The translations under genes and the position numbers were made by a program. The notes beneath the pieces were generated by a model. That model ran no database searches and was not told where the DNA came from. It saw only the letters and a list, made by a program, of their open reading frames with translations. Positions 1 to 64,000 of a DNA stretch of 64,000 bases are shown here, one piece after another. The stretch lies in contig NZ_CP010777.1 of NCBI RefSeq assembly GCF_001078055.1, forward strand, positions 642,408 through 706,407, given 5' to 3'. This stretch comes from Rufibacter radiotolerans. Lineage in GTDB: Bacteria; Bacteroidota; Bacteroidia; Cytophagales; Hymenobacteraceae. The stretch's first letter is position 1, and every line of letters begins with the position of its first letter.

Positions 1-426
1 TTTAACGGTGAACTGGCAGGTAAAACCTTCGCTTTATGGGGCTTATCTTTTAAGCCTAAAACGGATGACATGCGCGAAGCCCCTTCTTTGGTGATCATTG
101 AAAAGCTTCTGGCGGAGGGTGCCAAGGTAAAAGCCTATGACCCGGTAGCCATCAAAGAAGCGAAGCATATGATTGGCGAGAATGAAAGAGTAGAATATTC
201 CAAAGATGAATATGAAGCTCTGATTGATGCAGATGCCTTGCTTATCGTCACGGAATGGCCGGAGTTTAGATCTCCTAATTTCCAGGTGATGGGCAAACTG
301 CTGAAGAATAAAGTCATCATAGACGGCCGTAACATCTATGAAGCAAGGGAGCTTTGTGACCTGGGCTTCGCTTACTACGGAATAGGAGTGCAGGAAGTGC
401 TTCCGGTTATTGAAACCACAAACTAA
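1..426 (+). CDS. ugd: UDP-glucose 6-dehydrogenase, C-terminal part (5' truncated)
   Basis: The reading frame is open from base 1, so only about 141 C-terminal residues are in the window. The visible part includes ALWGLSFKPKTDDMRE near its N-terminal edge, the signature of the UDP-binding C-terminal domain of UDP-glucose/GDP-mannose dehydrogenases, and later the usual DADALLIVTEWPEF segment. The enzyme oxidises UDP-glucose to UDP-glucuronate with two NAD+ in the cytoplasm. The gene directly downstream (3-nt gap) encodes a UDP-glucuronate decarboxylase, which would use the product, so UDP-glucose rather than GDP-mannose is the likely substrate. The N-terminal Rossmann domain and catalytic Cys lie outside the window. 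Confidence 0.9.
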   Translation, partial: FNGELAGKTFALWGLSFKPKTDDMREAPSLVIIEKLLAEGAKVKAYDPVAIKEAKHMIGENERVEYSKDEYEALIDADALLIVTEWPEFRSPNFQVMGKLLKNKVIIDGRNIYEARELCDLGFAYYGIGVQEVLPVIETTN

Positions 427-429
427 GAA

Positions 430-1404
430 ATGGCAAAAGATAGAAAACGCGTATTAATTACTGGCGGCGCCGGATTTTTGGGCTCGCACCTTTGCGACCG
501 CTTTATAAAGGAAGGATACCATGTCATTGCCATGGATAACCTTATTACGGGTGACCTCAAAAACATTGAGCACCTGTTTAAGCTGAAGCATTTTGAATTT
601 TATCACCATGATGTCTCTAAGTTCGTGCACGTGCCCGGGCATCTGGACTATATACTGCATTTCGCTTCCCCTGCTTCGCCTATTGATTACCTGAAGATTC
701 CCATCCAGACCTTAAAGGTAGGTTCTTTAGGAACTCATAATCTTTTAGGGCTTGCCAAAAATAAAAGAGCAAGGATGCTGATCGCCTCCACTTCAGAAGT
801 ATACGGAGATCCGGAAGTACACCCGCAGGTGGAAGAATACTGGGGTCATGTGAACCCTGTAGGGCCCCGGGGCTGCTATGACGAAGCCAAGCGCTTCCAG
901 GAGGCCATCACCATGGCCTACCACATGCACCATGGGTTAGAGACGCGCATAGTCCGTATTTTCAACACCTATGGCCCACGTATGCGCCTTAATGATGGTA
1001 GAGTGTTGCCAGCCTTTATGGGCCAAGCCTTACGGGGAGAGGAACTTTCCTTATTTGGTGATGGTTCACAAACACGCTCCTTTTGCTATGTAGATGACCT
1101 TATTGAGGGAATTTACCGGTTGTTGCTAAGTGATTATGCTCTGCCTGTTAACATTGGAAACCCATCTGAGGTGACTATTAAGGAGTTTGCTGAAGAAATC
1201 TGCAAACTGACAGGGGTGGAACTGAAGCTTGGGTACCAGCCATTGCCTGAAAATGACCCGCAGAAACGGAGGCCCGATATTTCCAAAGCCAAAGAAATTC
1301 TTGGGTGGGAGCCCCAGGTTTCCAGAGAAGAAGGCTTAAAGCGGACATTGGAATATTTTAAAGAGCATGTAGATACTGCACCAGTAGAGGCCAGAACTTT
1401 TTGA
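430..1404 (+). CDS. uxs: UDP-glucuronate decarboxylase (UDP-xylose synthase)
   Basis: This 324-residue extended short-chain dehydrogenase converts UDP-glucuronate to UDP-xylose with bound NAD+. Visible features are the Rossmann motif [10 protein letters not shown] (residues 11-20), a Thr/Ser-Glu segment (STSEVYGDP, 120-128) and the Y-x-x-x-K pair Y150/K154. The [14 protein letters not shown] segment is typical of bacterial and plant UXS. Length is normal for the soluble form. It starts 3 nt after the ugd stop, so the two genes are probably co-transcribed and channel UDP-glucose to UDP-xylose. Xylose is therefore a likely component of the glycan, although the sugar nucleotide could also be used elsewhere. 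Confidence 0.9.
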
Positions 1405-1808
1405 ATTATTTAGTATTTAAAAACATAAAAGAATTTTAAAGAGTAAGATTCTTAAAATATAATCTATTAGAATTTTACATGATAGGTATAGTAAACGAGG
1501 TTAAGAGCCTGAATTAATTATTTAGCCAATTTAGGACAGGCTTTTATCTATCTTCTTACTGTCCTTTTAATATTTTATACTAAATGACAAGAGCCATTAG
1601 TAATAGTGCCGCCTCAAGCATTGAAATATCTTAAAAATCATAATACTACTTGCTAGCCAAAATTTGTAGCTTTGCAGGTCATTCCTTTAAAATGGCTAAT
1701 TTTAAAGTGAATTTTCACTAAGAGTTTGGAGAAACTGATAAGTTTGGCCTGCCTTTTTAATTTTGTACAATTTTATACTTAGTTATACTACTTAGAAGTC
1801 AACAGAAA
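1405..1808. other. Gene-free AT-rich gap before the pseudaminate operon
   Basis: There is no convincing ORF in these 404 bases. An imperfect inverted repeat (AAGAGCCTG at 1503-1511, CAGGCTTTT at 1537-1545, 25-nt loop) could be a weak terminator for the ugd-uxs pair. A Bacteroidota-type -7 box lies further down and is listed separately. No copy of the palindrome family found in the second half of the window is present here. Confidence 0.5.
1650..1674 (+). promoter_or_regulatory. Candidate promoter of the pse operon
   Basis: TAGCTTTG at 1667-1674 matches the Bacteroidota -7 consensus TAnnTTTG. A TTG at 1650-1652 could serve as the -33 element, but the 14-nt spacing is shorter than the usual 17-23. 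Use of this promoter would give a leader of about 125 nt before pseB. It is the best match in the gap, but remains a weak prediction. Confidence 0.35.
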
Positions 1809-2831
1809 ATGAGTCTAGATTTAAATAATAAATCAATCCTGGTTACCGGTGGAACGGGTTCATTCGGAAAGAAATTTGTGGAAACAGTTCTTACAAGATT
1901 TCCGGATATTAAACGCCTGGTTATTTATTCGCGGGATGAGCAGAAGCAGTTCCAAATGGCTTTTGATTTTCCAGAAAGCAAATATCCTGGAATCCGTTAC
2001 TTTATTGGTGACGTAAGAGATTTTGAACGTCTTAAAAGAGCCTGTAACGGGATAGACTATGTTATTCATGCCGCTGCAATGAAACATGTGCATATAGCAG
2101 AATATAACCCTGATGAGTGCGTTAAGACCAATATTGGGGGTGCTGATAATGTAATTAGGGCTGCGCTGGAAACAGGAATCAAAAAGGTAGTAGCGCTTTC
2201 CACGGATAAAGCCTGTGCCCCAATAAACCTGTATGGTGCTACTAAACTTACCTCAGATAAACTTTTTATTGCAGCCAACAACATAAAGGGTAACAAAGAC
2301 CTTATTTTCTCAGTGGTTCGCTATGGAAATGTAATGGGCTCAAATGGCTCGGTAATGCCTTTCTTCATGAAGAAGAAACAAGAAGGTGTATTACCAATTA
2401 CCGATCCCAATATGACGCGATTCAATATTTCTTTGGAAGAAGGAGTAGATATGGTGCTCCATTCCCTGGAAACGGCTTGGGGTGGCGAGTTATTCGTGCC
2501 TAAAATCCCATCTTACCGAATCATGGATGTGGCAGAAGCTATTGGTCCTGATTGTGAGAAAAAGATTGTTGGTATCAGACCAGGAGAAAAAGTGCATGAA
2601 GAAATGATCACAAGCTCTGACTCCTTTACCACTTATGATTTGGGGAAATATTATGCCATTCTTCCTCAAACCCCAGCATGGGAGCTTCAAGACTTTATTA
2701 AACATTTTGGAGCCGTAAAAGTACCAGAAGGATTTAACTATAGTTCTGGCCAAAATTCTGATTGGCTTTCAGTAGAAGATTTGAGAGCCCTCATTAAGGA
2801 CTATGTTGACCCTTATTTTGAAATAAAATAG
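1809..2831 (+). CDS. pseB: UDP-GlcNAc 4,6-dehydratase (inverting), PseB
   Basis: This 340-residue short-chain dehydrogenase carries out the first pseudaminic acid step: dehydration of UDP-GlcNAc and C5 inversion to UDP-2-acetamido-2,6-dideoxy-beta-L-arabino-hexos-4-ulose. The NAD(P) motif TGGTGSFG is at 13-20. The active-site region STDKACAPINLYGATK (131-146) has the D133-K134 and Y142/K146 arrangement of the PseB/FlaA1 branch. Length and full N- and C-termini match the family. It heads a long run of mostly overlapping genes, and pseC, pseG/H, pseI and pseF follow, which fixes the assignment to pseudaminate rather than to CapE/CapD-type pathways. Confidence 0.93.
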   Translation: MSLDLNNKSILVTGGTGSFGKKFVETVLTRFPDIKRLVIYSRDEQKQFQMAFDFPESKYPGIRYFIGDVRDFERLKRACNGIDYVIHAAAMKHVHIAEYNPDECVKTNIGGADNVIRAALETGIKKVVALSTDKACAPINLYGATKLTSDKLFIAANNIKGNKDLIFSVVRYGNVMGSNGSVMPFFMKKKQEGVLPITDPNMTRFNISLEEGVDMVLHSLETAWGGELFVPKIPSYRIMDVAEAIGPDCEKKIVGIRPGEKVHEEMITSSDSFTTYDLGKYYAILPQTPAWELQDFIKHFGAVKVPEGFNYSSGQNSDWLSVEDLRALIKDYVDPYFEIK

Positions 2832-2847
2832 GAATGATGCAGGAATA

Positions 2848-3864
2848 ATGAAGATCAGCATTGTTGTACCTGTTTATAAAACAGAAATTTATTTAAGAAG
2901 GTGCATTGAAAGCCTGATAAATCAGACTATAGTAGAAAAGGAAATTATTTTAGTGAATGATGCTTCTCCTGATAATTCTTTGGAGATATTATTAGAATAT
3001 AAAAATAATTATCCCGATTTAATTACTGTAATAGATTTGCCTGAAAATAGGTGTTTAGGTGGAGCAAGAAATGCTGGTATTAAAGCTAGTACAGGTAAGT
3101 TTATCGGGTTTGTTGATTCTGATGATTTTGTACATAAAGAAATGTATGAAGCTTTGGTTAACAAAGCCTTGCTTGAAGATGCAGATATTGTTGATTGCGA
3201 TGCGTTAGTTTTAAATGAGAACGGAAAAGAAATTTCTGTTGAAATTTCTAATACAAAGGAACAAGTAGGTCTGCTGGATAAAGCGAAGCGTAAAAGTCTC
3301 ATTCTGAATACCGGAAGAGTTTTTACAAAGGTCTTCAGAAGAGAACTGTTTTTTTCTAATAATCTTTTTTTTCAGGAGAAGGTATTGTTTGACGAAAATA
3401 ACCTGATTCCTATTTTGCTGGTTTTTGCTAAAAAAATAGAAAAGGTTGATTATCCGTATTATAATTATGTGCTAAGTTCAAATTCTACCTGCAGGGGAAA
3501 AGTTGAAAAATATTCTCCTGAAGATAGATATTTTAATGAGCGTTTACTTTCCACTTCCTTTGTTAAACAAAGATTTATAGATAATGGGCTATATAGTGAA
3601 TTTCAGGAAGAAGTTGACTTTGTAGTATTTAAATTATATTTAAGTACTTTATATGGTACATATGAAAGGTATAAAGTTTTACCTTATCATAGATTAAAAG
3701 AGCTTAAAAAGGTGAAAGATGTCCTGTCTAATTTGCATAATAATAGTTATTATAAAAATTTAGACTGGAAAAGTTTGATTTGGTTTCGGATAAATTCTAT
3801 CCACCCAAAGATGTTTTCAATGCTTTATTCTTTAAACAAAAAAATAAATGATACCATACGGTAA
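2848..3864 (+). CDS. Glycosyltransferase family 2
   Basis: The protein has 338 residues. Its N-terminal GT-A fold is plain: VVPVYKTEIYLRRCIESL at the start, the VNDASPDNS strand-loop, GARNAGI, and a D-S-D-D metal-binding motif in GFVDSDDFV near residue 90. The C-terminal half is less conserved and probably sets the acceptor. It is an inverting nucleotide-sugar transferase expected on the inner face of the cytoplasmic membrane. The gene lies between pseB and pseC and overlaps pseC by 17 nt, so it belongs to the operon. Its donor and linkage cannot be read from sequence. Confidence 0.88.
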   Translation: MKISIVVPVYKTEIYLRRCIESLINQTIVEKEIILVNDASPDNSLEILLEYKNNYPDLITVIDLPENRCLGGARNAGIKASTGKFIGFVDSDDFVHKEMYEALVNKALLEDADIVDCDALVLNENGKEISVEISNTKEQVGLLDKAKRKSLILNTGRVFTKVFRRELFFSNNLFFQEKVLFDENNLIPILLVFAKKIEKVDYPYYNYVLSSNSTCRGKVEKYSPEDRYFNERLLSTSFVKQRFIDNGLYSEFQEEVDFVVFKLYLSTLYGTYERYKVLPYHRLKELKKVKDVLSNLHNNSYYKNLDWKSLIWFRINSIHPKMFSMLYSLNKKINDTIR

Positions 3865-4996
3865 GCAATATATAAATAATGAAGATTTAAAAGCAGTTAC
3901 CGATGCTTTGCAATCAGACTTTCTAACTCAAGGGCCAAGAATTGCGGAGTTTGAGCAGAAGTTTTCAGAATATATAGATGTAAAACATTCTTTGGCTGTA
4001 AGCAATGGAACGGCTGCTTTACACTTAGCAGCATTAGCGCTTGGGGTAAATGAAAAGTCAAATGTAATTACCACGCCCATTACGTTCGCGGCTTCAGCAA
4101 ATTGCATCCGGTATTGCGGCGGAAATGTTTACTTTGCTGATATAGATGAAGAATCTTATCTGCTTGATCTAAATAAAGTAGAGGACCTGATTAAGTCCAA
4201 ACCTGCCGGATTCTTTTCAGGAATTATTCCGGTTGACTTTGCTGGTAGGGCAGTAAATCTGGAGAAATTCAGAACCTTGGCAGATAAGTATAACCTATGG
4301 ATAATTGAGGATGCCTGTCACGCTCCCGGAGGATATTTTGTAGACTCTAAGGGCCAAAAGCAATTTTGTGGAAACAGCCAGTTTGCTGAAGCAGCTATAT
4401 TTTCATTTCATCCGGTAAAGCATATCGCTTGCGGCGAAGGAGGCATGATAAGCTGTAATGATGACGATCTTTATAATAAGTTGCTGCTATTAAGAACCCA
4501 TGGTATTACTAAAGATTCAAATCTACTAAAGGAAAACCATGGTGGCTGGTACTATGAAATGCAGGAATTAGGGTACAATTACCGGCTAACCGATTTCCAG
4601 GCTGCTTTAGGAACTTCTCAGTTAAAAAGAGCTGATGCAGGGCTTGAAAAAAGAAGAGAAATAGCTAGAAAGTATAACGAGGCCTTTACAGGAAATGAAA
4701 GAATTCTTGGTCACTCCGGTGTGGTGGAAGGTCATGCGTATCATTTGTACATTATTGAAGTAGCAGACCGGCTTGGATTATACAATTATCTGCGGTCCAA
4801 AAACATTTTCACTCAAGTGCATTATATCCCTGTCCATACCATGCCTTATTACCAAGGCCTTGGCTGGAAGAAAGGAGACTTTCCTGCAGCGGAGTTATAC
4901 TATGAAAGGTGCCTTAGCTTACCAATGTTCCCTACATTAGAAAATGAAGAAATAGAATATGTAGTAAGCAGCATCAATGAATTCTTTGCAAAATAA
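3848..4996 (+). CDS. pseC: UDP-4-amino-4,6-dideoxy-AltNAc transaminase, PseC
   Basis: This 382-residue PLP enzyme of the DegT/DnrJ/EryC1 family begins with MIPYGKQYI, typical of PseC. The PLP-binding lysine is K191 in FSFHPVKHIACGEGG, the phosphate-binding SNGTAALHLA is at 52-61, and the cofactor-contacting Asp is in IIEDACHAPGG (152-162). It transaminates the 4-keto product of PseB with L-glutamate to give UDP-4-amino-4,6-dideoxy-N-acetyl-beta-L-altrosamine. It overlaps the preceding GT2 gene by 17 nt and the following gene by 20 nt, which suggests translational coupling. Confidence 0.93.
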   Translation: MIPYGKQYINNEDLKAVTDALQSDFLTQGPRIAEFEQKFSEYIDVKHSLAVSNGTAALHLAALALGVNEKSNVITTPITFAASANCIRYCGGNVYFADIDEESYLLDLNKVEDLIKSKPAGFFSGIIPVDFAGRAVNLEKFRTLADKYNLWIIEDACHAPGGYFVDSKGQKQFCGNSQFAEAAIFSFHPVKHIACGEGGMISCNDDDLYNKLLLLRTHGITKDSNLLKENHGGWYYEMQELGYNYRLTDFQAALGTSQLKRADAGLEKRREIARKYNEAFTGNERILGHSGVVEGHAYHLYIIEVADRLGLYNYLRSKNIFTQVHYIPVHTMPYYQGLGWKKGDFPAAELYYERCLSLPMFPTLENEEIEYVVSSINEFFAK

Positions 4997-5987
4997 GACC
5001 TATATTCTTAAGAATAAGTTTGAACTCACCATTCAGGAAGAAGAGCTAGATGTATCTAACCTTCTGGATAATGAAATTGTAGGTCAGACTATTTATTCCT
5101 GCGTTTCACCGGGAACGGAGTTAGCTGCTTACCAAGGCTTCCCTCCTTTGCGTCCAGGAATGCAGTATCCCAGATTAATGGGGTATTGCAATGTTGGAAA
5201 AGTTATTAAAGTTGGCAGTACCAGTACAGGAGTTAGCGAAGGTGATGTGATACTTACTTTTACTTCACATCAAAAGTACTTCAAAATTAAAGCCAACGAA
5301 GTAATTGCTGTTTTGGGAAGAAACATCGATTATAAACTTGCCAGTGCTGTTTACCTTTTCCATTTAGGGTATATGGCTACAATAGAAAGTGGTGCCCAGC
5401 CCGGAATGAAGGTGGGCGTAATGGGCACAGGTACATTAGGGTATGGCACCGCTTTGCTGTGCAACCAGTTCGGATTTAAAACCCACGTATTTTCAAATCA
5501 AGTCTATTTGCAGGATGAATTAAAGGCAGATGGTATTTCATTTTCTGCTAAAGAGAGAATTGAAACTCAATCTTACTTTAATTCCTTTGACATTATTATC
5601 AATACCAGCAATAGTTGGGAAGACTGGTTTTTGTCAATGGAACTCTTAAGAAAGAAAGGAACAATGGTTAATCTAGGTTTTCCAGGCAGAGGCCTGGCCT
5701 TACCTGAAATTAATCCACTTGACTCCCGGTTTTTCTATGATAAACAATTAACCCTTAAGTCTGCGGGCTATGTTTATGATGGTGAAGCTACAGTGTCAGA
5801 TGTTCAATTCTCGCTAAAGCGGAATATAAACTATTTGCTAGGGCTAATTGCTGCCGGCAGACTTGATCCAAAAAGGCTAATTTCTAAGGAAGTTAAATGG
5901 GAGCAGTTAAGTGAGCTTTATGATTTCTTACTTATTAGAGGCACCAGAAAGTTTACAGGGATTTTAAATTGGACTGAGAATGCTTAA
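4977..5987 (+). CDS. MDR-family dehydrogenase-like protein in the pse operon
   Basis: The 336-residue protein resembles medium-chain dehydrogenase/reductases. It has a GroES-like N-terminal domain with the turn SCVSPGTELAAY (about residues 42-53) and a Rossmann domain with VGVMGTGTLGYGTA (about 146-159). The usual catalytic zinc ligands of alcohol dehydrogenases are not evident, so it may be zinc-independent. It overlaps pseC by 20 nt, and the following Gfo/Idh gene starts within its last 8 nt. The two oxidoreductases probably act together on a sugar or nonulosonate intermediate. Neither belongs to the six classical pse functions, and the reaction is unknown. Confidence 0.7.
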   Translation: MNSLQNKTYILKNKFELTIQEEELDVSNLLDNEIVGQTIYSCVSPGTELAAYQGFPPLRPGMQYPRLMGYCNVGKVIKVGSTSTGVSEGDVILTFTSHQKYFKIKANEVIAVLGRNIDYKLASAVYLFHLGYMATIESGAQPGMKVGVMGTGTLGYGTALLCNQFGFKTHVFSNQVYLQDELKADGISFSAKERIETQSYFNSFDIIINTSNSWEDWFLSMELLRKKGTMVNLGFPGRGLALPEINPLDSRFFYDKQLTLKSAGYVYDGEATVSDVQFSLKRNINYLLGLIAAGRLDPKRLISKEVKWEQLSELYDFLLIRGTRKFTGILNWTENA

Positions 5988-7044
5988 AGCTGGAATAATA
6001 GGTTTAGGAAGAATAGGTGCAGAGCCTAGTACCCGGTTAGCAGGACAGGTTCCTAATGGATGGCTGCCAATTTCTCATATTGAAGCCTTGCTGGCAACAG
6101 AGAACATTGAACTGAAGCATATCAGTGATGTGAATTTGGAACGGGTTAAATGGGTATCTGATTATTATAATTTAAGTGCAAAGGAACATCCTGATCCAAA
6201 TACACTTCTGAAGGAGCAGCCAGATATTCTAACCATTGCTACCCGTACCCCAGAGCGGTACGATCTGATCATGCAGGCCCTCGATAATAATATAAAGGCG
6301 ATTGTGGTTGAAAAGCCGTTAGCAAATAGTCTTAAAAGAACATCTGAGATAATTGAAAAGGTGGTGGGTAATGACTGCATATTAGGATATGGTGCAGCCA
6401 GAAGGGCAATGGGGATCTATCAGCAGGCAAAGGAAATATTGAATTCTGGTGAAATGGGAGAGTTGAAGAGTATTACCGCAGAATTCGGTTATACAAAGTT
6501 GTTATGGACCCTACCACATGCAGTTGATCTTTTCCTGTTTTTTGCAGGTTCTTCGGAGGTAGAGTATATCAGCGGGCATTGTGACTTGGAAGAGGGCCAA
6601 TTGATAGCCCCGAATAATTTTGATGGCGACCCATTGGTTGAAACAGCAACAATTAAATTTAAGAATGGAGTGATTGGCAATATTTTGCCATGTGGTGGTT
6701 GGAATATAAGATTAGGATGTACTAAAGGATTTATTACTATTCATGGTGATGGAGACTATATAGAACTAAATTATTCTGGCAAGTACAATGCGTACTTTAC
6801 TAGTTCAAAAAGAATTGAAAACAATTTCAAAGAAAGCGGAATATGTAATATTTATTCTTCTATTTCAAAGAGCTTGGGCAGTAATGTCCACTTTTCCCTC
6901 ATCACACCTGCTGAAATTGAAATGAATCAAAATATTTTGTTTGGGATATTTCAATCCTCTTTAGAAGGAGGTAAAAGATTGTCAGTATCCTCGTTAAATG
7001 CAAATCTATATATTTCTGGAAGGACTGGAAATCTATATGCTTAG
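5980..7044 (+). CDS. Gfo/Idh/MocA-family oxidoreductase
   Basis: The protein has 354 residues. The N-terminal Rossmann motif is AGIIGLGRIGAEPS (4-17), and the family EKPLA motif is near residue 110 (AIVVEKPLANS). These enzymes oxidise or reduce sugar hydroxyl/keto groups with NAD(P). Together with the upstream MDR gene it forms an unexplained redox pair between pseC and pseG. It could epimerise a carbon through an oxidation-reduction cycle or create a keto group for amination. There is a 34-nt gap to the next likely start. Family membership is secure; the substrate is not. Confidence 0.8.
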   Translation: MLKAGIIGLGRIGAEPSTRLAGQVPNGWLPISHIEALLATENIELKHISDVNLERVKWVSDYYNLSAKEHPDPNTLLKEQPDILTIATRTPERYDLIMQALDNNIKAIVVEKPLANSLKRTSEIIEKVVGNDCILGYGAARRAMGIYQQAKEILNSGEMGELKSITAEFGYTKLLWTLPHAVDLFLFFAGSSEVEYISGHCDLEEGQLIAPNNFDGDPLVETATIKFKNGVIGNILPCGGWNIRLGCTKGFITIHGDGDYIELNYSGKYNAYFTSSKRIENNFKESGICNIYSSISKSLGSNVHFSLITPAEIEMNQNILFGIFQSSLEGGKRLSVSSLNANLYISGRTGNLYA

Positions 7045-7078
7045 TTAAATAAAACTATTGTTGAACCGAAATTTTGAA

Positions 7079-8533
7079 ATGATTACTAAGAAAAAGATTT
7101 TCTTCAGAGCTGATGGAAGCAGTGATATAGGTCTTGGTCACCTAGTTAGATCATCAGCTCTTGCAGATATGTTGAAAGAAAAGTTCGATTGCGTACTTGC
7201 TACGAGATGTGAGATATATACTGTAATCGAAACATTAAAATCTTCTTTTTCTGAAATCATTTCTCTGCCTGAACAGGAATATAGTTTGGAGGCAAAGTTA
7301 ATGGCTGATATGATTCCTTCACAGAGTCTTATTGTCCTTGATGGATATAATTTCGATTCAACTTATCAGGAATTGTTAGTCAACAATGGATTTGATCTCT
7401 TTAGTATTGATGATATTCATGCTTTCCAATTTCATTCTAAAGTCATTATAAACCATGCAGGAGGCATTGATCCTCTTGATTATCGGGCTTTACCAACAAC
7501 GCAATTCTTTTTGGGACCTCGCTATTCCTTATTGCGAGAACCTTTTTTAAAGGCTGCGAAGCAGAGAAGAAACTCTATAACAAATAAGAATTGTTTTGTT
7601 TGTTTTGGAGGTGCAGACCCTGATAATAAAACCTTAGAAATATTAAAGAATAAAAATATACGGGAGTCAGCTTACTTTGATAATTTTCATGTAGTTGTTG
7701 GTGGTGCATTCAAACATAAGGAAGCTTTAGAATCTTATATTCAGAACCAAGATATAACACTTTACTATGCCCTCACCTCTGAGGAAATGGTTAGTCTCAT
7801 GCAACACTGTAGCTATGCTATCTGCTCACCCAGTTCAATAGTTTATGAATATATGTCAGTAGGTGGAATTGTCTTTTTAGAGCAAATAGCTGACAACCAA
7901 TCTGATATTATTAAGTTTTTTCTTACCGAGGAAATGGCTTTTAGAATAAATGATTTAGAGTCACTTAGTACTGAAAAAATAGAAAATGCATTCAAGAAGC
8001 AAAGTTATTATTTTGATGGAAGCTCAGATGACCGGTTAAGAAGCGTTTTTCAGCAATACTATGATTCTAAAAAACTTTCCATACGAAGAGTGAATAAAAA
8101 TGATTTGGATATTTGTTTTAGTTGGGCGAATGATGTTGAGGTAAGAGGTCAATCATATAACCAATCTGCAATCGATTTGCAAAGCCATATAATCTGGTTT
8201 AATAAAAAATTAAATGACCTCGATGTCTTTTTTTATATACTTGAAAAAGATGAGAAGCCAGTTGCACAAATTCGTTTCCAAAAAACAAATAAGAAAGCTG
8301 TTCTTAGTTTTTTAGCTGATAAATCAATTCGGCATAAAGGTTTAGGTTCAAGCATATTGAGTAAAGGAATTAATGCTTTTTTGCAAGAGGTTAAAGCTCC
8401 TATTGAGATAGTAGGATTTGTAAAAAAATCTAATGTAGCTTCTCAACGTTCTTTTGAGAAATTATCCTTTGTGAAGGAAGAAAGTGGAGAGTATGCAGAA
8501 TCATATAAATATAGTTTGCATTGCTCGAATTAA
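7079..8533 (+). CDS. pseG: PseG UDP-sugar hydrolase fused to a PseH-like N-acetyltransferase
   Basis: Two pathway functions appear in one polypeptide of 484 residues. Residues 1 to about 325 resemble PseG, the GT-B-fold hydrolase that removes UDP: FFRADGSSDIGLGHLVRSS (8-26) carries the R-x-D...G-x-G-H signature, with the likely catalytic His at 21. From about residue 330 a GNAT domain follows (LSIRRVNKNDLDICFSW... HKGLGSSILSKG acetyl-CoA loop), matching PseH, which acetylates the 4-amino group before hydrolysis. In most described clusters pseG and pseH are separate genes. I chose ATG at 7079 over an in-frame TTG at 7058, because the PseG signature starts normally there. The sequence is low in GC. 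Confidence 0.85.
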   Translation: MITKKKIFFRADGSSDIGLGHLVRSSALADMLKEKFDCVLATRCEIYTVIETLKSSFSEIISLPEQEYSLEAKLMADMIPSQSLIVLDGYNFDSTYQELLVNNGFDLFSIDDIHAFQFHSKVIINHAGGIDPLDYRALPTTQFFLGPRYSLLREPFLKAAKQRRNSITNKNCFVCFGGADPDNKTLEILKNKNIRESAYFDNFHVVVGGAFKHKEALESYIQNQDITLYYALTSEEMVSLMQHCSYAICSPSSIVYEYMSVGGIVFLEQIADNQSDIIKFFLTEEMAFRINDLESLSTEKIENAFKKQSYYFDGSSDDRLRSVFQQYYDSKKLSIRRVNKNDLDICFSWANDVEVRGQSYNQSAIDLQSHIIWFNKKLNDLDVFFYILEKDEKPVAQIRFQKTNKKAVLSFLADKSIRHKGLGSSILSKGINAFLQEVKAPIEIVGFVKKSNVASQRSFEKLSFVKEESGEYAESYKYSLHCSN

Positions 8534-8564
8534 GTGAATCTCAGGAATAAAATTATTATTTGGA

Positions 8565-9437
8565 ATGGATATCTGTTTACTTGTTTCAGGTAATTTGGGT
8601 TATAAGATCTTGTTGGAGGTTTGTTTAGCATATAATGTTAGATGTGTTTTGACAGATAGGCAGTCTGAGGAAATTATTTCCTTCTGTAAATTAAAAGATA
8701 TTGTTTTTTTTGCTGGAAACCCACGGAATGGAAAAATTAGCGACCTAATTAATAAGGTAAAGATTGATGTTATTCTATCAATTAATTACCTTTTTCTTAT
8801 TGATCATCAAATTATACATTGGCCTAGAAAGTATGCCATAAACATTCACGGCTCCTTGTTGCCTAAATTCAGAGGCCGTACACCCCATGTTTGGGCTATC
8901 ATTAACAACGAAAAGGAAACAGGTATAACTGCTCACTTGATAGATGAAGGTTGTGATACTGGTCCAATCATTAGTCAGCTTAGAATTAGCATAGAAGACA
9001 ATGATACGGGTGCGTCCTTGTTGGAAAAATATAAGGAAAAATACCCTGAACTGGTTAGAAGGGTTCTAGAAGGTGCTTCAAATGGCACATTGGAGCTAAA
9101 GGCTCAAGATCATTCCAAAGCTACTTACTTTAGCAAACGTACTCCCGAAGACGGTGAAATAAACTGGAATTGGCAGAAGGAACGCATTTTTAATTGGGTA
9201 AGGGCTCTGGCTCATCCGTATCCGGGCGCTTTTACTTATTTTAATGAAAAAAGAATTAGAATTAACAAAGTAGTTTTCTCAAATATCGGTTATTCGGATA
9301 ATGTTGATAACGGTTCTATCTTAATGATTGAGGATGGAAACCCAATTGTGAAAACTCAGAACGGAGCAATAAAAATTGTAAATTTCGACCTGGATCCGGG
9401 CTTTAAAGTAAACGGTAAATTTTATGGAAAATATTAA
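8565..9437 (+). CDS. Sugar N-formyltransferase (Fmt-like), probably acting on a nonulosonate precursor
   Basis: The protein has 290 residues and belongs to the 10-formyltetrahydrofolate transferase fold. The catalytic triad is visible as N93, H95 (INIHGSLLPKFRGR) and D131 (DEGCDTGP). A C-terminal Fmt-like subdomain follows (WQKERIFNWVRALAHPYPG). Family members formylate methionyl-tRNA or amino sugars (ArnA, WbtJ, FdtF/VioF type). Position decides here: it sits between pseG/H and pseI and overlaps pseI by 14 nt, so an amino-sugar substrate is likely. N-formylated pseudaminic acid is known from some Gram-negative O-antigens. Whether it competes with the PseH-like domain at the same amine is inference. 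Confidence 0.8.
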   Translation: MDICLLVSGNLGYKILLEVCLAYNVRCVLTDRQSEEIISFCKLKDIVFFAGNPRNGKISDLINKVKIDVILSINYLFLIDHQIIHWPRKYAINIHGSLLPKFRGRTPHVWAIINNEKETGITAHLIDEGCDTGPIISQLRISIEDNDTGASLLEKYKEKYPELVRRVLEGASNGTLELKAQDHSKATYFSKRTPEDGEINWNWQKERIFNWVRALAHPYPGAFTYFNEKRIRINKVVFSNIGYSDNVDNGSILMIEDGNPIVKTQNGAIKIVNFDLDPGFKVNGKFYGKY

Positions 9438-10464
9438 GATTGGAAATGTTACAATAGGTAAGGGTTCTACGCCTTTTATTATTGCGGAGATGTCTGGTAA
9501 CCACAACCAGTCATTGGACCGGGCGCTGGCTATTGTTAATGCAGCAGCCGACGCAGGGGCACATGCTATCAAGTTACAGACCTATACCGCAGATACCATG
9601 ACCATGCCTGGGGTATATACCATCCAGGATGAAGGTTCTCTCTGGAAAGGAAGGGAGCTTTATGATCTTTACACAGAAGCGTATACTCCATGGGAGTGGC
9701 ATAAGCCTATTTTTGATTTGGCGAAACAAAGAGGTATTATTGCCTTTAGCTCTCCTTTTGATGAGACTGCTGTTGACTTCCTGGAGGAACTGGGTGCTCC
9801 GTTATACAAAATAGCTTCTTTCGAAAACACAGATTGGCCTCTGTTAAAAAAAGTGGCAGCTACCGGTAAGCCAGTCATAATGTCTACTGGGGTTACATCA
9901 CTTAGTGACTTAGATGAATCCGTTAAGATACTTCGTGATAATGGCTGTACCCAACTTATTCTGCTAAAGTGCACCAGCACTTATCCCTCAAGCCCAGCAA
10001 ACACAAATATTAGTACTATCCCTCACATGGAGGCATTGTTTAATTGCCCTATTGGCCTTTCTGACCACACAATGGGTGTAGGTGTAGCTGTAGCTGCTGT
10101 GGCATTAGGTGCTTGTGTGGTTGAAAAACACTTTACTTTAAGTCGGGCAGAAGGGGGAGTTGATTCTGCCTTTTCTTTAGAACCTGCAGAACTAAATGCC
10201 TTGGTCATTGAAACAGAACGGGCTTGGCAGGGGTTAGGTAAAGTTCAGTACGGAATTCAAAAGGCTGAGGAAAAAAGTAAATTCTTTAAGCGGTCCATAT
10301 ATGTAAGTAAAGATGTAGAAGCCGGAGATTTACTTACTGAAGATAATTTAAGGGTGATAAGACCCGGAAATGGAATGGCACCCAAACATCTTGACCAGGT
10401 AATAGGAAAAATCGCTAAGGTTCAGATAAAGGCTGGCACCCCCCTGTCATTTGATATGATTTAA
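9424..10464 (+). CDS. pseI: Pseudaminic acid synthase, PseI (NeuB family)
   Basis: This 346-residue enzyme condenses phosphoenolpyruvate with the 6-deoxy diamino hexose to give the nine-carbon acid. The NeuB TIM-barrel domain covers about residues 1-275, with IIAEMSGNHNQS (19-30, E22 and H27) and VVEKHFTLSR (second metal-binding His). A C-terminal SAF (antifreeze-like) domain covers about 285-346 (KRSIYVSKDVEAGDLLTEDNLR). The SGNHNQS and YTPWEWHKPIF stretches favour PseI over NeuB or LegI. It overlaps the formyltransferase gene by 14 nt and is followed 2 nt later by pseF. Confidence 0.94.
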   Translation: MENIKIGNVTIGKGSTPFIIAEMSGNHNQSLDRALAIVNAAADAGAHAIKLQTYTADTMTMPGVYTIQDEGSLWKGRELYDLYTEAYTPWEWHKPIFDLAKQRGIIAFSSPFDETAVDFLEELGAPLYKIASFENTDWPLLKKVAATGKPVIMSTGVTSLSDLDESVKILRDNGCTQLILLKCTSTYPSSPANTNISTIPHMEALFNCPIGLSDHTMGVGVAVAAVALGACVVEKHFTLSRAEGGVDSAFSLEPAELNALVIETERAWQGLGKVQYGIQKAEEKSKFFKRSIYVSKDVEAGDLLTEDNLRVIRPGNGMAPKHLDQVIGKIAKVQIKAGTPLSFDMI

Positions 10465-10466
10465 AT

Positions 10467-11165
10467 ATGAAAAAAGCAATTGCCATTATTACAGCCCGGG
10501 GTGGAAGCAAGCGGATTCCTAAGAAAAACATAAAACCTTTCCATGGGAAACCCATTATTGCCTACAGTATTGAAGAAGCTCTGAAATCTTGTGTATTTGA
10601 TGAAGTGATGGTTTCAACGGATGATGAGGAGATTGCTGCGGTTGCAATACAATACGGCGCTGTGGTTCCCTTTAAACGGTCAGCCAAAGCTTCTGATGAT
10701 TATGCTTCTACAGCTGACGTAATTTCAGAAGTTCTAGAAGCATATAAGGGGCTGGGGCAGGATTTTGAATATGCCTGTTGTATCTATCCCACAGCTCCGT
10801 TCGTTTCTGCTGAAAAATTAAAAAATGCCTTACAGTTATTGATTGAAAAAAATGCTGACTCTCTGATCCCGGTCACTAAGTTTAGTTTTCCAATCTGGCG
10901 TTCATTTAAAATGGAAGGAGAAAACATTTCCTATAACTGGCCGGAGTTTGCACCTAAGAGATCACAGGATCTTCCGCCGGCTTACCATGACTGTGGCCAG
11001 TTTTATTTTTTTAAAGCAAACACATTCCTGACAACCAAAAAGCTGGTTACAGAGAATACAATTGGGCTAGAAGTTCCTGAAACAGAAGTGCAGGATATTG
11101 ATAATGAAGAAGACTGGAAAATAGCAGAAATTAAATATGGTTTTATGCATAATATCGGAAGATAA
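10467..11165 (+). CDS. pseF: CMP-pseudaminic acid cytidylyltransferase, PseF
   Basis: The 232-residue nucleotidyltransferase activates the nonulosonic acid as a CMP-sugar. The CTP-binding signature ARGGSKRIPKKNIKPF (10-25) is typical of CMP-NeuAc/CMP-Pse synthetases, followed by VMVSTDDEEIA and IYPTAPF. It completes the pathway together with pseB, pseC, pseG/H and pseI, all upstream on the same strand. The CMP-sugar is the donor needed by a nonulosonate transferase, and the two unusual paralogues at 18796-21394 are candidates. Confidence 0.93.
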   Translation: MKKAIAIITARGGSKRIPKKNIKPFHGKPIIAYSIEEALKSCVFDEVMVSTDDEEIAAVAIQYGAVVPFKRSAKASDDYASTADVISEVLEAYKGLGQDFEYACCIYPTAPFVSAEKLKNALQLLIEKNADSLIPVTKFSFPIWRSFKMEGENISYNWPEFAPKRSQDLPPAYHDCGQFYFFKANTFLTTKKLVTENTIGLEVPETEVQDIDNEEDWKIAEIKYGFMHNIGR

Positions 11166-11167
11166 GA

Positions 11168-12106
11168 ATGCAGATTAATGCTTTATTAATTGGTTGTGGA
11201 AATATAGGCGCAGGGTATGATTTAGATACTCCTGAAAGGGTATGGACTCACGCCAAAGCTTTTTCACTTGACAAAAGAGTTAAGCTTTGTATTTATGATC
11301 AGGATACAGAAAATGCAACAAGAATTGCGTCAATTTATAGGGCTAACCATTTACAATCATTATCCGAAATAACTTTCAGTGATTTTGATATAATCAGCAT
11401 TACCACTCCAACCCCCACTCATTTCTCATATCTTAAGCAATTACTTGAACAGGAAGTTCCAGTAATAATCTGTGAGAAACCGGTTGTAAATTCTTTAAGT
11501 CAGATAGAAGAGTTAATGGGGTTGTATAAAAATTCACGCTCTAAAGTTTTAGTAAACTACATCAGAAGGTTTCAACCAGCATTTATAGAGGCCAGGAACA
11601 AAATTAGGCAGTTTACAGATAATGGTTTGTTTAAAGGTTTAATTATAAAATATAACCGGGGGTTTTTGAATAATGCCAGTCATGCTTTTGATTTATTAGA
11701 ATTTCTGTTTGGAGTACCTGTAACATTTAGCAGCTTTTATAGTGCCTCTGCTGTATATGATGCTTTTGAGTATGATCCTACTATTACCGGAACTTGTACT
11801 TATTTAAATCAGGCTTTAAATTTTGTAGGCTTAACCGGCACTCAGTATCCTATTTTTGAATTAGAGATATTTTTTGACAAGTATAAGCTCACGATAAGTA
11901 ATAGCGGTAATGAGATCCGGTATTACTATTTGCGGGAAGGTAAGTTGCAGGAAAATAGAGAAGAGAGGCAGGTAAATATTTTAGATACGTATATGGTGCC
12001 AGTGCTAGAGGAGGCAATTAGGCTGCAATACAGAAAGAAGTCAGAAGATAACTTTCTTTCTTCATTGCAGTTAAACAAGCGAATATTAGAGATCATTGAA
12101 CCTTAA
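11168..12106 (+). CDS. Second Gfo/Idh/MocA-family oxidoreductase
   Basis: The protein has 312 residues, with Rossmann motif LLIGCGNIGAGYD (6-18) and the family motif as CEKPV near residue 100. A short C-terminal domain contains SHAFDLLEFLFG. It begins 2 nt after pseF. The next gene is a DegT-type aminotransferase, and a GNAT acetyltransferase follows two genes later. The order oxidoreductase, aminotransferase, acetyltransferase resembles WbpB/WbpE/WbpD, which build a 3-acetamido sugar, but the sequence is not close enough to claim the same substrate. It may instead act on a nonulosonate intermediate. Confidence 0.8.
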   Translation: MQINALLIGCGNIGAGYDLDTPERVWTHAKAFSLDKRVKLCIYDQDTENATRIASIYRANHLQSLSEITFSDFDIISITTPTPTHFSYLKQLLEQEVPVIICEKPVVNSLSQIEELMGLYKNSRSKVLVNYIRRFQPAFIEARNKIRQFTDNGLFKGLIIKYNRGFLNNASHAFDLLEFLFGVPVTFSSFYSASAVYDAFEYDPTITGTCTYLNQALNFVGLTGTQYPIFELEIFFDKYKLTISNSGNEIRYYYLREGKLQENREERQVNILDTYMVPVLEEAIRLQYRKKSEDNFLSSLQLNKRILEIIEP

Positions 12107-12118
12107 TTAGAAATTATT

Positions 12119-13429
12119 ATGCCACACTTAGCCATCAAAGGCGGCGAGCCAATAAGAAAAGAGTTATTCCCTGCCTATAATACCATAGGGAAAGAAGAAA
12201 AGGAGGCTGTACAAAAAGTGCTTGACACAGGTAATCTTTCCCAGTTCCTGGGCGCCTGGACACCAGATTTCTTTGGAGGTCCAACGGTAAGAAAGCTGGA
12301 AGAAGACTGGTGCCAGGCACTCAGTGTTGGGTATGCAATCAGCGTGAACTCCAATACTTCTGGCTTATTCGCTGCTGTGGGTGCCTGTGGCATTCAGCCA
12401 GGCGATGAGGTAATTGTTTCACCCTACACCATGTCGGCGAGTGCTATCGCGCCTATAGTTTATGGAGGTGTTCCCATATTCGCAGATATTGACCCAGACA
12501 CGTTTTGCATGGACCCCAAGAGTATAGAGGCTAAGATAACACCTCGTACCAAAGCAATTCTGGTAGTGCATATTTTTGGTCATCCTGCAGATATGGATAC
12601 TATTATGCAATTGGCTAAAAAGCATAATTTAAAGGTGATAGAAGATTGTGCTCAGGCACCAATGGGTATGTACAAAGGAAAGTATGTAGGAACCATTGGC
12701 GATCTGGGAGTATTCAGCCTAAACTATCACAAACATATACATACTGGTGAAGGAGGAATTGTTGTGACCAACGATCCTATTCTGGCAGAAAGGATCCAGT
12801 TGATCCGAAACCATGGTGAAAATATTGTAGAAGCCAAAGGCATAACCGACCTTACCAATATGATAGGCTTTAATTACCGCATGACGGAAATTGAGGCAGC
12901 TATTGGAATAGAACAGTTAAAGAAGCTGCCTGCCTTGTTAGAGGAGCGCCTAAAGAATGCCGCTTTTCTACATGAGGCCATTGGGTCAATTAATGGTTTG
13001 GTTTCTCCTCCAAAAGTTAAAAGTCCATCTGTTCATACTTATTACGTTCAGCCAGTTAAGTATAATCAATCAGTTTTTGAAGTTCATCGGAACGACTTTG
13101 TAAATGCTGTGAAAGCTGAAATTCCCTCTGCGGTATTGAGAGAAACCGCCCCTCTAATTGGCGCTGGTTATGTTAGGCCTTTGTATCTACAACCTATCTA
13201 TCAGCAAAGAGCAGCATTTGCTTTTAATAATGAAAAGTTCAAGAGTGATGTTAATTATAGCAAAGGCCTTTGTCCGGTCACGGAACAAATGCACTACTCT
13301 GAATTAATTACACATGAATACATGCGTCCGGGCATGAGCCGAAAAGATATGGAAGATGTGGTGCGGGCATTTGAAAAAGTGGCTAAACATATAGACGAAT
13401 TAAAAATAAATGCTGCAGTTGCCGGGTAA
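12119..13429 (+). CDS. DegT/DnrJ/EryC1-family aminotransferase
   Basis: The protein has 436 residues, about 50 longer than the pseC product of this operon. The PLP lysine is K205 in SLNYHKHIHTGEGG. NSNTSGLFAAVGA (77-89) forms the phosphate pocket, and IEDCAQAPMG (174-183) the ring contact. It is a sugar-keto transaminase or a related dehydratase; the usual lysine argues for transamination. The C-terminal insertion (about 325-400) is unusual in length. It likely aminates the keto group made by the preceding Gfo/Idh enzyme. The following gene overlaps by 20 nt. Confidence 0.85.
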   Translation: MPHLAIKGGEPIRKELFPAYNTIGKEEKEAVQKVLDTGNLSQFLGAWTPDFFGGPTVRKLEEDWCQALSVGYAISVNSNTSGLFAAVGACGIQPGDEVIVSPYTMSASAIAPIVYGGVPIFADIDPDTFCMDPKSIEAKITPRTKAILVVHIFGHPADMDTIMQLAKKHNLKVIEDCAQAPMGMYKGKYVGTIGDLGVFSLNYHKHIHTGEGGIVVTNDPILAERIQLIRNHGENIVEAKGITDLTNMIGFNYRMTEIEAAIGIEQLKKLPALLEERLKNAAFLHEAIGSINGLVSPPKVKSPSVHTYYVQPVKYNQSVFEVHRNDFVNAVKAEIPSAVLRETAPLIGAGYVRPLYLQPIYQQRAAFAFNNEKFKSDVNYSKGLCPVTEQMHYSELITHEYMRPGMSRKDMEDVVRAFEKVAKHIDELKINAAVAG

Positions 13430-14378
13430 GCATATCGGTTTTGTGTTCAGCGACCCGGCAGGTGCAAACGCCTGCCTGGCCCTGGCAGATATATGGCAAC
13501 AGGAAACAGGTACTGAGCCGCTGCTATTTTCAAATAAAGAATTGGGTGTAAAACGAAACGGCCGATTTTATTTATCGGCAGATACTCCTGCATTTAAACA
13601 GTTTAAGATAGACTGTATTTTTACCGGTACATCTCACCCGGTTTCTTCAAAGTACTTTGAGATCAATTGTATTATAAAAGCAACAGAGGAGGGGATTTAC
13701 ACCATAGCCTTTATTGACCATTGGGTTAACTTTAAGTTGCGTTTTACAGGAAAAGATGGCCTGCAACATTATCCGGATGAGATTTGGGTATTAGATGAAA
13801 CTGCCAGAAATTTAGCCATTGCTGAAGGTTTGCCGGTAGAAAAGCTTTTTATTCATGAGAACCCATATCATGTTTTCCTGAAAAACAATTGGCAACCTGA
13901 GTATGAGGAGAAGGCCTACCTGAAAGAGTTAGGCATCAGGCAAGACGGCTGTCATGTTTTGTTTGCCCCGGATCCGTTATCGCTGCGGAATGGAAAAGAG
14001 ATTCAGGGTTTTACTGAAGATGAGGCACTGGATGATCTGCTGGCAGTTGCTGGGGGGGTGAAAACGGATTTAAGTCTAATTATCAAAATGCATCCGCTTC
14101 AGCCGCTGGGAATCCTTGAGGAAAAAGTAAAGGTAGTGCCAGGACTTGAGGTGTTTTTTATTAAGGATGCTAATACCCTGGAACTAATAATGGCATGTGA
14201 TGTTGTAATAGGATTTTACTCCAACCTTTTGTTAGAGGCTGCCACCTTGGGTAAAAAAGTAATCAGGTATTTTCCTGGGAAAAATGAAGCAGACCTGCTC
14301 AAGCATAATAGTTCGCTTATCAAAGTGGTTGAGCGGCAGGAACTACGAAGAGAATTAAAAAAAGCTATAAATGAGTGA
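13410..14378 (+). CDS. Unrecognised GT-B-like protein in the nonulosonate operon
   Basis: I do not recognise a named family for this 322-residue protein. The pattern resembles GT-B folds: an N-terminal half ending in FIDHW (101-105) and DEIWVLDETARN (123-134), then IIKMHPLQP (224-232), then VIGFYSNLLLEAATLGKKVI (266-285). The KMHP and S-N-L-L-L-E-A segments recall UDP-GlcNAc 2-epimerases, teichoic-acid-type transferases and CMP-sugar transferases. It overlaps both neighbours (20 nt and 8 nt), so it is an integral operon gene. It could be a transferase or an NDP-sugar hydrolase. No signal peptide or membrane segment is visible. Confidence 0.55.
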   Translation: MLQLPGKHIGFVFSDPAGANACLALADIWQQETGTEPLLFSNKELGVKRNGRFYLSADTPAFKQFKIDCIFTGTSHPVSSKYFEINCIIKATEEGIYTIAFIDHWVNFKLRFTGKDGLQHYPDEIWVLDETARNLAIAEGLPVEKLFIHENPYHVFLKNNWQPEYEEKAYLKELGIRQDGCHVLFAPDPLSLRNGKEIQGFTEDEALDDLLAVAGGVKTDLSLIIKMHPLQPLGILEEKVKVVPGLEVFFIKDANTLELIMACDVVIGFYSNLLLEAATLGKKVIRYFPGKNEADLLKHNSSLIKVVERQELRRELKKAINE

Positions 14379-14916
14379 GATTGTTTTTTTACAAGGAAGC
14401 AGAATTCATCTGCGGGCTTTGATGGAGAAAGACTTAAGTCCAGACTACCTGCAGTGGCTAAATGATGAAGAAGTATGCCGGTTTAATTCTCATGCGACCC
14501 TTCCTAATACGGAGTATAAAATGAGAACTTATTTTGAAGCTTTAAAGAATAGCCAGAGCAATATAGTTCTGGCTATTATTCATTCTGAAACCAACACGCA
14601 TATAGGTAATGTTTCCTTGCAGGGCATTAATTGGATTTCAAGGAATGCTGAATTTGCCATTCTTCTGGGTAATAAAGAATTCTGGAAAGGTGGCTATGGA
14701 GAGGAAGCAGCAAGGCTTATCATAGCCTATGGTTTTGAAAGGTTAAACCTACACCGAATTTATTGCGGGACCTTAGAAGGTAACGTAGGGATGAAAAAGC
14801 TAGCTGCAAAATTAAACATGAAAGAAGAAGGTGTAAGAAGGGAAGCAGTTTATAAAAATGGTTCTTATTATAGCATTCTAGAATATGGAGTGTTAAAAAG
14901 TGAATTTAATAACTAA
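14371..14916 (+). CDS. GNAT-family N-acetyltransferase (RimJ/RimL-like)
   Basis: The protein has 181 residues. It begins IHLRALMEKDLSPDYLQWLND, typical of RimJ/RimL-like GNATs, and has an acetyl-CoA binding loop around FWKGGYGEEAARLII and a C-terminal NLHRIYCGTLEGNVGMKKLAAKL. The substrate is probably an amino sugar made by the preceding oxidoreductase and aminotransferase, not a ribosomal protein. It overlaps the preceding gene by 8 nt and the following amidotransferase by a single base (TAATG). It is a second acetyltransferase besides the domain fused to PseG, so at least two amines may be acylated by this operon. Confidence 0.82.
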   Translation: MSEIVFLQGSRIHLRALMEKDLSPDYLQWLNDEEVCRFNSHATLPNTEYKMRTYFEALKNSQSNIVLAIIHSETNTHIGNVSLQGINWISRNAEFAILLGNKEFWKGGYGEEAARLIIAYGFERLNLHRIYCGTLEGNVGMKKLAAKLNMKEEGVRREAVYKNGSYYSILEYGVLKSEFNN

Positions 14917-16064
14917 TGAAATACTGTAAAAATTGTTTGCAGCCGGATACCAGGCCTGGGACAAAGTTTGACGAAAAGGGCGTTTGCCCTGCCTGCAACT
15001 ATTTTGAAACACTTCAGGCTGTTGATTGGGAGGAACGCAGGGAAGAATTAAAAGATATAGTTGCGTTTGGTAAAGCTAATAATCATTCTGGTTATGATTG
15101 TATTATTGGTGTGAGTGGAGGAAAGGATTCTCTCCGGCAGGCTGTTTTTGTGAAGGAGGTGCTGGGAATGAATCCTTTGCTGGTTTGTTTGAGCTATCCA
15201 CCTGAACAGGTAACACAGCGGGGAGTTGACAATATTTCCAATCTCATAAAACTAGGTTTTGATTGTATAACCATTAATCCTGCTCCCGATACCTGGAGGG
15301 ACTTGATGCGGAAAGCTTTTCTGGAACATGTGAATTGGTGCAGGTCTACTGAAATGGCACTTTTTAGCTCCGTTCCCCGGCTGGCAATTGCTTACCAGAT
15401 TCCGCTTATCTGGTGGGGTGAAAATACCGCTCTTCAACTAGGTGACTTGAATGTTATGGGAAAGACTGGTAGTGATGGAAATAGGCTAAAACATATGAAT
15501 ACCCTGGCTGGTGGTGACGTCACTTGGTTGTTAGGCGAGGAGATAAAAAAGAATGATATCCTACAGTATTGCTACCCATCTGATAGAGAGATGGAGAATG
15601 CTGGGCTTAGAATCGTATTTTTAGGCTACTTTTGGAAGGACTGGTCCCTATTAAACAATGGTATATTTGCAGCTTTACGAGGATTAGATGTCAGGGAAGA
15701 ACCACCAGAAAATATTGGGGACTACATGGGGATAACCTCTCTGGATGAAGATTGGGTGACATTTAACCAGATGATCAAATACCTTAAGTTTGGATTTGGC
15801 CGGATTACAGATTATGTAAATGAAGATATCCGGTGGAAACGTCTGACCCGAGAAGAAGGTATTGAACTTGTAGAAAAATATGATGGCAAATGTTCACCCC
15901 AATATATAGAATCTTTTTGCCGGTATATAAATATCAGTGTAGAAGAATTCTGGAGAATAGTAGATCAGGGGGTTAATAAAAAACTCTTCACAAAAAATGA
16001 ATCAGGAGAGTGGATGCCAACATTTGAGGTAGGTAAGTATGAAGAAGAGTATAGCAATAATTGA
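14916..16064 (+). CDS. N-acetyl sugar amidotransferase (WbpG/PseA family), copy 1
   Basis: This 382-residue protein has a zinc-ribbon-like start (C4, C7, C24, C27) and an ATP-pyrophosphatase P-loop SGGKDS at 67-72. The family converts an acetamido group to an acetamidino group with ammonia delivered by a HisH/HisF pair, as shown for WbpG in Pseudomonas and proposed for PseA in Campylobacter. Here hisH- and hisF-like genes follow directly, with a 26-nt overlap to hisH, so the same chemistry is expected on a nonulosonic acid or diamino sugar. The P-loop is intact, unlike in copy 2 at 17530-18780. Confidence 0.88.
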   Translation: MKYCKNCLQPDTRPGTKFDEKGVCPACNYFETLQAVDWEERREELKDIVAFGKANNHSGYDCIIGVSGGKDSLRQAVFVKEVLGMNPLLVCLSYPPEQVTQRGVDNISNLIKLGFDCITINPAPDTWRDLMRKAFLEHVNWCRSTEMALFSSVPRLAIAYQIPLIWWGENTALQLGDLNVMGKTGSDGNRLKHMNTLAGGDVTWLLGEEIKKNDILQYCYPSDREMENAGLRIVFLGYFWKDWSLLNNGIFAALRGLDVREEPPENIGDYMGITSLDEDWVTFNQMIKYLKFGFGRITDYVNEDIRWKRLTREEGIELVEKYDGKCSPQYIESFCRYINISVEEFWRIVDQGVNKKLFTKNESGEWMPTFEVGKYEEEYSNN

Positions 16065-16662
16065 TTACGGCGTCGGGAATATCCAGTCAGTAAAAGAGGC
16101 CATAGGATCTTTGGGATATAATTTGTTTGTTTCTAATGATACAAATAAACTGGCCAAGGCAGATGGACTGATTTTGCCAGGTGTAGGAGCCTTTGGTGCC
16201 GCTATGGAAAGCTTACACGAGCGGCGGTTGATTGTTCCATTAAATGAACTGGTGTTGGAGCAGAAAAAGCCCATCTTAGGTATTTGCCTTGGTATGCAGC
16301 TTCTGGCTGATTTTTCTGAAGAAAATGGATACCATAATGGGCTTGGTTGGATAAGTGGCGGAGTAATCAGGATAGAAGGGGGCCAGAATCTTAGGGTTCC
16401 TCACGTAGGTTGGAACGATGTGGATATTAGGCAGAAGGAGCCCTTGTTTGATCGTATGCAAGGGACATCTAACTTCTATTTTGACCACAGCTACCATTTT
16501 GATGCCAAGAATGAAGAAGATGTGGCAGCAAGAGTAAACTATGGACTAGGGTTGGTGGCGGCTGTAAAAAGGGGAAATATTCATGGGGTGCAGTTTCACC
16601 CGGAAAAAAGTCAGATCACCGGACTCAGGTTATTAAAAGGGTTCTTAAATTCCATTGGGTAA
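16039..16662 (+). CDS. hisH: HisH-type glutamine amidotransferase subunit for sugar amidination
   Basis: The 207-residue class-I glutaminase has catalytic C83 (GICLGMQLLA) and H187/E189 (GVQFHPEKS); all three triad residues are present. It releases ammonia from glutamine and passes it to its HisF-like partner. Histidine genes are absent around it, and the gene overlaps the PP-loop amidotransferase gene by 26 nt and nearly abuts the hisF-like gene. It therefore most likely serves glycan amidination, as HisH2 does in Pseudomonas O-antigen loci. Genomes with such clusters usually hold a separate hisH in the histidine operon, which is not in this window. Confidence 0.88.
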   Translation: MKKSIAIIDYGVGNIQSVKEAIGSLGYNLFVSNDTNKLAKADGLILPGVGAFGAAMESLHERRLIVPLNELVLEQKKPILGICLGMQLLADFSEENGYHNGLGWISGGVIRIEGGQNLRVPHVGWNDVDIRQKEPLFDRMQGTSNFYFDHSYHFDAKNEEDVAARVNYGLGLVAAVKRGNIHGVQFHPEKSQITGLRLLKGFLNSIG

Positions 16663-16663
16663 A

Positions 16664-17533
16664 ATGTTAAAGAAAAGAATAGGTGCAGCCTTAATTATAA
16701 AAGATAACTGGGTTGTGCAGAGTATTGGTTTTAATAAATACCTGCCTGTAGGAAAGCCCGAAATTGCAGTTGAATTTTTGAATAAATGGGGTATTGATGA
16801 GATATTTCTAATCGATATTTCAGCTACAAAGAACAAATCAACCATCTCCCCTGATTTGGTAATGAAGAGTTCAAAATATTGTCGCGTTCCGCTTGCGGTA
16901 GGTGGTGGCATAACTTCCGTGGAGCAAATGGAAATTATGCTTCAATCAGGAGCTGATAAAATTTGCCTTAATCAGGCTTTACATAAAAATCTGAATTTAC
17001 TGACCCAGGGGGCAAATAAATTTGGAGATCAGTTTATGGTAGCGGTGGTTGACTTTGTGAAAGGACAGGACGGTTATGAAGTCTATGATTATATAAGAAA
17101 GCAGACTACAGGCAAAAAGGTCATTGATTTTGTAAAAGAACTGGAAGTTGCCGGGGCAGGAGAGGTGGTCCTGCAGTCAGTGGAAAGGGATGGACGATAT
17201 AATGGTTTTGAAACCGACTTATATGAGCAGGCCTGTCAGGAAGTAACCATTCCAGTTATTGCTCTTGGGGGAGCAGGTAAAGCTTCGCACTTTATTAATC
17301 TGCTACAACAAACGCAGGTATCTGCTGCCTGCGCCGGAAATATTTTTCATTTCGCGGAACATAGTGTTAATATGCTTAAGGCACAATTGGTGGAAGCCAA
17401 AAGTACAGTCAGGCTGGAAACATTTGCTAATTACGATCACAGTCAGTTTGATGAGAGGGGCAGGCTTTTAAAAGCAGATGACCAGTATCTGGATGACTTA
17501 TTATTTATACGTATTGAAAAAGAAGTAATATGA
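16664..17533 (+). CDS. HisF-like cyclase subunit, probably an ammonia conduit, lacking one catalytic Asp
   Basis: The protein has 289 residues, with a C-terminal tail about 35 longer than standard HisF. The TIM-barrel phosphate sites are recognisable (AVGGGITS, ALGGAGK). Aligned without gaps to the Thermotoga maritima enzyme, D130 is kept, but the catalytic D11 of the MLAKRIIACLDV start is isoleucine (MLKKRIGAALII). Loss of that residue argues against imidazole glycerol phosphate synthesis and for a pure ammonia-delivery role. ATG at 16664 was chosen over an upstream TTG at 16655 because it reproduces the HisF N-terminus. The gene overlaps the second amidotransferase gene by 4 nt. Confidence 0.85.
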   Translation: MLKKRIGAALIIKDNWVVQSIGFNKYLPVGKPEIAVEFLNKWGIDEIFLIDISATKNKSTISPDLVMKSSKYCRVPLAVGGGITSVEQMEIMLQSGADKICLNQALHKNLNLLTQGANKFGDQFMVAVVDFVKGQDGYEVYDYIRKQTTGKKVIDFVKELEVAGAGEVVLQSVERDGRYNGFETDLYEQACQEVTIPVIALGGAGKASHFINLLQQTQVSAACAGNIFHFAEHSVNMLKAQLVEAKSTVRLETFANYDHSQFDERGRLLKADDQYLDDLLFIRIEKEVI

Positions 17534-18780
17534 AGATTTGTAAGCGTTGCCTCTATTCATCAAAACACCCGCTAGGGCTTACTTTTGATGATGAAGGCAT
17601 CTGTAGCGGCTGTAGAGTACATGAAGAAAAAGATCAGTTAAACTGGGAAGAAAGAGGAGAGAAGTTACGGTCCATTTTAGAACAGTATAAGAATAAAAGC
17701 GGCAATAACTATGATTGCATAATTCCTGTAAGCGGAGCCAGAGATTCATATTTTATTGTGCATACCGTAAAAAATGTATATGGTATGAACCCCTTACTGG
17801 TTACTTATAATAAACAGTATAATACGGAAATAGGTATCCGAAATCTGGCAAATCTGCGGATCAAATTCAACTGCGATATTATGACGCTCACGGTTGATCC
17901 TGAAAAGGTTAAGAAAATAACCAGGGCAACTCTGGGCAAAAAAGGCAGCATGTATTGGCATTGCCTGGCCGGTCAAACTGTTTTTCCTGTTCAGATGGCT
18001 GTTAAATTCAAAATTCCTTTAATTATCTGGGGTGCCCACCAGGGAGTAGATCAGGTTGGGATGTTTTCGCACCTTGATGAGGTGGAAATGACCCGAAAGT
18101 ATAGGAAGGAGCACGATCTGATGGGGCTTGAAGCCGAAGATCTTGTTAGTGATTTCGATAATATTTCCCTTGATGATGTCAGGTCCTTTGTTTATCCGGA
18201 TGACAAAGAATTGGAGCGGGTAGGGATAAGGGGTATTTACCTCAATAACTATATCAGATGGGACTCTAAGTCGCAGCACGAACAAATGATTGCGCAGTAC
18301 GGATACGAGTCTAACTATCAAACCCGTACCTTTGATACCTATAATGATATTGATTGCTTTAATTATTCTGATGTACATGATTACATAAAATTCTTAAAGC
18401 ATGGGTATGGTAAAGTAACAGATCATGCTAGCCGGGAAATACGCCTTAAAAGGTTAACCCGGGAAGAAGGAGCGGAGCTTGTTAAGCAGTATGTTTATAA
18501 AGAGCCGCAGAACCTGGGCCTTTTTCTGGATTGGATTGGAATGAAAGAGTCCGGGTTTAATTTTATTATTGATCTGCACCGGAGCCCGGACATCTGGGGC
18601 CGAAATAATAAATGGGAATGGGAGCTAAAAACGGATCTCTTGCCCGAAAAAGAAAGTGCTGAAGATATAGATCCTTACAGATTAGAGAAAGTTGATAGTT
18701 GTGATTTTATAATTACCGACCACGAGGCTGCTTATAAAGAAGACCATTATATTCTGATTGGAAAAGGTTATTACAAATAA
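17530..18780 (+). CDS. N-acetyl sugar amidotransferase-like protein, copy 2, with altered P-loop
   Basis: The protein has 416 residues and the same architecture as 14916-16064: Cys pairs C4/C7 and C25/C28, then a PP-loop. The loop reads SGARDS (68-73) instead of SGGxDS, so the second glycine is alanine. The rest of the fold is conserved (IIWGAHQGVDQVG, HGYGKVTDHASREIRLKRLTREEGAELV). A C-terminal extension of about 40 residues is absent from copy 1. The two paralogues flank the single hisH/hisF-like pair. They may amidinate two positions or sugars, form one complex, or copy 2 may be a degenerate partner. Confidence 0.82.
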   Translation: MKICKRCLYSSKHPLGLTFDDEGICSGCRVHEEKDQLNWEERGEKLRSILEQYKNKSGNNYDCIIPVSGARDSYFIVHTVKNVYGMNPLLVTYNKQYNTEIGIRNLANLRIKFNCDIMTLTVDPEKVKKITRATLGKKGSMYWHCLAGQTVFPVQMAVKFKIPLIIWGAHQGVDQVGMFSHLDEVEMTRKYRKEHDLMGLEAEDLVSDFDNISLDDVRSFVYPDDKELERVGIRGIYLNNYIRWDSKSQHEQMIAQYGYESNYQTRTFDTYNDIDCFNYSDVHDYIKFLKHGYGKVTDHASREIRLKRLTREEGAELVKQYVYKEPQNLGLFLDWIGMKESGFNFIIDLHRSPDIWGRNNKWEWELKTDLLPEKESAEDIDPYRLEKVDSCDFIITDHEAAYKEDHYILIGKGYYK

Positions 18781-18795
18781 TACACGGAAACAATC

Positions 18796-20022
18796 ATGAG
18801 GGTTTTGTTAATCGTTCAGCCAGAGAGGTTTGATTTTTATTCATTTTTAGCAGCAGGAAAAGATATTGAATGGGTGCTTTTATGGTATGAAAAGCCATCG
18901 CAAATGGTATTATCTCCTGTAGATCTTCCTTTGGATTTTAGTTCCGTTAGATATTGGAATGAGTTTACAACTCCTCAAATGCTATTAGATACGATTAAAC
19001 CCGATCGAATTATTTTTTATGAAATAATTGACCTGCGTCAAATTGCTCTGAATGTTACAGCTTTAAAGAATAAAGTTCCTACCTTCTTTATGGAGCATGG
19101 AGCTGCCGGAGATAAGGATGCAGCTGCAGAAAGGATAGAGGTATCAAAATTTGATAAAAGCAAATTAATTTATTTGCTTACTAGATTCAGAAGTTCCTTT
19201 AGTGATATAATTCGTTCTAAGGTTTTTTATTATTCCGCCTTAAGTGGATTAGGTTCTTTAAATTCATTTGTAAAATATTCTTTTTTGCCCTTAAAAATGT
19301 TAAAGGGGTATCCTAATAAAACCCTGAGTCAAAATATTTTTGAAGAACGCATTCCATTAAGATCAATAGTATTTAATAAAGCAAACTTTGAAGAGTATGC
19401 CTTATATAGTGGTGCAAGTACTGAGAATGCGGTATTTGGAGGTGTTCCTTTTTTTGATAAATATTATAATAATTCAACTGCGGAAAAAGACTACATTATT
19501 TATAATGAAGCGTGTTATTTAGAAGAAGGGTTAGCAGGTTGGACGAAAGAACATCATAAAGAAGTTGCGCAAGCACTTTTTGATTTTGCTGAAAAAAATA
19601 AAATTACACTATATGTTAAGCTTCATCCTAGGTCAAACCCTGTATTATGGGAGAGCTATGAATTTAATAAAGATTACGTAACCATACTCCACTCAGGTGA
19701 TTTTACTGATCTGTATTTACAGTCAAAGCTTATTCTTAGCTATAGTTCCAGTATGCTAAATGGATGCTTATGCGCTAGGAAAAATATTGTTTTACTTGGT
19801 TGGCATCCAGTGCCACATATATTTGGGGCTGATTTTTCTGACTATGGGTTATGCCATGTTTCGTTGTCCCCAACAGAATTATTAACAAATTTTGATTATT
19901 GGGTTAATAATAATTTATCGTATTTGAACGAAGGAGCATATAATGCTTTTTTAGATAGATTTAATACCCCATTTGACGGGAAGGCTAGTGAAAGGATTTT
20001 AGAACGAATTAAAAATTGTTAA
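18796..20022 (+). CDS. Putative glycosyltransferase of unrecognised family, tandem paralogue 1
   Basis: The protein has 408 residues and no family I can name. Features resemble GT-B transferases using CMP-sugars: PTFFMEHGAAGDK (95-107), KLHP (275-278), then SYSSS (315-319) before NGCLCARKNIVLLGWHP. Bacterial sialyl- and polysialyltransferases carry an acidic D/E-D/E-G motif, an HP motif and a Ser/Thr motif in that order. Here the first would be EHG (100-102), with His for the second acid, so the match is partial. Because the operon makes CMP-pseudaminate and has no other obvious transferase for it, this protein and the next are candidate nonulosonate transferases. GC is low and no signal peptide is seen. 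Confidence 0.6.
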   Translation: MRVLLIVQPERFDFYSFLAAGKDIEWVLLWYEKPSQMVLSPVDLPLDFSSVRYWNEFTTPQMLLDTIKPDRIIFYEIIDLRQIALNVTALKNKVPTFFMEHGAAGDKDAAAERIEVSKFDKSKLIYLLTRFRSSFSDIIRSKVFYYSALSGLGSLNSFVKYSFLPLKMLKGYPNKTLSQNIFEERIPLRSIVFNKANFEEYALYSGASTENAVFGGVPFFDKYYNNSTAEKDYIIYNEACYLEEGLAGWTKEHHKEVAQALFDFAEKNKITLYVKLHPRSNPVLWESYEFNKDYVTILHSGDFTDLYLQSKLILSYSSSMLNGCLCARKNIVLLGWHPVPHIFGADFSDYGLCHVSLSPTELLTNFDYWVNNNLSYLNEGAYNAFLDRFNTPFDGKASERILERIKNC

Positions 20023-20170
20023 CAGTTTCTGAATTATATTTTTTTTCTGAATTGATTACTCAGGTACAACTGTAATTGCCAACTTCCTTTTCAAAAGTAA
20101 ATTTACTGCTTTTTATTTTAGGGATAATTGTAGCCTTTTTACTTAACAAATTTTAAACTGAAGATTTATT

Positions 20171-21394
20171 TTGAAGATTTTGTTAATTGTTCAGCCTGAC
20201 AGGTTCGATTTCTATTCGTATTTGCAAAAAGCTGAAAATGTTGAATGGGTTCTGCTTTGGTATGAGAAACCTGCGCAAATGAAACTGTCAGTGAAAGAGC
20301 TTCCTCTTAATTTCAGTGAAGTTTATTCCTGGCAAGAATTTGCAACGCCTAAAGAATTGATTCAGAGAATAGCTCCGGATAAAATTATTTTTTTTGAAAT
20401 AATAGACCTGCGTCAGATAGCTCTCATTGTAACAGCAAATAATCTTAAGATTCCTACTTTTTACCTGGAACATGGTGCAGCGGGTGATAAAGGCACTGCT
20501 ATTGAACGTTGGAAAGAGGTTGAATTTAGCAGGCATAAATTGCCTTACCTAATAAAACGGTTCAGAGAATCATTTTTTGACGTTCTGAAGTCGAAGTTCT
20601 TTTATTATTCCGTCACCAGTGGCTTCCATTCTGCTGATTCGTTAAAGAAGTATGCTATGCTGCCTTTCAGGATGATGCAGGATGGTCCAAATAAGGTATT
20701 AGCGCATAACCATTTCAAAGAAAGGGTACCTGCAAAATCAATTGTATTTAATAGAGCCAACTTAGAAGAGTATTCAGTTTATACGGGTACTCAACCAGAG
20801 GATGCCTTGTTTACGGGGGTACCCTTTTTTGATAAGTATTTTAAAGAAAGAAATGTAGTAAAAGATCACATCGTTTATATTGAACATCCACATTTAGAGG
20901 AAGGATCTGTAGGCTGGACCAAAGAGCACCATAAAAACGTGGCGGAGGCTCTCTTTGACTTTGCCGAGAAGCGAAACCTGCATCTTTATATAAAGCTTCA
21001 CCCCAAGTCCAACCTCTCTTACTGGAATAGTTACAAATATAATAAAGACTTGGTAAAGGTAATACAAGCCGGTGATTACACCGACCTTTACCTAGAATCT
21101 AAGCTTATCCTAAGCTATAGTTCAAGTTTATTGACAGGGTGCTTGTGTGCCCGAAAGAACATCGTTTTGCTGGGTTGGCATCCGGAACCAAGGGTTTTTG
21201 GTGCTGACTTCTCAGCATTTGGTTTATGTCATGTCTCTTTGTCACCTTCTGAGTTACATGAGAAGTTTGACTACTGGATTGATAATAATCTAACCCTTGA
21301 GAGTGAGGATTCGTACAATGCTTTTTTAGAGCGGTTTAATGTCCCTTTTGATGGTCAGGCCACATCAAGGGTGTTGGAGGTAATAAGTACTTAA
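20171..21394 (+). CDS. Putative glycosyltransferase of unrecognised family, tandem paralogue 2
   Basis: The protein has 407 residues and aligns with the preceding protein end to end without internal gaps, at about 60% identity counted by hand. EHG (100-102), KLHP (275-278) and SYSSS (315-319) fall at identical positions. The start is a TTG at 20171, chosen because the N-terminus (KILLIVQPDRFDFYS) then matches paralogue 1 residue for residue. A 148-nt AT-rich gap separates the copies; the flippase gene overlaps its stop by one base. The high conservation of the C-terminal half suggests a shared donor, with acceptor differences lying elsewhere. Confidence 0.6.
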   Translation: MKILLIVQPDRFDFYSYLQKAENVEWVLLWYEKPAQMKLSVKELPLNFSEVYSWQEFATPKELIQRIAPDKIIFFEIIDLRQIALIVTANNLKIPTFYLEHGAAGDKGTAIERWKEVEFSRHKLPYLIKRFRESFFDVLKSKFFYYSVTSGFHSADSLKKYAMLPFRMMQDGPNKVLAHNHFKERVPAKSIVFNRANLEEYSVYTGTQPEDALFTGVPFFDKYFKERNVVKDHIVYIEHPHLEEGSVGWTKEHHKNVAEALFDFAEKRNLHLYIKLHPKSNLSYWNSYKYNKDLVKVIQAGDYTDLYLESKLILSYSSSLLTGCLCARKNIVLLGWHPEPRVFGADFSAFGLCHVSLSPSELHEKFDYWIDNNLTLESEDSYNAFLERFNVPFDGQATSRVLEVIST

Positions 21395-22689
21395 TGAAGT
21401 TAATAAAGTCTTTTTCTGCCTATACCTTAGCAGGTGTTTATGGGGCAGCAGCAAGTTTTTTTGTTTTACCTATTTTATCTCATTATCTATCTACGGCAGA
21501 TTATGGTATTTTATCAATATTTAACTCTTATGTTTTAATTATAATGCCGCTAATTGGCCTCGTGGCCTCGGGAATAATAAGTGTCGAATTTTTTAAAATC
21601 CAGGATAAAAAGGAGTTTGCTTCTTTTTTTACTTCTGTTCAGTTAATCCCGATTATTCCATTTGTCTTTTTTCTTGTTATTTCTTTTCTATTCGGGGGGT
21701 ATTTGAGTAGGCTTTTAGAGATTCCAACTGAATTCTCTAATTATCTATTTCTAATTCCTTTAATTGCTATTCTGACAATTTATATAGAATCTTATTTAGC
21801 ATATCTGGTTGTAAAGAAAAGTGCTTACCATTATCTGGTGGTCAATATAGTTAAATCATCTGTAGAAATTGGTTTGACTTTGTTATTTGTTGTCTACTTT
21901 GACATGGGTTGGTTTGGACGAATACTATCCTGGCTTATTGCGTCTTTGCTATTTACCTTTGTGGCTTCAATTTATTTTTATAAAGAAGATTTATTTTCAT
22001 TAAAAGTAACTAAAAAGTATGTCATGGCAGGGGTGTGGTTTGGATTACCTTTGATACTACACACGTTAGGTAAATTTGTGATAAACCAATCTGATAGGAT
22101 TTTTATTGCCAAAATGGTGAATGTTGATGAGGTAGGCGTGTATAATATTGCCTATCAGCTGGCAAGTATATTGCTAATTTTTGTTTCTGCCTTTAGCAAT
22201 CTGTATGTGCCTTACTTGTATGAAAGATTAGCTGATTTTAATAAAAAGACTGAAAAAGAAATATTGCAAATTAGCTACTTATATACGGTGATATTAATAG
22301 CCGGGACTGTTATTATTACCTTTGGTAGTCGGTTTCTATTTGGGTGGTTTATTGATGTTAAGTTTATTGGTGCAATACCTTACATCTTCTGGATTAGTTT
22401 TAGTTATTTTTTGTGGGGAATGTATGCCTTGTTCTCTGCATATATTTATTATTTTAATAAGAATAAGTATTTAGCTTATCTTTCTTTTATTAATGTAATT
22501 ACAAATATTGCATTTAATTATATATTTATAAAACAATTTGGGGCGCTTGGAGCTGCATATGCCACTTGTTTGTCATATTTTATAACATTGGTTATGATAA
22601 TATTTTTTGCCACTCGGCTTGTTTCTATTTCGTGGTTTAATGTAGGCTTTGTTTTTAATGGTTTTTTTAAAGTGAAGGACGGTAAATAG
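21394..22689 (+). CDS. Polysaccharide flippase (Wzx/PST-type, MOP superfamily)
   Basis: The 431-residue, strongly hydrophobic protein has about twelve predicted membrane segments. It starts SAYTLAGVYGAAASFFVLPILSHYLS, the usual opening of polysaccharide transport proteins. Arg/Lys/Asp-containing loops such as INQSDRIFIAKMVNVDEVGVYNIAYQLA (about 229-256) are characteristic of Wzx. It would move the undecaprenyl-linked repeat unit across the inner membrane. The ATG overlaps the preceding stop (TAATG). It is the last gene of the run starting at 1809. Its presence argues for a Wzx/Wzy-dependent route rather than an ABC transporter. Confidence 0.87.
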   Translation: MKLIKSFSAYTLAGVYGAAASFFVLPILSHYLSTADYGILSIFNSYVLIIMPLIGLVASGIISVEFFKIQDKKEFASFFTSVQLIPIIPFVFFLVISFLFGGYLSRLLEIPTEFSNYLFLIPLIAILTIYIESYLAYLVVKKSAYHYLVVNIVKSSVEIGLTLLFVVYFDMGWFGRILSWLIASLLFTFVASIYFYKEDLFSLKVTKKYVMAGVWFGLPLILHTLGKFVINQSDRIFIAKMVNVDEVGVYNIAYQLASILLIFVSAFSNLYVPYLYERLADFNKKTEKEILQISYLYTVILIAGTVIITFGSRFLFGWFIDVKFIGAIPYIFWISFSYFLWGMYALFSAYIYYFNKNKYLAYLSFINVITNIAFNYIFIKQFGALGAAYATCLSYFITLVMIIFFATRLVSISWFNVGFVFNGFFKVKDGK

Positions 22690-22940
22690 AGTAAGTGTAT
22701 TTTTTGCTATTGATCTAGAGTTTGTTTGATTAAATTAGGAGTGGTATGGAAAGATGCCCTATTATGAGCTCATAGAGATTTGAGAAAAATAAAGGTTAGA
22801 AAAATGTATTTAAATTTTAGACACATCCCTTTTTTAAAATTATACATGGGAATGAAACCTTTTCTAACCCAACTATAGAGGAGAAATTAAATTTAAATTA
22901 GTCTAATGCTATATTCTTTAGGTTTCCTTGTTGCTGTTTA

Positions 22941-22976
22941 ATATAAGTTTGTAGTATGATATAAGTTTGTAGTATG
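22941..22976 (+). repeat. Perfect 18-bp tandem duplication ending in a start codon
   Basis: The 18-mer ATATAAGTTTGTAGTATG occurs twice back to back (22941-22958 and 22959-22976). The last three bases of the second copy are the ATG of the downstream glycosyltransferase gene. Each copy contains TAAGTTTG (22944-22951 and 22962-22969), which fits the -7 consensus TAnnTTTG. The ATG in copy 1 is followed at once by ATA TAA. The rest of the 284-nt gap (22690-22940) is AT-rich with no ORF. Confidence 0.85.
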
Positions 22977-24047
22977 ACTAAAAAGAACGTTTTATGTTTG
23001 ATTGGTAGTTTGGGTGTAGGAGGGGCTGAGGTTCTACTTGTTAATACTATTAAATTACTTAATGCTAAATATAACTTTATAGTTGTTTACCTCAATAACC
23101 CAGATACTCTTCTTGCGCAATTATCTGGGGTTGAAGCTATCAATCTTAATTTTAAAGGGAAATTAGATATATTCTCTTCCTCACAAAGATTGAAGAAAAT
23201 TATTTCTGATAGAAAGGTAGATATTGTTCATGCTCATTTGTATTGGCCTACTCTGATTGGTAGGCTTGGTACCCCTAAAAAAGTTAAATTCGTTTTTACA
23301 GTACATAGCATATTAAGTCAAGATGCGTTTTCAGCTAATAAGTTAAGTTTACTAGCTGAAAAACTAACTTATTCACAGAACCAGGTTGCTGTTTTTGTAT
23401 CAAATGCAGCAAGGGAAGATTATAGGAAGTATGTAGGCTTAAAAGGAGCAAACTATGTGGTAAATAACTTTATTGCAGATGATTTCTACCTGCCTGAAAA
23501 TAAAAGAGGACCGGAATTTTTGCCTCAATCCCTTAAATTGGTTTCTGTAGGAAACTTAAAAGAAGCAAAGAACTTTCCATTTTTGCTTGCTGCTTTTGAA
23601 AAATTAAAGGAGTACAAAATTACTTTAGATATTTATGGAGAGGGGCACCTGCGGGATGAGCTTCAACGGCAGATTAATGAAAAGGGATTGCATAATGTAC
23701 GGCTTTGTGGAAGCGCCAACAATGTTCCGGAGATATTAAAGAACTATGATATGTTTATCATAAGTTCAATATATGAGGGTTTTGCTCTAGCTCCTTTAGA
23801 GGCAATGGCCGTGGGCCTTCCATGCATGCTTTCAGATATTCCTTCACTTCATGAGGTTGCCGGCACATCTGCCTTATTTTTTGATTTGAAAGATGATACT
23901 GAATTTAATGAAAAGGTTCTGGAAGTTTATAACAATCCTGAAAGGCTGGCCTTTCTTTCCAAGGAAGGATATGAAAAAGCTAAGAAATACCGAAAAGTGG
24001 TTTTTGAAGAAGCACTTTCTAATGTTTATAATAATTGTTTTTTATAA
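22974..24047 (+). CDS. Glycosyltransferase family 4
   Basis: The 357-residue GT-B retaining transferase has an N-terminal GSLGVGGAEVLLVNT (12-26), the typical glycine-rich acceptor-side loop with G-G-A-E. The C-terminal donor domain has the E-x7-E element in SSIYEGFALAPLEAMAVGLP. It probably adds a hexose from a nucleotide sugar to the growing lipid-linked unit in the cytoplasm. The gene is separated from the flippase by 284 nt and from asnB by 399 nt, so it may be its own transcription unit. Its start codon lies in an 18-bp tandem duplication. Confidence 0.88.
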   Translation: MTKKNVLCLIGSLGVGGAEVLLVNTIKLLNAKYNFIVVYLNNPDTLLAQLSGVEAINLNFKGKLDIFSSSQRLKKIISDRKVDIVHAHLYWPTLIGRLGTPKKVKFVFTVHSILSQDAFSANKLSLLAEKLTYSQNQVAVFVSNAAREDYRKYVGLKGANYVVNNFIADDFYLPENKRGPEFLPQSLKLVSVGNLKEAKNFPFLLAAFEKLKEYKITLDIYGEGHLRDELQRQINEKGLHNVRLCGSANNVPEILKNYDMFIISSIYEGFALAPLEAMAVGLPCMLSDIPSLHEVAGTSALFFDLKDDTEFNEKVLEVYNNPERLAFLSKEGYEKAKKYRKVVFEEALSNVYNNCFL

Positions 24048-24446
24048 TAGAGTGAATAAGCGCCTTAAGGGAATAAATAAATTTTATATTATTTGTATAG
24101 GTGGTCATGTTGGATTATTTATGACATTATAAATTCTATTTTAGAAATTATTGATTAGTATTATTAAGTAAGTTTTTGTAAAAAAATCATTGAATTAATA
24201 TTCTTGCAAAAACAACTATCTTTGTGCTGGTTAAAAGTAGTTGCTTGAAAAGCTGTTTTTTGGTTGGTTTGATTTTGTGATTTTGCTGGCCTTATAGTTT
24301 TTTAGTGTATTTGTTAAATTGTAGATTGTAATATAAGATTCATTTTTATTAATTTCTTGATTATGAGTTAGGCTTTAATTTTATGTAAAAGCTATAAATT
24401 AGTTCAAGGAGATATTAAAAGAATCAAAATTTAAAATAGGTGCCAG
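24048..24446. other. AT-rich gene-free gap before asnB
   Basis: The 399 bases hold no supported gene. TATCTTTG at 24217-24224 matches the -7 consensus; a TTG at 24190-24192 lies 24 nt upstream, slightly beyond the usual spacing. If used, it would leave a leader of about 215 nt before asnB. A short palindrome CCTTAAGG lies near 24063. No hairpin with a T-run strong enough to call a terminator was found. Confidence 0.5.
24190..24224 (+). promoter_or_regulatory. Candidate promoter of asnB
   Basis: TTG at 24190-24192, a 24-nt spacer, then TATCTTTG at 24217-24224. The -7 box is a full match to TAnnTTTG; the spacer is one longer than the range usually quoted for Bacteroidota. Confidence 0.4.
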
Positions 24447-26357
24447 ATGTGCGGTATAGCAGGTTTTGTTGATTTTAATAATAATAGCAATGAGCAAACC
24501 TTGGCTTCAATGGCTCAATGTGTTTCTCATCGCGGTCCTGACGGCCAGGGTATTTTTTTTCGGCAGGCAGCTTCTGCTCAGGTAGGTCTTGGCCATCGGC
24601 GATTATCTATCATAGATTTGAGCACCTCGGCTAATCAGCCCATGTCTTATCAGGATCTGCATGTGGTGTTTAACGGGGAAATCTACAATTATAATGAGAT
24701 CCGGGAGGACCTGATATTAAAGGGCCACCAATTCCAAACTCATTCTGATACGGAAGTTATATTGCACGCCTGGAAAGAATGGGGGGAAACATCCATTCAT
24801 CACTGGCGGGGCATGTTTGCCATTGTGCTATTTGATGAAACAGCGCAGGAAATTATTTGCATCCGTGATCGGGCAGGTGTAAAACCTTTTAATTATGCCT
24901 GGCAGAATGGGGCTTTCATTTTCGGGTCTGAGTTAAAGTCGATCATGTCATATCCCAGGTTTGAAAAAATGATCGATCAAGATGCCTTGGGTTCGTTTAT
25001 GCAATATGGGTATGTTTCTCATCCACATACCATCTTAAAAGATACCTATAAACTTTCACCAGGGCATTTGCTCAGGATAGATCTCAAAACCCGCGAAATC
25101 AAAATCAAGCAGTATTGGAATGTATATGACTATTACAACAAGCCAAAACTAAAAATTGATCTTCCGGAAGCCATCTTAGAAACTGAAAAGATTCTAACAG
25201 AATCATTTCAGTACCGTATGGTGGCTGATGTTCCGGTTGGGGTGTTTCTTAGCGGAGGTTATGACAGTTCCTGCGTTACAGCCCTGTTGCAAAAGAACAA
25301 TACTGAAAAGATAAAAACCTTTACCATTGGGTCTACCGATAGCAAATTAAATGAGGCCCCCTTTGCAAAACAGATTGCTGAGTTCCTAGGTACTGACCAT
25401 ACAGAATATTACTGTACTCCTCAAGAAGCCCTTGATATTATCCCAGAGCTACCATATTTCTTTGATGAGCCTTTTGCTGATAGTAGTGCCATCCCTACTA
25501 TTTTGGTGAGCCGTTTAGCAAAAAAACAGGTAACGGTAGCCTTATCAGCTGATGGAGGAGACGAGATCTTTGCCGGTTATAACCGGTATGACTATATTTC
25601 AAGGTATAGTAAGAAGATTAGCTCTATTCCTGGTCCTTTCCGGAAATTGGCCGTTTTGGCTATGGATACCATTCCCGCGGAACATGTGCCCTTCTTAAAC
25701 CAGAAAGCAAATTTTCAATCACGCTATGCAAAATTAAGAAACCTTCTGGCTGATCCTTCGCCTCTGGAGTTGTTGAATAACCTCAGCCAGGTATTTACCA
25801 GAAATGAAGTTAATCAGTTGCTAAAAGAGAAATTCTCAGATCTGAAGACAGCCCATTTAAGCAGAGAATTAGAAGGTGGGTATGAAGATGCTATGGCTTT
25901 TATGATGGCCATAGATTATCAAACTTATTTGGTAGATGATATCCTGCAAAAGGTGGACAGAGCTGCTATGTCTGTGAGTCTGGAAGGCCGAGAGCCTTTT
26001 CTGGATCAGAAAATCATTGAATGGGCAGCACAACTACCAGGCGATTTTAAGTACCGAAACGGTGATAAAAAATTTATTCTCAAGCAAATTGTTCATAAAC
26101 ATATTCCCAAGGAGATAATGGAAAGACCCAAAATGGGCTTTGGTATTCCTTTGGCAGAATGGCTTACAAATGAACTGAAGGGACTGGTCCTGGATTATTT
26201 AAGCCCTGAAAAAATAAGTGCCCATTCCTTATTCAACGAGGAGGCTGTCAGGAGAATAGTAGATGAGTTTTACAAGGGCAGAAGGGAACATCACTTAAAA
26301 ATATGGCATTTGCTTATGTTTCAGATGTGGTATGAGAAATGGATGAAATCCCTTTAA
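24447..26357 (+). CDS. asnB: Glutamine-hydrolysing asparagine synthetase-like protein
   Basis: This 636-residue protein has an N-terminal class-II glutaminase domain starting MCGIAGF, with the nucleophile Cys2, and a C-terminal ATP-pyrophosphatase domain with SGGYDS (about 268-273) and SADGGDEIFAGYNRY. It transfers glutamine-derived ammonia to an activated carboxylate. Paralogues of AsnB are common in O-antigen and capsule loci (WbpS type), where they are thought to amidate uronic or nonulosonic acid carboxyl groups, so a glycan role is as likely as asparagine synthesis. A strong terminator follows directly. Confidence 0.88.
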   Translation: MCGIAGFVDFNNNSNEQTLASMAQCVSHRGPDGQGIFFRQAASAQVGLGHRRLSIIDLSTSANQPMSYQDLHVVFNGEIYNYNEIREDLILKGHQFQTHSDTEVILHAWKEWGETSIHHWRGMFAIVLFDETAQEIICIRDRAGVKPFNYAWQNGAFIFGSELKSIMSYPRFEKMIDQDALGSFMQYGYVSHPHTILKDTYKLSPGHLLRIDLKTREIKIKQYWNVYDYYNKPKLKIDLPEAILETEKILTESFQYRMVADVPVGVFLSGGYDSSCVTALLQKNNTEKIKTFTIGSTDSKLNEAPFAKQIAEFLGTDHTEYYCTPQEALDIIPELPYFFDEPFADSSAIPTILVSRLAKKQVTVALSADGGDEIFAGYNRYDYISRYSKKISSIPGPFRKLAVLAMDTIPAEHVPFLNQKANFQSRYAKLRNLLADPSPLELLNNLSQVFTRNEVNQLLKEKFSDLKTAHLSRELEGGYEDAMAFMMAIDYQTYLVDDILQKVDRAAMSVSLEGREPFLDQKIIEWAAQLPGDFKYRNGDKKFILKQIVHKHIPKEIMERPKMGFGIPLAEWLTNELKGLVLDYLSPEKISAHSLFNEEAVRRIVDEFYKGRREHHLKIWHLLMFQMWYEKWMKSL

Positions 26358-26378
26358 CAAGGCCTTGAAGTAAATCAG

Positions 26379-26406
26379 GAAGCGAACCATGGTTCGCTTC
26401 TTTATT
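26379..26406 (+). terminator. Rho-independent terminator after asnB
   Basis: GAAGCGAACC (26379-26388) and GGTTCGCTTC (26391-26400) form a perfect palindrome with a two-base centre, followed by TTTATT. The palindrome centre contains an ATG (26389) that is in frame with the next gene. The stem makes that ATG an improbable start and supports the ATG at 26431. Confidence 0.85.
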
Positions 26407-26430
26407 ATAAGAAAGCGAGAACGTAATTAT

Positions 26431-27324
26431 ATGAAAATAGCTGTATTTGGGGCAAATGGTTACATGGGCCAGCATATAGTACATTACCTGATAGAGGAAA
26501 AACAGGTCCTTCCCTTGTGCTTTGATATTCAGGGTGATTTCATGGGGAAGCATCAGGTGAAGTACCAACAGATGGATATTTCAGATAAGGCTCAGGTGCA
26601 GCGCCTGGATCAGGATTTTGATTATATCTACTTCTTCTCAGGACTAACCGGCACAGATATTTCCATTGACAGGTATGAAGCCTATATAAAGGTCAATGAA
26701 ATAGGGTTTTTAAACCTGTTGGATTTCCTGAAAAACCTTGACCAGAAGCCAAAATTGATTTTCCCTTCTACCCGCCTGGTGTACAAGGGGGTAGAAAACT
26801 CACCTTTGCCAGAAGAGGCAGAAAAAGAATTCAGGACTATATATGCCTCTTCTAAATATAACGGAGAGATGTACCTGGAAATGTTCCGTAATTTATATGG
26901 TATTGAATATACCATTTTTAGAATCTGTGTCCCTTACGGGAATATAGTGGGCGGCCAACTGTCTTACGGGACCATTAGCTTTTTTCTTGGGAGAGCTATG
27001 AAAAAGGAACCCATTGTATTATTTGGTGACGGAAACCTAAAAAGAACCTTTACTCATGTAATGGATGTTTGCCGACAAATAATTGAAGTATCTGAGATGC
27101 CTGAAAGTAATGGACATTGTTACAATATTGATGGTGAAACATTTTCCTTGAAAGGTATTGCCTCTATTATTGGAGAAAAATATGACGTGCCGGTGCAATA
27201 TTCCCAATGGCCAGAGAAAGCATTAAAACTAGAATCAGGAGATACTATTTTTAATGCTTCTAAAATAATAAAAATATTCCCCCACACACTTAACTTCTCT
27301 CTACAGGAATGGATAAACGGTTAA
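26431..27324 (+). CDS. NAD-dependent epimerase/dehydratase (deoxysugar module)
   Basis: The 297-residue extended SDR begins MKIAVFGANGYMGQHIV, a G-x-x-G-x-x-G nucleotide motif. It has a Ser/Thr at FPSTRLVYKG and the Y-x-x-x-K pair in IYASSKYNGEMY. It is probably a 4-epimerase or 4-ketoreductase for an NDP-deoxyhexose, because the next two genes encode an NDP-hexose 2,3-dehydratase and a 3-ketoreductase-like enzyme. It overlaps the dehydratase gene by 16 nt. An in-frame ATG at 26389 lies inside the asnB terminator and was not used. Confidence 0.82.
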   Translation: MKIAVFGANGYMGQHIVHYLIEEKQVLPLCFDIQGDFMGKHQVKYQQMDISDKAQVQRLDQDFDYIYFFSGLTGTDISIDRYEAYIKVNEIGFLNLLDFLKNLDQKPKLIFPSTRLVYKGVENSPLPEEAEKEFRTIYASSKYNGEMYLEMFRNLYGIEYTIFRICVPYGNIVGGQLSYGTISFFLGRAMKKEPIVLFGDGNLKRTFTHVMDVCRQIIEVSEMPESNGHCYNIDGETFSLKGIASIIGEKYDVPVQYSQWPEKALKLESGDTIFNASKIIKIFPHTLNFSLQEWING

Positions 27325-28766
27325 TACGTCAAAATACCAAAGGAAAGGATCAAAACATTGAGTTAGCGTTTTTGAAATCTGCCTTGACTTTCCATAATCC
27401 ATTTAACTCTACAGAAAAGGTTCTGGAGTGGGTACAGGAAAGAAACAGACAGGTACATGTTAACATTGAACAGATCCGGTTTGATGAAATGCGTAATTGG
27501 TTTATAGATAAAGACAGGGTAAAACTTCAACACAGTTCCGGTAGTTTTTTCTCCATTGAAGGGATAAACGTAAAAACCAATAGGGGAGCCGTGACAGATT
27601 GGGACCAACCTATCATTAACCAGCCTGAGATTGGTTTCCTGGGAATTATCACGAAAGAGGTAAATGGGGTTCTGTATTTTTTGTTGCAGGCAAAAATTGA
27701 GCCCGGCAACGTGAACAATGTTCAACTTTCGCCCACCTTACAGGCGACCAAAAGTAATTATACTAAGGTACATAAGGGGAAAGCGCCAGATTACCTGGAG
27801 TATTTTACCAACCATACCAAAAGTGAGGTGCTGTTGGATCAGTTACAATCTGAGCAGGGCGCCAGATTCATGAAGAAAAGAAACCGGAACATCATTATAA
27901 AAGTTCAGGAGGATATTAAGGTTCTGGAGGATTTTTGTTGGTTAACACTTGGCCAGATAAAAGATCTGATGCTGCTGGACAACGTGGTCAACATGGACAC
28001 CAGGACGGTTATTTCAGGTATTTCATTTGGAAATCATTCTGAAGAAACGGTAAGCTTTTTTAATCTGATAAATGACGGTCTATCAGGCCTTGGCTCTAAG
28101 TTCCTGGCCTCTGATTTAAACAGTGAAGTTTCGTTGTACAGTTTTGATGAAATTATTCATTGGTTTACAGAACTTAAAACCAAATATGACTTGAATGTTG
28201 AGTCAATTCCCCTGCACACCGTGCGAGATTGGATTATTGAGGAAAGTTCTATCCGGCATATTGATAACAAGTTCTTCAAGGTAATAGGGGTGCACGTTGA
28301 AATTGATAACCGGGAAGTTACCAGCTGGGACCAGCCATTAATTGCTCCGTTACAGGAAGGCATTTGTGCTTTTATTGTCAAAGAGATTGACGGTATTCTG
28401 CATTTTCTGGTGCAGGCAAAGCTGGAAAGCGGTAATTTTGATATTCTGGAAATGGCGCCTACTGTCCAGTGCCTTACAGGTAGTTACCTGAATGAAAATA
28501 GTTTGCAGACTCTACCTTTCCTTGACTACGTTTTGAATGCAAAAGAAGAGGAGATAATTTTTGATACCCTGCAGTCTGAGGAGGGTGGAAGATTTTACAG
28601 AGAGCAAAACCGCAATATGCTTTTATTGGTAGGGGAAGAGTTCTCTATTGATGTGCCAGAGAATTACACCTGGATGACTTTAAACCAGTTGAAAATATTT
28701 ATAAAGTTCAATAACTACCTGAACATCCAGTCCAGGAGTCTGATTTCTGCTATTTCATTTAAATAA
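27309..28766 (+). CDS. NDP-hexose 2,3-dehydratase family protein (two-repeat)
   Basis: The 485-residue protein is made of two homologous halves (about 15-240 and 250-485). Each carries a WDQP motif (98-101 and about 339-342) followed by a ...GI...KEV/I-[ND]G-[VI]-L-[YH]-FL-[LV]-QAK segment and an S/A-PT-[LV]-Q-[AC] segment. This duplicated architecture is the hallmark of the EvaA/TylCVI/SpnO family, which removes the C2 hydroxyl from NDP-4-keto-6-deoxyhexose to give a 3,4-diketo-2,6-dideoxy intermediate. The family is best known from actinomycete antibiotic pathways. The product needs a 3-ketoreductase, supplied by the next gene. No rmlA or rmlB homologue lies in the window to supply the substrate. 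Confidence 0.88.
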   Translation: MDKRLIRQNTKGKDQNIELAFLKSALTFHNPFNSTEKVLEWVQERNRQVHVNIEQIRFDEMRNWFIDKDRVKLQHSSGSFFSIEGINVKTNRGAVTDWDQPIINQPEIGFLGIITKEVNGVLYFLLQAKIEPGNVNNVQLSPTLQATKSNYTKVHKGKAPDYLEYFTNHTKSEVLLDQLQSEQGARFMKKRNRNIIIKVQEDIKVLEDFCWLTLGQIKDLMLLDNVVNMDTRTVISGISFGNHSEETVSFFNLINDGLSGLGSKFLASDLNSEVSLYSFDEIIHWFTELKTKYDLNVESIPLHTVRDWIIEESSIRHIDNKFFKVIGVHVEIDNREVTSWDQPLIAPLQEGICAFIVKEIDGILHFLVQAKLESGNFDILEMAPTVQCLTGSYLNENSLQTLPFLDYVLNAKEEEIIFDTLQSEEGGRFYREQNRNMLLLVGEEFSIDVPENYTWMTLNQLKIFIKFNNYLNIQSRSLISAISFK

Positions 28767-28772
28767 TATCTC

Positions 28773-29738
28773 ATGAATTGGGGCGTGTTGGGTTGCGCAG
28801 GTATTGCTCAAAAATCTGTAATACCTGCCATTTTATCTATAGGTGAAAATAAGTTGGTTGCAGTTAGCAGCCGAACTAAAAAGAATGCTGATGATTTTGC
28901 TCAGCAGTTTGATTGTGTAGCTGTACAGGGGTATGAAGAACTCCTGAAGCGGGACGATTTGGATGCTGTCTATATTCCTTTGCCAAACGGCCTTCATTAT
29001 GAATGGATAATGAAGGCCTTGGAATATAACAAGCATGTGCTGGTAGAAAAGGCAGCCTTTATTTCTTTGGCCCAGGCACAGGAGGCGGTAGAAGTCGCCA
29101 GAAAGAAAGGGCTTGCCATTGTGGAGAACTTCCAGTTTCAACACCACGCTCAAAACAGTTTTGTTAAGAGGTTGCTCAAGGATAAGGAGATTGGAGAAAT
29201 CAGGTGCTTCAGAAGCTCTTTTGGTTTTCCTCCTTTTGACCCAGAAACAAATATAAGGTACAAGCCAGAGTTAGGAGGAGGAGCTTTACTGGATAGTGGT
29301 GCGTATGTGCTAAAGGCAACCAGTTTCTTTTTTGGAAACGGATTTGAGGTGAAAGCAGCCCGTTTGAACTATCATGAAGAATACGGGGTAGACTGGTATG
29401 GAGGTGCCTTTTTGTTACATGAAGAAAGCGGCATATTTTCTGAGGTAGCCTTCGGTTTTGAAAACTACTACCAGTGTAACTATGAGATATGGGGAAGCAC
29501 AGGAAAGATTACATCTACCAGGGCTTTCACTGCAAAAGCGGATTTCGCACCAACCATCATCCTTGAGAAAAATGGAGTAAGTGAACAAATAGTAATAGAG
29601 CCAGATGATCATTTCAGGAATATGCTCTTGTATTTCAATGAAATAGTAAAGGAGAAAAATTTTGAACCTGAGTGGACCAATATTTTAACACAAACCAGAT
29701 TAATTGAGGAAGTAAGAAACCTGGGTGGTAAGCACTAG
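28773..29738 (+). CDS. Gfo/Idh/MocA oxidoreductase, probable NDP-sugar 3-ketoreductase
   Basis: The protein has 321 residues. The N-terminal WGVLGCAGIAQKSVIPAI (3-20) is a Rossmann motif. The family lysine is present in VEKAAF (near residue 93), where the usual E-K-P has Ala for Pro. The pairing with a 2,3-dehydratase 6 nt upstream reproduces the TylCVI/TylCII or SpnO/SpnN arrangement, in which the Gfo/Idh enzyme reduces the 3-keto group after 2-deoxygenation. This is the third Gfo/Idh gene of the locus and clearly different from the two in the pse operon. Function rests largely on its partner. Confidence 0.8.
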   Translation: MNWGVLGCAGIAQKSVIPAILSIGENKLVAVSSRTKKNADDFAQQFDCVAVQGYEELLKRDDLDAVYIPLPNGLHYEWIMKALEYNKHVLVEKAAFISLAQAQEAVEVARKKGLAIVENFQFQHHAQNSFVKRLLKDKEIGEIRCFRSSFGFPPFDPETNIRYKPELGGGALLDSGAYVLKATSFFFGNGFEVKAARLNYHEEYGVDWYGGAFLLHEESGIFSEVAFGFENYYQCNYEIWGSTGKITSTRAFTAKADFAPTIILEKNGVSEQIVIEPDDHFRNMLLYFNEIVKEKNFEPEWTNILTQTRLIEEVRNLGGKH

Positions 29739-29749
29739 GTTAAATTAAG

Positions 29750-30988
29750 ATGACGAGAAAAAGAAATGTATTAGTACTAGTAGAGTTTTTTGGGCAGGGC
29801 GGAGCAGAAAGAGTTGCTGCCATGGTGGCTAAAATGCTGGCCAGCGATGGGAGTTTCAACGTTTGGTTGTATTCTATTCAAGGGGGCGGAGTAATTCCTC
29901 ATTTGGAAGGAATCACCTCTGGCTCCTTAAACGTTTCAAATGGGCAAGGTTTAGCTAAGAAAATCAAAAATTACTACCTGAAAGTACATAGGCTAAGCCA
30001 ACTGAAGAAACAGCTTGCTATTGATGTTTCTATCAGTAGCCTCTGGCCGGTAGACTGGATAAACGCCTTAACTGGTCATGAGAAAAAGGTAGCGGTTATC
30101 CAGATCAACATTCTGAACAATGTGCAGAATGAGAAAATGGTAAAACTCAGGAAATTGGTTACTGCTGTTTATTCCCGGTTTGATAAAGTGGTGCTAGGCG
30201 GAGGGAATTTAATAGAGGAGATGAACGGGTTTTTCAAAATTGAAAAACAAAAGCTTTTGGTAATTCAGAACCCTGTAGAGACCAAGCGTGTAGCAAAAAA
30301 CCTGGAACAACCGTTGCCATATAGCTTGCCAGATATTTTTGAGAAATACCAGGTATTGGTGGCTGCCAACCGATTAAGTATCATCAAGAACACGGAGGCT
30401 CTTATTCCTATCTACAAGGCACTTCCAAACCAGGAGAAAGTCAAGCTTCTTATTATTGGAGAAGGGGAAGAGAAAGAGAGAATACAACAATTTATTTTGA
30501 GTGAGGGTTTGTCTTACTCGCAGGTGGAAGCTGATGTTTTTGAGGAGAAGGCAAATATTTATTTTCTCAATTTTCAGGAGAACATTCATAGTCTTATTAG
30601 TAAGTCCAACGTTTTTCTGTTTTCTACCAAAGCAGAAGGCCTTCCTCTTACACTGTTAGAAGCTATGAGTGCCGGCGCACCCATATTGGTAAGCGATTGC
30701 CCTAACGGAGGCATAGGGGAAATCATAAAGGGCACCTTTGCCTTTGATTATGAAAATCCCCGGCTTATACCGGAGAAGTTTCAGGGTGGTTATTTAATGC
30801 CTATTCCGTTGGTGGATCGCCCGGAGACCATAGAGAAATGGAAAAATAAGATTGAGGAAATTCTGACAGCAGATCAAATGCAGTTAAAAAAAATGACAGC
30901 GTCAAATAAAGCGAAGGCAGAAGAGTTTGATATTGAGAACGTGAAAGTCGCGTGGGTAAGCATGATACAGGGGTTATTTGAAAATTAA
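29750..30988 (+). CDS. Glycosyltransferase family 4
   Basis: The 412-residue retaining GT-B enzyme has an N-terminal VEFFGQGGAERVAAMVAKML, with the G-G-A-E-R loop of GT4. The donor-domain motif is STKAEGLPLTLLEAMSAGAPI. About 60 residues between AFDYENPRLIP and the C-terminus are less typical and may set donor preference. Its stop overlaps the next start (TAATG), and it follows the 3-ketoreductase by 11 nt, so it could transfer the deoxysugar made by the adjacent module. That link is by position only. Confidence 0.87.
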   Translation: MTRKRNVLVLVEFFGQGGAERVAAMVAKMLASDGSFNVWLYSIQGGGVIPHLEGITSGSLNVSNGQGLAKKIKNYYLKVHRLSQLKKQLAIDVSISSLWPVDWINALTGHEKKVAVIQINILNNVQNEKMVKLRKLVTAVYSRFDKVVLGGGNLIEEMNGFFKIEKQKLLVIQNPVETKRVAKNLEQPLPYSLPDIFEKYQVLVAANRLSIIKNTEALIPIYKALPNQEKVKLLIIGEGEEKERIQQFILSEGLSYSQVEADVFEEKANIYFLNFQENIHSLISKSNVFLFSTKAEGLPLTLLEAMSAGAPILVSDCPNGGIGEIIKGTFAFDYENPRLIPEKFQGGYLMPIPLVDRPETIEKWKNKIEEILTADQMQLKKMTASNKAKAEEFDIENVKVAWVSMIQGLFEN

Positions 30989-32199
30989 TGATAGCAGGAA
31001 ATAAAAAGGTACTTTATCTGTCTTATGACGGGATGAGCGATCATATAGGCCAATCGCAGGTGTTGCCTTATTTGATAGCGAGTAGTGAGAAAGGAATGAA
31101 ATTTCATGTTCTTTCTTTTGAGAAAAAGCAAAATGAACATAAAATTGCTGATATCCAGTCTCTGCTGGATAGAAATGATATTACATGGTTTAAGATAAAG
31201 TTTAACCAAGGGGGAGATCTCTCCAAAGTTTATGATTACATAAAGTTTTTTGTCAGCGCATTTTATGTGTGCTTAAAGTACAGGTATGATGTAGTGCATT
31301 GCCGCAGTTATACTGCTTCTAATATTGGGTTGCTTTTACACTATATTCTGGGTAGAAAGATCATTTTTGATAAACGGGATTTTTGGATAGATGCCAAGAT
31401 AGAAACAGGAAGGATAAACCCAGATAGCAGCTTTACTCATAATCTTGTTAATAAATTTTTACGGTTTTTTGAAAGAAGGCTCTTTCTACATGCTAATCAT
31501 ATTGTCTCTCTCACAGAAAGGGCCAAGGAGGTGGTTCTACAGAAGTACCCTTCAAGAAAACCGGAGGATATAACGGTTATTCCTTGTTGTGTAGATCTGA
31601 AGTTATTTGACCAGGAAAGGGTAGATCAGGCTAAACTTACCTCTCTCAAATCTGAACTTGGTCTTGATGGAAATTTTGTCCTGGGGTATGTAGGCAGCAT
31701 TGGGTCTACTTACATGATTCCTAAATTGTTTGAATGCTTTAAGGCCATCCAAAAGGAAGTGCCGCAGGCTAAGTTGCTATTTCTGGTGAATAATGATAAG
31801 GAGGAGGTATATAAGGTTGCAGAGGCAAGCCAAGTACCTAAAGAAAGCCTGGTGGTTACTTCAGCCTCGCGCTCAGCCATGCCCTTGCATATTGCTTTGA
31901 TTGATATGGGTATCTTTTTCATTACCCCAACATTTGCCAAGCAGGCAACGTCACCTACAAAGTTGTTTGAAATGCTGGCCATGAATAAACCTATTATTAC
32001 CAATACCGGAGTAGGTGATGCCGAAAAGATTTTCAGTGATTTGCAGTGTGGTTACCTGCTTAACAACTTTACTGAAGAAGAATACCAACAGGTAGCAGAG
32101 TGGGTGAAAAAGAACATGACGGGCAAACAGTTTAACTTAAGTTGCTACTCATTAGAATTTGGCGCCCAGAAGTATTTTGAAGTTTATCAGAAGGTTTAA
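30988..32199 (+). CDS. Glycosyltransferase (GT4-like)
   Basis: The protein has 403 residues. The N-terminus has YDGMSDHIGQSQVLPYL (13-29), a signature seen in a GT4 subgroup. The donor domain shows LGYVGSIGSTYMIPKL and SPTKLFEMLAMNKPII, a shortened E-x7-E region. It is cytoplasmic with no membrane segment. The overlap with the preceding gene and a 2-nt gap to the next suggest co-translation of three transferases for consecutive sugars. Confidence 0.83.
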   Translation: MIAGNKKVLYLSYDGMSDHIGQSQVLPYLIASSEKGMKFHVLSFEKKQNEHKIADIQSLLDRNDITWFKIKFNQGGDLSKVYDYIKFFVSAFYVCLKYRYDVVHCRSYTASNIGLLLHYILGRKIIFDKRDFWIDAKIETGRINPDSSFTHNLVNKFLRFFERRLFLHANHIVSLTERAKEVVLQKYPSRKPEDITVIPCCVDLKLFDQERVDQAKLTSLKSELGLDGNFVLGYVGSIGSTYMIPKLFECFKAIQKEVPQAKLLFLVNNDKEEVYKVAEASQVPKESLVVTSASRSAMPLHIALIDMGIFFITPTFAKQATSPTKLFEMLAMNKPIITNTGVGDAEKIFSDLQCGYLLNNFTEEEYQQVAEWVKKNMTGKQFNLSCYSLEFGAQKYFEVYQKV

Positions 32200-32201
32200 G
32201 G

Positions 32202-33287
32202 ATGAAGAGGATTTTATTTGTAGCGCCTTATCCAGAGGGGAAGGCACCCAGTCAGCGGCTTAAATATGAGCAATACTATCCTTATTTCAGAGAGGCAGGC
32301 TATGAGATAACTACCAGTTCCTTTATAGATGCAGAATTTTGGGAGGTGGTTTATAAGCCAGGAAATACTTTCAGGAAAATCCTCTTTACGATCCAGGCTT
32401 ATTTTCGCCGTATAGGTGATCTTGTATCATTAGGCAAATATGACATCGTATATGTCCATTTATGGGTAACTCCAATTGGGCCACCTTTATTTGAGTGGCT
32501 GTTCCGCAAGTTTTCTAAAAGAATGATTTATGACATTGATGATTTGATTTTCTTGAAACCCAAGAGTAAATCAAATCCATTGATTAATTGGTTGAAATCC
32601 AGTAATAAGTCTATCTTCTTGATGAAGAAAGCAGACCATGTCATTACCTGTACGCCTCACCTGGATACCTTTGTAAGGCAGTTCAACCACCGCACTACTG
32701 ATATATCTTCCACTATTAACACAAAGGTTTACCAACCTAGACAAGATTATTCTGAAAAAGGCAAAATAACGTTGGGGTGGAGCGGTAGTCATAGTACCTC
32801 CAAATATGTATACCTGTTAAAAGATGTCTTTCTAAAACTTAAGGAAGAAATGGATTTCAGGCTGCTGGTGATAGGAGACAAAGAGTTTAAAATGGAAGGC
32901 ATAGACGTAACTGCTATTCCGTGGACGGAAAGTAGTGAAGTAGCGGACTTATCTCAAATTGACATAGGGCTTTATCCATTGCCAAATGAGGAATGGGTAT
33001 TGGGTAAAAGTGGTTTGAAAGCATTACAATACATGGCGCTTGGCATTCCTACTATTGCTACTGCCATTGGAGCCAATTTTAGGGTTATTGAACAAAATGT
33101 GTCAGGGTTTCTTGTAAATGAACATGAAGAATGGCTTCAGGCAATACGAGCTTTGGCAAAGGATGAAACTCTTAGACGTTCTATTGGATCTGCCGCCGCT
33201 GAACGCGTAGAAAAACATTATTCAATTAATGCCAATGTGCCTGTTTACTTGAACATTTTAGATAAAGTAGTTAAGAAAAATTCATAG
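32202..33287 (+). CDS. Glycosyltransferase (GT4-like)
   Basis: The protein has 361 residues. The N-terminus FVAPYPEGKAPSQRLKYEQY (5-24), then YDIDDLIF, the donor-side LGWSGSHSTSKYVYLL and GKSGLKALQYMALGIPTIAT are typical of a GT4 subgroup common in exopolysaccharide loci. It is the last plus-strand gene of the polysaccharide locus. A 28-bp inverted repeat 60 nt after its stop separates it from the convergent membrane-protein gene. Confidence 0.83.
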   Translation: MKRILFVAPYPEGKAPSQRLKYEQYYPYFREAGYEITTSSFIDAEFWEVVYKPGNTFRKILFTIQAYFRRIGDLVSLGKYDIVYVHLWVTPIGPPLFEWLFRKFSKRMIYDIDDLIFLKPKSKSNPLINWLKSSNKSIFLMKKADHVITCTPHLDTFVRQFNHRTTDISSTINTKVYQPRQDYSEKGKITLGWSGSHSTSKYVYLLKDVFLKLKEEMDFRLLVIGDKEFKMEGIDVTAIPWTESSEVADLSQIDIGLYPLPNEEWVLGKSGLKALQYMALGIPTIATAIGANFRVIEQNVSGFLVNEHEEWLQAIRALAKDETLRRSIGSAAAERVEKHYSINANVPVYLNILDKVVKKNS

Positions 33288-33347
33288 GTTGTCTGACTAA
33301 AGAACAGGTCCTATTTGAATGTTATTTAAAGAGTGATCCCCATTTTA

Positions 33348-33418
33348 ATTATTTCATAAAAAAGGATGGGCAAAGAAGCGTCTAAAGCTCCTTTGCCCAT
33401 CCTTTTTTATGAAATAAT
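33348..33418. terminator. Long perfect bidirectional terminator closing the glycan locus
   Basis: The arms 33348-33375 and 33391-33418 are exact reverse complements (28 bp) around a 15-nt loop. The core is GGATGGGCAAAG/CTTTGCCCATCC, flanked by A- and T-runs so that each strand has its own U-tract. It lies between two convergent genes. It is unrelated in sequence to the palindrome family of the second half of the window. Confidence 0.9.
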
Positions 33419-33494
33419 ATCGTTTAGATTTTGAGGTTTTTATTACTACTCAAGGATGGAAGTTTTGGCTTTCTATCTGCAGCCGAGGTTAGGA

Positions 33495-34928
33495 TTATTC
33501 TGCAGCCGAATGATTGTTAAAAGTAGCTGCACGATTTGAAATTGTAAAGGCTTGGGCAGGTCTAACGGTCCTTCTTTGCTTGGCAGCCCTAATCTTTTGC
33601 TGAGGTAATAAAAACTTCTCTTTATATAAAATAGCCAGGAATATTAAATAAAATGGCATAAACGGTATCTTATACCTAACCAAGGAGCCAAAGTTGGCTG
33701 AAGAGATTCCCACCATGAAAGCAAAGGTGAAGCTAAACAAAAGGCAAAACTGAATCAGAGGAGTATTCCAGATAATTGAAAGTGATTTTCCGAAACCTTT
33801 TTTGAAAAGAAGGTAAACAGTGAAATACAAAAAGAGCATACTCTCTGCCGATGCAAAAAGGATAAAAGGTTTTAAGTACTCCCAGGGATAAGGCCGGAAC
33901 AAGCTTATGTTAATTCCCTGTGGGATGGCTGCTAAAATTCCTAATGGAGATGAATAATCCACCTCTAAAGTGTAGGCAGAACCTGCTACGCTCTCCTGAA
34001 TATAATAAGAAGTCATAGCTGCCGTTTCCAGGACTTGGTCTACAGAGTATCTCCCAAAAAGTTCATCCGCATTCTGTAAAAACAGACCCATACTACCGGC
34101 CCCTAAAATTAAAATAAAAGGAGTGCTTAGATACCGAATAAGAGGGTTTTTGATCCTTTTTTTATTGCTATTTATTACATAGATGATAAAAAAGGGAATA
34201 AATGCAGCTACAATATATGACTTTGTGAAATAAATAAGGGGAATAGACAAAAGTATACCTATTACATTCTGAATTAAGTTTCTCTGTTTTACAAGAACAT
34301 AATGTGAACACATAAACAGCCATAATAATGCTGTAAATGAGATAGTGTCTTTAAAAATACCAGAATCCCAGATTAAGACGGATGGAATGAAAATGGTACA
34401 ATAAGCGGCAATCTTCATTGGGATCCCAAACTCTTTGATAATAAAGATGAAGAAGCTCCATAGGCCAACAAAGGCTGAAATACAGAAGAAGATAGCGATA
34501 GCCAAAAAGGAATCAAAGCAAACGAAATTGAAGATGGCACCCACCTTTGCTACTACAAAAGAAGTGTCTGCAAAAATATGAACGTAATCCCCCTTTAGTC
34601 CTGCAAGATTAGTAGCGTTAAAAGTGTTTAAATCTTGGAAAAGAACTGTAAAAACCTCTGATGGATGCTTCATCCAATAGTCTGTTAGCATTACTGCTCC
34701 TCTAAAATAATTTACGCCATCATAGGCACCATTATAATAATATTGATAAATCAAGGAAATGGAAAGACATCCAAACAGCTTGAGGTATAATGCCCAGTTA
34801 AAATATTTTTTTAGCTTCTTGTTATTTCCGTGCTTAGCCTTAAAATAAAGGTTCATTAGTAAAATAGAACCAAACAGATAGAAAGGCAATAAAAGATAAT
34901 CGTGTAAAAATATAAACTGGTTTCCCAT
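33495..34928 (-). CDS. Multi-spanning membrane protein, candidate polysaccharide polymerase (Wzy-like)
   Basis: The 477-residue protein has roughly ten to twelve hydrophobic segments, a large central loop (about 285-345, from FLQNADELFGRYSVDQ to SSPLGILAAIPQG) and a basic C-terminal tail. Large extracytoplasmic loops and low conservation are typical of O-antigen/EPS polymerases. The locus has a Wzx-type flippase and otherwise lacks a polymerase candidate. The gene is convergent with the transferases and has its own 162-nt upstream gap. GC is still low, so it seems to belong to the glycan locus. The family assignment is tentative. Confidence 0.55.
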   Translation of the reverse strand: MGNQFIFLHDYLLLPFYLFGSILLMNLYFKAKHGNNKKLKKYFNWALYLKLFGCLSISLIYQYYYNGAYDGVNYFRGAVMLTDYWMKHPSEVFTVLFQDLNTFNATNLAGLKGDYVHIFADTSFVVAKVGAIFNFVCFDSFLAIAIFFCISAFVGLWSFFIFIIKEFGIPMKIAAYCTIFIPSVLIWDSGIFKDTISFTALLWLFMCSHYVLVKQRNLIQNVIGILLSIPLIYFTKSYIVAAFIPFFIIYVINSNKKRIKNPLIRYLSTPFILILGAGSMGLFLQNADELFGRYSVDQVLETAAMTSYYIQESVAGSAYTLEVDYSSPLGILAAIPQGINISLFRPYPWEYLKPFILFASAESMLFLYFTVYLLFKKGFGKSLSIIWNTPLIQFCLLFSFTFAFMVGISSANFGSLVRYKIPFMPFYLIFLAILYKEKFLLPQQKIRAAKQRRTVRPAQAFTISNRAATFNNHSAAE

Positions 34929-35090
34929 GTTATTTTTCTTTGAGGATTCTTTCTTGCCAATTACAAGTAAGAATTAATATGTTATATCCTATATCAATAA
35001 GAATGATTTCTTTATTGAATAAAGGCAGGAAATATGTTTGGATTTAAGTGCAGGAAAATTACTTTTTCTTAAACCAATTAATTTAATTTA

Positions 35091-36365
35091 CTACACCCTC
35101 CTATGCTTCTTCAAATACGCCTTCGCTTCTTTCTCCGCAGATGACTTTGAATCTGCCCATTTCACTACCGTCTCATAGTACTGCTTGGCCTGCTTCACAT
35201 CCTTCTGCTGGTCACTCATTCTGGCCAGGTTCACGTAAGAAGAAATAAAATAACCGGACTCCCGCTCGCCTGTTTGCTCGGCAAAGGTAATGCATTGCCG
35301 GTAATAGGCTTTGGCTTTTGCTAAATCACGGTTACGGTACTGCTGGATGTAGCCCAGGTAAAAGGCGGCATACCGACCACTAATGGCCTCATACCCCGCT
35401 TGTTTCTTGTTGATCTTGTCCAGAATGGAAAGCGAAATGCCTTCAGCTATGCCTAACTGCCCTTCGGTGAAGGCCATGCGGGCATAGAAGCGCTGGAAGT
35501 AGGGGTTGTTAGGGTAGGTATTCGCCAGGTACTGAGACAAGGACATGGCCGCGGCGCCGTTCTTGTTGTCATTAGCGTAAATCTTCATCAGGAAGTACTT
35601 AGCCTCGGTGCCGGTGTAGAACCCGTTGAAGGCTACCTGTTGCAGTTGCTGCAGCCCCAAAGGCTTGTTTCCTTTCGGGAAGAACATGAGAATGGGGCGA
35701 AGCAGCTTGTAGTTTTCATGGATCCAGACAGAGTAGTAATTGAATAAGGCTTCCCCAAACAGGAATTCATCACTCAGGCCATTAGCTTTTTTGCTCTTCT
35801 GGAGGTAATCCAGGGATTCATTGCTCATAATGGCCGCCTTGCGCCAGCTTTTGCGCTCCGCGTGCAGACGGGCCCCAAAGCCATTGGCCGCGGACAGGAA
35901 GAAGGCCGCCTCCAGGTTTTTGTTGTCTTTGTCATACATTTCCTCGGCCAGGATGATGGTCGTATCCATGTAGGCCAGGAAAGGCTCGTCAAAGCTTGGG
36001 TCCTGGATGTTGGAGGGAATCATCTTCCACCAGTTGCTGAGCCCGATCAGGAAATAGGGCATGGGATGTTTGGGGTACCGACGACGCAATGATTTGAACT
36101 GCTTCTCTGCGGTAGCAAAGTTAAAGTTGTACATGTTGTCCACAGCGCCGCCCAACTCATTCATGATTTCCTCATTGAGAAGAAGCCAGCCTTTGATGTC
36201 AAGGGCCTGGGGCATCACGTCTACGGAGTCCAGGTTGACCGTAAGCCGTAGTGAGTCAATAAATTTCTGGTCTAGCTGTTTGGTAGTATCTGGAATCACC
36301 TGGGCTTGGGCGCCAGAGAATCCTAATACAAGCAACAGAAACAAGAAGAGAGTCTTACGCATCAT
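35091..36365 (-). CDS. Secreted/periplasmic TPR-repeat protein
   Basis: The 424-residue protein has a clear signal peptide (RKTLFLFLLLVLGFSGAQAQ). Helical repeats of TPR type follow from about residue 70 (FATAEKQFKSLRRRYPKHPMPYFLIGLSNWW) through ...AKQYYETVVKWADSKSSAEKEAKAYLKK at the C-terminus. Family and partner are unknown; such proteins are common in the Bacteroidota envelope. Base composition switches here from the AT-rich glycan locus to the richer background, so this is probably the first core gene beyond the locus. Two ATGs are adjacent at the start and either could be used. Confidence 0.78.
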   Translation of the reverse strand: MMRKTLFLFLLLVLGFSGAQAQVIPDTTKQLDQKFIDSLRLTVNLDSVDVMPQALDIKGWLLLNEEIMNELGGAVDNMYNFNFATAEKQFKSLRRRYPKHPMPYFLIGLSNWWKMIPSNIQDPSFDEPFLAYMDTTIILAEEMYDKDNKNLEAAFFLSAANGFGARLHAERKSWRKAAIMSNESLDYLQKSKKANGLSDEFLFGEALFNYYSVWIHENYKLLRPILMFFPKGNKPLGLQQLQQVAFNGFYTGTEAKYFLMKIYANDNKNGAAAMSLSQYLANTYPNNPYFQRFYARMAFTEGQLGIAEGISLSILDKINKKQAGYEAISGRYAAFYLGYIQQYRNRDLAKAKAYYRQCITFAEQTGERESGYFISSYVNLARMSDQQKDVKQAKQYYETVVKWADSKSSAEKEAKAYLKKHRRV

Positions 36366-36569
36366 AATTAGTAAACCGCCTGCAATTCTTTAATTTTTAT
36401 GCCGGAGCGGGTGTAAAGGCAGTTTCCCCTCAACAAGCATCCGGGTGGGTAGGTTTCAATTCAGTTAAAATACTGGCTAGCTGCTATTTTCTCTTCATGT
36501 TGAAGCAGGAGAGGTAGCAAAGCAAGCAAAGGTACACGGTTGAAATAAGATACCCTTAGTTGCTTTGGT

Positions 36570-36605
36570 GTTTTAAGCCTGTTTTTTGAAAAGTAAGTCC
36601 AAAAC
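36570..36605. repeat. Dispersed palindrome, degenerate copy
   Basis: The left half GTTTTAAGCCTGTTTT matches the family half-site except at one or two bases. The right half (AAAAGTAAGTCCAAAAC) has drifted. Confidence 0.55.
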
Positions 36606-36716
36606 GCAGGTTCTTTTACTGCTTTTCTTTAATTCCTTTGGCTATTTTGGCTTTTCAGAGTATGAACCGTTGCTAAGGTGCAAAGGGAAAATTCCAGACC
36701 AATTTTCTGAAAACCT

Positions 36717-36752
36717 ATTTTAGGGCCGTTTTATCAAAAATAGCCCTAAAAC
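36717..36752. repeat. Dispersed palindrome copy
   Basis: ATTTTAGGGCCGTTTT, then ATC, then AAAAATAGCCCTAAAAC: an inverted repeat with a few mismatches, about 70 nt before the peptidase start. Confidence 0.7.
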
Positions 36753-36823
36753 AGAATGTATTATGCCACTAGGCAAGAAGCGCCTTGGGACATTTTCTTT
36801 ACCTTTGATTAAAACGTGAAACC

Positions 36824-37738
36824 ATGGAATTATTGCGTCAGCTCTGCCAAATCCAGGCCCCATCGGGCAATGAAGTGAAAATGAAGGAATACCTGCTGGA
36901 CTATGTCCTCACCCATCAGAAAGACTGGGCCGTGCAGCCGCAAATTATCCACGGGAAAGGATTTCAAGATTGCCTGCTGCTGGTGTTCGGGGAACCGCGC
37001 ACCGTCATTTTCGCGCACATGGACTCCATTGGCTTTATGGTGCGCTACGGCAAGCAGTTGATTAGAATAGGCGGGCCGGTCACCGAATCCTGTATCAAGC
37101 TGGTAGGTGAAGACAGCCAGGGTGAGATTGAGTGTACGCTACAGGTTGACGAGGAAGAACATCGCCTGAGCTATGACTTCCACCGGGAGATCGACCGCGG
37201 CACGGAACTGGTGTTCAAGTGCGATTTCCGGGAAACGGAGGAAGCCGTGCAGAGCTGTTACCTAGACAACCGCCTGGGGGTATGGAGTGCCCTGCAGGTG
37301 GCCCAGACACTGGAGCATGGCGTGATTGCCTTCGGGGGGTGGGAAGAGACCGGCGGCGGCTCGGTGGCCTACCTGGCCAAGTTCATCCATGAAACCTACG
37401 GCGTCACGCAGGCACTCATTTCAGACATTACCTGGGTCACCGAAGGGGTGGAGGCTGGCAAAGGCGTGGCCATCTCGCTCCGCGATTCCCTTATTCCCCG
37501 CCGCAGTTACATCCAGCGCATTGTGAGGCTAGCCAAGGAGGCCGGTATACCTTTCCAGATAGAGGTGGAAGATGCCGGCGGCTCAGACGGCAAAGAGCTT
37601 CATTACGGCAACATCCCCTGGGACTGGTGCTTTATCGGGGCACCCGAAGACCATGTGCATTCCCCCAATGAGCTGGTGCACAAGAAAGACATTTACGCCA
37701 TGGTGGATCTTTATAAAGTGCTGATGCAGAAATTGTAA
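36824..37738 (+). CDS. M42-family metallo-aminopeptidase-like protein
   Basis: The 304-residue protein carries the full set of M42/M20-like dinuclear metal ligands: H65 with D67 (FAHMDSIG), D148 (YLDNRLG), E174/E175 (WEETGGG), D201 (ISDITW) and a C-terminal His in HVHSPNE. It is about 50 residues shorter than typical M42 peptidases. The region around 75-135, where the oligomerising beta-barrel insert sits, looks reduced. Cytoplasmic peptide trimming is the usual role of the family. ATG at 36824 follows a -7-like box by 16 nt. Confidence 0.82.
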   Translation: MELLRQLCQIQAPSGNEVKMKEYLLDYVLTHQKDWAVQPQIIHGKGFQDCLLLVFGEPRTVIFAHMDSIGFMVRYGKQLIRIGGPVTESCIKLVGEDSQGEIECTLQVDEEEHRLSYDFHREIDRGTELVFKCDFRETEEAVQSCYLDNRLGVWSALQVAQTLEHGVIAFGGWEETGGGSVAYLAKFIHETYGVTQALISDITWVTEGVEAGKGVAISLRDSLIPRRSYIQRIVRLAKEAGIPFQIEVEDAGGSDGKELHYGNIPWDWCFIGAPEDHVHSPNELVHKKDIYAMVDLYKVLMQKL

Positions 37739-38001
37739 AATACAGAGCATAGAGTATAAGATATATTTGTTTTTTAGGGTAGAAACGCTAGCTTGCGCTA
37801 CAGTCATTTGTTCAGAGTCTATTTGAAAATCTGTTTGTAGGCAATTATGGTTGAAAAGCTTCGCGGAAGCATTTTCAATTCCTCGTGGCGTTTTTGCCGA
37901 GGATAGAAAAGGCAATGGCAGGCTATTTTGCTGGGGTGCCCCGCACCAAAGAGAAAGTCAAATGCGCTCTTTTGTCCAATTAACCAACAAAAATTTTCTT
38001 T

Positions 38002-40242
38002 ATGCAGACCATTCTCTACGCTATTCCTGCCTTTGGTTTAGTGGCCTTGTTGTTTACCGCCATTAAATCTGCCTGGGTGACCAAGCAAGACGCCGGCGAT
38101 GAAAAGATGAGTACCATTGCCCGTTACATTTCTGAGGGAGCCATGGCCTTCCTCAAGGCCGAGTACAAAGTGCTCACCTATTTTGCCATCATTGCCTCTA
38201 TTTTCCTTTTCTATCTTGGGTACGTAGGCGAAAAGTCTTCTACCATCATTGTGCTTGCCTTTTTGATTGGCGCTATCTTCTCGGCCCTAGCCGGTTTCAT
38301 TGGCATGCGCATTGCTACCAAAGCCAACGTGCGTACCGCGCAGGCCGCCAAAACCAGTCTTTCTAAAGCGCTGGAGGTGTCTTTTACCGGAGGTTCTGTG
38401 ATGGGCATGGGCGTGGCCGGTCTGGCCGTGCTGGGCTTAGGCTCTTTGTTCATCGCCTTCTACTACTGGTTTGTGCACCGGGTAGGCGCCAGTGCCAGCT
38501 CAGAGGAAATGGAAATAGCCCTGGAAGTGCTGACCGGTTTCTCCCTGGGCGCTGAAAGTATCGCTCTTTTCGCCCGGGTGGGTGGAGGTATCTACACCAA
38601 AGCCGCCGACGTGGGGGCTGACCTGGTAGGTAAAGTGGAAGCCGGAATTCCGGAAGATGACCCTCGTAACCCCGCTACCATTGCTGATAACGTAGGCGAC
38701 AACGTAGGAGACGTGGCCGGTATGGGCGCCGACTTGTTCGGGTCTTACGTGGCTACCATTCTGGCTACCATGGTACTGGGCCGCGAAATCACGGTACAAG
38801 ACAACTTTGGCGGCTTGTCGCCCATCATCCTTCCTATGCTCATTGCCGGCCTAGGCATCATCTTCTCCATGATTGGCACCTTTTTCGTGCGCGTGAAAGA
38901 AGGCGGCAACGTACAAGCTGCTCTTAACATGGGGAACTACTCTTCGGTGGCTTTGACGGCTATTTCTTCTTACTTCGTGATTGATTGGCTCATGCCGGAC
39001 ACGCTCAAACTGCGGGGTTTTGAATTCACCTCTATGGGAATTTTCTACGCCGTGATCATTGGTCTGGTAGTGGGTACGCTCATCTCCATTATCACCGAAT
39101 ACTACACCGCCATGGGCCGCAAGCCGGTGAACTCCATTGTACAGCAGTCTTCCACCGGCGCCGCAACCAACATTATTGCCGGCCTTAGCGTGGGTATGAT
39201 GAGTACGGCCCTGCCGATTCTGGTGCTGGCTGCCGGTATTGTGTTCTCCTACGCCGTAGCAGGTATTTACGGGGTGGCCATTGCCGCCGCTGGTATGATG
39301 GCTACTACCGCCATGCAGCTGGCCATTGACGCCTTCGGGCCAATTGCCGACAATGCCGGGGGTATCGCGGAGATGAGTGAATTGCCCAAGGAAGTACGCG
39401 AGCGCACCGATATTCTGGATGCCGTAGGGAACACCACGGCTGCTACCGGTAAAGGCTTTGCCATCGCCTCAGCTGCGTTGACCTCCCTGGCCCTTTTTGC
39501 CGCTTTCGTGGGTATTTCTGGTATCACAACCATTGACTTGTACAAAGCCCCGGTATTGGCCGGTCTGTTCATTGGCGGCATGATCCCGTTTGTATTCTCC
39601 GCTCTCGCTATTAGCGCGGTAGGCCGGGCCGCCATGGCCATGGTGCATGAGGTGCGCCGCCAGTTCCGCGAGATCCCGGGCATCATGGAAGGCACGGGCA
39701 AGCCCGAGTATGACAAATGCGTGGCCATCTCCACCGAAGCCGCCTTGCGCGAAATGATGTTACCCGGCGCCATCGCCCTTATTGTGCCTCTGATTATAGG
39801 GTTCGGGTTGAAAGATGTCTTTGACGAAGTATCCAGCGCCGAGATTCTAGGCGGCGTGCTGGCCGGCGTAACCGTGTCTGGAGTGCTAATGGCTATTTTC
39901 CAGTCGAACGCCGGCGGTGCCTGGGATAACGCCAAAAAGTCATTTGAGAAAGGCGTGATGATCAACGGCGTGATGGAGTACAAAGGCTCTGACCCGCACA
40001 AGGCCTCTGTGACCGGAGATACCGTGGGTGATCCCTTCAAAGACACCTCGGGACCGTCCATGAACATCCTCATCAAGTTAATGTCTATCGTGTCTTTGGT
40101 GATTGCGCCGCACATTGCGGTGCAGGAAACGCCAGCCCCGGCCCCAGAGAACCGTATTGAAGGCGCAGGTGCCTACAAGGCGCCGGCCGCCGCTGCCCCA
40201 GTGGCCACGGCCCAATATCCTTCGGCTGCGGGCCAGCAATAG
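38002..40242 (+). CDS. hppA: Membrane-bound (K+-dependent type) ion-pumping pyrophosphatase
   Basis: This 746-residue protein with about sixteen membrane helices couples pyrophosphate hydrolysis to H+ or Na+ export. Substrate-binding motifs are present: DVGADLVGKVE with EDDPRNPATIADNVGDNVGD, and DTVGDPFKDTSGPSMN near the C-terminus. At the site that separates subfamilies the sequence is GNTTAATGKG (about 476-485). Alanine rather than lysine after GNTTA marks K+-dependent enzymes, which include Na+ pumps. The last 25-30 residues are an unusual Ala/Pro-rich tail. The 263-nt upstream gap has small hairpins (for example CCTCG.../GCCGAGG near 37882-37903) but no recognised riboswitch. Confidence 0.93.
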   Translation: MQTILYAIPAFGLVALLFTAIKSAWVTKQDAGDEKMSTIARYISEGAMAFLKAEYKVLTYFAIIASIFLFYLGYVGEKSSTIIVLAFLIGAIFSALAGFIGMRIATKANVRTAQAAKTSLSKALEVSFTGGSVMGMGVAGLAVLGLGSLFIAFYYWFVHRVGASASSEEMEIALEVLTGFSLGAESIALFARVGGGIYTKAADVGADLVGKVEAGIPEDDPRNPATIADNVGDNVGDVAGMGADLFGSYVATILATMVLGREITVQDNFGGLSPIILPMLIAGLGIIFSMIGTFFVRVKEGGNVQAALNMGNYSSVALTAISSYFVIDWLMPDTLKLRGFEFTSMGIFYAVIIGLVVGTLISIITEYYTAMGRKPVNSIVQQSSTGAATNIIAGLSVGMMSTALPILVLAAGIVFSYAVAGIYGVAIAAAGMMATTAMQLAIDAFGPIADNAGGIAEMSELPKEVRERTDILDAVGNTTAATGKGFAIASAALTSLALFAAFVGISGITTIDLYKAPVLAGLFIGGMIPFVFSALAISAVGRAAMAMVHEVRRQFREIPGIMEGTGKPEYDKCVAISTEAALREMMLPGAIALIVPLIIGFGLKDVFDEVSSAEILGGVLAGVTVSGVLMAIFQSNAGGAWDNAKKSFEKGVMINGVMEYKGSDPHKASVTGDTVGDPFKDTSGPSMNILIKLMSIVSLVIAPHIAVQETPAPAPENRIEGAGAYKAPAAAAPVATAQYPSAAGQQ

Positions 40243-40269
40243 CCGTCACTGTTTCTAACAACTTGCAGG

Positions 40270-40304
40270 AGAGCCCTTTTCTTAGGAAGAGGGCTTTTCT
40301 CTTT
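40270..40304 (+). terminator. Terminator after hppA
   Basis: GAGCCCTTTTC (40271-40281) pairs across a TTAG loop with GAAGAGGGCTTTT (40286-40298), with one or two G-T pairs, followed by a pyrimidine-rich CTCTTTTT tail. Confidence 0.75.
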
Positions 40305-40354
40305 TTATTTCAGGCAGTTTTCCCCAATTTTGATGCTTCCTACTTAACAGACCA

Positions 40355-40894
40355 ATGAACCACCCGCCGGTAACCCTCCACGACAAGAAGTTTAAAATCT
40401 ATATACAGGAACGCAAAATCCTGCACAGCATAGAAGTGGTGGCTGCCCGCCTGAGCCATGAGTATCGCGATAAATGCCCATTGTTCCTGTCGGTGTTGAA
40501 TGGTTCCTTTATGTTTGCCTCAGACCTCATGAAAGAGATGAGCATAGACTGTGAGATCTCATTTATACGGCTTTCTTCTTACTCAGACATGGGCAGCACC
40601 GGGCAGGTGAAGGAGATCATGGGCCTTAAGGAAAGCATTAAATACCGGCACGTGGTGGTGGTGGAAGACATTGTGGACACCGGCCATACCGTGGCTGCGT
40701 TGTTGCCCCAATTGCAGAGCCAAGGTCCGGCCTCGGTAGAAGTGGCGGCACTACTGGTGAAACCAGAGGCGCATGAGCACCAACTGGACATCAAGTACCC
40801 GGTCATGGAAATTGGCAACGACTTTGTGGTAGGCTACGGGCTGGATTATAATGGCCTGGGCCGAAACCTTAGAGACATCTATAAAGTAATGTAG
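40355..40894 (+). CDS. hpt: Hypoxanthine phosphoribosyltransferase
   Basis: The 179-residue purine-salvage enzyme joins hypoxanthine or guanine to PRPP. The PRPP-binding motif VVVVEDIVDTGHT is at 100-112, and the flexible active-site loop with LSSYSDMGSTGQVKE at 73-87. Length is normal. It is followed by adk and obgE on the same strand, a grouping common in Bacteroidota. A palindrome copy and a -7-like box lie in the 137-nt gap to adk, so the genes may be separate units. Confidence 0.92.
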   Translation: MNHPPVTLHDKKFKIYIQERKILHSIEVVAARLSHEYRDKCPLFLSVLNGSFMFASDLMKEMSIDCEISFIRLSSYSDMGSTGQVKEIMGLKESIKYRHVVVVEDIVDTGHTVAALLPQLQSQGPASVEVAALLVKPEAHEHQLDIKYPVMEIGNDFVVGYGLDYNGLGRNLRDIYKVM

Positions 40895-40908
40895 TTTTTC
40901 ATTGCACC

Positions 40909-40944
40909 GTTTTGCGCCTGTTTTACGAAAAATACCCCTAAAAC
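40909..40944. repeat. Dispersed palindrome, imperfect copy
   Basis: GTTTTGCGCCTGTTTT, ACG centre, AAAAATACCCCTAAAAC; several mismatches between the arms. It begins 14 nt after the hpt stop. Confidence 0.65.
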
Positions 40945-41001
40945 GTAGCAACACAGGACTGTGTAGCGCCTGAAAAGCTGTCATTTCCAAGATATTATTC
41001 T

Positions 41002-41009
41002 TACTTTTG
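41002..41009 (+). promoter_or_regulatory. -7 box candidate for adk
   Basis: TACTTTTG is a full match to TAnnTTTG, 22 nt before the adk ATG. No good -33 TTG is found at the expected distance, so confidence is moderate. Confidence 0.45.
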
Positions 41010-41031
41010 TAATCTCACAACCTCCAAATTC

Positions 41032-41613
41032 ATGCTGAACATCGTTCTCTTTGGTCCTCCAGGGGCAGGTAAAGGCACGCAGAGCCAGAAACTTATTGAA
41101 AAATACGGGCTGATTCACCTGTCAACCGGTGATTTGCTGCGTTCAGAGATCACTCAGGGAACGGAACTGGGCCTGAAGGCGAAAGGTCTTATGGATGCTG
41201 GCCTTTTGGTGCCAGATGAAGTAGTGATTGGCATGATTGAGTCTAAGATCGCAGACAACCCCAACGCCGCCGGCTTTATCTTTGACGGTTTCCCGCGGAC
41301 GGTACCCCAGGCCGAAGCCTTGGACAACCTGCTGCAGAAATACGACCAGGGCATCAGCTGCATGATTGCCCTGCAGGTAGACGAAGAGGAGTTGGTGAAG
41401 CGCCTGTTGCTGCGTGGCCAGACCTCCGGCAGACCAGATGACGCCGATGAGACCCTGATCCAGAAACGGGTGCAGGAATACAACACCAAGACCAAACAGG
41501 TAGCCGACTACTATGCCCAGCAAGGCAAGTTCTACGCCGTAAACGGGATTGGGGAGATTGACGAGATCTTCGCTAAAAACTGTGAAATTATTGGAGCCTG
41601 CCTGATGGCATAG
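41032..41613 (+). CDS. adk: Adenylate kinase
   Basis: The 193-residue enzyme interconverts ATP+AMP and 2 ADP. The P-loop GPPGAGKGT is at 8-16, the AMP-binding STGDLLRSE follows, then DGFPRT and RLLLRGQTSGRPDD in the lid. The short length shows a lid without the zinc-binding insertion, the common form in Bacteroidota. A perfect terminator follows 22 nt after the stop. Confidence 0.95.
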   Translation: MLNIVLFGPPGAGKGTQSQKLIEKYGLIHLSTGDLLRSEITQGTELGLKAKGLMDAGLLVPDEVVIGMIESKIADNPNAAGFIFDGFPRTVPQAEALDNLLQKYDQGISCMIALQVDEEELVKRLLLRGQTSGRPDDADETLIQKRVQEYNTKTKQVADYYAQQGKFYAVNGIGEIDEIFAKNCEIIGACLMA

Positions 41614-41635
41614 CTTCTATTAGATAGCTACTTCT

Positions 41636-41676
41636 CTAAAAACCATCTGATAAGCTACTTGTCAGATGGTTTTTAG
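41636..41676 (+). terminator. Terminator after adk
   Basis: CTAAAAACCATCTGA (41636-41650) and TCAGATGGTTTTTAG (41662-41676) form a perfect 15-bp stem around an 11-nt loop, with a T-run in the right arm. An imperfect structured stretch follows at 41700-41758 (outer arms AGGGCCT/AGGCCCT, inner TCGCC/GGCGA). Confidence 0.85.
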
Positions 41677-41772
41677 TTGATGAGCCATCCTGAAAGTAAA
41701 GGGCCTGAGAGCGTTGGGTCGCAGTTTCGCCTTTGGCGAGGGTAGCTTGCGAGGCCCTCAGAACTAAAAACC

Positions 41773-41808
41773 GTTTTGGGCCTGTTTTTATGAAAACAGC
41801 CTTAAAAC
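41773..41808. repeat. Dispersed palindrome copy
   Basis: GTTTTGGGCCTGTTTT on the left, GAAAACAGCCTTAAAAC on the right; two mismatches between the arms. It lies between the adk terminator and obgE. Confidence 0.7.
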
Positions 41809-41872
41809 AGAATGACTGCTGGCTTTACGGCCGGCAATTAATTTTGATTATTCACTATAGAACCTATAAGCC

Positions 41873-42868
41873 GTGTCATCATCCAACTTTATTGACTATG
41901 TCAAAATCTGCTGCCGTTCCGGGCACGGAGGGGCCGGTTCAGCGCATTTGCACCGCGACAAAAAGACCGCTCACGGTGGTCCGGATGGCGGTGATGGCGG
42001 CCGGGGCGGTCATATTATCCTCAAGGGGAATTCCCAGCTCTGGACCCTGCTGCACTTGCAGTTCCAAAAACACGTGATCGCTGAAAACGGCGGAAACGGC
42101 GGACCCAGCCACTCCAGCGGCGCATTCGGGAAAGATATTATCCTGGAGGTTCCCATCGGTACCATCGCGCGTGACGCCGAGACCGGGGAGATGAAAGCTG
42201 AAATCACCGAAGACGGCCAAACGGCCATCATCACGCCCGGCGGACGCGGCGGTCTGGGCAACTCCCACTTCAAATCACCTACCAACCAGACGCCTACCTA
42301 TGCCCAACCCGGCGAGGAAGGACGTGAGGAATGGACCGTGCTGGAGCTGAAACTGCTCGCCGACGTGGGTCTGGTGGGCTTCCCGAACGCGGGCAAGTCT
42401 ACGCTGCTGTCGGTCGTATCGGCGGCCAAGCCGAAGATTGCCAATTACGCGTTCACCACTTTGGTGCCTAACCTGGGCGTAGTGGCCTACCGCGACTACA
42501 AATCCTTTGTGATGGCCGACATCCCGGGCATTATAGAGGGCGCCTCAGAAGGGAAGGGGTTGGGAATCCGGTTCCTGAAGCACATTGAGCGGAACTCCAT
42601 CCTGCTGTTCATGATCTCGGTGGAAAGCCCGGACATTGCCGCGGAGTACGAGATTCTGGTGAACGAGCTGCGCACCTATAACCCCGAGCTCCTGCACAAG
42701 CAACGCCTGCTGGCCATCACCAAGGCAGACATGATTGATGATGAGCTGGAGGCCGAGATGCGGGAGACTCTGCCCAAAGACTTGCCTACTGTGTTCATCT
42801 CCAGCCTTACCCAGAAGAATATCACCCAACTCAAAGACATGATCTGGAAGGCACTGAACACCGCGTAA
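41873..42868 (+). CDS. obgE: GTPase Obg/CgtA
   Basis: The 331-residue ribosome-associated GTPase has an N-terminal glycine-rich Obg fold (residues 1 to about 155, [15 protein letters not shown]), then a G domain with P-loop GFPNAGKS, switch [18 protein letters not shown] and the TKAD specificity motif. The C-terminal extension is short. The start is GTG at 41873, giving [11 protein letters not shown], the expected N-terminus. The role in ribosome assembly and growth control is established for the family. Confidence 0.93.
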
Positions 42869-43024
42869 GAAAGTAGGGGTCGGGGCTGTCAGTCTTGTCA
42901 TCCGCCGGCGGCGGAAGTTTGGTTAAAAATGCCAGAATGACAGCAAAAACGGTTTGGCAAAGTAGTTGTCTTGCCTTTAGCACTCAATCAGAAGTAGAAT
43001 TTAATCTGTAAGGATAAAAGATAT

Positions 43025-43585
43025 ATGAGTACATCAGCTGAACAAAACCCACAGGAAGAAGAAGCAAAATTGCCAGAGGCCAACGAAGAGGAAGATGCGG
43101 CCGCGGCGGCAGTCCTGCCCCAGGAAGTAGAAGAACCGGGCACCGAAGAAGGAAAATCTGAGGTAGACGAGCTGCGCGACAAGTACCTGCGCCTGCACGC
43201 CGAGTTTGACAACTTCAGACGCCGTACCTCCAAAGAACGCCTGGAACTGTTCAAAACCGCCAATCAGGAACTGATGGTGGCCTTGATTCCGGTGCTGGAT
43301 GACCTGGAGCGCGCCCAAGTGGCCATGAAAGACGCCCAGGACGTGAACGCGGTGCGCGAAGGCGTGGAGTTGGTGTTTGCCAAGTTCCAGAACCTGCTGC
43401 AACAGAAGGGTCTCAAAGCCATGGAGGCCGTGGGTCAGCCGTTTGACGCCGAGGTGCATGAAGCTATCACGCAGATTCCGGCCCCTAATGAGGAGATGAA
43501 AGGCAAAGTGATTGACCAAGTAGAGAAAGGATATTACCTCAATGACAAAGTGGTTCGCTTTGCCAAGGTGGTAATTGGAGCATAA
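43025..43585 (+). CDS. grpE: GrpE nucleotide exchange factor
   Basis: The 186-residue co-chaperone of DnaK has an acidic, Ala/Glu-rich N-terminus (1-45) and a long coiled coil (about 48-105, [20 protein letters not shown]). The C-terminal beta domain ends [24 protein letters not shown], the GrpE signature. dnaJ follows 8 nt downstream, so the two form an operon. No CIRCE element was noticed in the 156-nt upstream gap. That gap contains CCGCCGGCGG and an inverted TGTCA.../TGACA pair instead. Confidence 0.93.
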
Positions 43586-43593
43586 AAGGAGCC

Positions 43594-44751
43594 ATGGCAA
43601 CCAAAAGAGATTATTATGAAGTGCTGGGCGTGGCCAAAGGGGCACAGCCGGATGAGATAAAGAAGGCGTACCGCAAGATCGCCATCAAGTTTCACCCGGA
43701 CAAAAACCCTGATGACCCTACCGCCGAGGACAAGTTTAAGGAAGCAGCCGAGGCCTACGAGGTACTGAGCGACGAGCAGAAGCGGCAACGCTATGACCAG
43801 TTCGGGCACCAGGGCGTAAACGGCGGTGGCTATGGCGGCGGCGGTGGCATGAACATGGAAGACATCTTCTCCCAGTTCGGCGACATCTTTGGCGGTGGCG
43901 GAGGCGGCGGTTTCGAGAGCTTCTTCGGGGGCGGCGGACAACGTGGCGGACGCCGCGTACGCAAAGGCAGCAACCTGCGCATCAAACTCAAACTCACCCT
44001 GGAGGAAGTAGCCAAGGGCGTTGAGAAAAAGATAAAAGTAAAACGCTACGAGTCTTGCCAGGCCTGCGACGGCAACGGTTCTAAGAACGGCACGGCGCTG
44101 CAGACCTGCGGTACCTGCCAGGGCTCGGGCCAGACCAAACGCGTGGTGAACACCATGTTGGGCCAGATGGTTTCTGCCAGCACGTGCCCAACCTGCCACG
44201 GCGAAGGCAAGATAGTAAGCCAGAAATGCGATGTCTGCCACGGCGAAGGCCGTCAGCTCCGCGAAGAGGTAATCTCCATCAACGTGCCCGCCGGCGTAGC
44301 CGATGGCATGCAGCTCTCTATGAGCGGCAAAGGAAACGTGCCAGAAAGAGGCGGTGTCCCCGGTGACTTGCTTATCCAGATTGAGGAGGAGCACCACCCA
44401 ACCCTGCGGCGTGATGGCAACAACATCATGTTTGAGCAGTACGTGAGCTTCGTGGATGCTACTTTGGGGGCCTCGGTAGAGGTGCCTACCATTGAGGGCA
44501 AGGTGAAAATCAAGATTGACCCGGGCACGCAGTCCGGCAAGATCCTTCGCCTCCGCGGAAAAGGTATCCCTGACATCAACGGCTACGGTAAAGGTGATCA
44601 ACTCATCCACATCAATGTCTGGACGCCTAAGACCGTGAACGCCGAGGAACGCCAGATGCTGGAACGCTTAAGAGAATCACAGAACTTCGCGCCTAACCCC
44701 GGCAAAAACGAGAAAGGCTTCTTTGAGAAAATGAAGGAGTACTTTCAGTAG
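43594..44751 (+). CDS. dnaJ: Chaperone DnaJ (Hsp40)
   Basis: The 385-residue protein has a J domain (1-70) with H-P-D in [10 protein letters not shown], a Gly/Phe-rich linker (about 75-120), and four zinc-finger repeats, [24 protein letters not shown] and CDVCHGEG (about 155-215). A C-terminal substrate-binding domain follows. It stimulates the DnaK ATPase and pairs with the upstream grpE. Its high local GC and Gly runs produce long antisense ORFs, which I regard as artefacts. Confidence 0.95.
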
Positions 44752-44792
44752 TTAAGAGTTAAAAATTAAGAGTTCAGAGTTAGGGGAATAAA

Positions 44793-44834
44793 CAACGCCC
44801 GCTTCCTTTTATGGAAGCGGGCGTTGCTGTTTTT
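44793..44834 (+). terminator. Terminator after grpE-dnaJ
   Basis: CAACGCCCGCTTCC (44793-44806) and GGAAGCGGGCGTTG (44813-44826) are perfect complements with a 6-nt loop, followed by CTGTTTTT. The T-run is also the beginning of the next palindrome copy. Confidence 0.9.
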
Positions 44835-44864
44835 GGGCCATTTTTAGGAAAACAGCCTTAAAAC
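44829..44864. repeat. Dispersed palindrome, imperfect copy
   Basis: GTTTTTGGGCCATTTTT, then GGAAAACAGCCTTAAAAC. It partly overlaps the T-tract of the dnaJ terminator. Confidence 0.6.
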
Positions 44865-44884
44865 AGGTTTTACTTTCTCTGCCG

Positions 44885-45022
44885 CAAGTTTAGCGTTAGC
44901 GTAACTTGTGGCTTCTTATAAGGCCAGTTTTCAACTGGCATGGTGGTTTATCAGGTAATGTGTTTCGCCAGTTGAAAACTGACAGTCATAGGTACTCCAA
45001 GTTACCACTGCGCTCAAACTTG
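44885..45022. repeat. 138-bp imperfect inverted-repeat element
   Basis: Outer arms: CAAGTTTAGCGTTAGCG followed by TAACTTG (44885-44907), and, as reverse complement, CCAAGTTACCACTGCGCTC followed by AAACTTG (44997-45022). Inner arms: CAGTTTTCAACTGGC (44925-44939) is the exact reverse complement of GCCAGTTGAAAACTG (44967-44981). The inner arms are themselves nearly palindromic. No ORF is present. It could be a REP/MITE-like element or a structured RNA. Confidence 0.65.
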
Positions 45023-45063
45023 AAGTAGGAAGAGGTTAGTTTATCTTTTGATGGTTAATTCCC

Positions 45064-45097
45064 TTTTGAGCCTGTTTTAAGGAAAACAGGCTCAAAA
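45064..45097. repeat. Dispersed palindrome, perfect-arm copy
   Basis: TTTTGAGCCTGTTTT (45064-45078) and AAAACAGGCTCAAAA (45083-45097) pair exactly, with an AAGG centre. The central GGC/GCC is replaced by compensating AGC/GCT changes on both arms, so pairing is kept although the sequence differs. Confidence 0.8.
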
Positions 45098-45113
45098 CGC
45101 CTTTTTGCCGCTC

Positions 45114-45144
45114 TTGCAAAGCGTGCCGGTTTCGCGTAGCTTTA
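45114..45144 (+). promoter_or_regulatory. Candidate promoter of the ABC exporter operon
   Basis: TTG at 45114-45116, a 20-nt spacer, then TAGCTTTA at 45137-45144 (one mismatch to TAnnTTTG). Transcription would start near 45150, inside the longest ORF, which favours a TTG start codon at 45171. Confidence 0.5.
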
Positions 45145-45170
45145 TTCGCTACAAACCAACCCCAATTTCC

Positions 45171-46088
45171 TTGCCACCCATTCTGCAAATACAAGGCGTA
45201 AGCAAACGCTATGAGGCCCACCAGGCTTTAGACAAAGTATCTTTTGACGTACCCAAGGGAAGCATCTTCGGACTGCTGGGGCCTAATGGCGCGGGCAAAA
45301 CGTCCCTTATCAGAATCATTACCCAGATCACGGGCCCGGACGAAGGACAGATTCTGTTTGAGGGCCAGCCGCTGCAGCCGCACCACGTGAAACAGATTGG
45401 CTACCTGCCTGAGGAAAGGGGGCTCTACAAGAAAATGAAGGTAGGGGAGCACCTGATTTACCTGGCCCGCCTGCGGGGTTTAACCAAGGAAGAGGCGAAA
45501 GTAAGAATCAAGGCCTGGGCTGAACGGCTGGACCTGACGGCCTGGCTGTATAAAAACGTGGAGGACCTCTCCAAAGGCATGCAGCAGAAAGTGCAGTTTA
45601 TCGCCACGGTCTTGCATGAACCCAAGCTTTTAATCCTGGATGAGCCTTTCTCAGGTTTTGACCCTATCAACGCCAACATCATCCGGGACGAAATCCTGAA
45701 ACTCCGGGACCAGGGCTGTACCATCATTTTCTCTACCCACCGGATGGAGTCGGTGGAGCAACTCTGTGATGACATTGTGTTAATCCATAAATCCCAGAAA
45801 GTACTGTCTGGGCGCGTGCAGGAGGTAAAAGATCGTTTCAGGACCAATACGTTTCTGGTGCAGGGCGTGGGCAAGCTGTTGATTATGTCGCCTGACTTTA
45901 AAGTGCTGCAGCAAAGCCAGCAAGGCAATGGATTCACCGCCGAGGTGCAGTTGGAAAACAACACCGGGCCCAATGATTTGCTTAGGTACCTCATTGAGCG
46001 GGTAGAGGTACACCTGTTGCAGGAGAAAGTGCCCAGCATCCATGATATTTTCATTAAAACCGTCATGCAGACCCCAACCCATGGATAA
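45171..46088 (+). CDS. ABC transporter ATP-binding protein (ABC-2/NatA type)
   Basis: The 305-residue ATPase (from TTG 45171) has Walker A GPNGAGKTS, the Q-loop region, signature DLSKGMQQKVQF, Walker B LLILDEPFSGFDP and the H-switch FSTHRMES. The C-terminal part (about 225-305) resembles the DUF4162 tail of this family. An upstream in-frame ATG at 45105 would add 22 unconserved residues and lies before the likely promoter, so the TTG giving LPPILQIQGVSKRYEA is preferred. The permease gene overlaps its end by 8 nt. The exported substrate is unknown. Confidence 0.88.
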   Translation: MPPILQIQGVSKRYEAHQALDKVSFDVPKGSIFGLLGPNGAGKTSLIRIITQITGPDEGQILFEGQPLQPHHVKQIGYLPEERGLYKKMKVGEHLIYLARLRGLTKEEAKVRIKAWAERLDLTAWLYKNVEDLSKGMQQKVQFIATVLHEPKLLILDEPFSGFDPINANIIRDEILKLRDQGCTIIFSTHRMESVEQLCDDIVLIHKSQKVLSGRVQEVKDRFRTNTFLVQGVGKLLIMSPDFKVLQQSQQGNGFTAEVQLENNTGPNDLLRYLIERVEVHLLQEKVPSIHDIFIKTVMQTPTHG

Positions 46089-47391
46089 GATTTGGTTAGT
46101 GTTTCAGCGCGAGTACCTGGTGCGGGTGCGCAAGAAGAGTTTTATTGTCATGACCATTTTGGGCCCGTTGCTTATGGCGCTAGTCATGATAGTGCCGGTG
46201 GGCCTTATGATGATGTCTGATGACACCAAGGTGATTCAGGTGCTGGATGAGAGTGGCTTGTTTGCCGGAAAGTTTGAGTCTGGCGAGAAATTCAACTATG
46301 TGTCGGTGCCCGGACCCGTAGAAACGGCCAAGGAAAAGTACCTCAACAGTAAAGATGCGGGCTTGCTATATATACCTGCCTTAGACATCAACAAGCCGCA
46401 GGGCATTCAATTGTTTTCGCAGAAAAGCCTGAGCCTTTCCGTGATTTCCTCACTGGAGCGGCAAGTGAAGCAGGAGCTGGAAGACATAAAGTTCGCCCGC
46501 TCGGGCATTGATCAGAAAGTGCTGGACCAGATCAAGACCAAGGTCAGCATCAACACCATTAACCTGAGTGCCGAAGGGGAGAAGAGCAGCAATGTTGGGG
46601 TTACCTCCATTGTGGGGTTCATCGGCGCGTTCCTGATTTACCTGTTCATTTTCATTTATGGCGCGCAGATCATGCGGGGCGTGATTGAGGAGAAGACCAG
46701 CCGGATTCTGGAGGTGATGGTGTCCTCGGTGAAGCCGTTCCAACTCATGGCCGGTAAGATCATGGGCATTGCCGCGGTAGGGCTCACGCAGTTCCTGCTC
46801 TGGATTGTCTTGTCGTCGGCTATTTACCTGGGCATGGCCTCGGCGCTGGACCTGGACCGGTTCTCCAAGGCGCAGATTTCGCAGACCATGCAGGGCATGG
46901 AAAACGAGCGCGATGCCCTGCAGGCGCAAGAAACCTCCCAAATCATTAGTGCCGTGCAAGACCTGAACGTGCCGCTGCTGGTGGGCGGCTTCCTGTTCTA
47001 TTTCTTGGGTGGCTACCTGCTGTACGGTGCCTTGTTTGGGGCGGTGGGCGCCGCCGTAGACAGCGAGACCGACAGCCAACAGTTCATGCTCCCCATCACG
47101 GTACCGCTCATCTTGTCCTTTGTAGTGGCCCAGACCATTATCATGAAAGACCCCAACGGGCCGGTGGCCTTCTGGATGTCCATGATTCCGTTCACCTCGC
47201 CGGTGGTCATGATGCTGCGCCTGCCCTTCGGGGTACCCGCCTGGGAACTGGCCTTGTCTATGCTGCTGCTCATCGCAGGGTTTATTGGCACTATCTGGGT
47301 GGCCTCGCGTATTTATAGAGTGGGTATTTTGATGTACGGTAAGAAAATCACCTACCGCGAACTTTCTAAATGGCTGTTCTATAAAGGCTGA
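46081..47391 (+). CDS. ABC-2 family permease (NatB-like)
   Basis: The protein has 436 residues. One membrane segment near the N-terminus (IVMTILGPLLMALVMIVPVGLMMM) is followed by an extracytoplasmic domain to about residue 170 and then five or six membrane helices. IEEKTSRILEVMVSSVKPFQLMAGK is the intracellular coupling motif typical of ABC-2 permeases. The ATG at 46081 (MDKIWLVFQREYLVRVRKKSF) overlaps the ATPase gene by 8 nt. A Na+ export role is known for the founding member, but the substrate here is not evident. Confidence 0.86.
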   Translation: MDKIWLVFQREYLVRVRKKSFIVMTILGPLLMALVMIVPVGLMMMSDDTKVIQVLDESGLFAGKFESGEKFNYVSVPGPVETAKEKYLNSKDAGLLYIPALDINKPQGIQLFSQKSLSLSVISSLERQVKQELEDIKFARSGIDQKVLDQIKTKVSINTINLSAEGEKSSNVGVTSIVGFIGAFLIYLFIFIYGAQIMRGVIEEKTSRILEVMVSSVKPFQLMAGKIMGIAAVGLTQFLLWIVLSSAIYLGMASALDLDRFSKAQISQTMQGMENERDALQAQETSQIISAVQDLNVPLLVGGFLFYFLGGYLLYGALFGAVGAAVDSETDSQQFMLPITVPLILSFVVAQTIIMKDPNGPVAFWMSMIPFTSPVVMMLRLPFGVPAWELALSMLLLIAGFIGTIWVASRIYRVGILMYGKKITYRELSKWLFYKG

Positions 47392-47494
47392 TGCAGGGGA
47401 TGTTAGATTATAGGCGCTAGACATTAGATTCTATTCCTTGCATTATACCTCTAGTATCTACCCTCTAACATCCAGCGTCTAATAAAAAGGGTCT

Positions 47495-48367
47495 ATGAAA
47501 AAACTGCTGCCGCTTTGTTTGACTGTTCTCTTCTTATGTTCTTTCACCATGGATAAACCTGCCTACCGCCTGTTCTCCGGGAAAGGGAAATCAGTGAAGT
47601 ACAAGAAGGTGCTTAAAGAACTGGCTGCCGCCGATGTGGTCTTTTTTGGGGAGCAGCACAATGACCCCATTGCGCATTGGCTGGAGTTGGAACTTGCCAA
47701 GGACCTATATCAAATCCATGGCAAGAACTTGGTGATAGGAATGGAAATGTGGGAAGCTGATACCCAGAGTGAGATTGATTCCTTTCTGATGGGGCAACTG
47801 GAAGAGGCCGTTTTCATGGAAAGAAGCAGGGTCTGGCCCAACTATACCACTGATTACCGACCGGTCCTGTTATTCGCGAAGGAGAATGGACTGAAGGTGA
47901 TCGCCACCAATGTCCCGCGCCGCCATGCCAGAACCGTGGCCCGCGAAAGCCTGAATTCCCTGGATACCCTTTCCCAGCAGGAAAAGGCTTGGCTGGCCCC
48001 GTTGCCCATTATGGTAGACATGGAACTGCCTGGCTATAAACGCATGCGCAGCATGTTCGGTGATACCCACGGCGCCTCCGCTGCCTCATCTAAGATGATT
48101 GAGGCGCAGGCCCTCAAAGATGCGACCATGGCGCACTACATCCACCAGAACCTCCAACCCGGACAGCATCTCCTCCATCTCAACGGCTCCTACCACTCAG
48201 ATCACCAGGAAGGTATTATCTGGTATCTCCGCAAGCTCCGCCCGGAGAGCAAGCTGAAGACCATTACTACCGTGGCTCAGCCCAGCCTGGAAGATTTGGG
48301 AAAAGACCATTTGCAACGCGCAGATGTGGTGCTCGTGGTGCCGGAGACGATGACGAAGACGTATTAA
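47495..48367 (+). CDS. ChaN-like (DUF399) haem-binding-family protein
   Basis: The 290-residue protein has an N-terminal signal sequence (KKLLPLCLTVLFLCSF). The family core FFGEQHNDPIAHWLELELAK (about 50-69), MEMWEADTQ, and HLLHLNGSYHSDH toward the C-terminus identify the ChaN/DUF399 group, whose Campylobacter member binds haem cofacially. Function in Bacteroidota is uncertain. The 103-nt gap upstream is made of TCTAACATCTAGCGTCTAA-like low-complexity words of a kind often seen between Bacteroidota genes, and these form a weak inverted pair. Confidence 0.8.
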   Translation: MKKLLPLCLTVLFLCSFTMDKPAYRLFSGKGKSVKYKKVLKELAAADVVFFGEQHNDPIAHWLELELAKDLYQIHGKNLVIGMEMWEADTQSEIDSFLMGQLEEAVFMERSRVWPNYTTDYRPVLLFAKENGLKVIATNVPRRHARTVARESLNSLDTLSQQEKAWLAPLPIMVDMELPGYKRMRSMFGDTHGASAASSKMIEAQALKDATMAHYIHQNLQPGQHLLHLNGSYHSDHQEGIIWYLRKLRPESKLKTITTVAQPSLEDLGKDHLQRADVVLVVPETMTKTY

Positions 48368-48507
48368 TTTGTAGTTCTTGGTATTAGAGGTTATCCCACT
48401 ACCTCCTTCAAAGGGGGACGAGGAAGAGTGAAAAAGTAGTTGTTGGTGAGAACACCAACAACGGCGGGCAGTGTTGGGCATAGAAGCAAAAAGAACTTTA
48501 GAGCGCT

Positions 48508-48555
48508 CTTCCGGATTTGCAATCCGGAAGTATCGAAGGGGGATTTGCAATCCCC
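48508..48555. repeat. Pair of REP-like hairpins (GGATTTGCAATCC type)
   Basis: Hairpin 1: CTTCCGGATT / AATCCGGAAG (48508-48517, 48521-48530) with loop TGC. Hairpin 2: GGGGATT / AATCCCC (48539-48545, 48549-48555) with the same TGC loop. The shared GGATTTGCAATCC core in two closely spaced hairpins is like REP elements mobilised by IS200/RAYT transposases. No transposase gene is in the window. Confidence 0.65.
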
Positions 48556-48663
48556 AGCGGCGGCACCTTTTGAGTCTTAGTTATTAACTCTGCAGATGTT
48601 CTCTCCTGTGTAAACACCCCTCTGCGCTCCCCTCAAGGGGAGAGTCTGCGTTGAAAAAGCGGC

Positions 48664-48710
48664 TTTTCGTTTTGAGGCTGTTTTTCAAAAAAATAGCCTC
48701 AAAACGAAAA
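48664..48710. repeat. Dispersed palindrome, long-arm copy
   Basis: The 22-nt arms 48664-48685 (TTTTCGTTTTGAGGC...) and 48689-48710 (...GCCTCAAAACGAAAA) pair with a single G-T position; loop CAA. Confidence 0.8.
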
Positions 48711-48992
48711 TCTTAAAACACGCATTCCTGCGTATTTCCCGTTTCCAGTCTTTACCTCGAGCGCCTCGCTTGTGGCCCGGCAACAGCTTTAGCTATGAAA
48801 AAAACTTCAAGGAGGCCGCAAGGGCAGTGCGAGGGGGAAAGACGGGGCCCCGCGGCCGTGAGCGCTCGGAGGGAAACCATGCAGTAACCAAGCATAAGGA
48901 CCCAAGCGACAACCGCCACTATGCCAACAATAGCAGAAAAGAACAAAGGTTTTAACAACCAAACTACCGCTTTCAACCTACTGCCAAAACAA

Positions 48993-49019
48993 AAAGGCCT
49001 GCTCTTAGAGCAGGCCTTT
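48993..49019 (-). terminator. Terminator of the IscA-type gene
   Basis: AAAGGCCTGCTCT (48993-49005) pairs perfectly with AGAGCAGGCCTTT (49007-49019). Read on the minus strand it lies 25 nt after the stop codon and is followed by a T-run (bases 48995-48991). Confidence 0.9.
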
Positions 49020-49043
49020 CAAATTCTATAAACTTAGTTTAGG

Positions 49044-49394
49044 TTACGCTGAGAAGGAGCTTCCGCAACCGCAGGTGCTTTTGGCGGTGGGGTTGTTGAA
49101 GATAAAGCCACGGGCGTTCAGGCCATCCTGGAAATCTACTTCCATGCCCATCACATACATGCCGTGCTTTTTATCCATCACCAGTTGCACACCTTCCAAT
49201 TCATATACCTCATCGGCATCCTTGGCTTTGTCAAACCCTAGCAGGTAAGACATGCCGGAGCATCCGCCGCCTTGTACCCCAATGCGCAGGCCATAGTCTG
49301 CCGGTACGTTTTTATCTTTCATGATTGCCTTCACCTCGTGCAGGGCACGCTCAGTGATGGTAATAGGAGCTGTTTTTACTTTCGTGCTTTCCAT
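49044..49394 (-). CDS. IscA/ErpA-family iron-sulfur cluster carrier
   Basis: The 116-residue A-type carrier receives and passes Fe-S clusters. The three conserved cysteines are present: one in VQGGGCSGMSY (about 45) and the C-terminal C-G-C in KSTCGCGSSF. Length and the ITITERALHEVKAIM start are typical. The gene stands alone, with no suf or isc genes nearby. On the minus strand TAACTTTA (49421-49414), about 20 nt upstream, is a near match to the -7 box. Confidence 0.92.
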   Translation of the reverse strand: MESTKVKTAPITITERALHEVKAIMKDKNVPADYGLRIGVQGGGCSGMSYLLGFDKAKDADEVYELEGVQLVMDKKHGMYVMGMEVDFQDGLNARGFIFNNPTAKSTCGCGSSFSA

Positions 49395-49611
49395 AGTCGT
49401 GGCTTTTGCGCTGTAAAGTTACTAAAAACTAGAATGTTTCTAAAGAACAGCGCTATACTATAAGAAACCGAAAAACAGGTAAAATGATTCAGGGAAGGCT
49501 ACACGATTTTTTTACCGATATTTACCCAAAAATAGGGGAGCCGAAGCGACTGCTACAGGTTTCGTCTTCCTTTATAAACAAGCTCCTAAGACTCCATTGC
49601 CGGTAAACTAC

Positions 49612-50148
49612 ATGACCACAGATACATCCACCATCATCCTTTTAATCTTACTCAGCACCCTTCCGGCTTTATTAGTAGGAGGGGCCATGTACCTGTTAAC
49701 ACAGAAATACCTGGACCGCGACTACCGGAAAAAGATTCTGGATATACGCCTGAAGAACAGCGAGACCATCCTGCCCATCAGGTTGCAGGCCTATGAGCGC
49801 ATTATCCTTTTCCTGGAACGCATCACGCCCAGTAACATGCTCATCAGGGTAGGGCCTTCTGGGTTAAGTGCCGGCGCGTACCAGGCAGAACTGCTGCAGG
49901 AAATACGGGCCGAATACACCCATAACCTTTCCCAACAGCTGTACATGAGCGAGGCGGCTTGGCAGCAGGTAAAGAAGGCCAAGGAAGACGTGGTGTCCAT
50001 GATCAACCAGAATTACCAGAACCTGCAGGACAAAAGCAAGGGCACAGATCTAGCCAAACGCATCCTGGAGAACGTGCTGCACCAAGAGGTAGACCCTACG
50101 GCGCAGGCGCTTCAGTTCCTGAAACGGGAGCTGCACGAGATCTTCTAA
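49612..50148 (+). CDS. Conserved membrane-anchored protein (DUF7935-like)
   Basis: The 178-residue protein has one N-terminal membrane segment (TIILLILLSTLPALLVGGAMYLL) and a charged helical cytoplasmic part (YLDRDYRKKILDIRLKNSETILPIRLQAYERIILFLERI). I associate this with a Bacteroidota-specific family of unknown function, recalled rather than searched. The ATG at 49612 (MTTDTS) is preferred over an in-frame TTG at 49597. It is divergent from the IscA-type gene and convergent with the methyltransferase. Confidence 0.7.
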   Translation: MTTDTSTIILLILLSTLPALLVGGAMYLLTQKYLDRDYRKKILDIRLKNSETILPIRLQAYERIILFLERITPSNMLIRVGPSGLSAGAYQAELLQEIRAEYTHNLSQQLYMSEAAWQQVKKAKEDVVSMINQNYQNLQDKSKGTDLAKRILENVLHQEVDPTAQALQFLKRELHEIF

Positions 50149-50193
50149 AAGCACGCAAGCGGTGATTATAGCCGGTAGTAGGTTTGGGTATTT

Positions 50194-50226
50194 CTGAGGT
50201 GTTTTCAGGGATACAGGCTCAAAATA
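50194..50226. repeat. Dispersed palindrome, decayed copy
   Basis: TGAGGTGTTTTC ... ACAGGCTCAAAA. Only the outline of the two half-sites remains, just before the terminator at 50238. Confidence 0.4.
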
Positions 50227-50237
50227 GACTGACATAT

Positions 50238-50278
50238 AAAACCCATAGAAGAGGTAGAAAGCTTCTTCTATGGGTTTT
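50238..50278. terminator. Bidirectional terminator between convergent genes
   Basis: AAAACCCATAGAAGA (50238-50252) and TCTTCTATGGGTTTT (50264-50278) are exact complements around an 11-nt loop. A-tract and T-tract ends serve both strands. Confidence 0.88.
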
Positions 50279-50283
50279 GCTTT

Positions 50284-51093
50284 TTAAAAGGCCGGTTTGG
50301 TCATTTTAAGGGAATACATAAGCGGTAACTTTTCTTCCATGCCTTTGATGCGCCAAAATCCGTCTTCGCCCTGGACCATGTTGGCCAAACAGTTATAGTA
50401 GGAGTAAGGCAATTCCTGGAAGTCTTGCAGTTGTAATTGCTGCTTTAATAAGGCAGATACTACTTCGCTGAGCGCATGATTCCAGGAGCACTCGGTGTAG
50501 GAAATAGGAGCATCGCGGTCGGTGTACGTGCCGGTGGCTTCTTCTATGATAGGGCCGCTGTTGTTAAAGTAGGAGTACTGTACGTGGGTGAACTGGTTAT
50601 CAAACATCCAGACGGCCGGGTGGAACTCCGCCAGGATAAACGTGCCGCCCGGTTTCAGGAAATGGCCCACCACCCGGGCCCATTTCTCCAGGTCCGGGAG
50701 CCAGCCAATGACGCCGTAGGAGGTAAAGACAATATCATACTGGCCCTGCAAGTGCTGCGGAAGGTCATACACGTTGCAGCATATAAACTCGGCGGATAAC
50801 CCCAGTTCCTGCGTCAGTTGCCGGGCCAGGGCAATGGCGTCATCAGACAGGTCCATGCCCGTTACCTCGGCGCCCAGCCGGGCCCAGGAGAGGGTGTCCT
50901 GCCCGAAATGGCACTGAAGGTGCAGCAGCTTTTTGCCTTGTACATCGCCCAACGCGGCAAGTTCCAACGGATTTAAGCTGTTTTTGCCCGCCTTGAAAGA
51001 AGCCAGGTCGTAGAAGGCAGAATCTTTGTGCACGCCCGTTCGCAGGTTCCAGGCGTGGCGGTTTAGGGCAACATAATCTACAGATGGCTCCAT
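50284..51093 (-). CDS. Class I SAM-dependent methyltransferase
   Basis: The protein has 269 residues from the ATG at 51093. Motif I is recognisable as KKLLHLQCHFGQDTLSWA, followed by VTGMDLSDDAI (acidic residue at the end of strand 2), FICCNVYDLP and FLKPGGTFILAEFHP. Substrate unknown; similar proteins are annotated only as methyltransferases. A longer ORF begins at 51186, but the 31 extra residues cross a TAGATTTG -7 box, so the internal ATG (MEPSVDYVALNRHAWN) is preferred. Confidence 0.82.
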   Translation of the reverse strand: MEPSVDYVALNRHAWNLRTGVHKDSAFYDLASFKAGKNSLNPLELAALGDVQGKKLLHLQCHFGQDTLSWARLGAEVTGMDLSDDAIALARQLTQELGLSAEFICCNVYDLPQHLQGQYDIVFTSYGVIGWLPDLEKWARVVGHFLKPGGTFILAEFHPAVWMFDNQFTHVQYSYFNNSGPIIEEATGTYTDRDAPISYTECSWNHALSEVVSALLKQQLQLQDFQELPYSYYNCLANMVQGEDGFWRIKGMEEKLPLMYSLKMTKPAF

Positions 51094-51132
51094 GGTGGTG
51101 TTGGCTGGAAAGATTAGATAAGTGAAAGTACA

Positions 51133-51140
51133 CAAATCTA
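51133..51140 (-). promoter_or_regulatory. -7 box candidate for the methyltransferase gene
   Basis: On the minus strand TAGATTTG (51140 to 51133) matches TAnnTTTG and lies 39 nt before the ATG at 51093. No -33 TTG is seen at a good distance. Confidence 0.4.
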
Positions 51141-51191
51141 TTCTGTTCTTGAAAGCGCAGAGGCAGCGCTTTTGTCCTTTAGGCAAATGGT

Positions 51192-52253
51192 TTAAAACGG
51201 AAACGACAGCTGCCCGCCCTGGTGCTTACCGTAACTGAGGTTGGAGACGGTAATGCCCAACAACCGGATAGGTTTAGCCGGGAAAGCCGGGGAATGCAGT
51301 AATTCAGCGGCAATGTCTAGGAGTACGTCTTCGGTGCGCACGTTGGAGAAGAAGGTTTTGCTACGGGTGTTGAGGGTGAAGTCATGGTACTTGAGCTTGA
51401 GCGTGATAGTCTTGCCCGAGGCCTCCAGCCGGTGCAGGTCATAGGCCACTTCCTCGGCCAGGCGCTGTAGTTCGGGCAGCATCTCTTCCTCGGTTTCCAG
51501 GTCCTGGCCAAAGGTGCGTTCTGAACCTATGCTTTTGCGTATGCGGTTGGGTTCCACGGGTCGGTCATCCTGGGCGCGGGCAATCTGGTAAAAGTAAGAG
51601 CCTGATTTCCCGAAGTGCCGGCGCAGGTCCACCTCAGACCGGGACTTTAGATCGGCGCCGGAGTGGATACCCAGCTGCTTCATCTTTGCTGCGGTCACGT
51701 CGCCAATGCCGTAGAATTTCTCAATAGGCAACGCTTCCACAAAGGCCTCGGCCTCATGGGGCAACACTACCGTGAGCCCGTCGGGCTTGTTTTTGCCCGA
51801 GGCTACTTTGGCCAGAAACTTATTAAAGGATACCCCCGCCGAGGCCGTTAATTGGGTTTCATTATAGATTTCATTCTTTATCCGCTGCGCGATAAGCATG
51901 GCAGACTTGAGCGCAGGCTTGTTCTCGGTGACATCCAGGTAGGCCTCGTCCAGGGAAAGCGGTTCCACCAGGTCTGTGTAGCGCAGGAAAATCTCGCGTA
52001 TCTGCCGTGACACCTGTTGGTACACCTCAAAGCGGGTGGGCACCATGATCAGGTGCGGGCATTTGCGCAGGGCCACCTGGGCCGGCATAGCTGAGAAAAC
52101 CCCGAACTGCCGGGCCTCATAGCTGGCCGCCGCTACCACGCCCCGTGCTTTAGTGCCGCCCACCGCCACTGGTTTGCCGCGCAGAGCCGGGTTGTCCCGT
52201 TGCTCTACAGAGGCGAAGAAGGCGTCCATGTCTATGTGAATGATTTTGCGCAC
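51192..52253 (-). CDS. dinB: DNA polymerase IV (Y-family)
   Basis: The protein has 353 residues from a GTG at 52253. Catalytic carboxylates are in HIDMDAFFASVEQ (metal site A) and PLSLDEAYLDV. The little-finger domain covers roughly the last 110 residues. It ends LSYGKHQGGQLSFPF, and a Q-[L/x]-S-x-F-type C-terminus is the usual beta-clamp-binding signal. The family performs translesion synthesis and lacks proofreading. The GTG gives the standard VRKIIHIDMDAFF start and has AGGA 9 nt upstream; a more distal ATG at 52331 would add 26 unconserved residues. Confidence 0.92.
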   Translation of the reverse strand: MRKIIHIDMDAFFASVEQRDNPALRGKPVAVGGTKARGVVAAASYEARQFGVFSAMPAQVALRKCPHLIMVPTRFEVYQQVSRQIREIFLRYTDLVEPLSLDEAYLDVTENKPALKSAMLIAQRIKNEIYNETQLTASAGVSFNKFLAKVASGKNKPDGLTVVLPHEAEAFVEALPIEKFYGIGDVTAAKMKQLGIHSGADLKSRSEVDLRRHFGKSGSYFYQIARAQDDRPVEPNRIRKSIGSERTFGQDLETEEEMLPELQRLAEEVAYDLHRLEASGKTITLKLKYHDFTLNTRSKTFFSNVRTEDVLLDIAAELLHSPAFPAKPIRLLGITVSNLSYGKHQGGQLSFPF

Positions 52254-52517
52254 GGCAGCAATTCCTTTTAATCTTAAGTAGGTGAGGCAGATTATTTTGT
52301 TTCGCCTATATTTGACGGCACAGAGGTCCAACTAGATTTTTTATCCCTGATTCTCAGGGGAAAACAATTAGCGGTTTTTCTTTGTAAAATGAATCATGAA
52401 CTTGTGGCGTTAGAGAACGTACTTGCGAAGTTAACTTATGAAACCCGCATGGACCTTGTAACAACGCAGGTTCTTTTTATTTATGCTTTCAACAAACCCT
52501 TTTAAACCCCTTTACCT

Positions 52518-53120
52518 ATGAAAATCAAATCTTTACTGTCTCTTTTAGTTTGCGGTGTGGCTAGCCAGTTCATTATAGGCTGTAGTTCAAGCCAGTACTT
52601 TGACTTTAGTACACCAGCAACTACGTACCATAAAGCTGCTCCCGCGCCAGCGGCAGTAAGCCCGGCCACTTCAGTAGAAACAGCGGCACCAGCGGCAGTA
52701 GTAGCGCAGGCAGAACCAACCCAGGCGGTTGCCCCTCTGGCTGCCTCAAAAGCGAAAGCAGCACCAGCCCTGGAAGCCAATGCGGCTAAACCGGTTGCCT
52801 CCAGAGAAGTAGCCCGTACTGCTCCGTTAACCTCGGCGGCCGTAGCTTCTGCCTTAGAAGCCAACCCTAACGTGACCGAAATGGCCAACAACCTTTCAAC
52901 TGCCTCCAGCAAAAAAGAGGTGAAAATGGCCACCAAGAAAATCATGCGCGAAGCCAAAGCCGCCAAAAAAGCCAATGCTTTAAACCAATACGTGAAAATT
53001 GGTTTGATTCTGTTGGTAGCCGGTGTGATTCTGGGTATTCTACCAGGATTAGGTGTAGTAGGTACCCTGGTTGCCATTGTAGGTCTGGTATTTATCTTAC
53101 TGGGCGTCCTGGAGATGTAG
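52518..53120 (+). CDS. Ala/Pro-rich putative lipoprotein with C-terminal membrane hairpin
   Basis: I do not recognise a family for this 200-residue protein. A signal peptide ends in a lipobox-like FIIGC followed by SSSQYF, so Cys22 may be lipidated. Residues 35-115 are very rich in Ala, Pro, Thr and Val, with little predicted structure. A basic helix (KKEVKMATKKIMREAKAAKKAN) precedes two hydrophobic stretches (about 160-200: GLILLVAGVILGILPG and VVGTLVAIVGLVFILLGVL). Lipidation plus a C-terminal membrane hairpin is an odd combination. Downstream is a strong terminator. The 186 bases upstream of 52518 contain no convincing gene. Confidence 0.7.
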   Translation: MKIKSLLSLLVCGVASQFIIGCSSSQYFDFSTPATTYHKAAPAPAAVSPATSVETAAPAAVVAQAEPTQAVAPLAASKAKAAPALEANAAKPVASREVARTAPLTSAAVASALEANPNVTEMANNLSTASSKKEVKMATKKIMREAKAAKKANALNQYVKIGLILLVAGVILGILPGLGVVGTLVAIVGLVFILLGVLEM

Positions 53121-53146
53121 GGCAAGCTCTACTATCTTTCATCAAA

Positions 53147-53185
53147 CAGAAAGGCATTCCTGCAAAGGAATGCCTTTCTGTTTTT
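53147..53185 (+). terminator. Terminator after the Ala-rich lipoprotein gene
   Basis: CAGAAAGGCATTCCT (53147-53161) and AGGAATGCCTTTCTG (53166-53180) form a perfect 15-bp stem with a GCAA loop, followed by TTTTT. The T-run begins a palindrome copy at 53180. Confidence 0.92.
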
Positions 53186-53215
53186 AGGGTGTTTTCGTGA
53201 AAACAGGTTTAAAAT
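53180..53215. repeat. Dispersed palindrome, imperfect copy
   Basis: GTTTTTAGGGTGTTTTC, GT centre, GAAAACAGGTTTAAAAT. It shares its first bases with the T-tract of the preceding terminator, as at 44829. Confidence 0.6.
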
Positions 53216-53320
53216 GCAGGTTCCAGAAAATAGGCCTTTATCCTAGTCATTTATCCACCAAAGCAAAACCAGAGTACCCAAAATTTATAGCCAATCAATA
53301 ATCTTGGGTAGAGGAAAAAG

Positions 53321-53380
53321 AAGGCCGGGTGTGTTTTAGGGCTGTTTTTACAAAAACAGCCCTAAAACACACCCGGCCTT
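53321..53380. terminator. Perfect 29-bp hairpin built around a palindrome copy
   Basis: The arms 53321-53349 and 53352-53380 are exact reverse complements with an AC centre. The inner part GTTTTAGGGCTGTTTTT/AAAAACAGCCCTAAAAC is the dispersed palindrome; the outer part AAGGCCGGGTGT/ACACCCGGCCTT extends it. It lies 32 nt beyond the stop of the minus-strand gene at 53413. It could end transcription from that gene, though the T-tract is short. Confidence 0.8.
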
Positions 53381-53412
53381 GATCTTATGAAAAAAAAGAG
53401 TTTTCCAGTAGG

Positions 53413-53805
53413 TTATTGGTTTCCCGTCATGCCGCCGCCGGTGCCATCCTGTTGCGGCATGCCCATCTTGCGTTCGCGCTGCTGTTGGTACTGCTGAAAC
53501 TGCGTCACAGATAATACACTACGCAAAGACTCCAGGCGGGTGGCACTGATCTGGTCCATGGTGGCTTTCAGTTTGCGCGGATCACTCTTGTGGTCTTTTT
53601 TGGCCTGCTCCAATTGCTTAATGCTGGACAGGTTGATTTCTTTCACTTTGGTGGCCTGGGCCGAGTTCAGTCTAAGCGCCTGGGTCATGGTGGCCGTCAT
53701 TTTCTGGGCGCGGGCATCTGGGGTGATAGCGGCCGTCTGGGCTTGGCTGGTAAGCGTGATAAAGGCCAGGGCCAGCAGTAAGCTTAATTTTCTCATAGTA
53801 TTCAT
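53413..53805 (-). CDS. Small secreted Spy/CpxP-like helical protein
   Basis: The protein has about 130 residues from the ATG at 53805 (or 127 from 53796). A signal peptide (MRKLSLLLALAFITLTSQAQ) precedes a charged helical protein with two LTxxQ-like segments (LRLNSAQATKVKEI and LSVTQFQQYQQQRERK). Such repeats are typical of periplasmic Spy/CpxP chaperones and related metal-sensing proteins. The C-terminal GMPQQDGTGGGMTGNQ is Gly-rich. The longest ORF starts at 53883, but its extra N-terminus has no signal character. Function is by resemblance only. Confidence 0.7.
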   Translation of the reverse strand: MNTMRKLSLLLALAFITLTSQAQTAAITPDARAQKMTATMTQALRLNSAQATKVKEINLSSIKQLEQAKKDHKSDPRKLKATMDQISATRLESLRSVLSVTQFQQYQQQRERKMGMPQQDGTGGGMTGNQ

Positions 53806-53950
53806 GTATTCAGGCATTGAAATAAAAACAGAGGGAAATTGGTTCCAAAATAACAAAGCCATTGGCCTGGGCTTGGAGCCCAAAAGCCAAAGTTACAAAA
53901 ACCGGGCCAGCCTCCTTACAGGATTTTTGCCGTCAATTGCCGCCCTTGCC

Positions 53951-53984
53951 TTGAAGGGTTTCACTGAATTTAGCCGTATCTTTG
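53951..53984 (+). promoter_or_regulatory. Promoter candidate of tex
   Basis: TTG at 53951-53953, a 23-nt spacer and TATCTTTG at 53977-53984 give a full match to the Bacteroidota TTG/TAnnTTTG promoter. It predicts a leader of about 65 nt before the tex ATG. It is one of the best-formed promoters in the window. Confidence 0.6.
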
Positions 53985-54054
53985 ATCTTTAGTATTCTGC
54001 TGCCAGAACGCAGCAAAAGGGAAATTAAGTCTTTTTCAGAACGATTATTTTAGC

Positions 54055-56322
54055 ATGCCAGAAAACCATTTCAAGAAGATTGCGGGGGAGCTGCAGGTCA
54101 ATCAGAAACAAGTAGAAGCCACTGTGGCCCTGCTGGACGAGGGAGCCACCGTGCCCTTTATTGCCCGTTACCGGAAAGAAGTCACCGGAAGCCTGGATGA
54201 GGTGTTCATCGCCGCCATCCGCGACCGCGTGGAGCAGCTCCGCGACCTGGACAAGCGCCGCGAGAGCATCCTGAAATCCCTGAAAGACCAGGAAAAACTT
54301 ACCCCGGAGCTGGAAGCCCAGGTCTTGGCCGCCGAGACCATGGCCGTGCTGGAGGATATTTACCTGCCCTTCAAACCCAAGCGCCGCACCAAAGCCACCA
54401 TCGCCCGCGAGAAAGGATTGGAGCCACTGGCCCAAACGCTGTTTGAGCAGGCCAACGTGGACGTTGCCGCTGAGGCCGCCAACTTCCTCTCAGAGGAAAA
54501 AGAAGTAAAATCTACCGAGGAAGCCTTAGCCGGCGCCCGGGATATCATAGCCGAGTGGGTGAACGAAAACCCGGAGGCCCGCGCCAGCATCAGAAACCTG
54601 TTTGAAAAGAAGGGGCAATTCAAAAGCCGCGTCATTCCGGGTAAAGAGGAAGAAGGCCAGAAATACAAAGACTACTTTGAGTGGGACGAAGCCATTGAGA
54701 AAGCTCCCAGCCACCGCATTCTGGCCATGCGCCGCGGCGAAAAGGAAATGGTGCTCATGCTGGATGCCCAACCTGAAGAGGAAGCCGCGTTGGCCGTGTT
54801 GGAGCGCCAGTTCGTGAAAGGCAATAACGCCGCCGCCGAGCAAGTGAGACAAGCCGTGAAGGACAGCTACAAACGCATGCTGCGCCTGAGCATGGAAACC
54901 GAGGTGCGCCTTTCCTCTAAAAAACGCGCCGATGAGGAAGCCATTAGAGTATTCGCCGATAACCTGCGGCCAATGCTTTTGTCTGCGCCATTGGGCCAGA
55001 AACGCGTACTGGCCATTGACCCTGGTTTCAGGACCGGTTGTAAAGTAGTAGCCCTGGACGAGCAAGGAAAGCTGTTGCATTACGAGGCCATCTTCCCGCA
55101 CAACGGCGCGGGCCAGGCCACTACCGCCGGGCATCAGGTAATGGCCATGTGCGCCAAGTACCAGATTGAAGCTATTGCCATTGGTAACGGAACCGCCAGC
55201 CGCGAGACCGAGACCTTCGTGCAGAAACTGGGCCTGCCTAAAGAGATTGCCGTAGTGATGGTGAACGAAAGCGGGGCCTCTATTTACTCGGCGTCAGACG
55301 TGGCCCGCGAGGAGTTCCCGGACCAGGACATCACTGTAAGGGGAGCCGTTTCCATTGGAAGACGTTTGATGGACCCATTGGCCGAACTGGTGAAACTAGA
55401 CCCGAAATCCATTGGGGTAGGGCAGTACCAGCATGACGTAGACCAGAACGCTTTGAAACATAGCCTGGATGACGTGGTAATGAGCTGCGTGAACGCCGTG
55501 GGCGTGGAGGTGAACACCGCCAGCAAGCAGCTGTTGACCTACGTGTCTGGTCTGGGTCCGCAACTGGCGCAGAACATAGTGGACTACCGCAACCAGAACG
55601 GTCCGTTCAAAACCCGCAACGAACTGCGCAAAGTGGCCCGCTTGGGTGACAAAGCCTTTGAACAGGCGGCTGGCTTCCTACGCATACGCGGCGGCAAGCA
55701 CCCCCTAGACTCCAGCGCCGTGCACCCTGAACGCTATGAACTGGTAGAGCGCATGGCCAAAGACCTGGGCGCCACAGTAGAAGACCTGCTCAAAAACGCT
55801 GACCTCCGCAAGCAGATTGACCTGAAGAAGTATGTTTCTGACACGGTGGGTCTGCCTACCTTGCAAGACATCCTGAGCGAACTTTCTAAACCCGGCCGTG
55901 ACCCGCGCGAAAGCTATGAGGCCTTCAGCTTCACTGAGGGCGTGAACGAGATCAAAGACCTGCGCCAGGGCATGAAACTACCGGGCATCATCACCAACAT
56001 CACCGCCTTCGGGGCGTTCGTGGACATTGGGGTGCATCAGGACGGTCTGGTACACGTGAGTCATCTCTCAGACCGCTTTGTGAGCAACCCGCATGAGGTG
56101 GTGAAAGTGGGCCAGAAGGTAGAGGTAACCGTGCTGGAGGTTGAGGTAAGTCGCAAGCGCATTGCCCTCTCCATGAAAGCAGATCCGCAGGCGGCCGCTA
56201 AGCCAAGCCGCGGAAATGACCGCAAGCCGGGCAACACCAACAACACCGCCAAACGCGAGGCGCCGGTAGAGGAAGAAGACATGGCCACCAAACTGAACAA
56301 GTTGAAAAACATGTTCCGGTAG
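54055..56322 (+). CDS. tex: Tex-family RNA-binding transcription accessory protein
   Basis: The 755-residue protein has the standard Tex order: an N-terminal helical region with GATVPFIARYRKEVTGSLDE (about 27-46), a YqgF-like RNase H fold beginning KRVLAIDPGFRTGCKVVAL (about 318-336), helix-hairpin-helix segments (LGPQLAQNIVDYRNQNGPF) and an S1 RNA-binding domain (about 641-715, GIITNITAFGAFVDIGVHQDG). A basic tail follows. The family binds nucleic acid and affects transcription and fitness; its biochemical role is not settled. Downstream is a long terminator. Confidence 0.94.
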   Translation: MPENHFKKIAGELQVNQKQVEATVALLDEGATVPFIARYRKEVTGSLDEVFIAAIRDRVEQLRDLDKRRESILKSLKDQEKLTPELEAQVLAAETMAVLEDIYLPFKPKRRTKATIAREKGLEPLAQTLFEQANVDVAAEAANFLSEEKEVKSTEEALAGARDIIAEWVNENPEARASIRNLFEKKGQFKSRVIPGKEEEGQKYKDYFEWDEAIEKAPSHRILAMRRGEKEMVLMLDAQPEEEAALAVLERQFVKGNNAAAEQVRQAVKDSYKRMLRLSMETEVRLSSKKRADEEAIRVFADNLRPMLLSAPLGQKRVLAIDPGFRTGCKVVALDEQGKLLHYEAIFPHNGAGQATTAGHQVMAMCAKYQIEAIAIGNGTASRETETFVQKLGLPKEIAVVMVNESGASIYSASDVAREEFPDQDITVRGAVSIGRRLMDPLAELVKLDPKSIGVGQYQHDVDQNALKHSLDDVVMSCVNAVGVEVNTASKQLLTYVSGLGPQLAQNIVDYRNQNGPFKTRNELRKVARLGDKAFEQAAGFLRIRGGKHPLDSSAVHPERYELVERMAKDLGATVEDLLKNADLRKQIDLKKYVSDTVGLPTLQDILSELSKPGRDPRESYEAFSFTEGVNEIKDLRQGMKLPGIITNITAFGAFVDIGVHQDGLVHVSHLSDRFVSNPHEVVKVGQKVEVTVLEVEVSRKRIALSMKADPQAAAKPSRGNDRKPGNTNNTAKREAPVEEEDMATKLNKLKNMFR

Positions 56323-56335
56323 AAGTTGCTAAATA

Positions 56336-56381
56336 AAAGGAGGAAAGGCCGGAGGAAAAATCTTCCGGCCTTTCCTCCTTT
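56336..56381 (+). terminator. Terminator after tex
   Basis: AAAGGAGGAAAGGCCGGA (56336-56353) and TCCGGCCTTTCCTCCTTT (56364-56381) form a perfect 18-bp stem, extended inward by a wobble and two pairs. Confidence 0.9.
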
Positions 56382-56633
56382 CTTCGGCGGTACGCCGTGG
56401 GCCTACCTTCTTTTATCCCAAGGGGAAATGCGAAAAGCAGACCCGTTTCCGTTTACTTTCTAAATATGGCAGAAAGAAGCCCTGGGTTTCATGGTTTCTG
56501 TTCTTAGTACCATTGAATTATTCGTTCCCTGCAAAACCTATTTCTGCCAAAAAAGTTAATACAATGGGTAAGTATGCCTCCGTATTTACTACATTGTGCA
56601 AGAGATTGGTGGGGAGAGCAAGTGCATTTAACT

Positions 56634-57065
56634 ATGGCAGACACAGAATCATTCCTTAGACTGGAGACAGACCGGCCGCACCACCTCCTGGTGTTGCACT
56701 GGCAGGACTTTGTGCCCAGTGAAACCTACCGCGAAGGTATGTTGGAGGGAATTCAGATCTCCAGAAGGGAGGGCATGGAGAACTGGATCATGGACATGAA
56801 ACTCATGAAAGTCATCCGGCAGGCCGACCAGGAATGGACTATTGCCAGCTGGTTTCCGCAGTTTCAGTTATTGGGGGTTAAGCGTCTGGCCTTTGTGGTC
56901 TCTGATGATATCTTTAACCAGATGGCCGTGAGTAGCATGATTGCCACCTTGCGCCCCAGGTTCCAGGCCGAGGTAGAGTATTTCCAGGAGTTACCGGCCG
57001 CCCTGCGCTGGGCCCAAGAAAATGGCGGCGGAAGCAGCGTTTCCAGCCTGTTTTCCGTAAAGTAG
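56634..57065 (+). CDS. Small STAS/SpoIIAA-like protein
   Basis: The protein has 143 residues from the ATG at 56634; a longer ORF begins at 56574 but adds an unlikely N-terminus. The alternating strand-helix pattern ([42 protein letters not shown] ... RLAFVVSDD) resembles STAS/SEC14-like (SpoIIAA-like) domains often found singly in Hymenobacteraceae. No phosphorylatable Ser can be assigned with confidence. Its last codons and stop lie inside a decayed palindrome copy (57047-57075). Two more small genes follow closely. Confidence 0.6.
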
Positions 57066-57075
57066 CCCTAAAACA
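57047..57075. repeat. Palindrome copy overlapping a gene end
   Basis: CAGCCTGTTTTCCGTAA ... GTAGCCCTAAAAC. The left half is translated as the last residues of the STAS-like protein (SLFSVK), and the stop codon lies in the centre. Confidence 0.5.
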
Positions 57076-57087
57076 AACTTCCATTAC

Positions 57088-57279
57088 ATGAACAGCAATA
57101 AGAAAGTTAAGGCTCTTCTTCCCCTGGAGGGCGGGCGCTTTGTGGCCCTGGGCGTTTTTGTGAAAGCCGCCGAGGAGCAGAACTGGTCTGAACGCGCCAT
57201 CCAGGACGTTATAGATGAAGTAGTGGAAGCTAGCGAGACCGAGGCCCTGGCCCTTTTGCAGTCGTTAACCGAGGCCTGA
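57088..57279 (+). CDS. Small hypothetical protein
   Basis: The 63-residue acidic protein is not recognised. It is predicted to hold a short strand-turn ([15 protein letters not shown]) and a long acidic helix ([23 protein letters not shown]). It is supported by clear spacing between two other small genes on the same strand (22 nt and 13 nt gaps) and by codon use like its neighbours. It might be an operon partner of the STAS-like protein. Confidence 0.6.
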
Positions 57280-57292
57280 TATACCCTTTTCT

Positions 57293-57553
57293 ATGCCGAT
57301 AAGCCCCAAACTGGAAGCCAAACTCAGCAAAGTCTATGCCCCAGACAGCCGGATAGAAGATATCTTCGCGGGCAATGACCTCACCTTTATCACCGACAAG
57401 CAAGGGCACCCTATCACGCTGTTCATTGGCAAGCGCCGCCCAGACGGGGCCATTACCGGTGAGCGTTACGTGCGCAGAATTCAGTTTGACCAGGACGGCT
57501 CTACCATCAAATCCAGCCACTGGGAAGCCAAAGGGAAAGTCACCCGCTCCTGA
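57293..57553 (+). CDS. Small hypothetical protein
   Basis: The 86-residue, mixed-charge protein is predicted to form a small beta-rich fold (DLTFITDKQGHPITLFIGKRRPDGAITGERYVRRIQFDQDG). No family is recognised and no signal peptide or membrane segment is present. It follows the 63-residue gene by 13 nt and is followed within bases by a palindrome copy (57554-57587). Confidence 0.6.
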   Translation: MPISPKLEAKLSKVYAPDSRIEDIFAGNDLTFITDKQGHPITLFIGKRRPDGAITGERYVRRIQFDQDGSTIKSSHWEAKGKVTRS

Positions 57554-57587
57554 TTTGGCTCTATTTTCCGGAAAATAGGCTGGAAAC
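57554..57587. repeat. Dispersed palindrome, divergent copy
   Basis: TTTGGCTCTATTTTCC / GGAAAATAGGCTGGAAA. The inner CTATTTTCC/GGAAAATAG is a perfect palindrome, and the outer part follows the family with base changes. It starts directly at the preceding stop codon. Confidence 0.55.
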
Positions 57588-57713
57588 CTTCGCCTTCAAA
57601 CCGGCGCCCAAAGGAAACCAAGTCCTTAGGCTGCCCTGAAAATTCCCGCTTCTTTTACGTATTCCCACTTCTTTCCAGATTCTGATTCGTAATTGCGGGG
57701 AGACCCCGTGCCT

Positions 57714-58391
57714 ATGAAAATACTAGTGATAGAAGACGAAGCCCAGATGCTGGAGACCCTGGTGCAATCGCTTCAGCAGGAAAAGTATCTGGTAGAAACC
57801 GCCACTGACTATGAAAGCGCGCTGGAGAAAGTGGGCGTATACGCCTATGACTGCATTCTACTGGACATTACCCTGCCCGGCGGCAGCGGCCTGGCCATTC
57901 TGGAAGAACTCAAGAAACAGCAAAAGACCGAAGGCGTGATCATTGTGTCAGCGAAAGATTCTGTGCAGGATAGGATAGCCGGTTTAGAGCTGGGCGCCGA
58001 TGATTACCTGTCCAAGCCCTTCCACATGGCCGAACTCCATGCCCGCGTAAAATCTGTGTTGCGCCGCCGGAAATTTGACGGACAACCCCTGGTCCAACTC
58101 CACAACCTCACCATTGACCCCGAAAAACACCAGGTATGGGTGCAAGAGGAAGCCGTGGTGCTTAACCGGAAAGAGTTTGATATTCTGCTGTATCTGGTCA
58201 GTAACAAAGACCGGCTGGTCAGCAAGACCGCCCTTGCGGAGCACGTCTGGGGCGACTACATAGACCAAGCCGACAACTACGAGTTCATTTATTCCCAGAT
58301 CAAGAACCTCCGCAAGAAACTGAAAGACCACGGCGCCGGCGTAGAAATACAGGCCATCTATGGCATTGGGTATAAACTGGTGACCCTATGA
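57714..58391 (+). CDS. OmpR/PhoB-family response regulator
   Basis: The protein has 225 residues. The receiver domain (1-120) has the acidic pair E7/D8, phospho-acceptor D51 (CILLDITLPGG), S79 and K101 (YLSKPF). The winged-helix DNA-binding domain (about 127-225) has VVLNRKEFDILLYL and the transactivation-loop helix, ending IYGIGYKL. The ATG at 57714 is used; a TTG at 57693 would add seven residues. A CGGGG-AGA-CCCCG hairpin (57696-57708) lies just before the ATG. It overlaps the kinase gene by 4 nt (ATGA), a normal two-component arrangement. Confidence 0.93.
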   Translation: MKILVIEDEAQMLETLVQSLQQEKYLVETATDYESALEKVGVYAYDCILLDITLPGGSGLAILEELKKQQKTEGVIIVSAKDSVQDRIAGLELGADDYLSKPFHMAELHARVKSVLRRRKFDGQPLVQLHNLTIDPEKHQVWVQEEAVVLNRKEFDILLYLVSNKDRLVSKTALAEHVWGDYIDQADNYEFIYSQIKNLRKKLKDHGAGVEIQAIYGIGYKLVTL

Positions 58392-59707
58392 AACTGCTCA
58401 ACCATGCCACGGCGTATTTCGCGGGCCTGCTGCTGCTGGTGATTACCCTTTGGGCGGGGCTTTTCTACGTGAACATGCTGGACGAGATCTATGACAGCAT
58501 GGATGACGGCTTGGAAAACCAGAAGATCCTGGTCATGCAACAGGCCCTGAAAGACAGCACCGTGCTGGCTCAGAAAGAGTTTGACGCCGGGTATTACAAA
58601 GTCCAGGAGATCTCGGCGCGGCAGGCGCTTAAGGCCACCGACCTCTACCAGGACACGCTCATGTACATGCAGAACGAGAAAGACTTTGAGCCGGTGCGCA
58701 TGCTCACCACCGTATTCCAGCGGCAAGGGAAGTACTACCAATTGCGCCTCATCACCTCTATGGTGGAGGAAGATGACCTCATTGAAGATCTGCTGTACTC
58801 GCTGCTATGGCTGTATATAGGCTTAATAGCCACGCTGTTGCTGCTTAATAATCTGTTATTGAAGCGCATCTGGCGGCCCTTCAACAACCTGGTGCGCCAC
58901 CTGCGCACGTTCAAGCTGGAGGATGCCAAGCCCTTGCCGCTGCAGAAAACCTCCATTGAGGAATTCCAGCTCCTGAACCAGACCGTAGACAAACTGCTGC
59001 AGAAGAACGTGGCCACGTACCAAAGTCAGAAAAGCTTTATTGAGAACGCATCACATGAGTTGCAGACCCCGCTGGCTATTAGCCTGAACAAGCTGGAACT
59101 GCTCGCTGAGACGCAGCCCCTCCAGGAAAACCAACTCCTGAAGATAGGCGACGTCATGGAAAACCTGGAGCGGCTCACCCGCCTGAACAAGTCCCTGTTA
59201 TTGCTATCCAAGATTGAGAACCAGCAGTTTGTGCAGGAAGAGGAGGTGGCGCTGCCCGAGATCATTCAAAAAGCCGTGTCCGATTTCTCAGACCAGATTG
59301 CCTTTAAGCAAATTTCACTGGAACTGCAGTTGTCTGAAGGCGTGACCCGTAAAATGAACCCAGACCTGGCCTTGGTGTTGGTCATGAACCTCCTCAAGAA
59401 TGCCCTTGTCCATAACGTGCCGGGCGGGTTTATTCAGGTGGACCTCACCAGCCAAGCCCTCTCCATCAAAAACTCCGGACCGGCCGCACCTTTAGACGCC
59501 TCCAAAATATTTACCCGCTTTTATAAAGACGCAAACGCCACGGCCTCTACCGGCTTGGGGTTGGCCATTGTGCAGGCCATTTGTGCCCATTACGGGTTTA
59601 AGATTCAGTACACCTACCAGCAGGGGCATCTGTTTACCATTTCCTTTCCAAAGAAGGAGCACCCAACTCGCTTTTCAAAACCGGCTTCAAAAAAGTCTTC
59701 CTTGTAG
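58388..59707 (+). CDS. Sensor histidine kinase
   Basis: The 439-residue membrane kinase has TM1 at about 9-29, a periplasmic sensor of about 105 residues, and TM2 at about 138-160 (LLWLYIGLIATLLLLNNLLL). A linker follows, then the H box FIENASHELQTPLA with H223, the N box NLLKNALVHN and the G2 region STGLGLAIVQAI. The usual D-x-G-x-G box appears as KNSGPAAPLD, a variant common in Bacteroidota. It phosphorylates the upstream regulator. The ligand is unknown. A PepSY-like lipoprotein gene follows and may be a target or sensor partner. Confidence 0.92.
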   Translation: MKLLNHATAYFAGLLLLVITLWAGLFYVNMLDEIYDSMDDGLENQKILVMQQALKDSTVLAQKEFDAGYYKVQEISARQALKATDLYQDTLMYMQNEKDFEPVRMLTTVFQRQGKYYQLRLITSMVEEDDLIEDLLYSLLWLYIGLIATLLLLNNLLLKRIWRPFNNLVRHLRTFKLEDAKPLPLQKTSIEEFQLLNQTVDKLLQKNVATYQSQKSFIENASHELQTPLAISLNKLELLAETQPLQENQLLKIGDVMENLERLTRLNKSLLLLSKIENQQFVQEEEVALPEIIQKAVSDFSDQIAFKQISLELQLSEGVTRKMNPDLALVLVMNLLKNALVHNVPGGFIQVDLTSQALSIKNSGPAAPLDASKIFTRFYKDANATASTGLGLAIVQAICAHYGFKIQYTYQQGHLFTISFPKKEHPTRFSKPASKKSSL

Positions 59708-59761
59708 GATAATTCCCAATTGTTTCCTGTTTTGGGTCAGAACTTTGGCACATCAACTTGA

Positions 59762-60223
59762 ATGATGCAAAAAGAAAGACCTAAGAAAACGATGTTTTTA
59801 TCCTTGCTGGTGGTCAGTAGTACCCTTTGGGGCTGCAGCCAGAAAATAACCGTATCCAATTTACCTTCCTTGGTGAAGAACTCACTGCAGGCCAAGTTCC
59901 CGGCGGCTACCGCCATTGAGTGGGAGAAGAACGGCGCCAACTACGAGGCAGAATTCCAAATGGCCCAGGTGGAATACACCGCCCTGTATGATTCCACAGG
60001 ACACCTTATTTCCTACAAGCAGGATATTCTGGCCCCCGAAAAGCCAGAAGCGGTGGCCCTGGCCCTTAAAAAGGAGTTTCCTACTTACCAGTTAGATGAC
60101 CTGGAGAAACTGGTACAGGGTGATTCTGTCTATTACCAAGTGGAGCTGGAGGAGCATCTGAAAGAAGTGAAACGCGTTTACGCCGCTAACGGGGCCTCGG
60201 CCTCCATCCCTTACTGGGATTAA
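59762..60223 (+). CDS. PepSY-like (BLIP-fold) putative lipoprotein
   Basis: The 153-residue protein has an N-terminal signal with a lipobox-like STLWGCSQK, so Cys25 is probably lipidated. Two PepSY-like repeats follow, each a helix followed by strands (LVKNSLQAKFPAATAIEWEKNGANYEAEF and AVALALKKEFPTYQLDDLEKLVQGDSVYYQVEL). Such proteins often lie beside two-component systems in Bacteroidota, as here, 54 nt after the kinase gene. The two adjacent ATGs (59762, 59765) cannot be separated. Confidence 0.78.
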   Translation: MMQKERPKKTMFLSLLVVSSTLWGCSQKITVSNLPSLVKNSLQAKFPAATAIEWEKNGANYEAEFQMAQVEYTALYDSTGHLISYKQDILAPEKPEAVALALKKEFPTYQLDDLEKLVQGDSVYYQVELEEHLKEVKRVYAANGASASIPYWD

Positions 60224-60232
60224 AAGCCCTTT

Positions 60233-60272
60233 CTGTTTTGGGCCTGTTTTCCTGAAAACAGGCCCAAAACAG
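60233..60272. repeat. Dispersed palindrome, best-preserved copy
   Basis: CTGTTTTGGGCCTGTTTTC (60233-60251) and GAAAACAGGCCCAAAACAG (60254-60272) pair perfectly over 19 bp with a CT centre. It sits 10 nt after a stop codon and serves as the reference copy of the family. Confidence 0.9.
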
Positions 60273-60363
60273 GAAAATATCAAACCAGATCAAATCTCCC
60301 AAATATAAAGAAGTGCCGGCCCAGAAGTATTCCTGGCCGGCTGTACCCTAAACATTTAAGACT

Positions 60364-61260
60364 ATGAAACGATTGCCTTATATCATGCTCAGTGCAGTGC
60401 TGTCATTTTCCCTACTCAGCTGTGAGCAATTAAAGGCCTACGCCACTGAAGACGGAAAACCCAAAAAAGAGAAAAAGAACAAAAGGGTAGAACCGGCCTC
60501 GCAGGCAGTGCAGGTGGTGCAGAAATGGGAGGTGCCGCCCATTCTCCAGGAAGTATCCGGTATTGTGTACATGGGCAACGGCCGGTTTGCCTGCGTGCAG
60601 GATGAGGCCGGGGTTATTTTTATCTATGACACCAAAACCAGGCAAATTGAGCGGCAGATAACGTTTGGCGCCGCCGGCGACTATGAAGGCCTTACCCTGG
60701 TAGATAACACCGCCTATGTGGTACGCAGCGACGGCCGCTTGTTTGAGGTCAGTAACATTCAGGAGGCCAACAGTAAAGTAACCGAGCACGCCACGCCGTT
60801 AACCCCAGAACATAACGTGGAGGGCCTGGCCTATGACCCACAGGGGAAACGCCTGCTGCTGGCTATCAAAGGCGAGGAAGCCAACGGCTCCGACTACAAA
60901 GGCGTGTATGCCTTCAACCTGGACACCAAGCAACTGGTGGCAGAACCGGTATTCAAACTGAACCTGAACGACCAGTTGCTAGCAAAGCAGAAAGCCAAGA
61001 CCCTGGCAAAGAACTGGCAGCCCTCAGAGATTGCGGTGCACCCCGTTTCGGGCCAGATCTTCCTGCTGGAGGCCACCAACCCCCAGTTGTTTCTCCTGAA
61101 CCCAAACGGGAGCATCAAAAACAGGTTTAAGCTAAGTGATGCGGCGTTCTACAAACCCGAAGGGATTGCCTTTAGCCCGACCGGTGACCTGTATATCTCT
61201 AACGAAGGGAAAAAGGACCCCGGTAATATTTTGCACGTGAAGGTAGAAGGGGTAGAGTAA
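60364..61260 (+). CDS. SdiA-regulated-like beta-propeller lipoprotein
   Basis: The 298-residue protein has a signal peptide with lipobox FSLLSC (Cys20), a short Lys/Glu-rich linker, then a six-bladed-propeller-like domain. EVSGIVYMGNGRFACVQDEAGVIFIYD, DYEGLTLVDNTAYVVRSDGRLFEV and EPEGIAFSP-like repeats (KPEGIAFSPTGDLYISNEG) are typical of the SdiA-regulated/phytase-like family. It is predicted to be an envelope-exposed lipoprotein of unknown activity. A hairpin (GCCGGCC 60315-60321, GGCCGGC 60335-60341) lies 22 nt before the ATG. Confidence 0.78.
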   Translation: MKRLPYIMLSAVLSFSLLSCEQLKAYATEDGKPKKEKKNKRVEPASQAVQVVQKWEVPPILQEVSGIVYMGNGRFACVQDEAGVIFIYDTKTRQIERQITFGAAGDYEGLTLVDNTAYVVRSDGRLFEVSNIQEANSKVTEHATPLTPEHNVEGLAYDPQGKRLLLAIKGEEANGSDYKGVYAFNLDTKQLVAEPVFKLNLNDQLLAKQKAKTLAKNWQPSEIAVHPVSGQIFLLEATNPQLFLLNPNGSIKNRFKLSDAAFYKPEGIAFSPTGDLYISNEGKKDPGNILHVKVEGVE

Positions 61261-61283
61261 GCCTCTGGCCCAAGCAAATAAGT

Positions 61284-61333
61284 AAAAAGCGTTTAGGGCC
61301 TGTTTTCTCAAAAACAGGCCCTAAACGCTTTTT
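61284..61333. terminator. Perfect 23-bp bidirectional terminator built on a palindrome copy
   Basis: The arms 61284-61306 and 61311-61333 are exact complements around CTCA. The inner GTTTAGGGCCTGTTTT is the dispersed palindrome; the outer AAAAAGC/GCTTTTT supplies a U-tract for both strands. It lies between convergent genes (stops at 61260 and 61349). Confidence 0.92.
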
Positions 61334-61348
61334 GTCTTTTCCAGAATT

Positions 61349-62320
61349 TTACCGGAACAGCTCATTCATGGGTTCCCCGTCGCGCTTGGGCATGGGTACC
61401 TGCAGTAACTGCGCGATGGTGGCAGTGACGTCTACCTGAGACCTGGATTGAGTGGGTTGCTCCCCGGCTTTCACTTTAGGGCCCAACACCAGCAGACTGA
61501 TCTTGCGGCAACCCTCGCAGTTGTCTCCGTGGTTTTTAAACCGCATGCCCGCGCCGGTGTGGCGGCCATGGTCATTGGTGATGAAAAGGGTAGTGGTGTT
61601 TTTGTAGTGGGGTTGGGTCTGCAGCCATTTCCAGAACTCGGTTACCCGTTTGTCGCTCTGCTGAATGGCGTTAATGTAGCCTTCCCAGTTGCCGGCGTGC
61701 CCTTGGGTGTCCGGTTCCCTTAGGTTAATGAGCACCAGGCGCGGTTTGTGTTTGGTTAACAGTTGCCGGGCAACGCGCAGCGTGGTAGTGTCATCGCGGT
61801 ACCCGGTACCCAGGCCCTTTACCCCGCAGTTTGCGGCCGGGGCGAAACCGGCGGCCGCATCCGTGCTTTTGGTGCGGGCCAGAATCTCCAATTTGTCCTT
61901 GCTGGTAATGATCCAGGCATCGGTGGCCGGGGCGCCGGTGTGCTGGCGGTAATAATGGAAAACAGAAGGCAAATCCGGAAGCTCGGTGCCGTCATTGCTC
62001 ATGTTCTGGTGGTGCCCCGTGGTCAGCGCCACGTGGCCTGGGTTGGTAAGCGTGACGCCCTTGTTGTAAAACGCCGGATAAAAGGCCCCATTGGGTACCA
62101 GATCCCGGGCCATGTTGGGCACGTTCTTATGCGTAGGGTCTCCCCAGGAATCTGCATATCGCACGCCGTCTATTACCACCACTACCACATTCTGGGCAGC
62201 CGGCCCAGCAAGTGTTGAGGCCGACGCCTGTAAGGTAGGGTAGGAGGAAGACTGGCAAGCGGCCAGGGCCACCACGGCAATAGCCAGCTGCAGAAAAGGT
62301 CTCAAAGCGATGCTTCTCAT
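61349..62320 (-). CDS. Alkaline-phosphatase-superfamily lipoprotein
   Basis: The 323-residue protein has a signal peptide with lipobox ALAAC (about 18-22). The metal and nucleophile sites of the alkaline phosphatase/sulfatase superfamily are visible: VVVIDGVRYAD (first Asp), NPGHVALTTGHH, REPDTQGHAGNW (Asp/His), TNDHGRHT (Asp-His) and a late SQVDVTATIA. It is probably a periplasmic phospho- or sulfo-hydrolase or phosphopentomutase-like enzyme; the substrate is unknown. It is separated from the DUF1343 gene by 14 nt on the same strand, so the two may be co-transcribed. Confidence 0.82.
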   Translation of the reverse strand: MRSIALRPFLQLAIAVVALAACQSSSYPTLQASASTLAGPAAQNVVVVVIDGVRYADSWGDPTHKNVPNMARDLVPNGAFYPAFYNKGVTLTNPGHVALTTGHHQNMSNDGTELPDLPSVFHYYRQHTGAPATDAWIITSKDKLEILARTKSTDAAAGFAPAANCGVKGLGTGYRDDTTTLRVARQLLTKHKPRLVLINLREPDTQGHAGNWEGYINAIQQSDKRVTEFWKWLQTQPHYKNTTTLFITNDHGRHTGAGMRFKNHGDNCEGCRKISLLVLGPKVKAGEQPTQSRSQVDVTATIAQLLQVPMPKRDGEPMNELFR

Positions 62321-62334
62321 AAGAGTAAGGGAGG

Positions 62335-63621
62335 TTAGGGGTACAGGAGGTACTTAGACCTAACCTTTTTGAAATAGTTTAATTCATCTGCCCAGGAGGC
62401 GATGATGGCTTGCGGGGCATCGCCGGCCTGCAGGCGCTTGCGGGTCACGTCTGTTTTCCAGAGGCCGTCCAGCCGAACGGGTTTCCATTCCAGCTGCGTA
62501 GGGTAAAGGGTCTTGAGCGCGTGCATAATGTAGACCGTGGCCTCAGCCGACTCAAACTTGCTGCGGTCGGTGACAATGACCTGGACGGCGGGGCAGGTCT
62601 GGCCGACAAACTTGGGCGGGTAAATGCGTATGCCGTCTACTACGCTGTCTGGTTTGAACTGCGCAGCTTTAAAGGTCACCCCGGCCAGTTTATAACTGTT
62701 CAACTGGCGGGCCAGTTTCTCACTGTCTACCCAGGGCGCGCCAATAAACTCAAAAGGCTGCATAGTGCCGCGGCCCTCAGAAAGGTTGGTGCCTTCCAGA
62801 ATACAGGTGGCAGGGTATAGGGTGGCGGTAGTGAGGTTGATCATATTAGGCGAGGGCTTTACCCAGGGCAGGCCGGTCTGGTCAAACCACAGGCTACGCT
62901 TGTAATGTTGCATGGGCACCACAATGAGTTCGGCCTTAGGTAGTTTTTTGAGAGCCCGCTCGCCGTTGAACATGCGTGCCAGTTCGCCTATGGTCATTCC
63001 GTGGGTGATGGGCAAATAGTTGGGGCCTATCACGGGTTGTTTGGCATTGGTGCCCACGCCCCCGTCCACGTACAGGCCGGTAATGGGGTTGGGCCGGTCC
63101 AGGACAATGATCTGCTTTTTGTTTTCGGCGGCCGCCTCTAGTAAGGAAGCCATGGTGGCAATGTAGGTATAGTAGCGGGCGCCCACATCCTGGATATCAA
63201 AAATAAGCACATCCACGTCTTTCAGCATCTCAGCCGTAGGCTTGCGCACTTTCCCATACAAGGAGATGACTTTGAGGCCGGTTTTAGGGTCCATATCATC
63301 GGCTACGTGCGTGTCTGCCTCACCCCTGATGCCGTGCTCCGGGCTGAAGAGTTTCACCACCTTCATGTCTGAGCGCTGGTGCAGCAGGTCCACAATGTGG
63401 CCTTTGTCAGGCATGAGGCCAGTATGGTTGGTAAGGATGGCCAGCCTCTTGTTCTGGATGTACGGGAGGAACTCTGGGGTGATCAGCCGCTCAATGCCAA
63501 TGACCACGCGGGCAGCAGAAGGGGCGGGTTTGGTTTTATTAGCCTGGGCGAAAGCGTTTAGGCAGAGAACCGAAAAAAGCACCAACAGGAAAAGGGGTCG
63601 GAAAGGGGAGGATGTCTTCAT
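62335..63621 (-). CDS. DUF1343 protein, NamZ-like exo-N-acetylmuramidase
   Basis: The protein has 428 residues from the ATG at 63621 (an ATG at 63636 gives five more). After a signal peptide (PLFLLVLFSVLCLNAFAQA) comes the DUF1343 core: KRLAILTNHTGLMPDKGHIVDLL, KLFSPEHGIRGEAD, VLIFDIQDVGARYYTYIATM, VLDRPNPI and TNLSEGRGTMQPFEFIGAPW. The Bacillus founding member NamZ releases N-acetylmuramic acid from muropeptide glycans, and Bacteroidota homologues are presumed to act in wall turnover. It is the upstream gene of a probable pair with the phosphatase-like gene. Confidence 0.88.
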   Translation of the reverse strand: MKTSSPFRPLFLLVLFSVLCLNAFAQANKTKPAPSAARVVIGIERLITPEFLPYIQNKRLAILTNHTGLMPDKGHIVDLLHQRSDMKVVKLFSPEHGIRGEADTHVADDMDPKTGLKVISLYGKVRKPTAEMLKDVDVLIFDIQDVGARYYTYIATMASLLEAAAENKKQIIVLDRPNPITGLYVDGGVGTNAKQPVIGPNYLPITHGMTIGELARMFNGERALKKLPKAELIVVPMQHYKRSLWFDQTGLPWVKPSPNMINLTTATLYPATCILEGTNLSEGRGTMQPFEFIGAPWVDSEKLARQLNSYKLAGVTFKAAQFKPDSVVDGIRIYPPKFVGQTCPAVQVIVTDRSKFESAEATVYIMHALKTLYPTQLEWKPVRLDGLWKTDVTRKRLQAGDAPQAIIASWADELNYFKKVRSKYLLYP

Positions 63622-63668
63622 GCCTACAATATACACAAGTTGCGAAGCCCCTCTTGTTGTAGACTGCT

Positions 63669-63700
63669 GTTTTAGGCCAGTTTTTGAAAAAAGAGACTTA
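63669..63700. repeat. Dispersed palindrome, decayed copy
   Basis: GTTTTAGGCCAGTTTTTGAAAAAAGAGACTTAGC. The left half is good and the right half degraded. It lies between the DUF1343 gene start and the GNAT gene end. Confidence 0.5.
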
Positions 63701-63741
63701 GCGCAAGGTATAGCTACAGAGCGTGACAGTAATACCTGGGC

Positions 63742-64000
63742 TTAGTTACTGTAGAGCAACAGCTTTTCTTTATTGCCCGGGAAGCTGAAGGTTTTTCTGA
63801 ATACCAAGCCAATTTTCTCTAGCAGTTGGATGGAGTTCTTGTTGTAGGGCATGGTGATGGCTGATATTTTGGTTAGTTTCAACTGGTTTTGGGCATAGGC
63901 TAAGGTGGCGCTGGCTATCTCGTAGCCGTAACCTTTGCCCATGAAATCAGGCAGCAACGCAAAGCCAATGTCTGGGGTGTCCAGGTTCTCACGGTTAATG
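63742..64000 (-). CDS. GNAT-family N-acetyltransferase, C-terminal part
   Basis: The minus-strand frame is open to the window end, so the gene is cut at its 5' side and about 85 residues remain. NLDTPDIGFALLPDFMGKGYGYEIASATLAYA is the strand-4/acetyl-CoA loop region of RimJ/RimL-type GNATs, with G-K-G-Y-G as the pyrophosphate-binding loop. It is followed by ISAITMPYNKNSIQLLEKIGLV. The substrate cannot be inferred. The frame continues upstream of 63957, so an internal TTG there is not the start. Confidence 0.85.
   Translation of the reverse strand, partial: INRENLDTPDIGFALLPDFMGKGYGYEIASATLAYAQNQLKLTKISAITMPYNKNSIQLLEKIGLVFRKTFSFPGNKEKLLLYSN

Follow-up and report, generated by a model that had tools for sequence, protein, structure and literature searches.

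A tandem pair of probable CMP-nonulosonate transferases, with histidine in the base position, beside the CMP-pseudaminate pathway of Rufibacter radiotolerans

Two adjacent genes of Rufibacter radiotolerans, here called GTx1 and GTx2, probably encode CMP-nonulosonate transferases that act most likely on a derivative of pseudaminic acid (Pse) and that carry a histidine in the position of the catalytic base. They probably represent a divergent branch of a GT38-like family. The window, by which we mean the whole stretch of 64,000 nucleotides that was analysed, is part of a 4.82 Mb single-contig genome; its features are listed in Table 1. A CMP-nonulosonate transferase had already been proposed in the first-pass annotation, which was made from the letters of the window and a list of their open reading frames, and the proposal is supported by the gene neighbourhoods of the family and by its matches to the polysialyltransferase family PF07388. 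The donor sugar itself we infer from gene context.

The two proteins can be aligned over 405 positions without a gap. Using BLASTP, we found that 251 of these positions are identical (62%) and 79% similar (521 bits), an identity well beyond chance and in agreement with the gap-free pair of 408 and 407 residues, about 60% identical, that had been described from a hand count. The three motifs reported at that time, EHG (100-102), KLHP (275-278) and SYSSS (315-319), are indeed present in both proteins, and the TTG start of GTx2 aligns with Met1 of GTx1. Because dN between the two genes is 0.288 (NG86) while dS is saturated, selection on the proteins has maintained both copies. A tree of 43 rows places them in a clade of their own (support 100/100) with tips of 0.37 on a long stem of 3.11, the mark of an old, divergent lineage that was duplicated later. 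None of the sampled genomes yielded a relative above about 25-29% identity; single-protein searches returned no close relative from the genome contigs or plasmids, and only distant ones elsewhere. The two copies may differ in their acceptor or in the form of the donor that they use. Between them lie 148 bp of AT-rich sequence (20023-20170), in a region where most neighbouring genes are tightly spaced. Scans for promoters and terminators around the pair gave results at about chance level, and Rfam had no match within the window.

Table 1. Features of the window around GTx1 and GTx2
Feature	Position	Strand	Remarks
PseB, UDP-GlcNAc 4,6-dehydratase	1809..2831	+	TIGR03589, 511 bits, cut-off 407.75
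PseC, aminotransferase	3848..4996	+	TIGR03588, 457 bits, cut-off 423.5
PseG fused to a GNAT domain	7058..8533	+	TIGR03590 over cut-off; GNAT is a PseH match below cut-off
Formyltransferase, possible N-formyl sugar decoration	8565..9437	+	
PseI, pseudaminic acid synthase	9424..10464	+	TIGR03586, 490.5 bits, cut-off 340.25
PseF, CMP-pseudaminate synthetase, maker of the proposed donor	10467..11165	+	TIGR03584, 299.7 bits, cut-off 205.7
Second DegT/PseC-like aminotransferase	12119..13429	+	Below PseC cut-off
GT3, 322 aa, distant GT-B-like relative of GTx1/GTx2 (C-terminal half)	13410..14378	+	Possible rival or additional nonulosonate transferase
N-acetyl sugar amidotransferase, acetamidino decoration	14916..16064	+	TIGR03573
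HisH/HisF-like pair, amidino-decoration type	16039..17533 (16039-16662, 16655-17533)	+	
Second N-acetyl sugar amidotransferase, directly upstream of GTx1	17530..18780	+	TIGR03573
GTx1, candidate CMP-nonulosonate (pseudaminate) transferase	18796..20022	+	ATG start, 408 aa
GTx2, paralogue in tandem with GTx1	20171..21394	+	TTG start, 407 aa, same invariant residues
Flippase-like membrane protein	21394..22689	+	Start overlaps GTx2 stop

The CMP-pseudaminate pathway is complete in the window, where PseB, PseC, PseG-PseH, PseI and PseF are all encoded. Apart from PseH, a sub-threshold domain within a fusion, each of these proteins exceeds its curated cut-off. The Pse genes are followed by genes for decorating enzymes (the formyltransferase, GNAT, two amidotransferases and the HisH/HisF-like pair), these by GTx1 and GTx2, and these in turn by the flippase-like gene. 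An ORF similar in length to the fusion of PseG with the PseH-like GNAT domain (7058-8533) also adjoins PseI in Pontibacter.

The family to which GTx1 and GTx2 belong is small: we aligned 40 distinct sequences, which come from Cytophagales that include Rufibacter and Pontibacter. In profile searches, 23 of the 390 genomes of the order had strong full-length members, and in a search at the level of the phylum the members were weaker or scattered. Outside the branch of Pontibacter and Botryobacter, a nonulosonate synthase lies within 10 kb of the family member at 19 of 19 loci inspected (the window, L011-L014, L035, L080-L082, L084, L085, L087, L095-L099, L132 and L144), which are not independent of each other. 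As a control we counted GT4 genes by hand in six of the same genomes and found that 30 of 104 are no more than 9 kb from one of these synthases, so that neighbourhood alone is no proof at any one locus; the result for the 19 loci is nevertheless far from this control rate. The 23 genomes of the order that have a strong family member all contain a synthase matching at E<=1e-45; as background, any synthase match at E<=1e-3 occurs in 261 of the 390 genomes. The family is thus found where nonulosonates are made, and not mainly in genomes without their synthesis, the distribution that the first-pass annotation had named as fatal to its reading.

At the loci of the Pontibacter and Botryobacter branch (22, some cut by contig ends), no nonulosonate genes were found near the family member. 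Members of the Pontibacter branch adjoin genes for UDP-glucose dehydrogenase (UGD) and a UDP-xylose synthase (UXS)-like protein; the neighbours of the members in L083, L086, L088-L094 and L122-L143 (Pontibacter, Botryobacter) are UGD/UXS-like and GT4 genes. PseI is present elsewhere in the genome in all nine Pontibacter genomes checked. At the Pse locus of Pontibacter, a GT-B-like ORF of 425 aa directly follows PseI (L111:4-1281, minus strand, and likewise in L116). This ORF matches the family profile weakly; it is likely to be a Pse transferase there and is possibly a counterpart of GtfS of Tannerella.

Evidence that bears on the donor comes from the synthases themselves. Ten synthases that neighbour other family members all score best as NeuB, with two (at L095 and L097) over the NeuB cut-off and none over that of PseI; the synthase of the window, unlike these, is over the PseI cut-off. 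In Rufibacter sediminis and Adhaeribacter soli the family member is followed by a homologue of the window's flippase (52% and 50% identical to it, respectively). When the syntenic loci of these two species are compared with each other, the synthases are 75%, the transferases 51% and the flippases 65% identical, while a comparison of the window with them gives 52% for the flippase, 33% for the synthase and 24% for the transferase. Because the window keeps the flippase, and not the synthase or the transferase, the transferase and the sugar cassette appear to change together, which argues for CMP-Pse as the substrate of GTx1 and GTx2. A comparable exchange has been reported between GtfS of Tannerella and its counterpart in a legionaminate strain (PMC6388019).

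Among 20 family members compared with Pfam, 18 match PF07388 at E<=0.01, several of them over the cut-off (35.4 and 39.3, for example). GTx1 and GTx2 are below it, at 18.7 and 19.4 against 23.3 bits. They are over the cut-off of PF04464 (CDP-glycerol transferase) with 24.6 and 24.4 against 22.1, in the C-terminal half only, and they are the only two of the 20 to match that family. To call the family unrecognised, as had been done at first, is therefore only partly right, since Pfam puts members in PF07388 and the pair in PF04464. GT52 (PF07922) is matched by one of the 20 relatives, at 5e-6, and not by GTx1 or GTx2; no NCBIfam family was over its cut-off for the pair, and no credible relative emerged from sequence searches of the PDB, whether the query was the protein or family profiles.

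Six residues are invariant in the 40 distinct members (H101, G102, G216, K275, H277 and P278), S318 is conserved in 39 and R11 in 38, and these eight together with P69 make up all columns in which conservation reaches 93%. We compared the family profile with a polysialyltransferase-like set of five members, NeuS plus four Bacteroidota proteins that match PF07388, and obtained an alignment along the length of the profile (E 1.1e-5, probability 82) in which xHG falls on EEG and KLHP on KPHP. Because E. coli NeuS alone is too weak to place EHG, its N-terminal alignment being no better than shuffles, the register of H101 depends on the five-member set and on the corresponding position, where a strand ends. 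The polysialyltransferase MhPST uses as its base the second acidic residue, E153, of E152-E153-G154, and its phosphate ligands are H291 of the HP motif and S339/T340 (PMC5517516). The HP motif and the S/T positions of the phosphate ligands are conserved in our family as in GT38/PF07388, but the acidic base at the second position of D/E-D/E-G is absent, and all 40 members have His in its place. Since H101 aligns with the catalytic Glu, the base appears to have changed from Glu to His, the residue that TagF also has, and H101 is the putative catalytic base. The earlier statement that one acidic residue had been replaced by His was accurate for this second, catalytic position; the first, E100, is not conserved. 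We rejected E100 as a catalytic acid, because position 100 is E in 22, Q in 11, D in five, S in one and F in one of the 40 members.

The AlphaFold model of GTx1 has a GT-B fold (pLDDT 80.3, pTM 0.81, with a low-scoring loop at 104-116), as does that of the better covered relative from R. sediminis (pLDDT 91.6, pTM 0.88). The Foldseek matches of the GTx1 model were 2-epimerases and transferases of the GT-B type, among which MhPST (5wcn) ranked tenth overall (E 6.6e-10). VIA placed CroT (8a0c) at the top with Z 20.4 (326 aligned, 4.1 A), followed by TagF (3l7k) with Z 20.3 (317 aligned, 3.9 A) and 2-epimerases at about 19; for the R. sediminis model the leaders were 2-epimerases (19.8) and TagF (18.4). 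The absence of 5wcn from the best 50 of either VIA list excludes nothing. Models, Foldseek and VIA thus bear out the GT-B fold that had been predicted, although GT38, GT52 and GT80, the families suggested for comparison, were not singled out and TagF-like enzymes and 2-epimerases score higher. Because these enzymes outrank the polysialyltransferase, the fold tells the class of the enzyme and not its donor.

The resemblance to TagF raises the question of whether GTx1 and GTx2 are polyol-phosphate transferases of the TagF/CroT type, with a CDP-polyol donor and with the HG and HP motifs supplying two catalytic histidines. The PF04464 scores agree with this, the TagF/TarL/CroT enzymes are the nearest solved structures by VIA Z, and TagF itself has two catalytic histidines, H444 and H584 (PMC5974469). 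Because the VIA alignment spans TagF 353-717, a His common to TagF and our family is plausible. We nevertheless consider the CDP-polyol reading quite improbable: the cluster makes CMP-Pse, the relatives of the pair adjoin nonulosonate synthases, the wider family has no PF04464 match, and the genome contains no CDP-glycerol synthase that scores above cut-off (48 bits against 165), nor was one recognised in the cluster. A retaining mechanism, like that of KpsS1 of Acinetobacter baumannii (GT118) or of the Kdo transferases GT99, GT107 and GT140, is very improbable. KpsS1 is the one pseudaminyltransferase with a CAZy classification that is named in PMC12887879, has GT-B relatives and shares the HP motif, but it is retaining, and neither its probable general base, YE (also that of KrkA), nor the QxxxD nucleophile motif of the Kdo transferases is conserved in the 40 members. 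Profile comparison with E. coli KpsS gave nothing, with a probability under 1.

The remaining alternative concerns GT3, the C-terminal half of which matches the family profile (E 2.5e-6) and which carries the motifs D-H-W, KMHP and GFYS. All five GT3 homologues inspected (L042, L107, L166, L167 and L168) adjoin or are close to an aminotransferase of the 12119-13429 type, and a nonulosonate synthase (PseI or NeuB) is near three of them. These neighbourhoods and the HP and GFYS motifs would suit a GT3 that is the pseudaminyltransferase of the cluster, with GTx1 and GTx2 transferring another sugar of the same glycan. We regard that division of labour as unlikely, since the family of GTx1 and GTx2 is tied to nonulosonate clusters without GT3 and matches PF07388, and since GT3, GTx1 and GTx2 could each act on different Pse forms. 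GT3 itself may be a Pse transferase, and a glycan that contains more than one nonulosonate form would suit the presence of three transferases and several enzymes for decoration. In the GT3 homologue of L168, the His of DHW is replaced by Glu, the same kind of exchange between His and an acid as in the family of GTx1 and GTx2.

If GTx1 and GTx2 are CMP-nonulosonate transferases, as we favour, they would be inverting GT-B enzymes that attach a nonulosonic acid to a lipid-linked surface glycan. Their donor would be a CMP-nonulosonic acid supplied by the upstream PseB-C-G/H-I-F enzymes, most probably CMP-pseudaminic acid itself or one of its decorated forms. H277-P278 and S318-S319 would bind the phosphate of CMP, as H291/S339/T340 do in the polysialyltransferase of Mannheimia. 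H101, which lies in the loop that follows a strand of the N-domain, would deprotonate the acceptor hydroxyl in place of Glu/Asp. The adjoining flippase would then export the lipid-linked glycan. With the polysialyltransferases of GT38/PF07388 (NeuS and MhPST, 5wcn) the family has in common the GT-B fold, the order of the D/E-D/E-G, HP and S/T motifs and a CMP-nonulosonate setting. It differs from them in having His for the catalytic Glu and some 40-50 residues more between the motifs, and the likeness, with the pair itself under the Pfam cut-off, carries no evidence of polymerisation. By description only, the pair can also be likened to GtfS of Tannerella forsythia (Tanf_01245), an alpha-2,4 Pse5Am7Gra transferase of 445 aa and GT-B type whose gene immediately follows pseI in a glycan cluster, also of a member of the Bacteroidota (PMC6120980, PMC6388019).

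Because few pseudaminyltransferases have been characterised and these have little sequence in common, candidates are hard to spot. A wider reading, which we advance tentatively, as something rather less than probable, is that there is a separate Cytophagales family of GT-B CMP-nonulosonate transferases with an invariant His in place of the catalytic carboxylate of the sialyltransferase motif D/E-D/E-G, and that the pair is a duplicated branch of it that has moved to pseudaminate. If this is true, such a family would link the polysialyltransferases and the TagF-like enzymes mechanistically, and if H101 is the base, carboxylate would have changed to histidine within one fold. A family that tracks nonulosonate cassettes, in which the transferase changes with the sugar, would also provide a set for testing donor specificity. 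Farther along the window, 27309-28766 encodes an NDP-hexose 2,3-dehydratase with two PF03559 domains, which suggests a sugar of the 2,3-dideoxy type in the same glycan.
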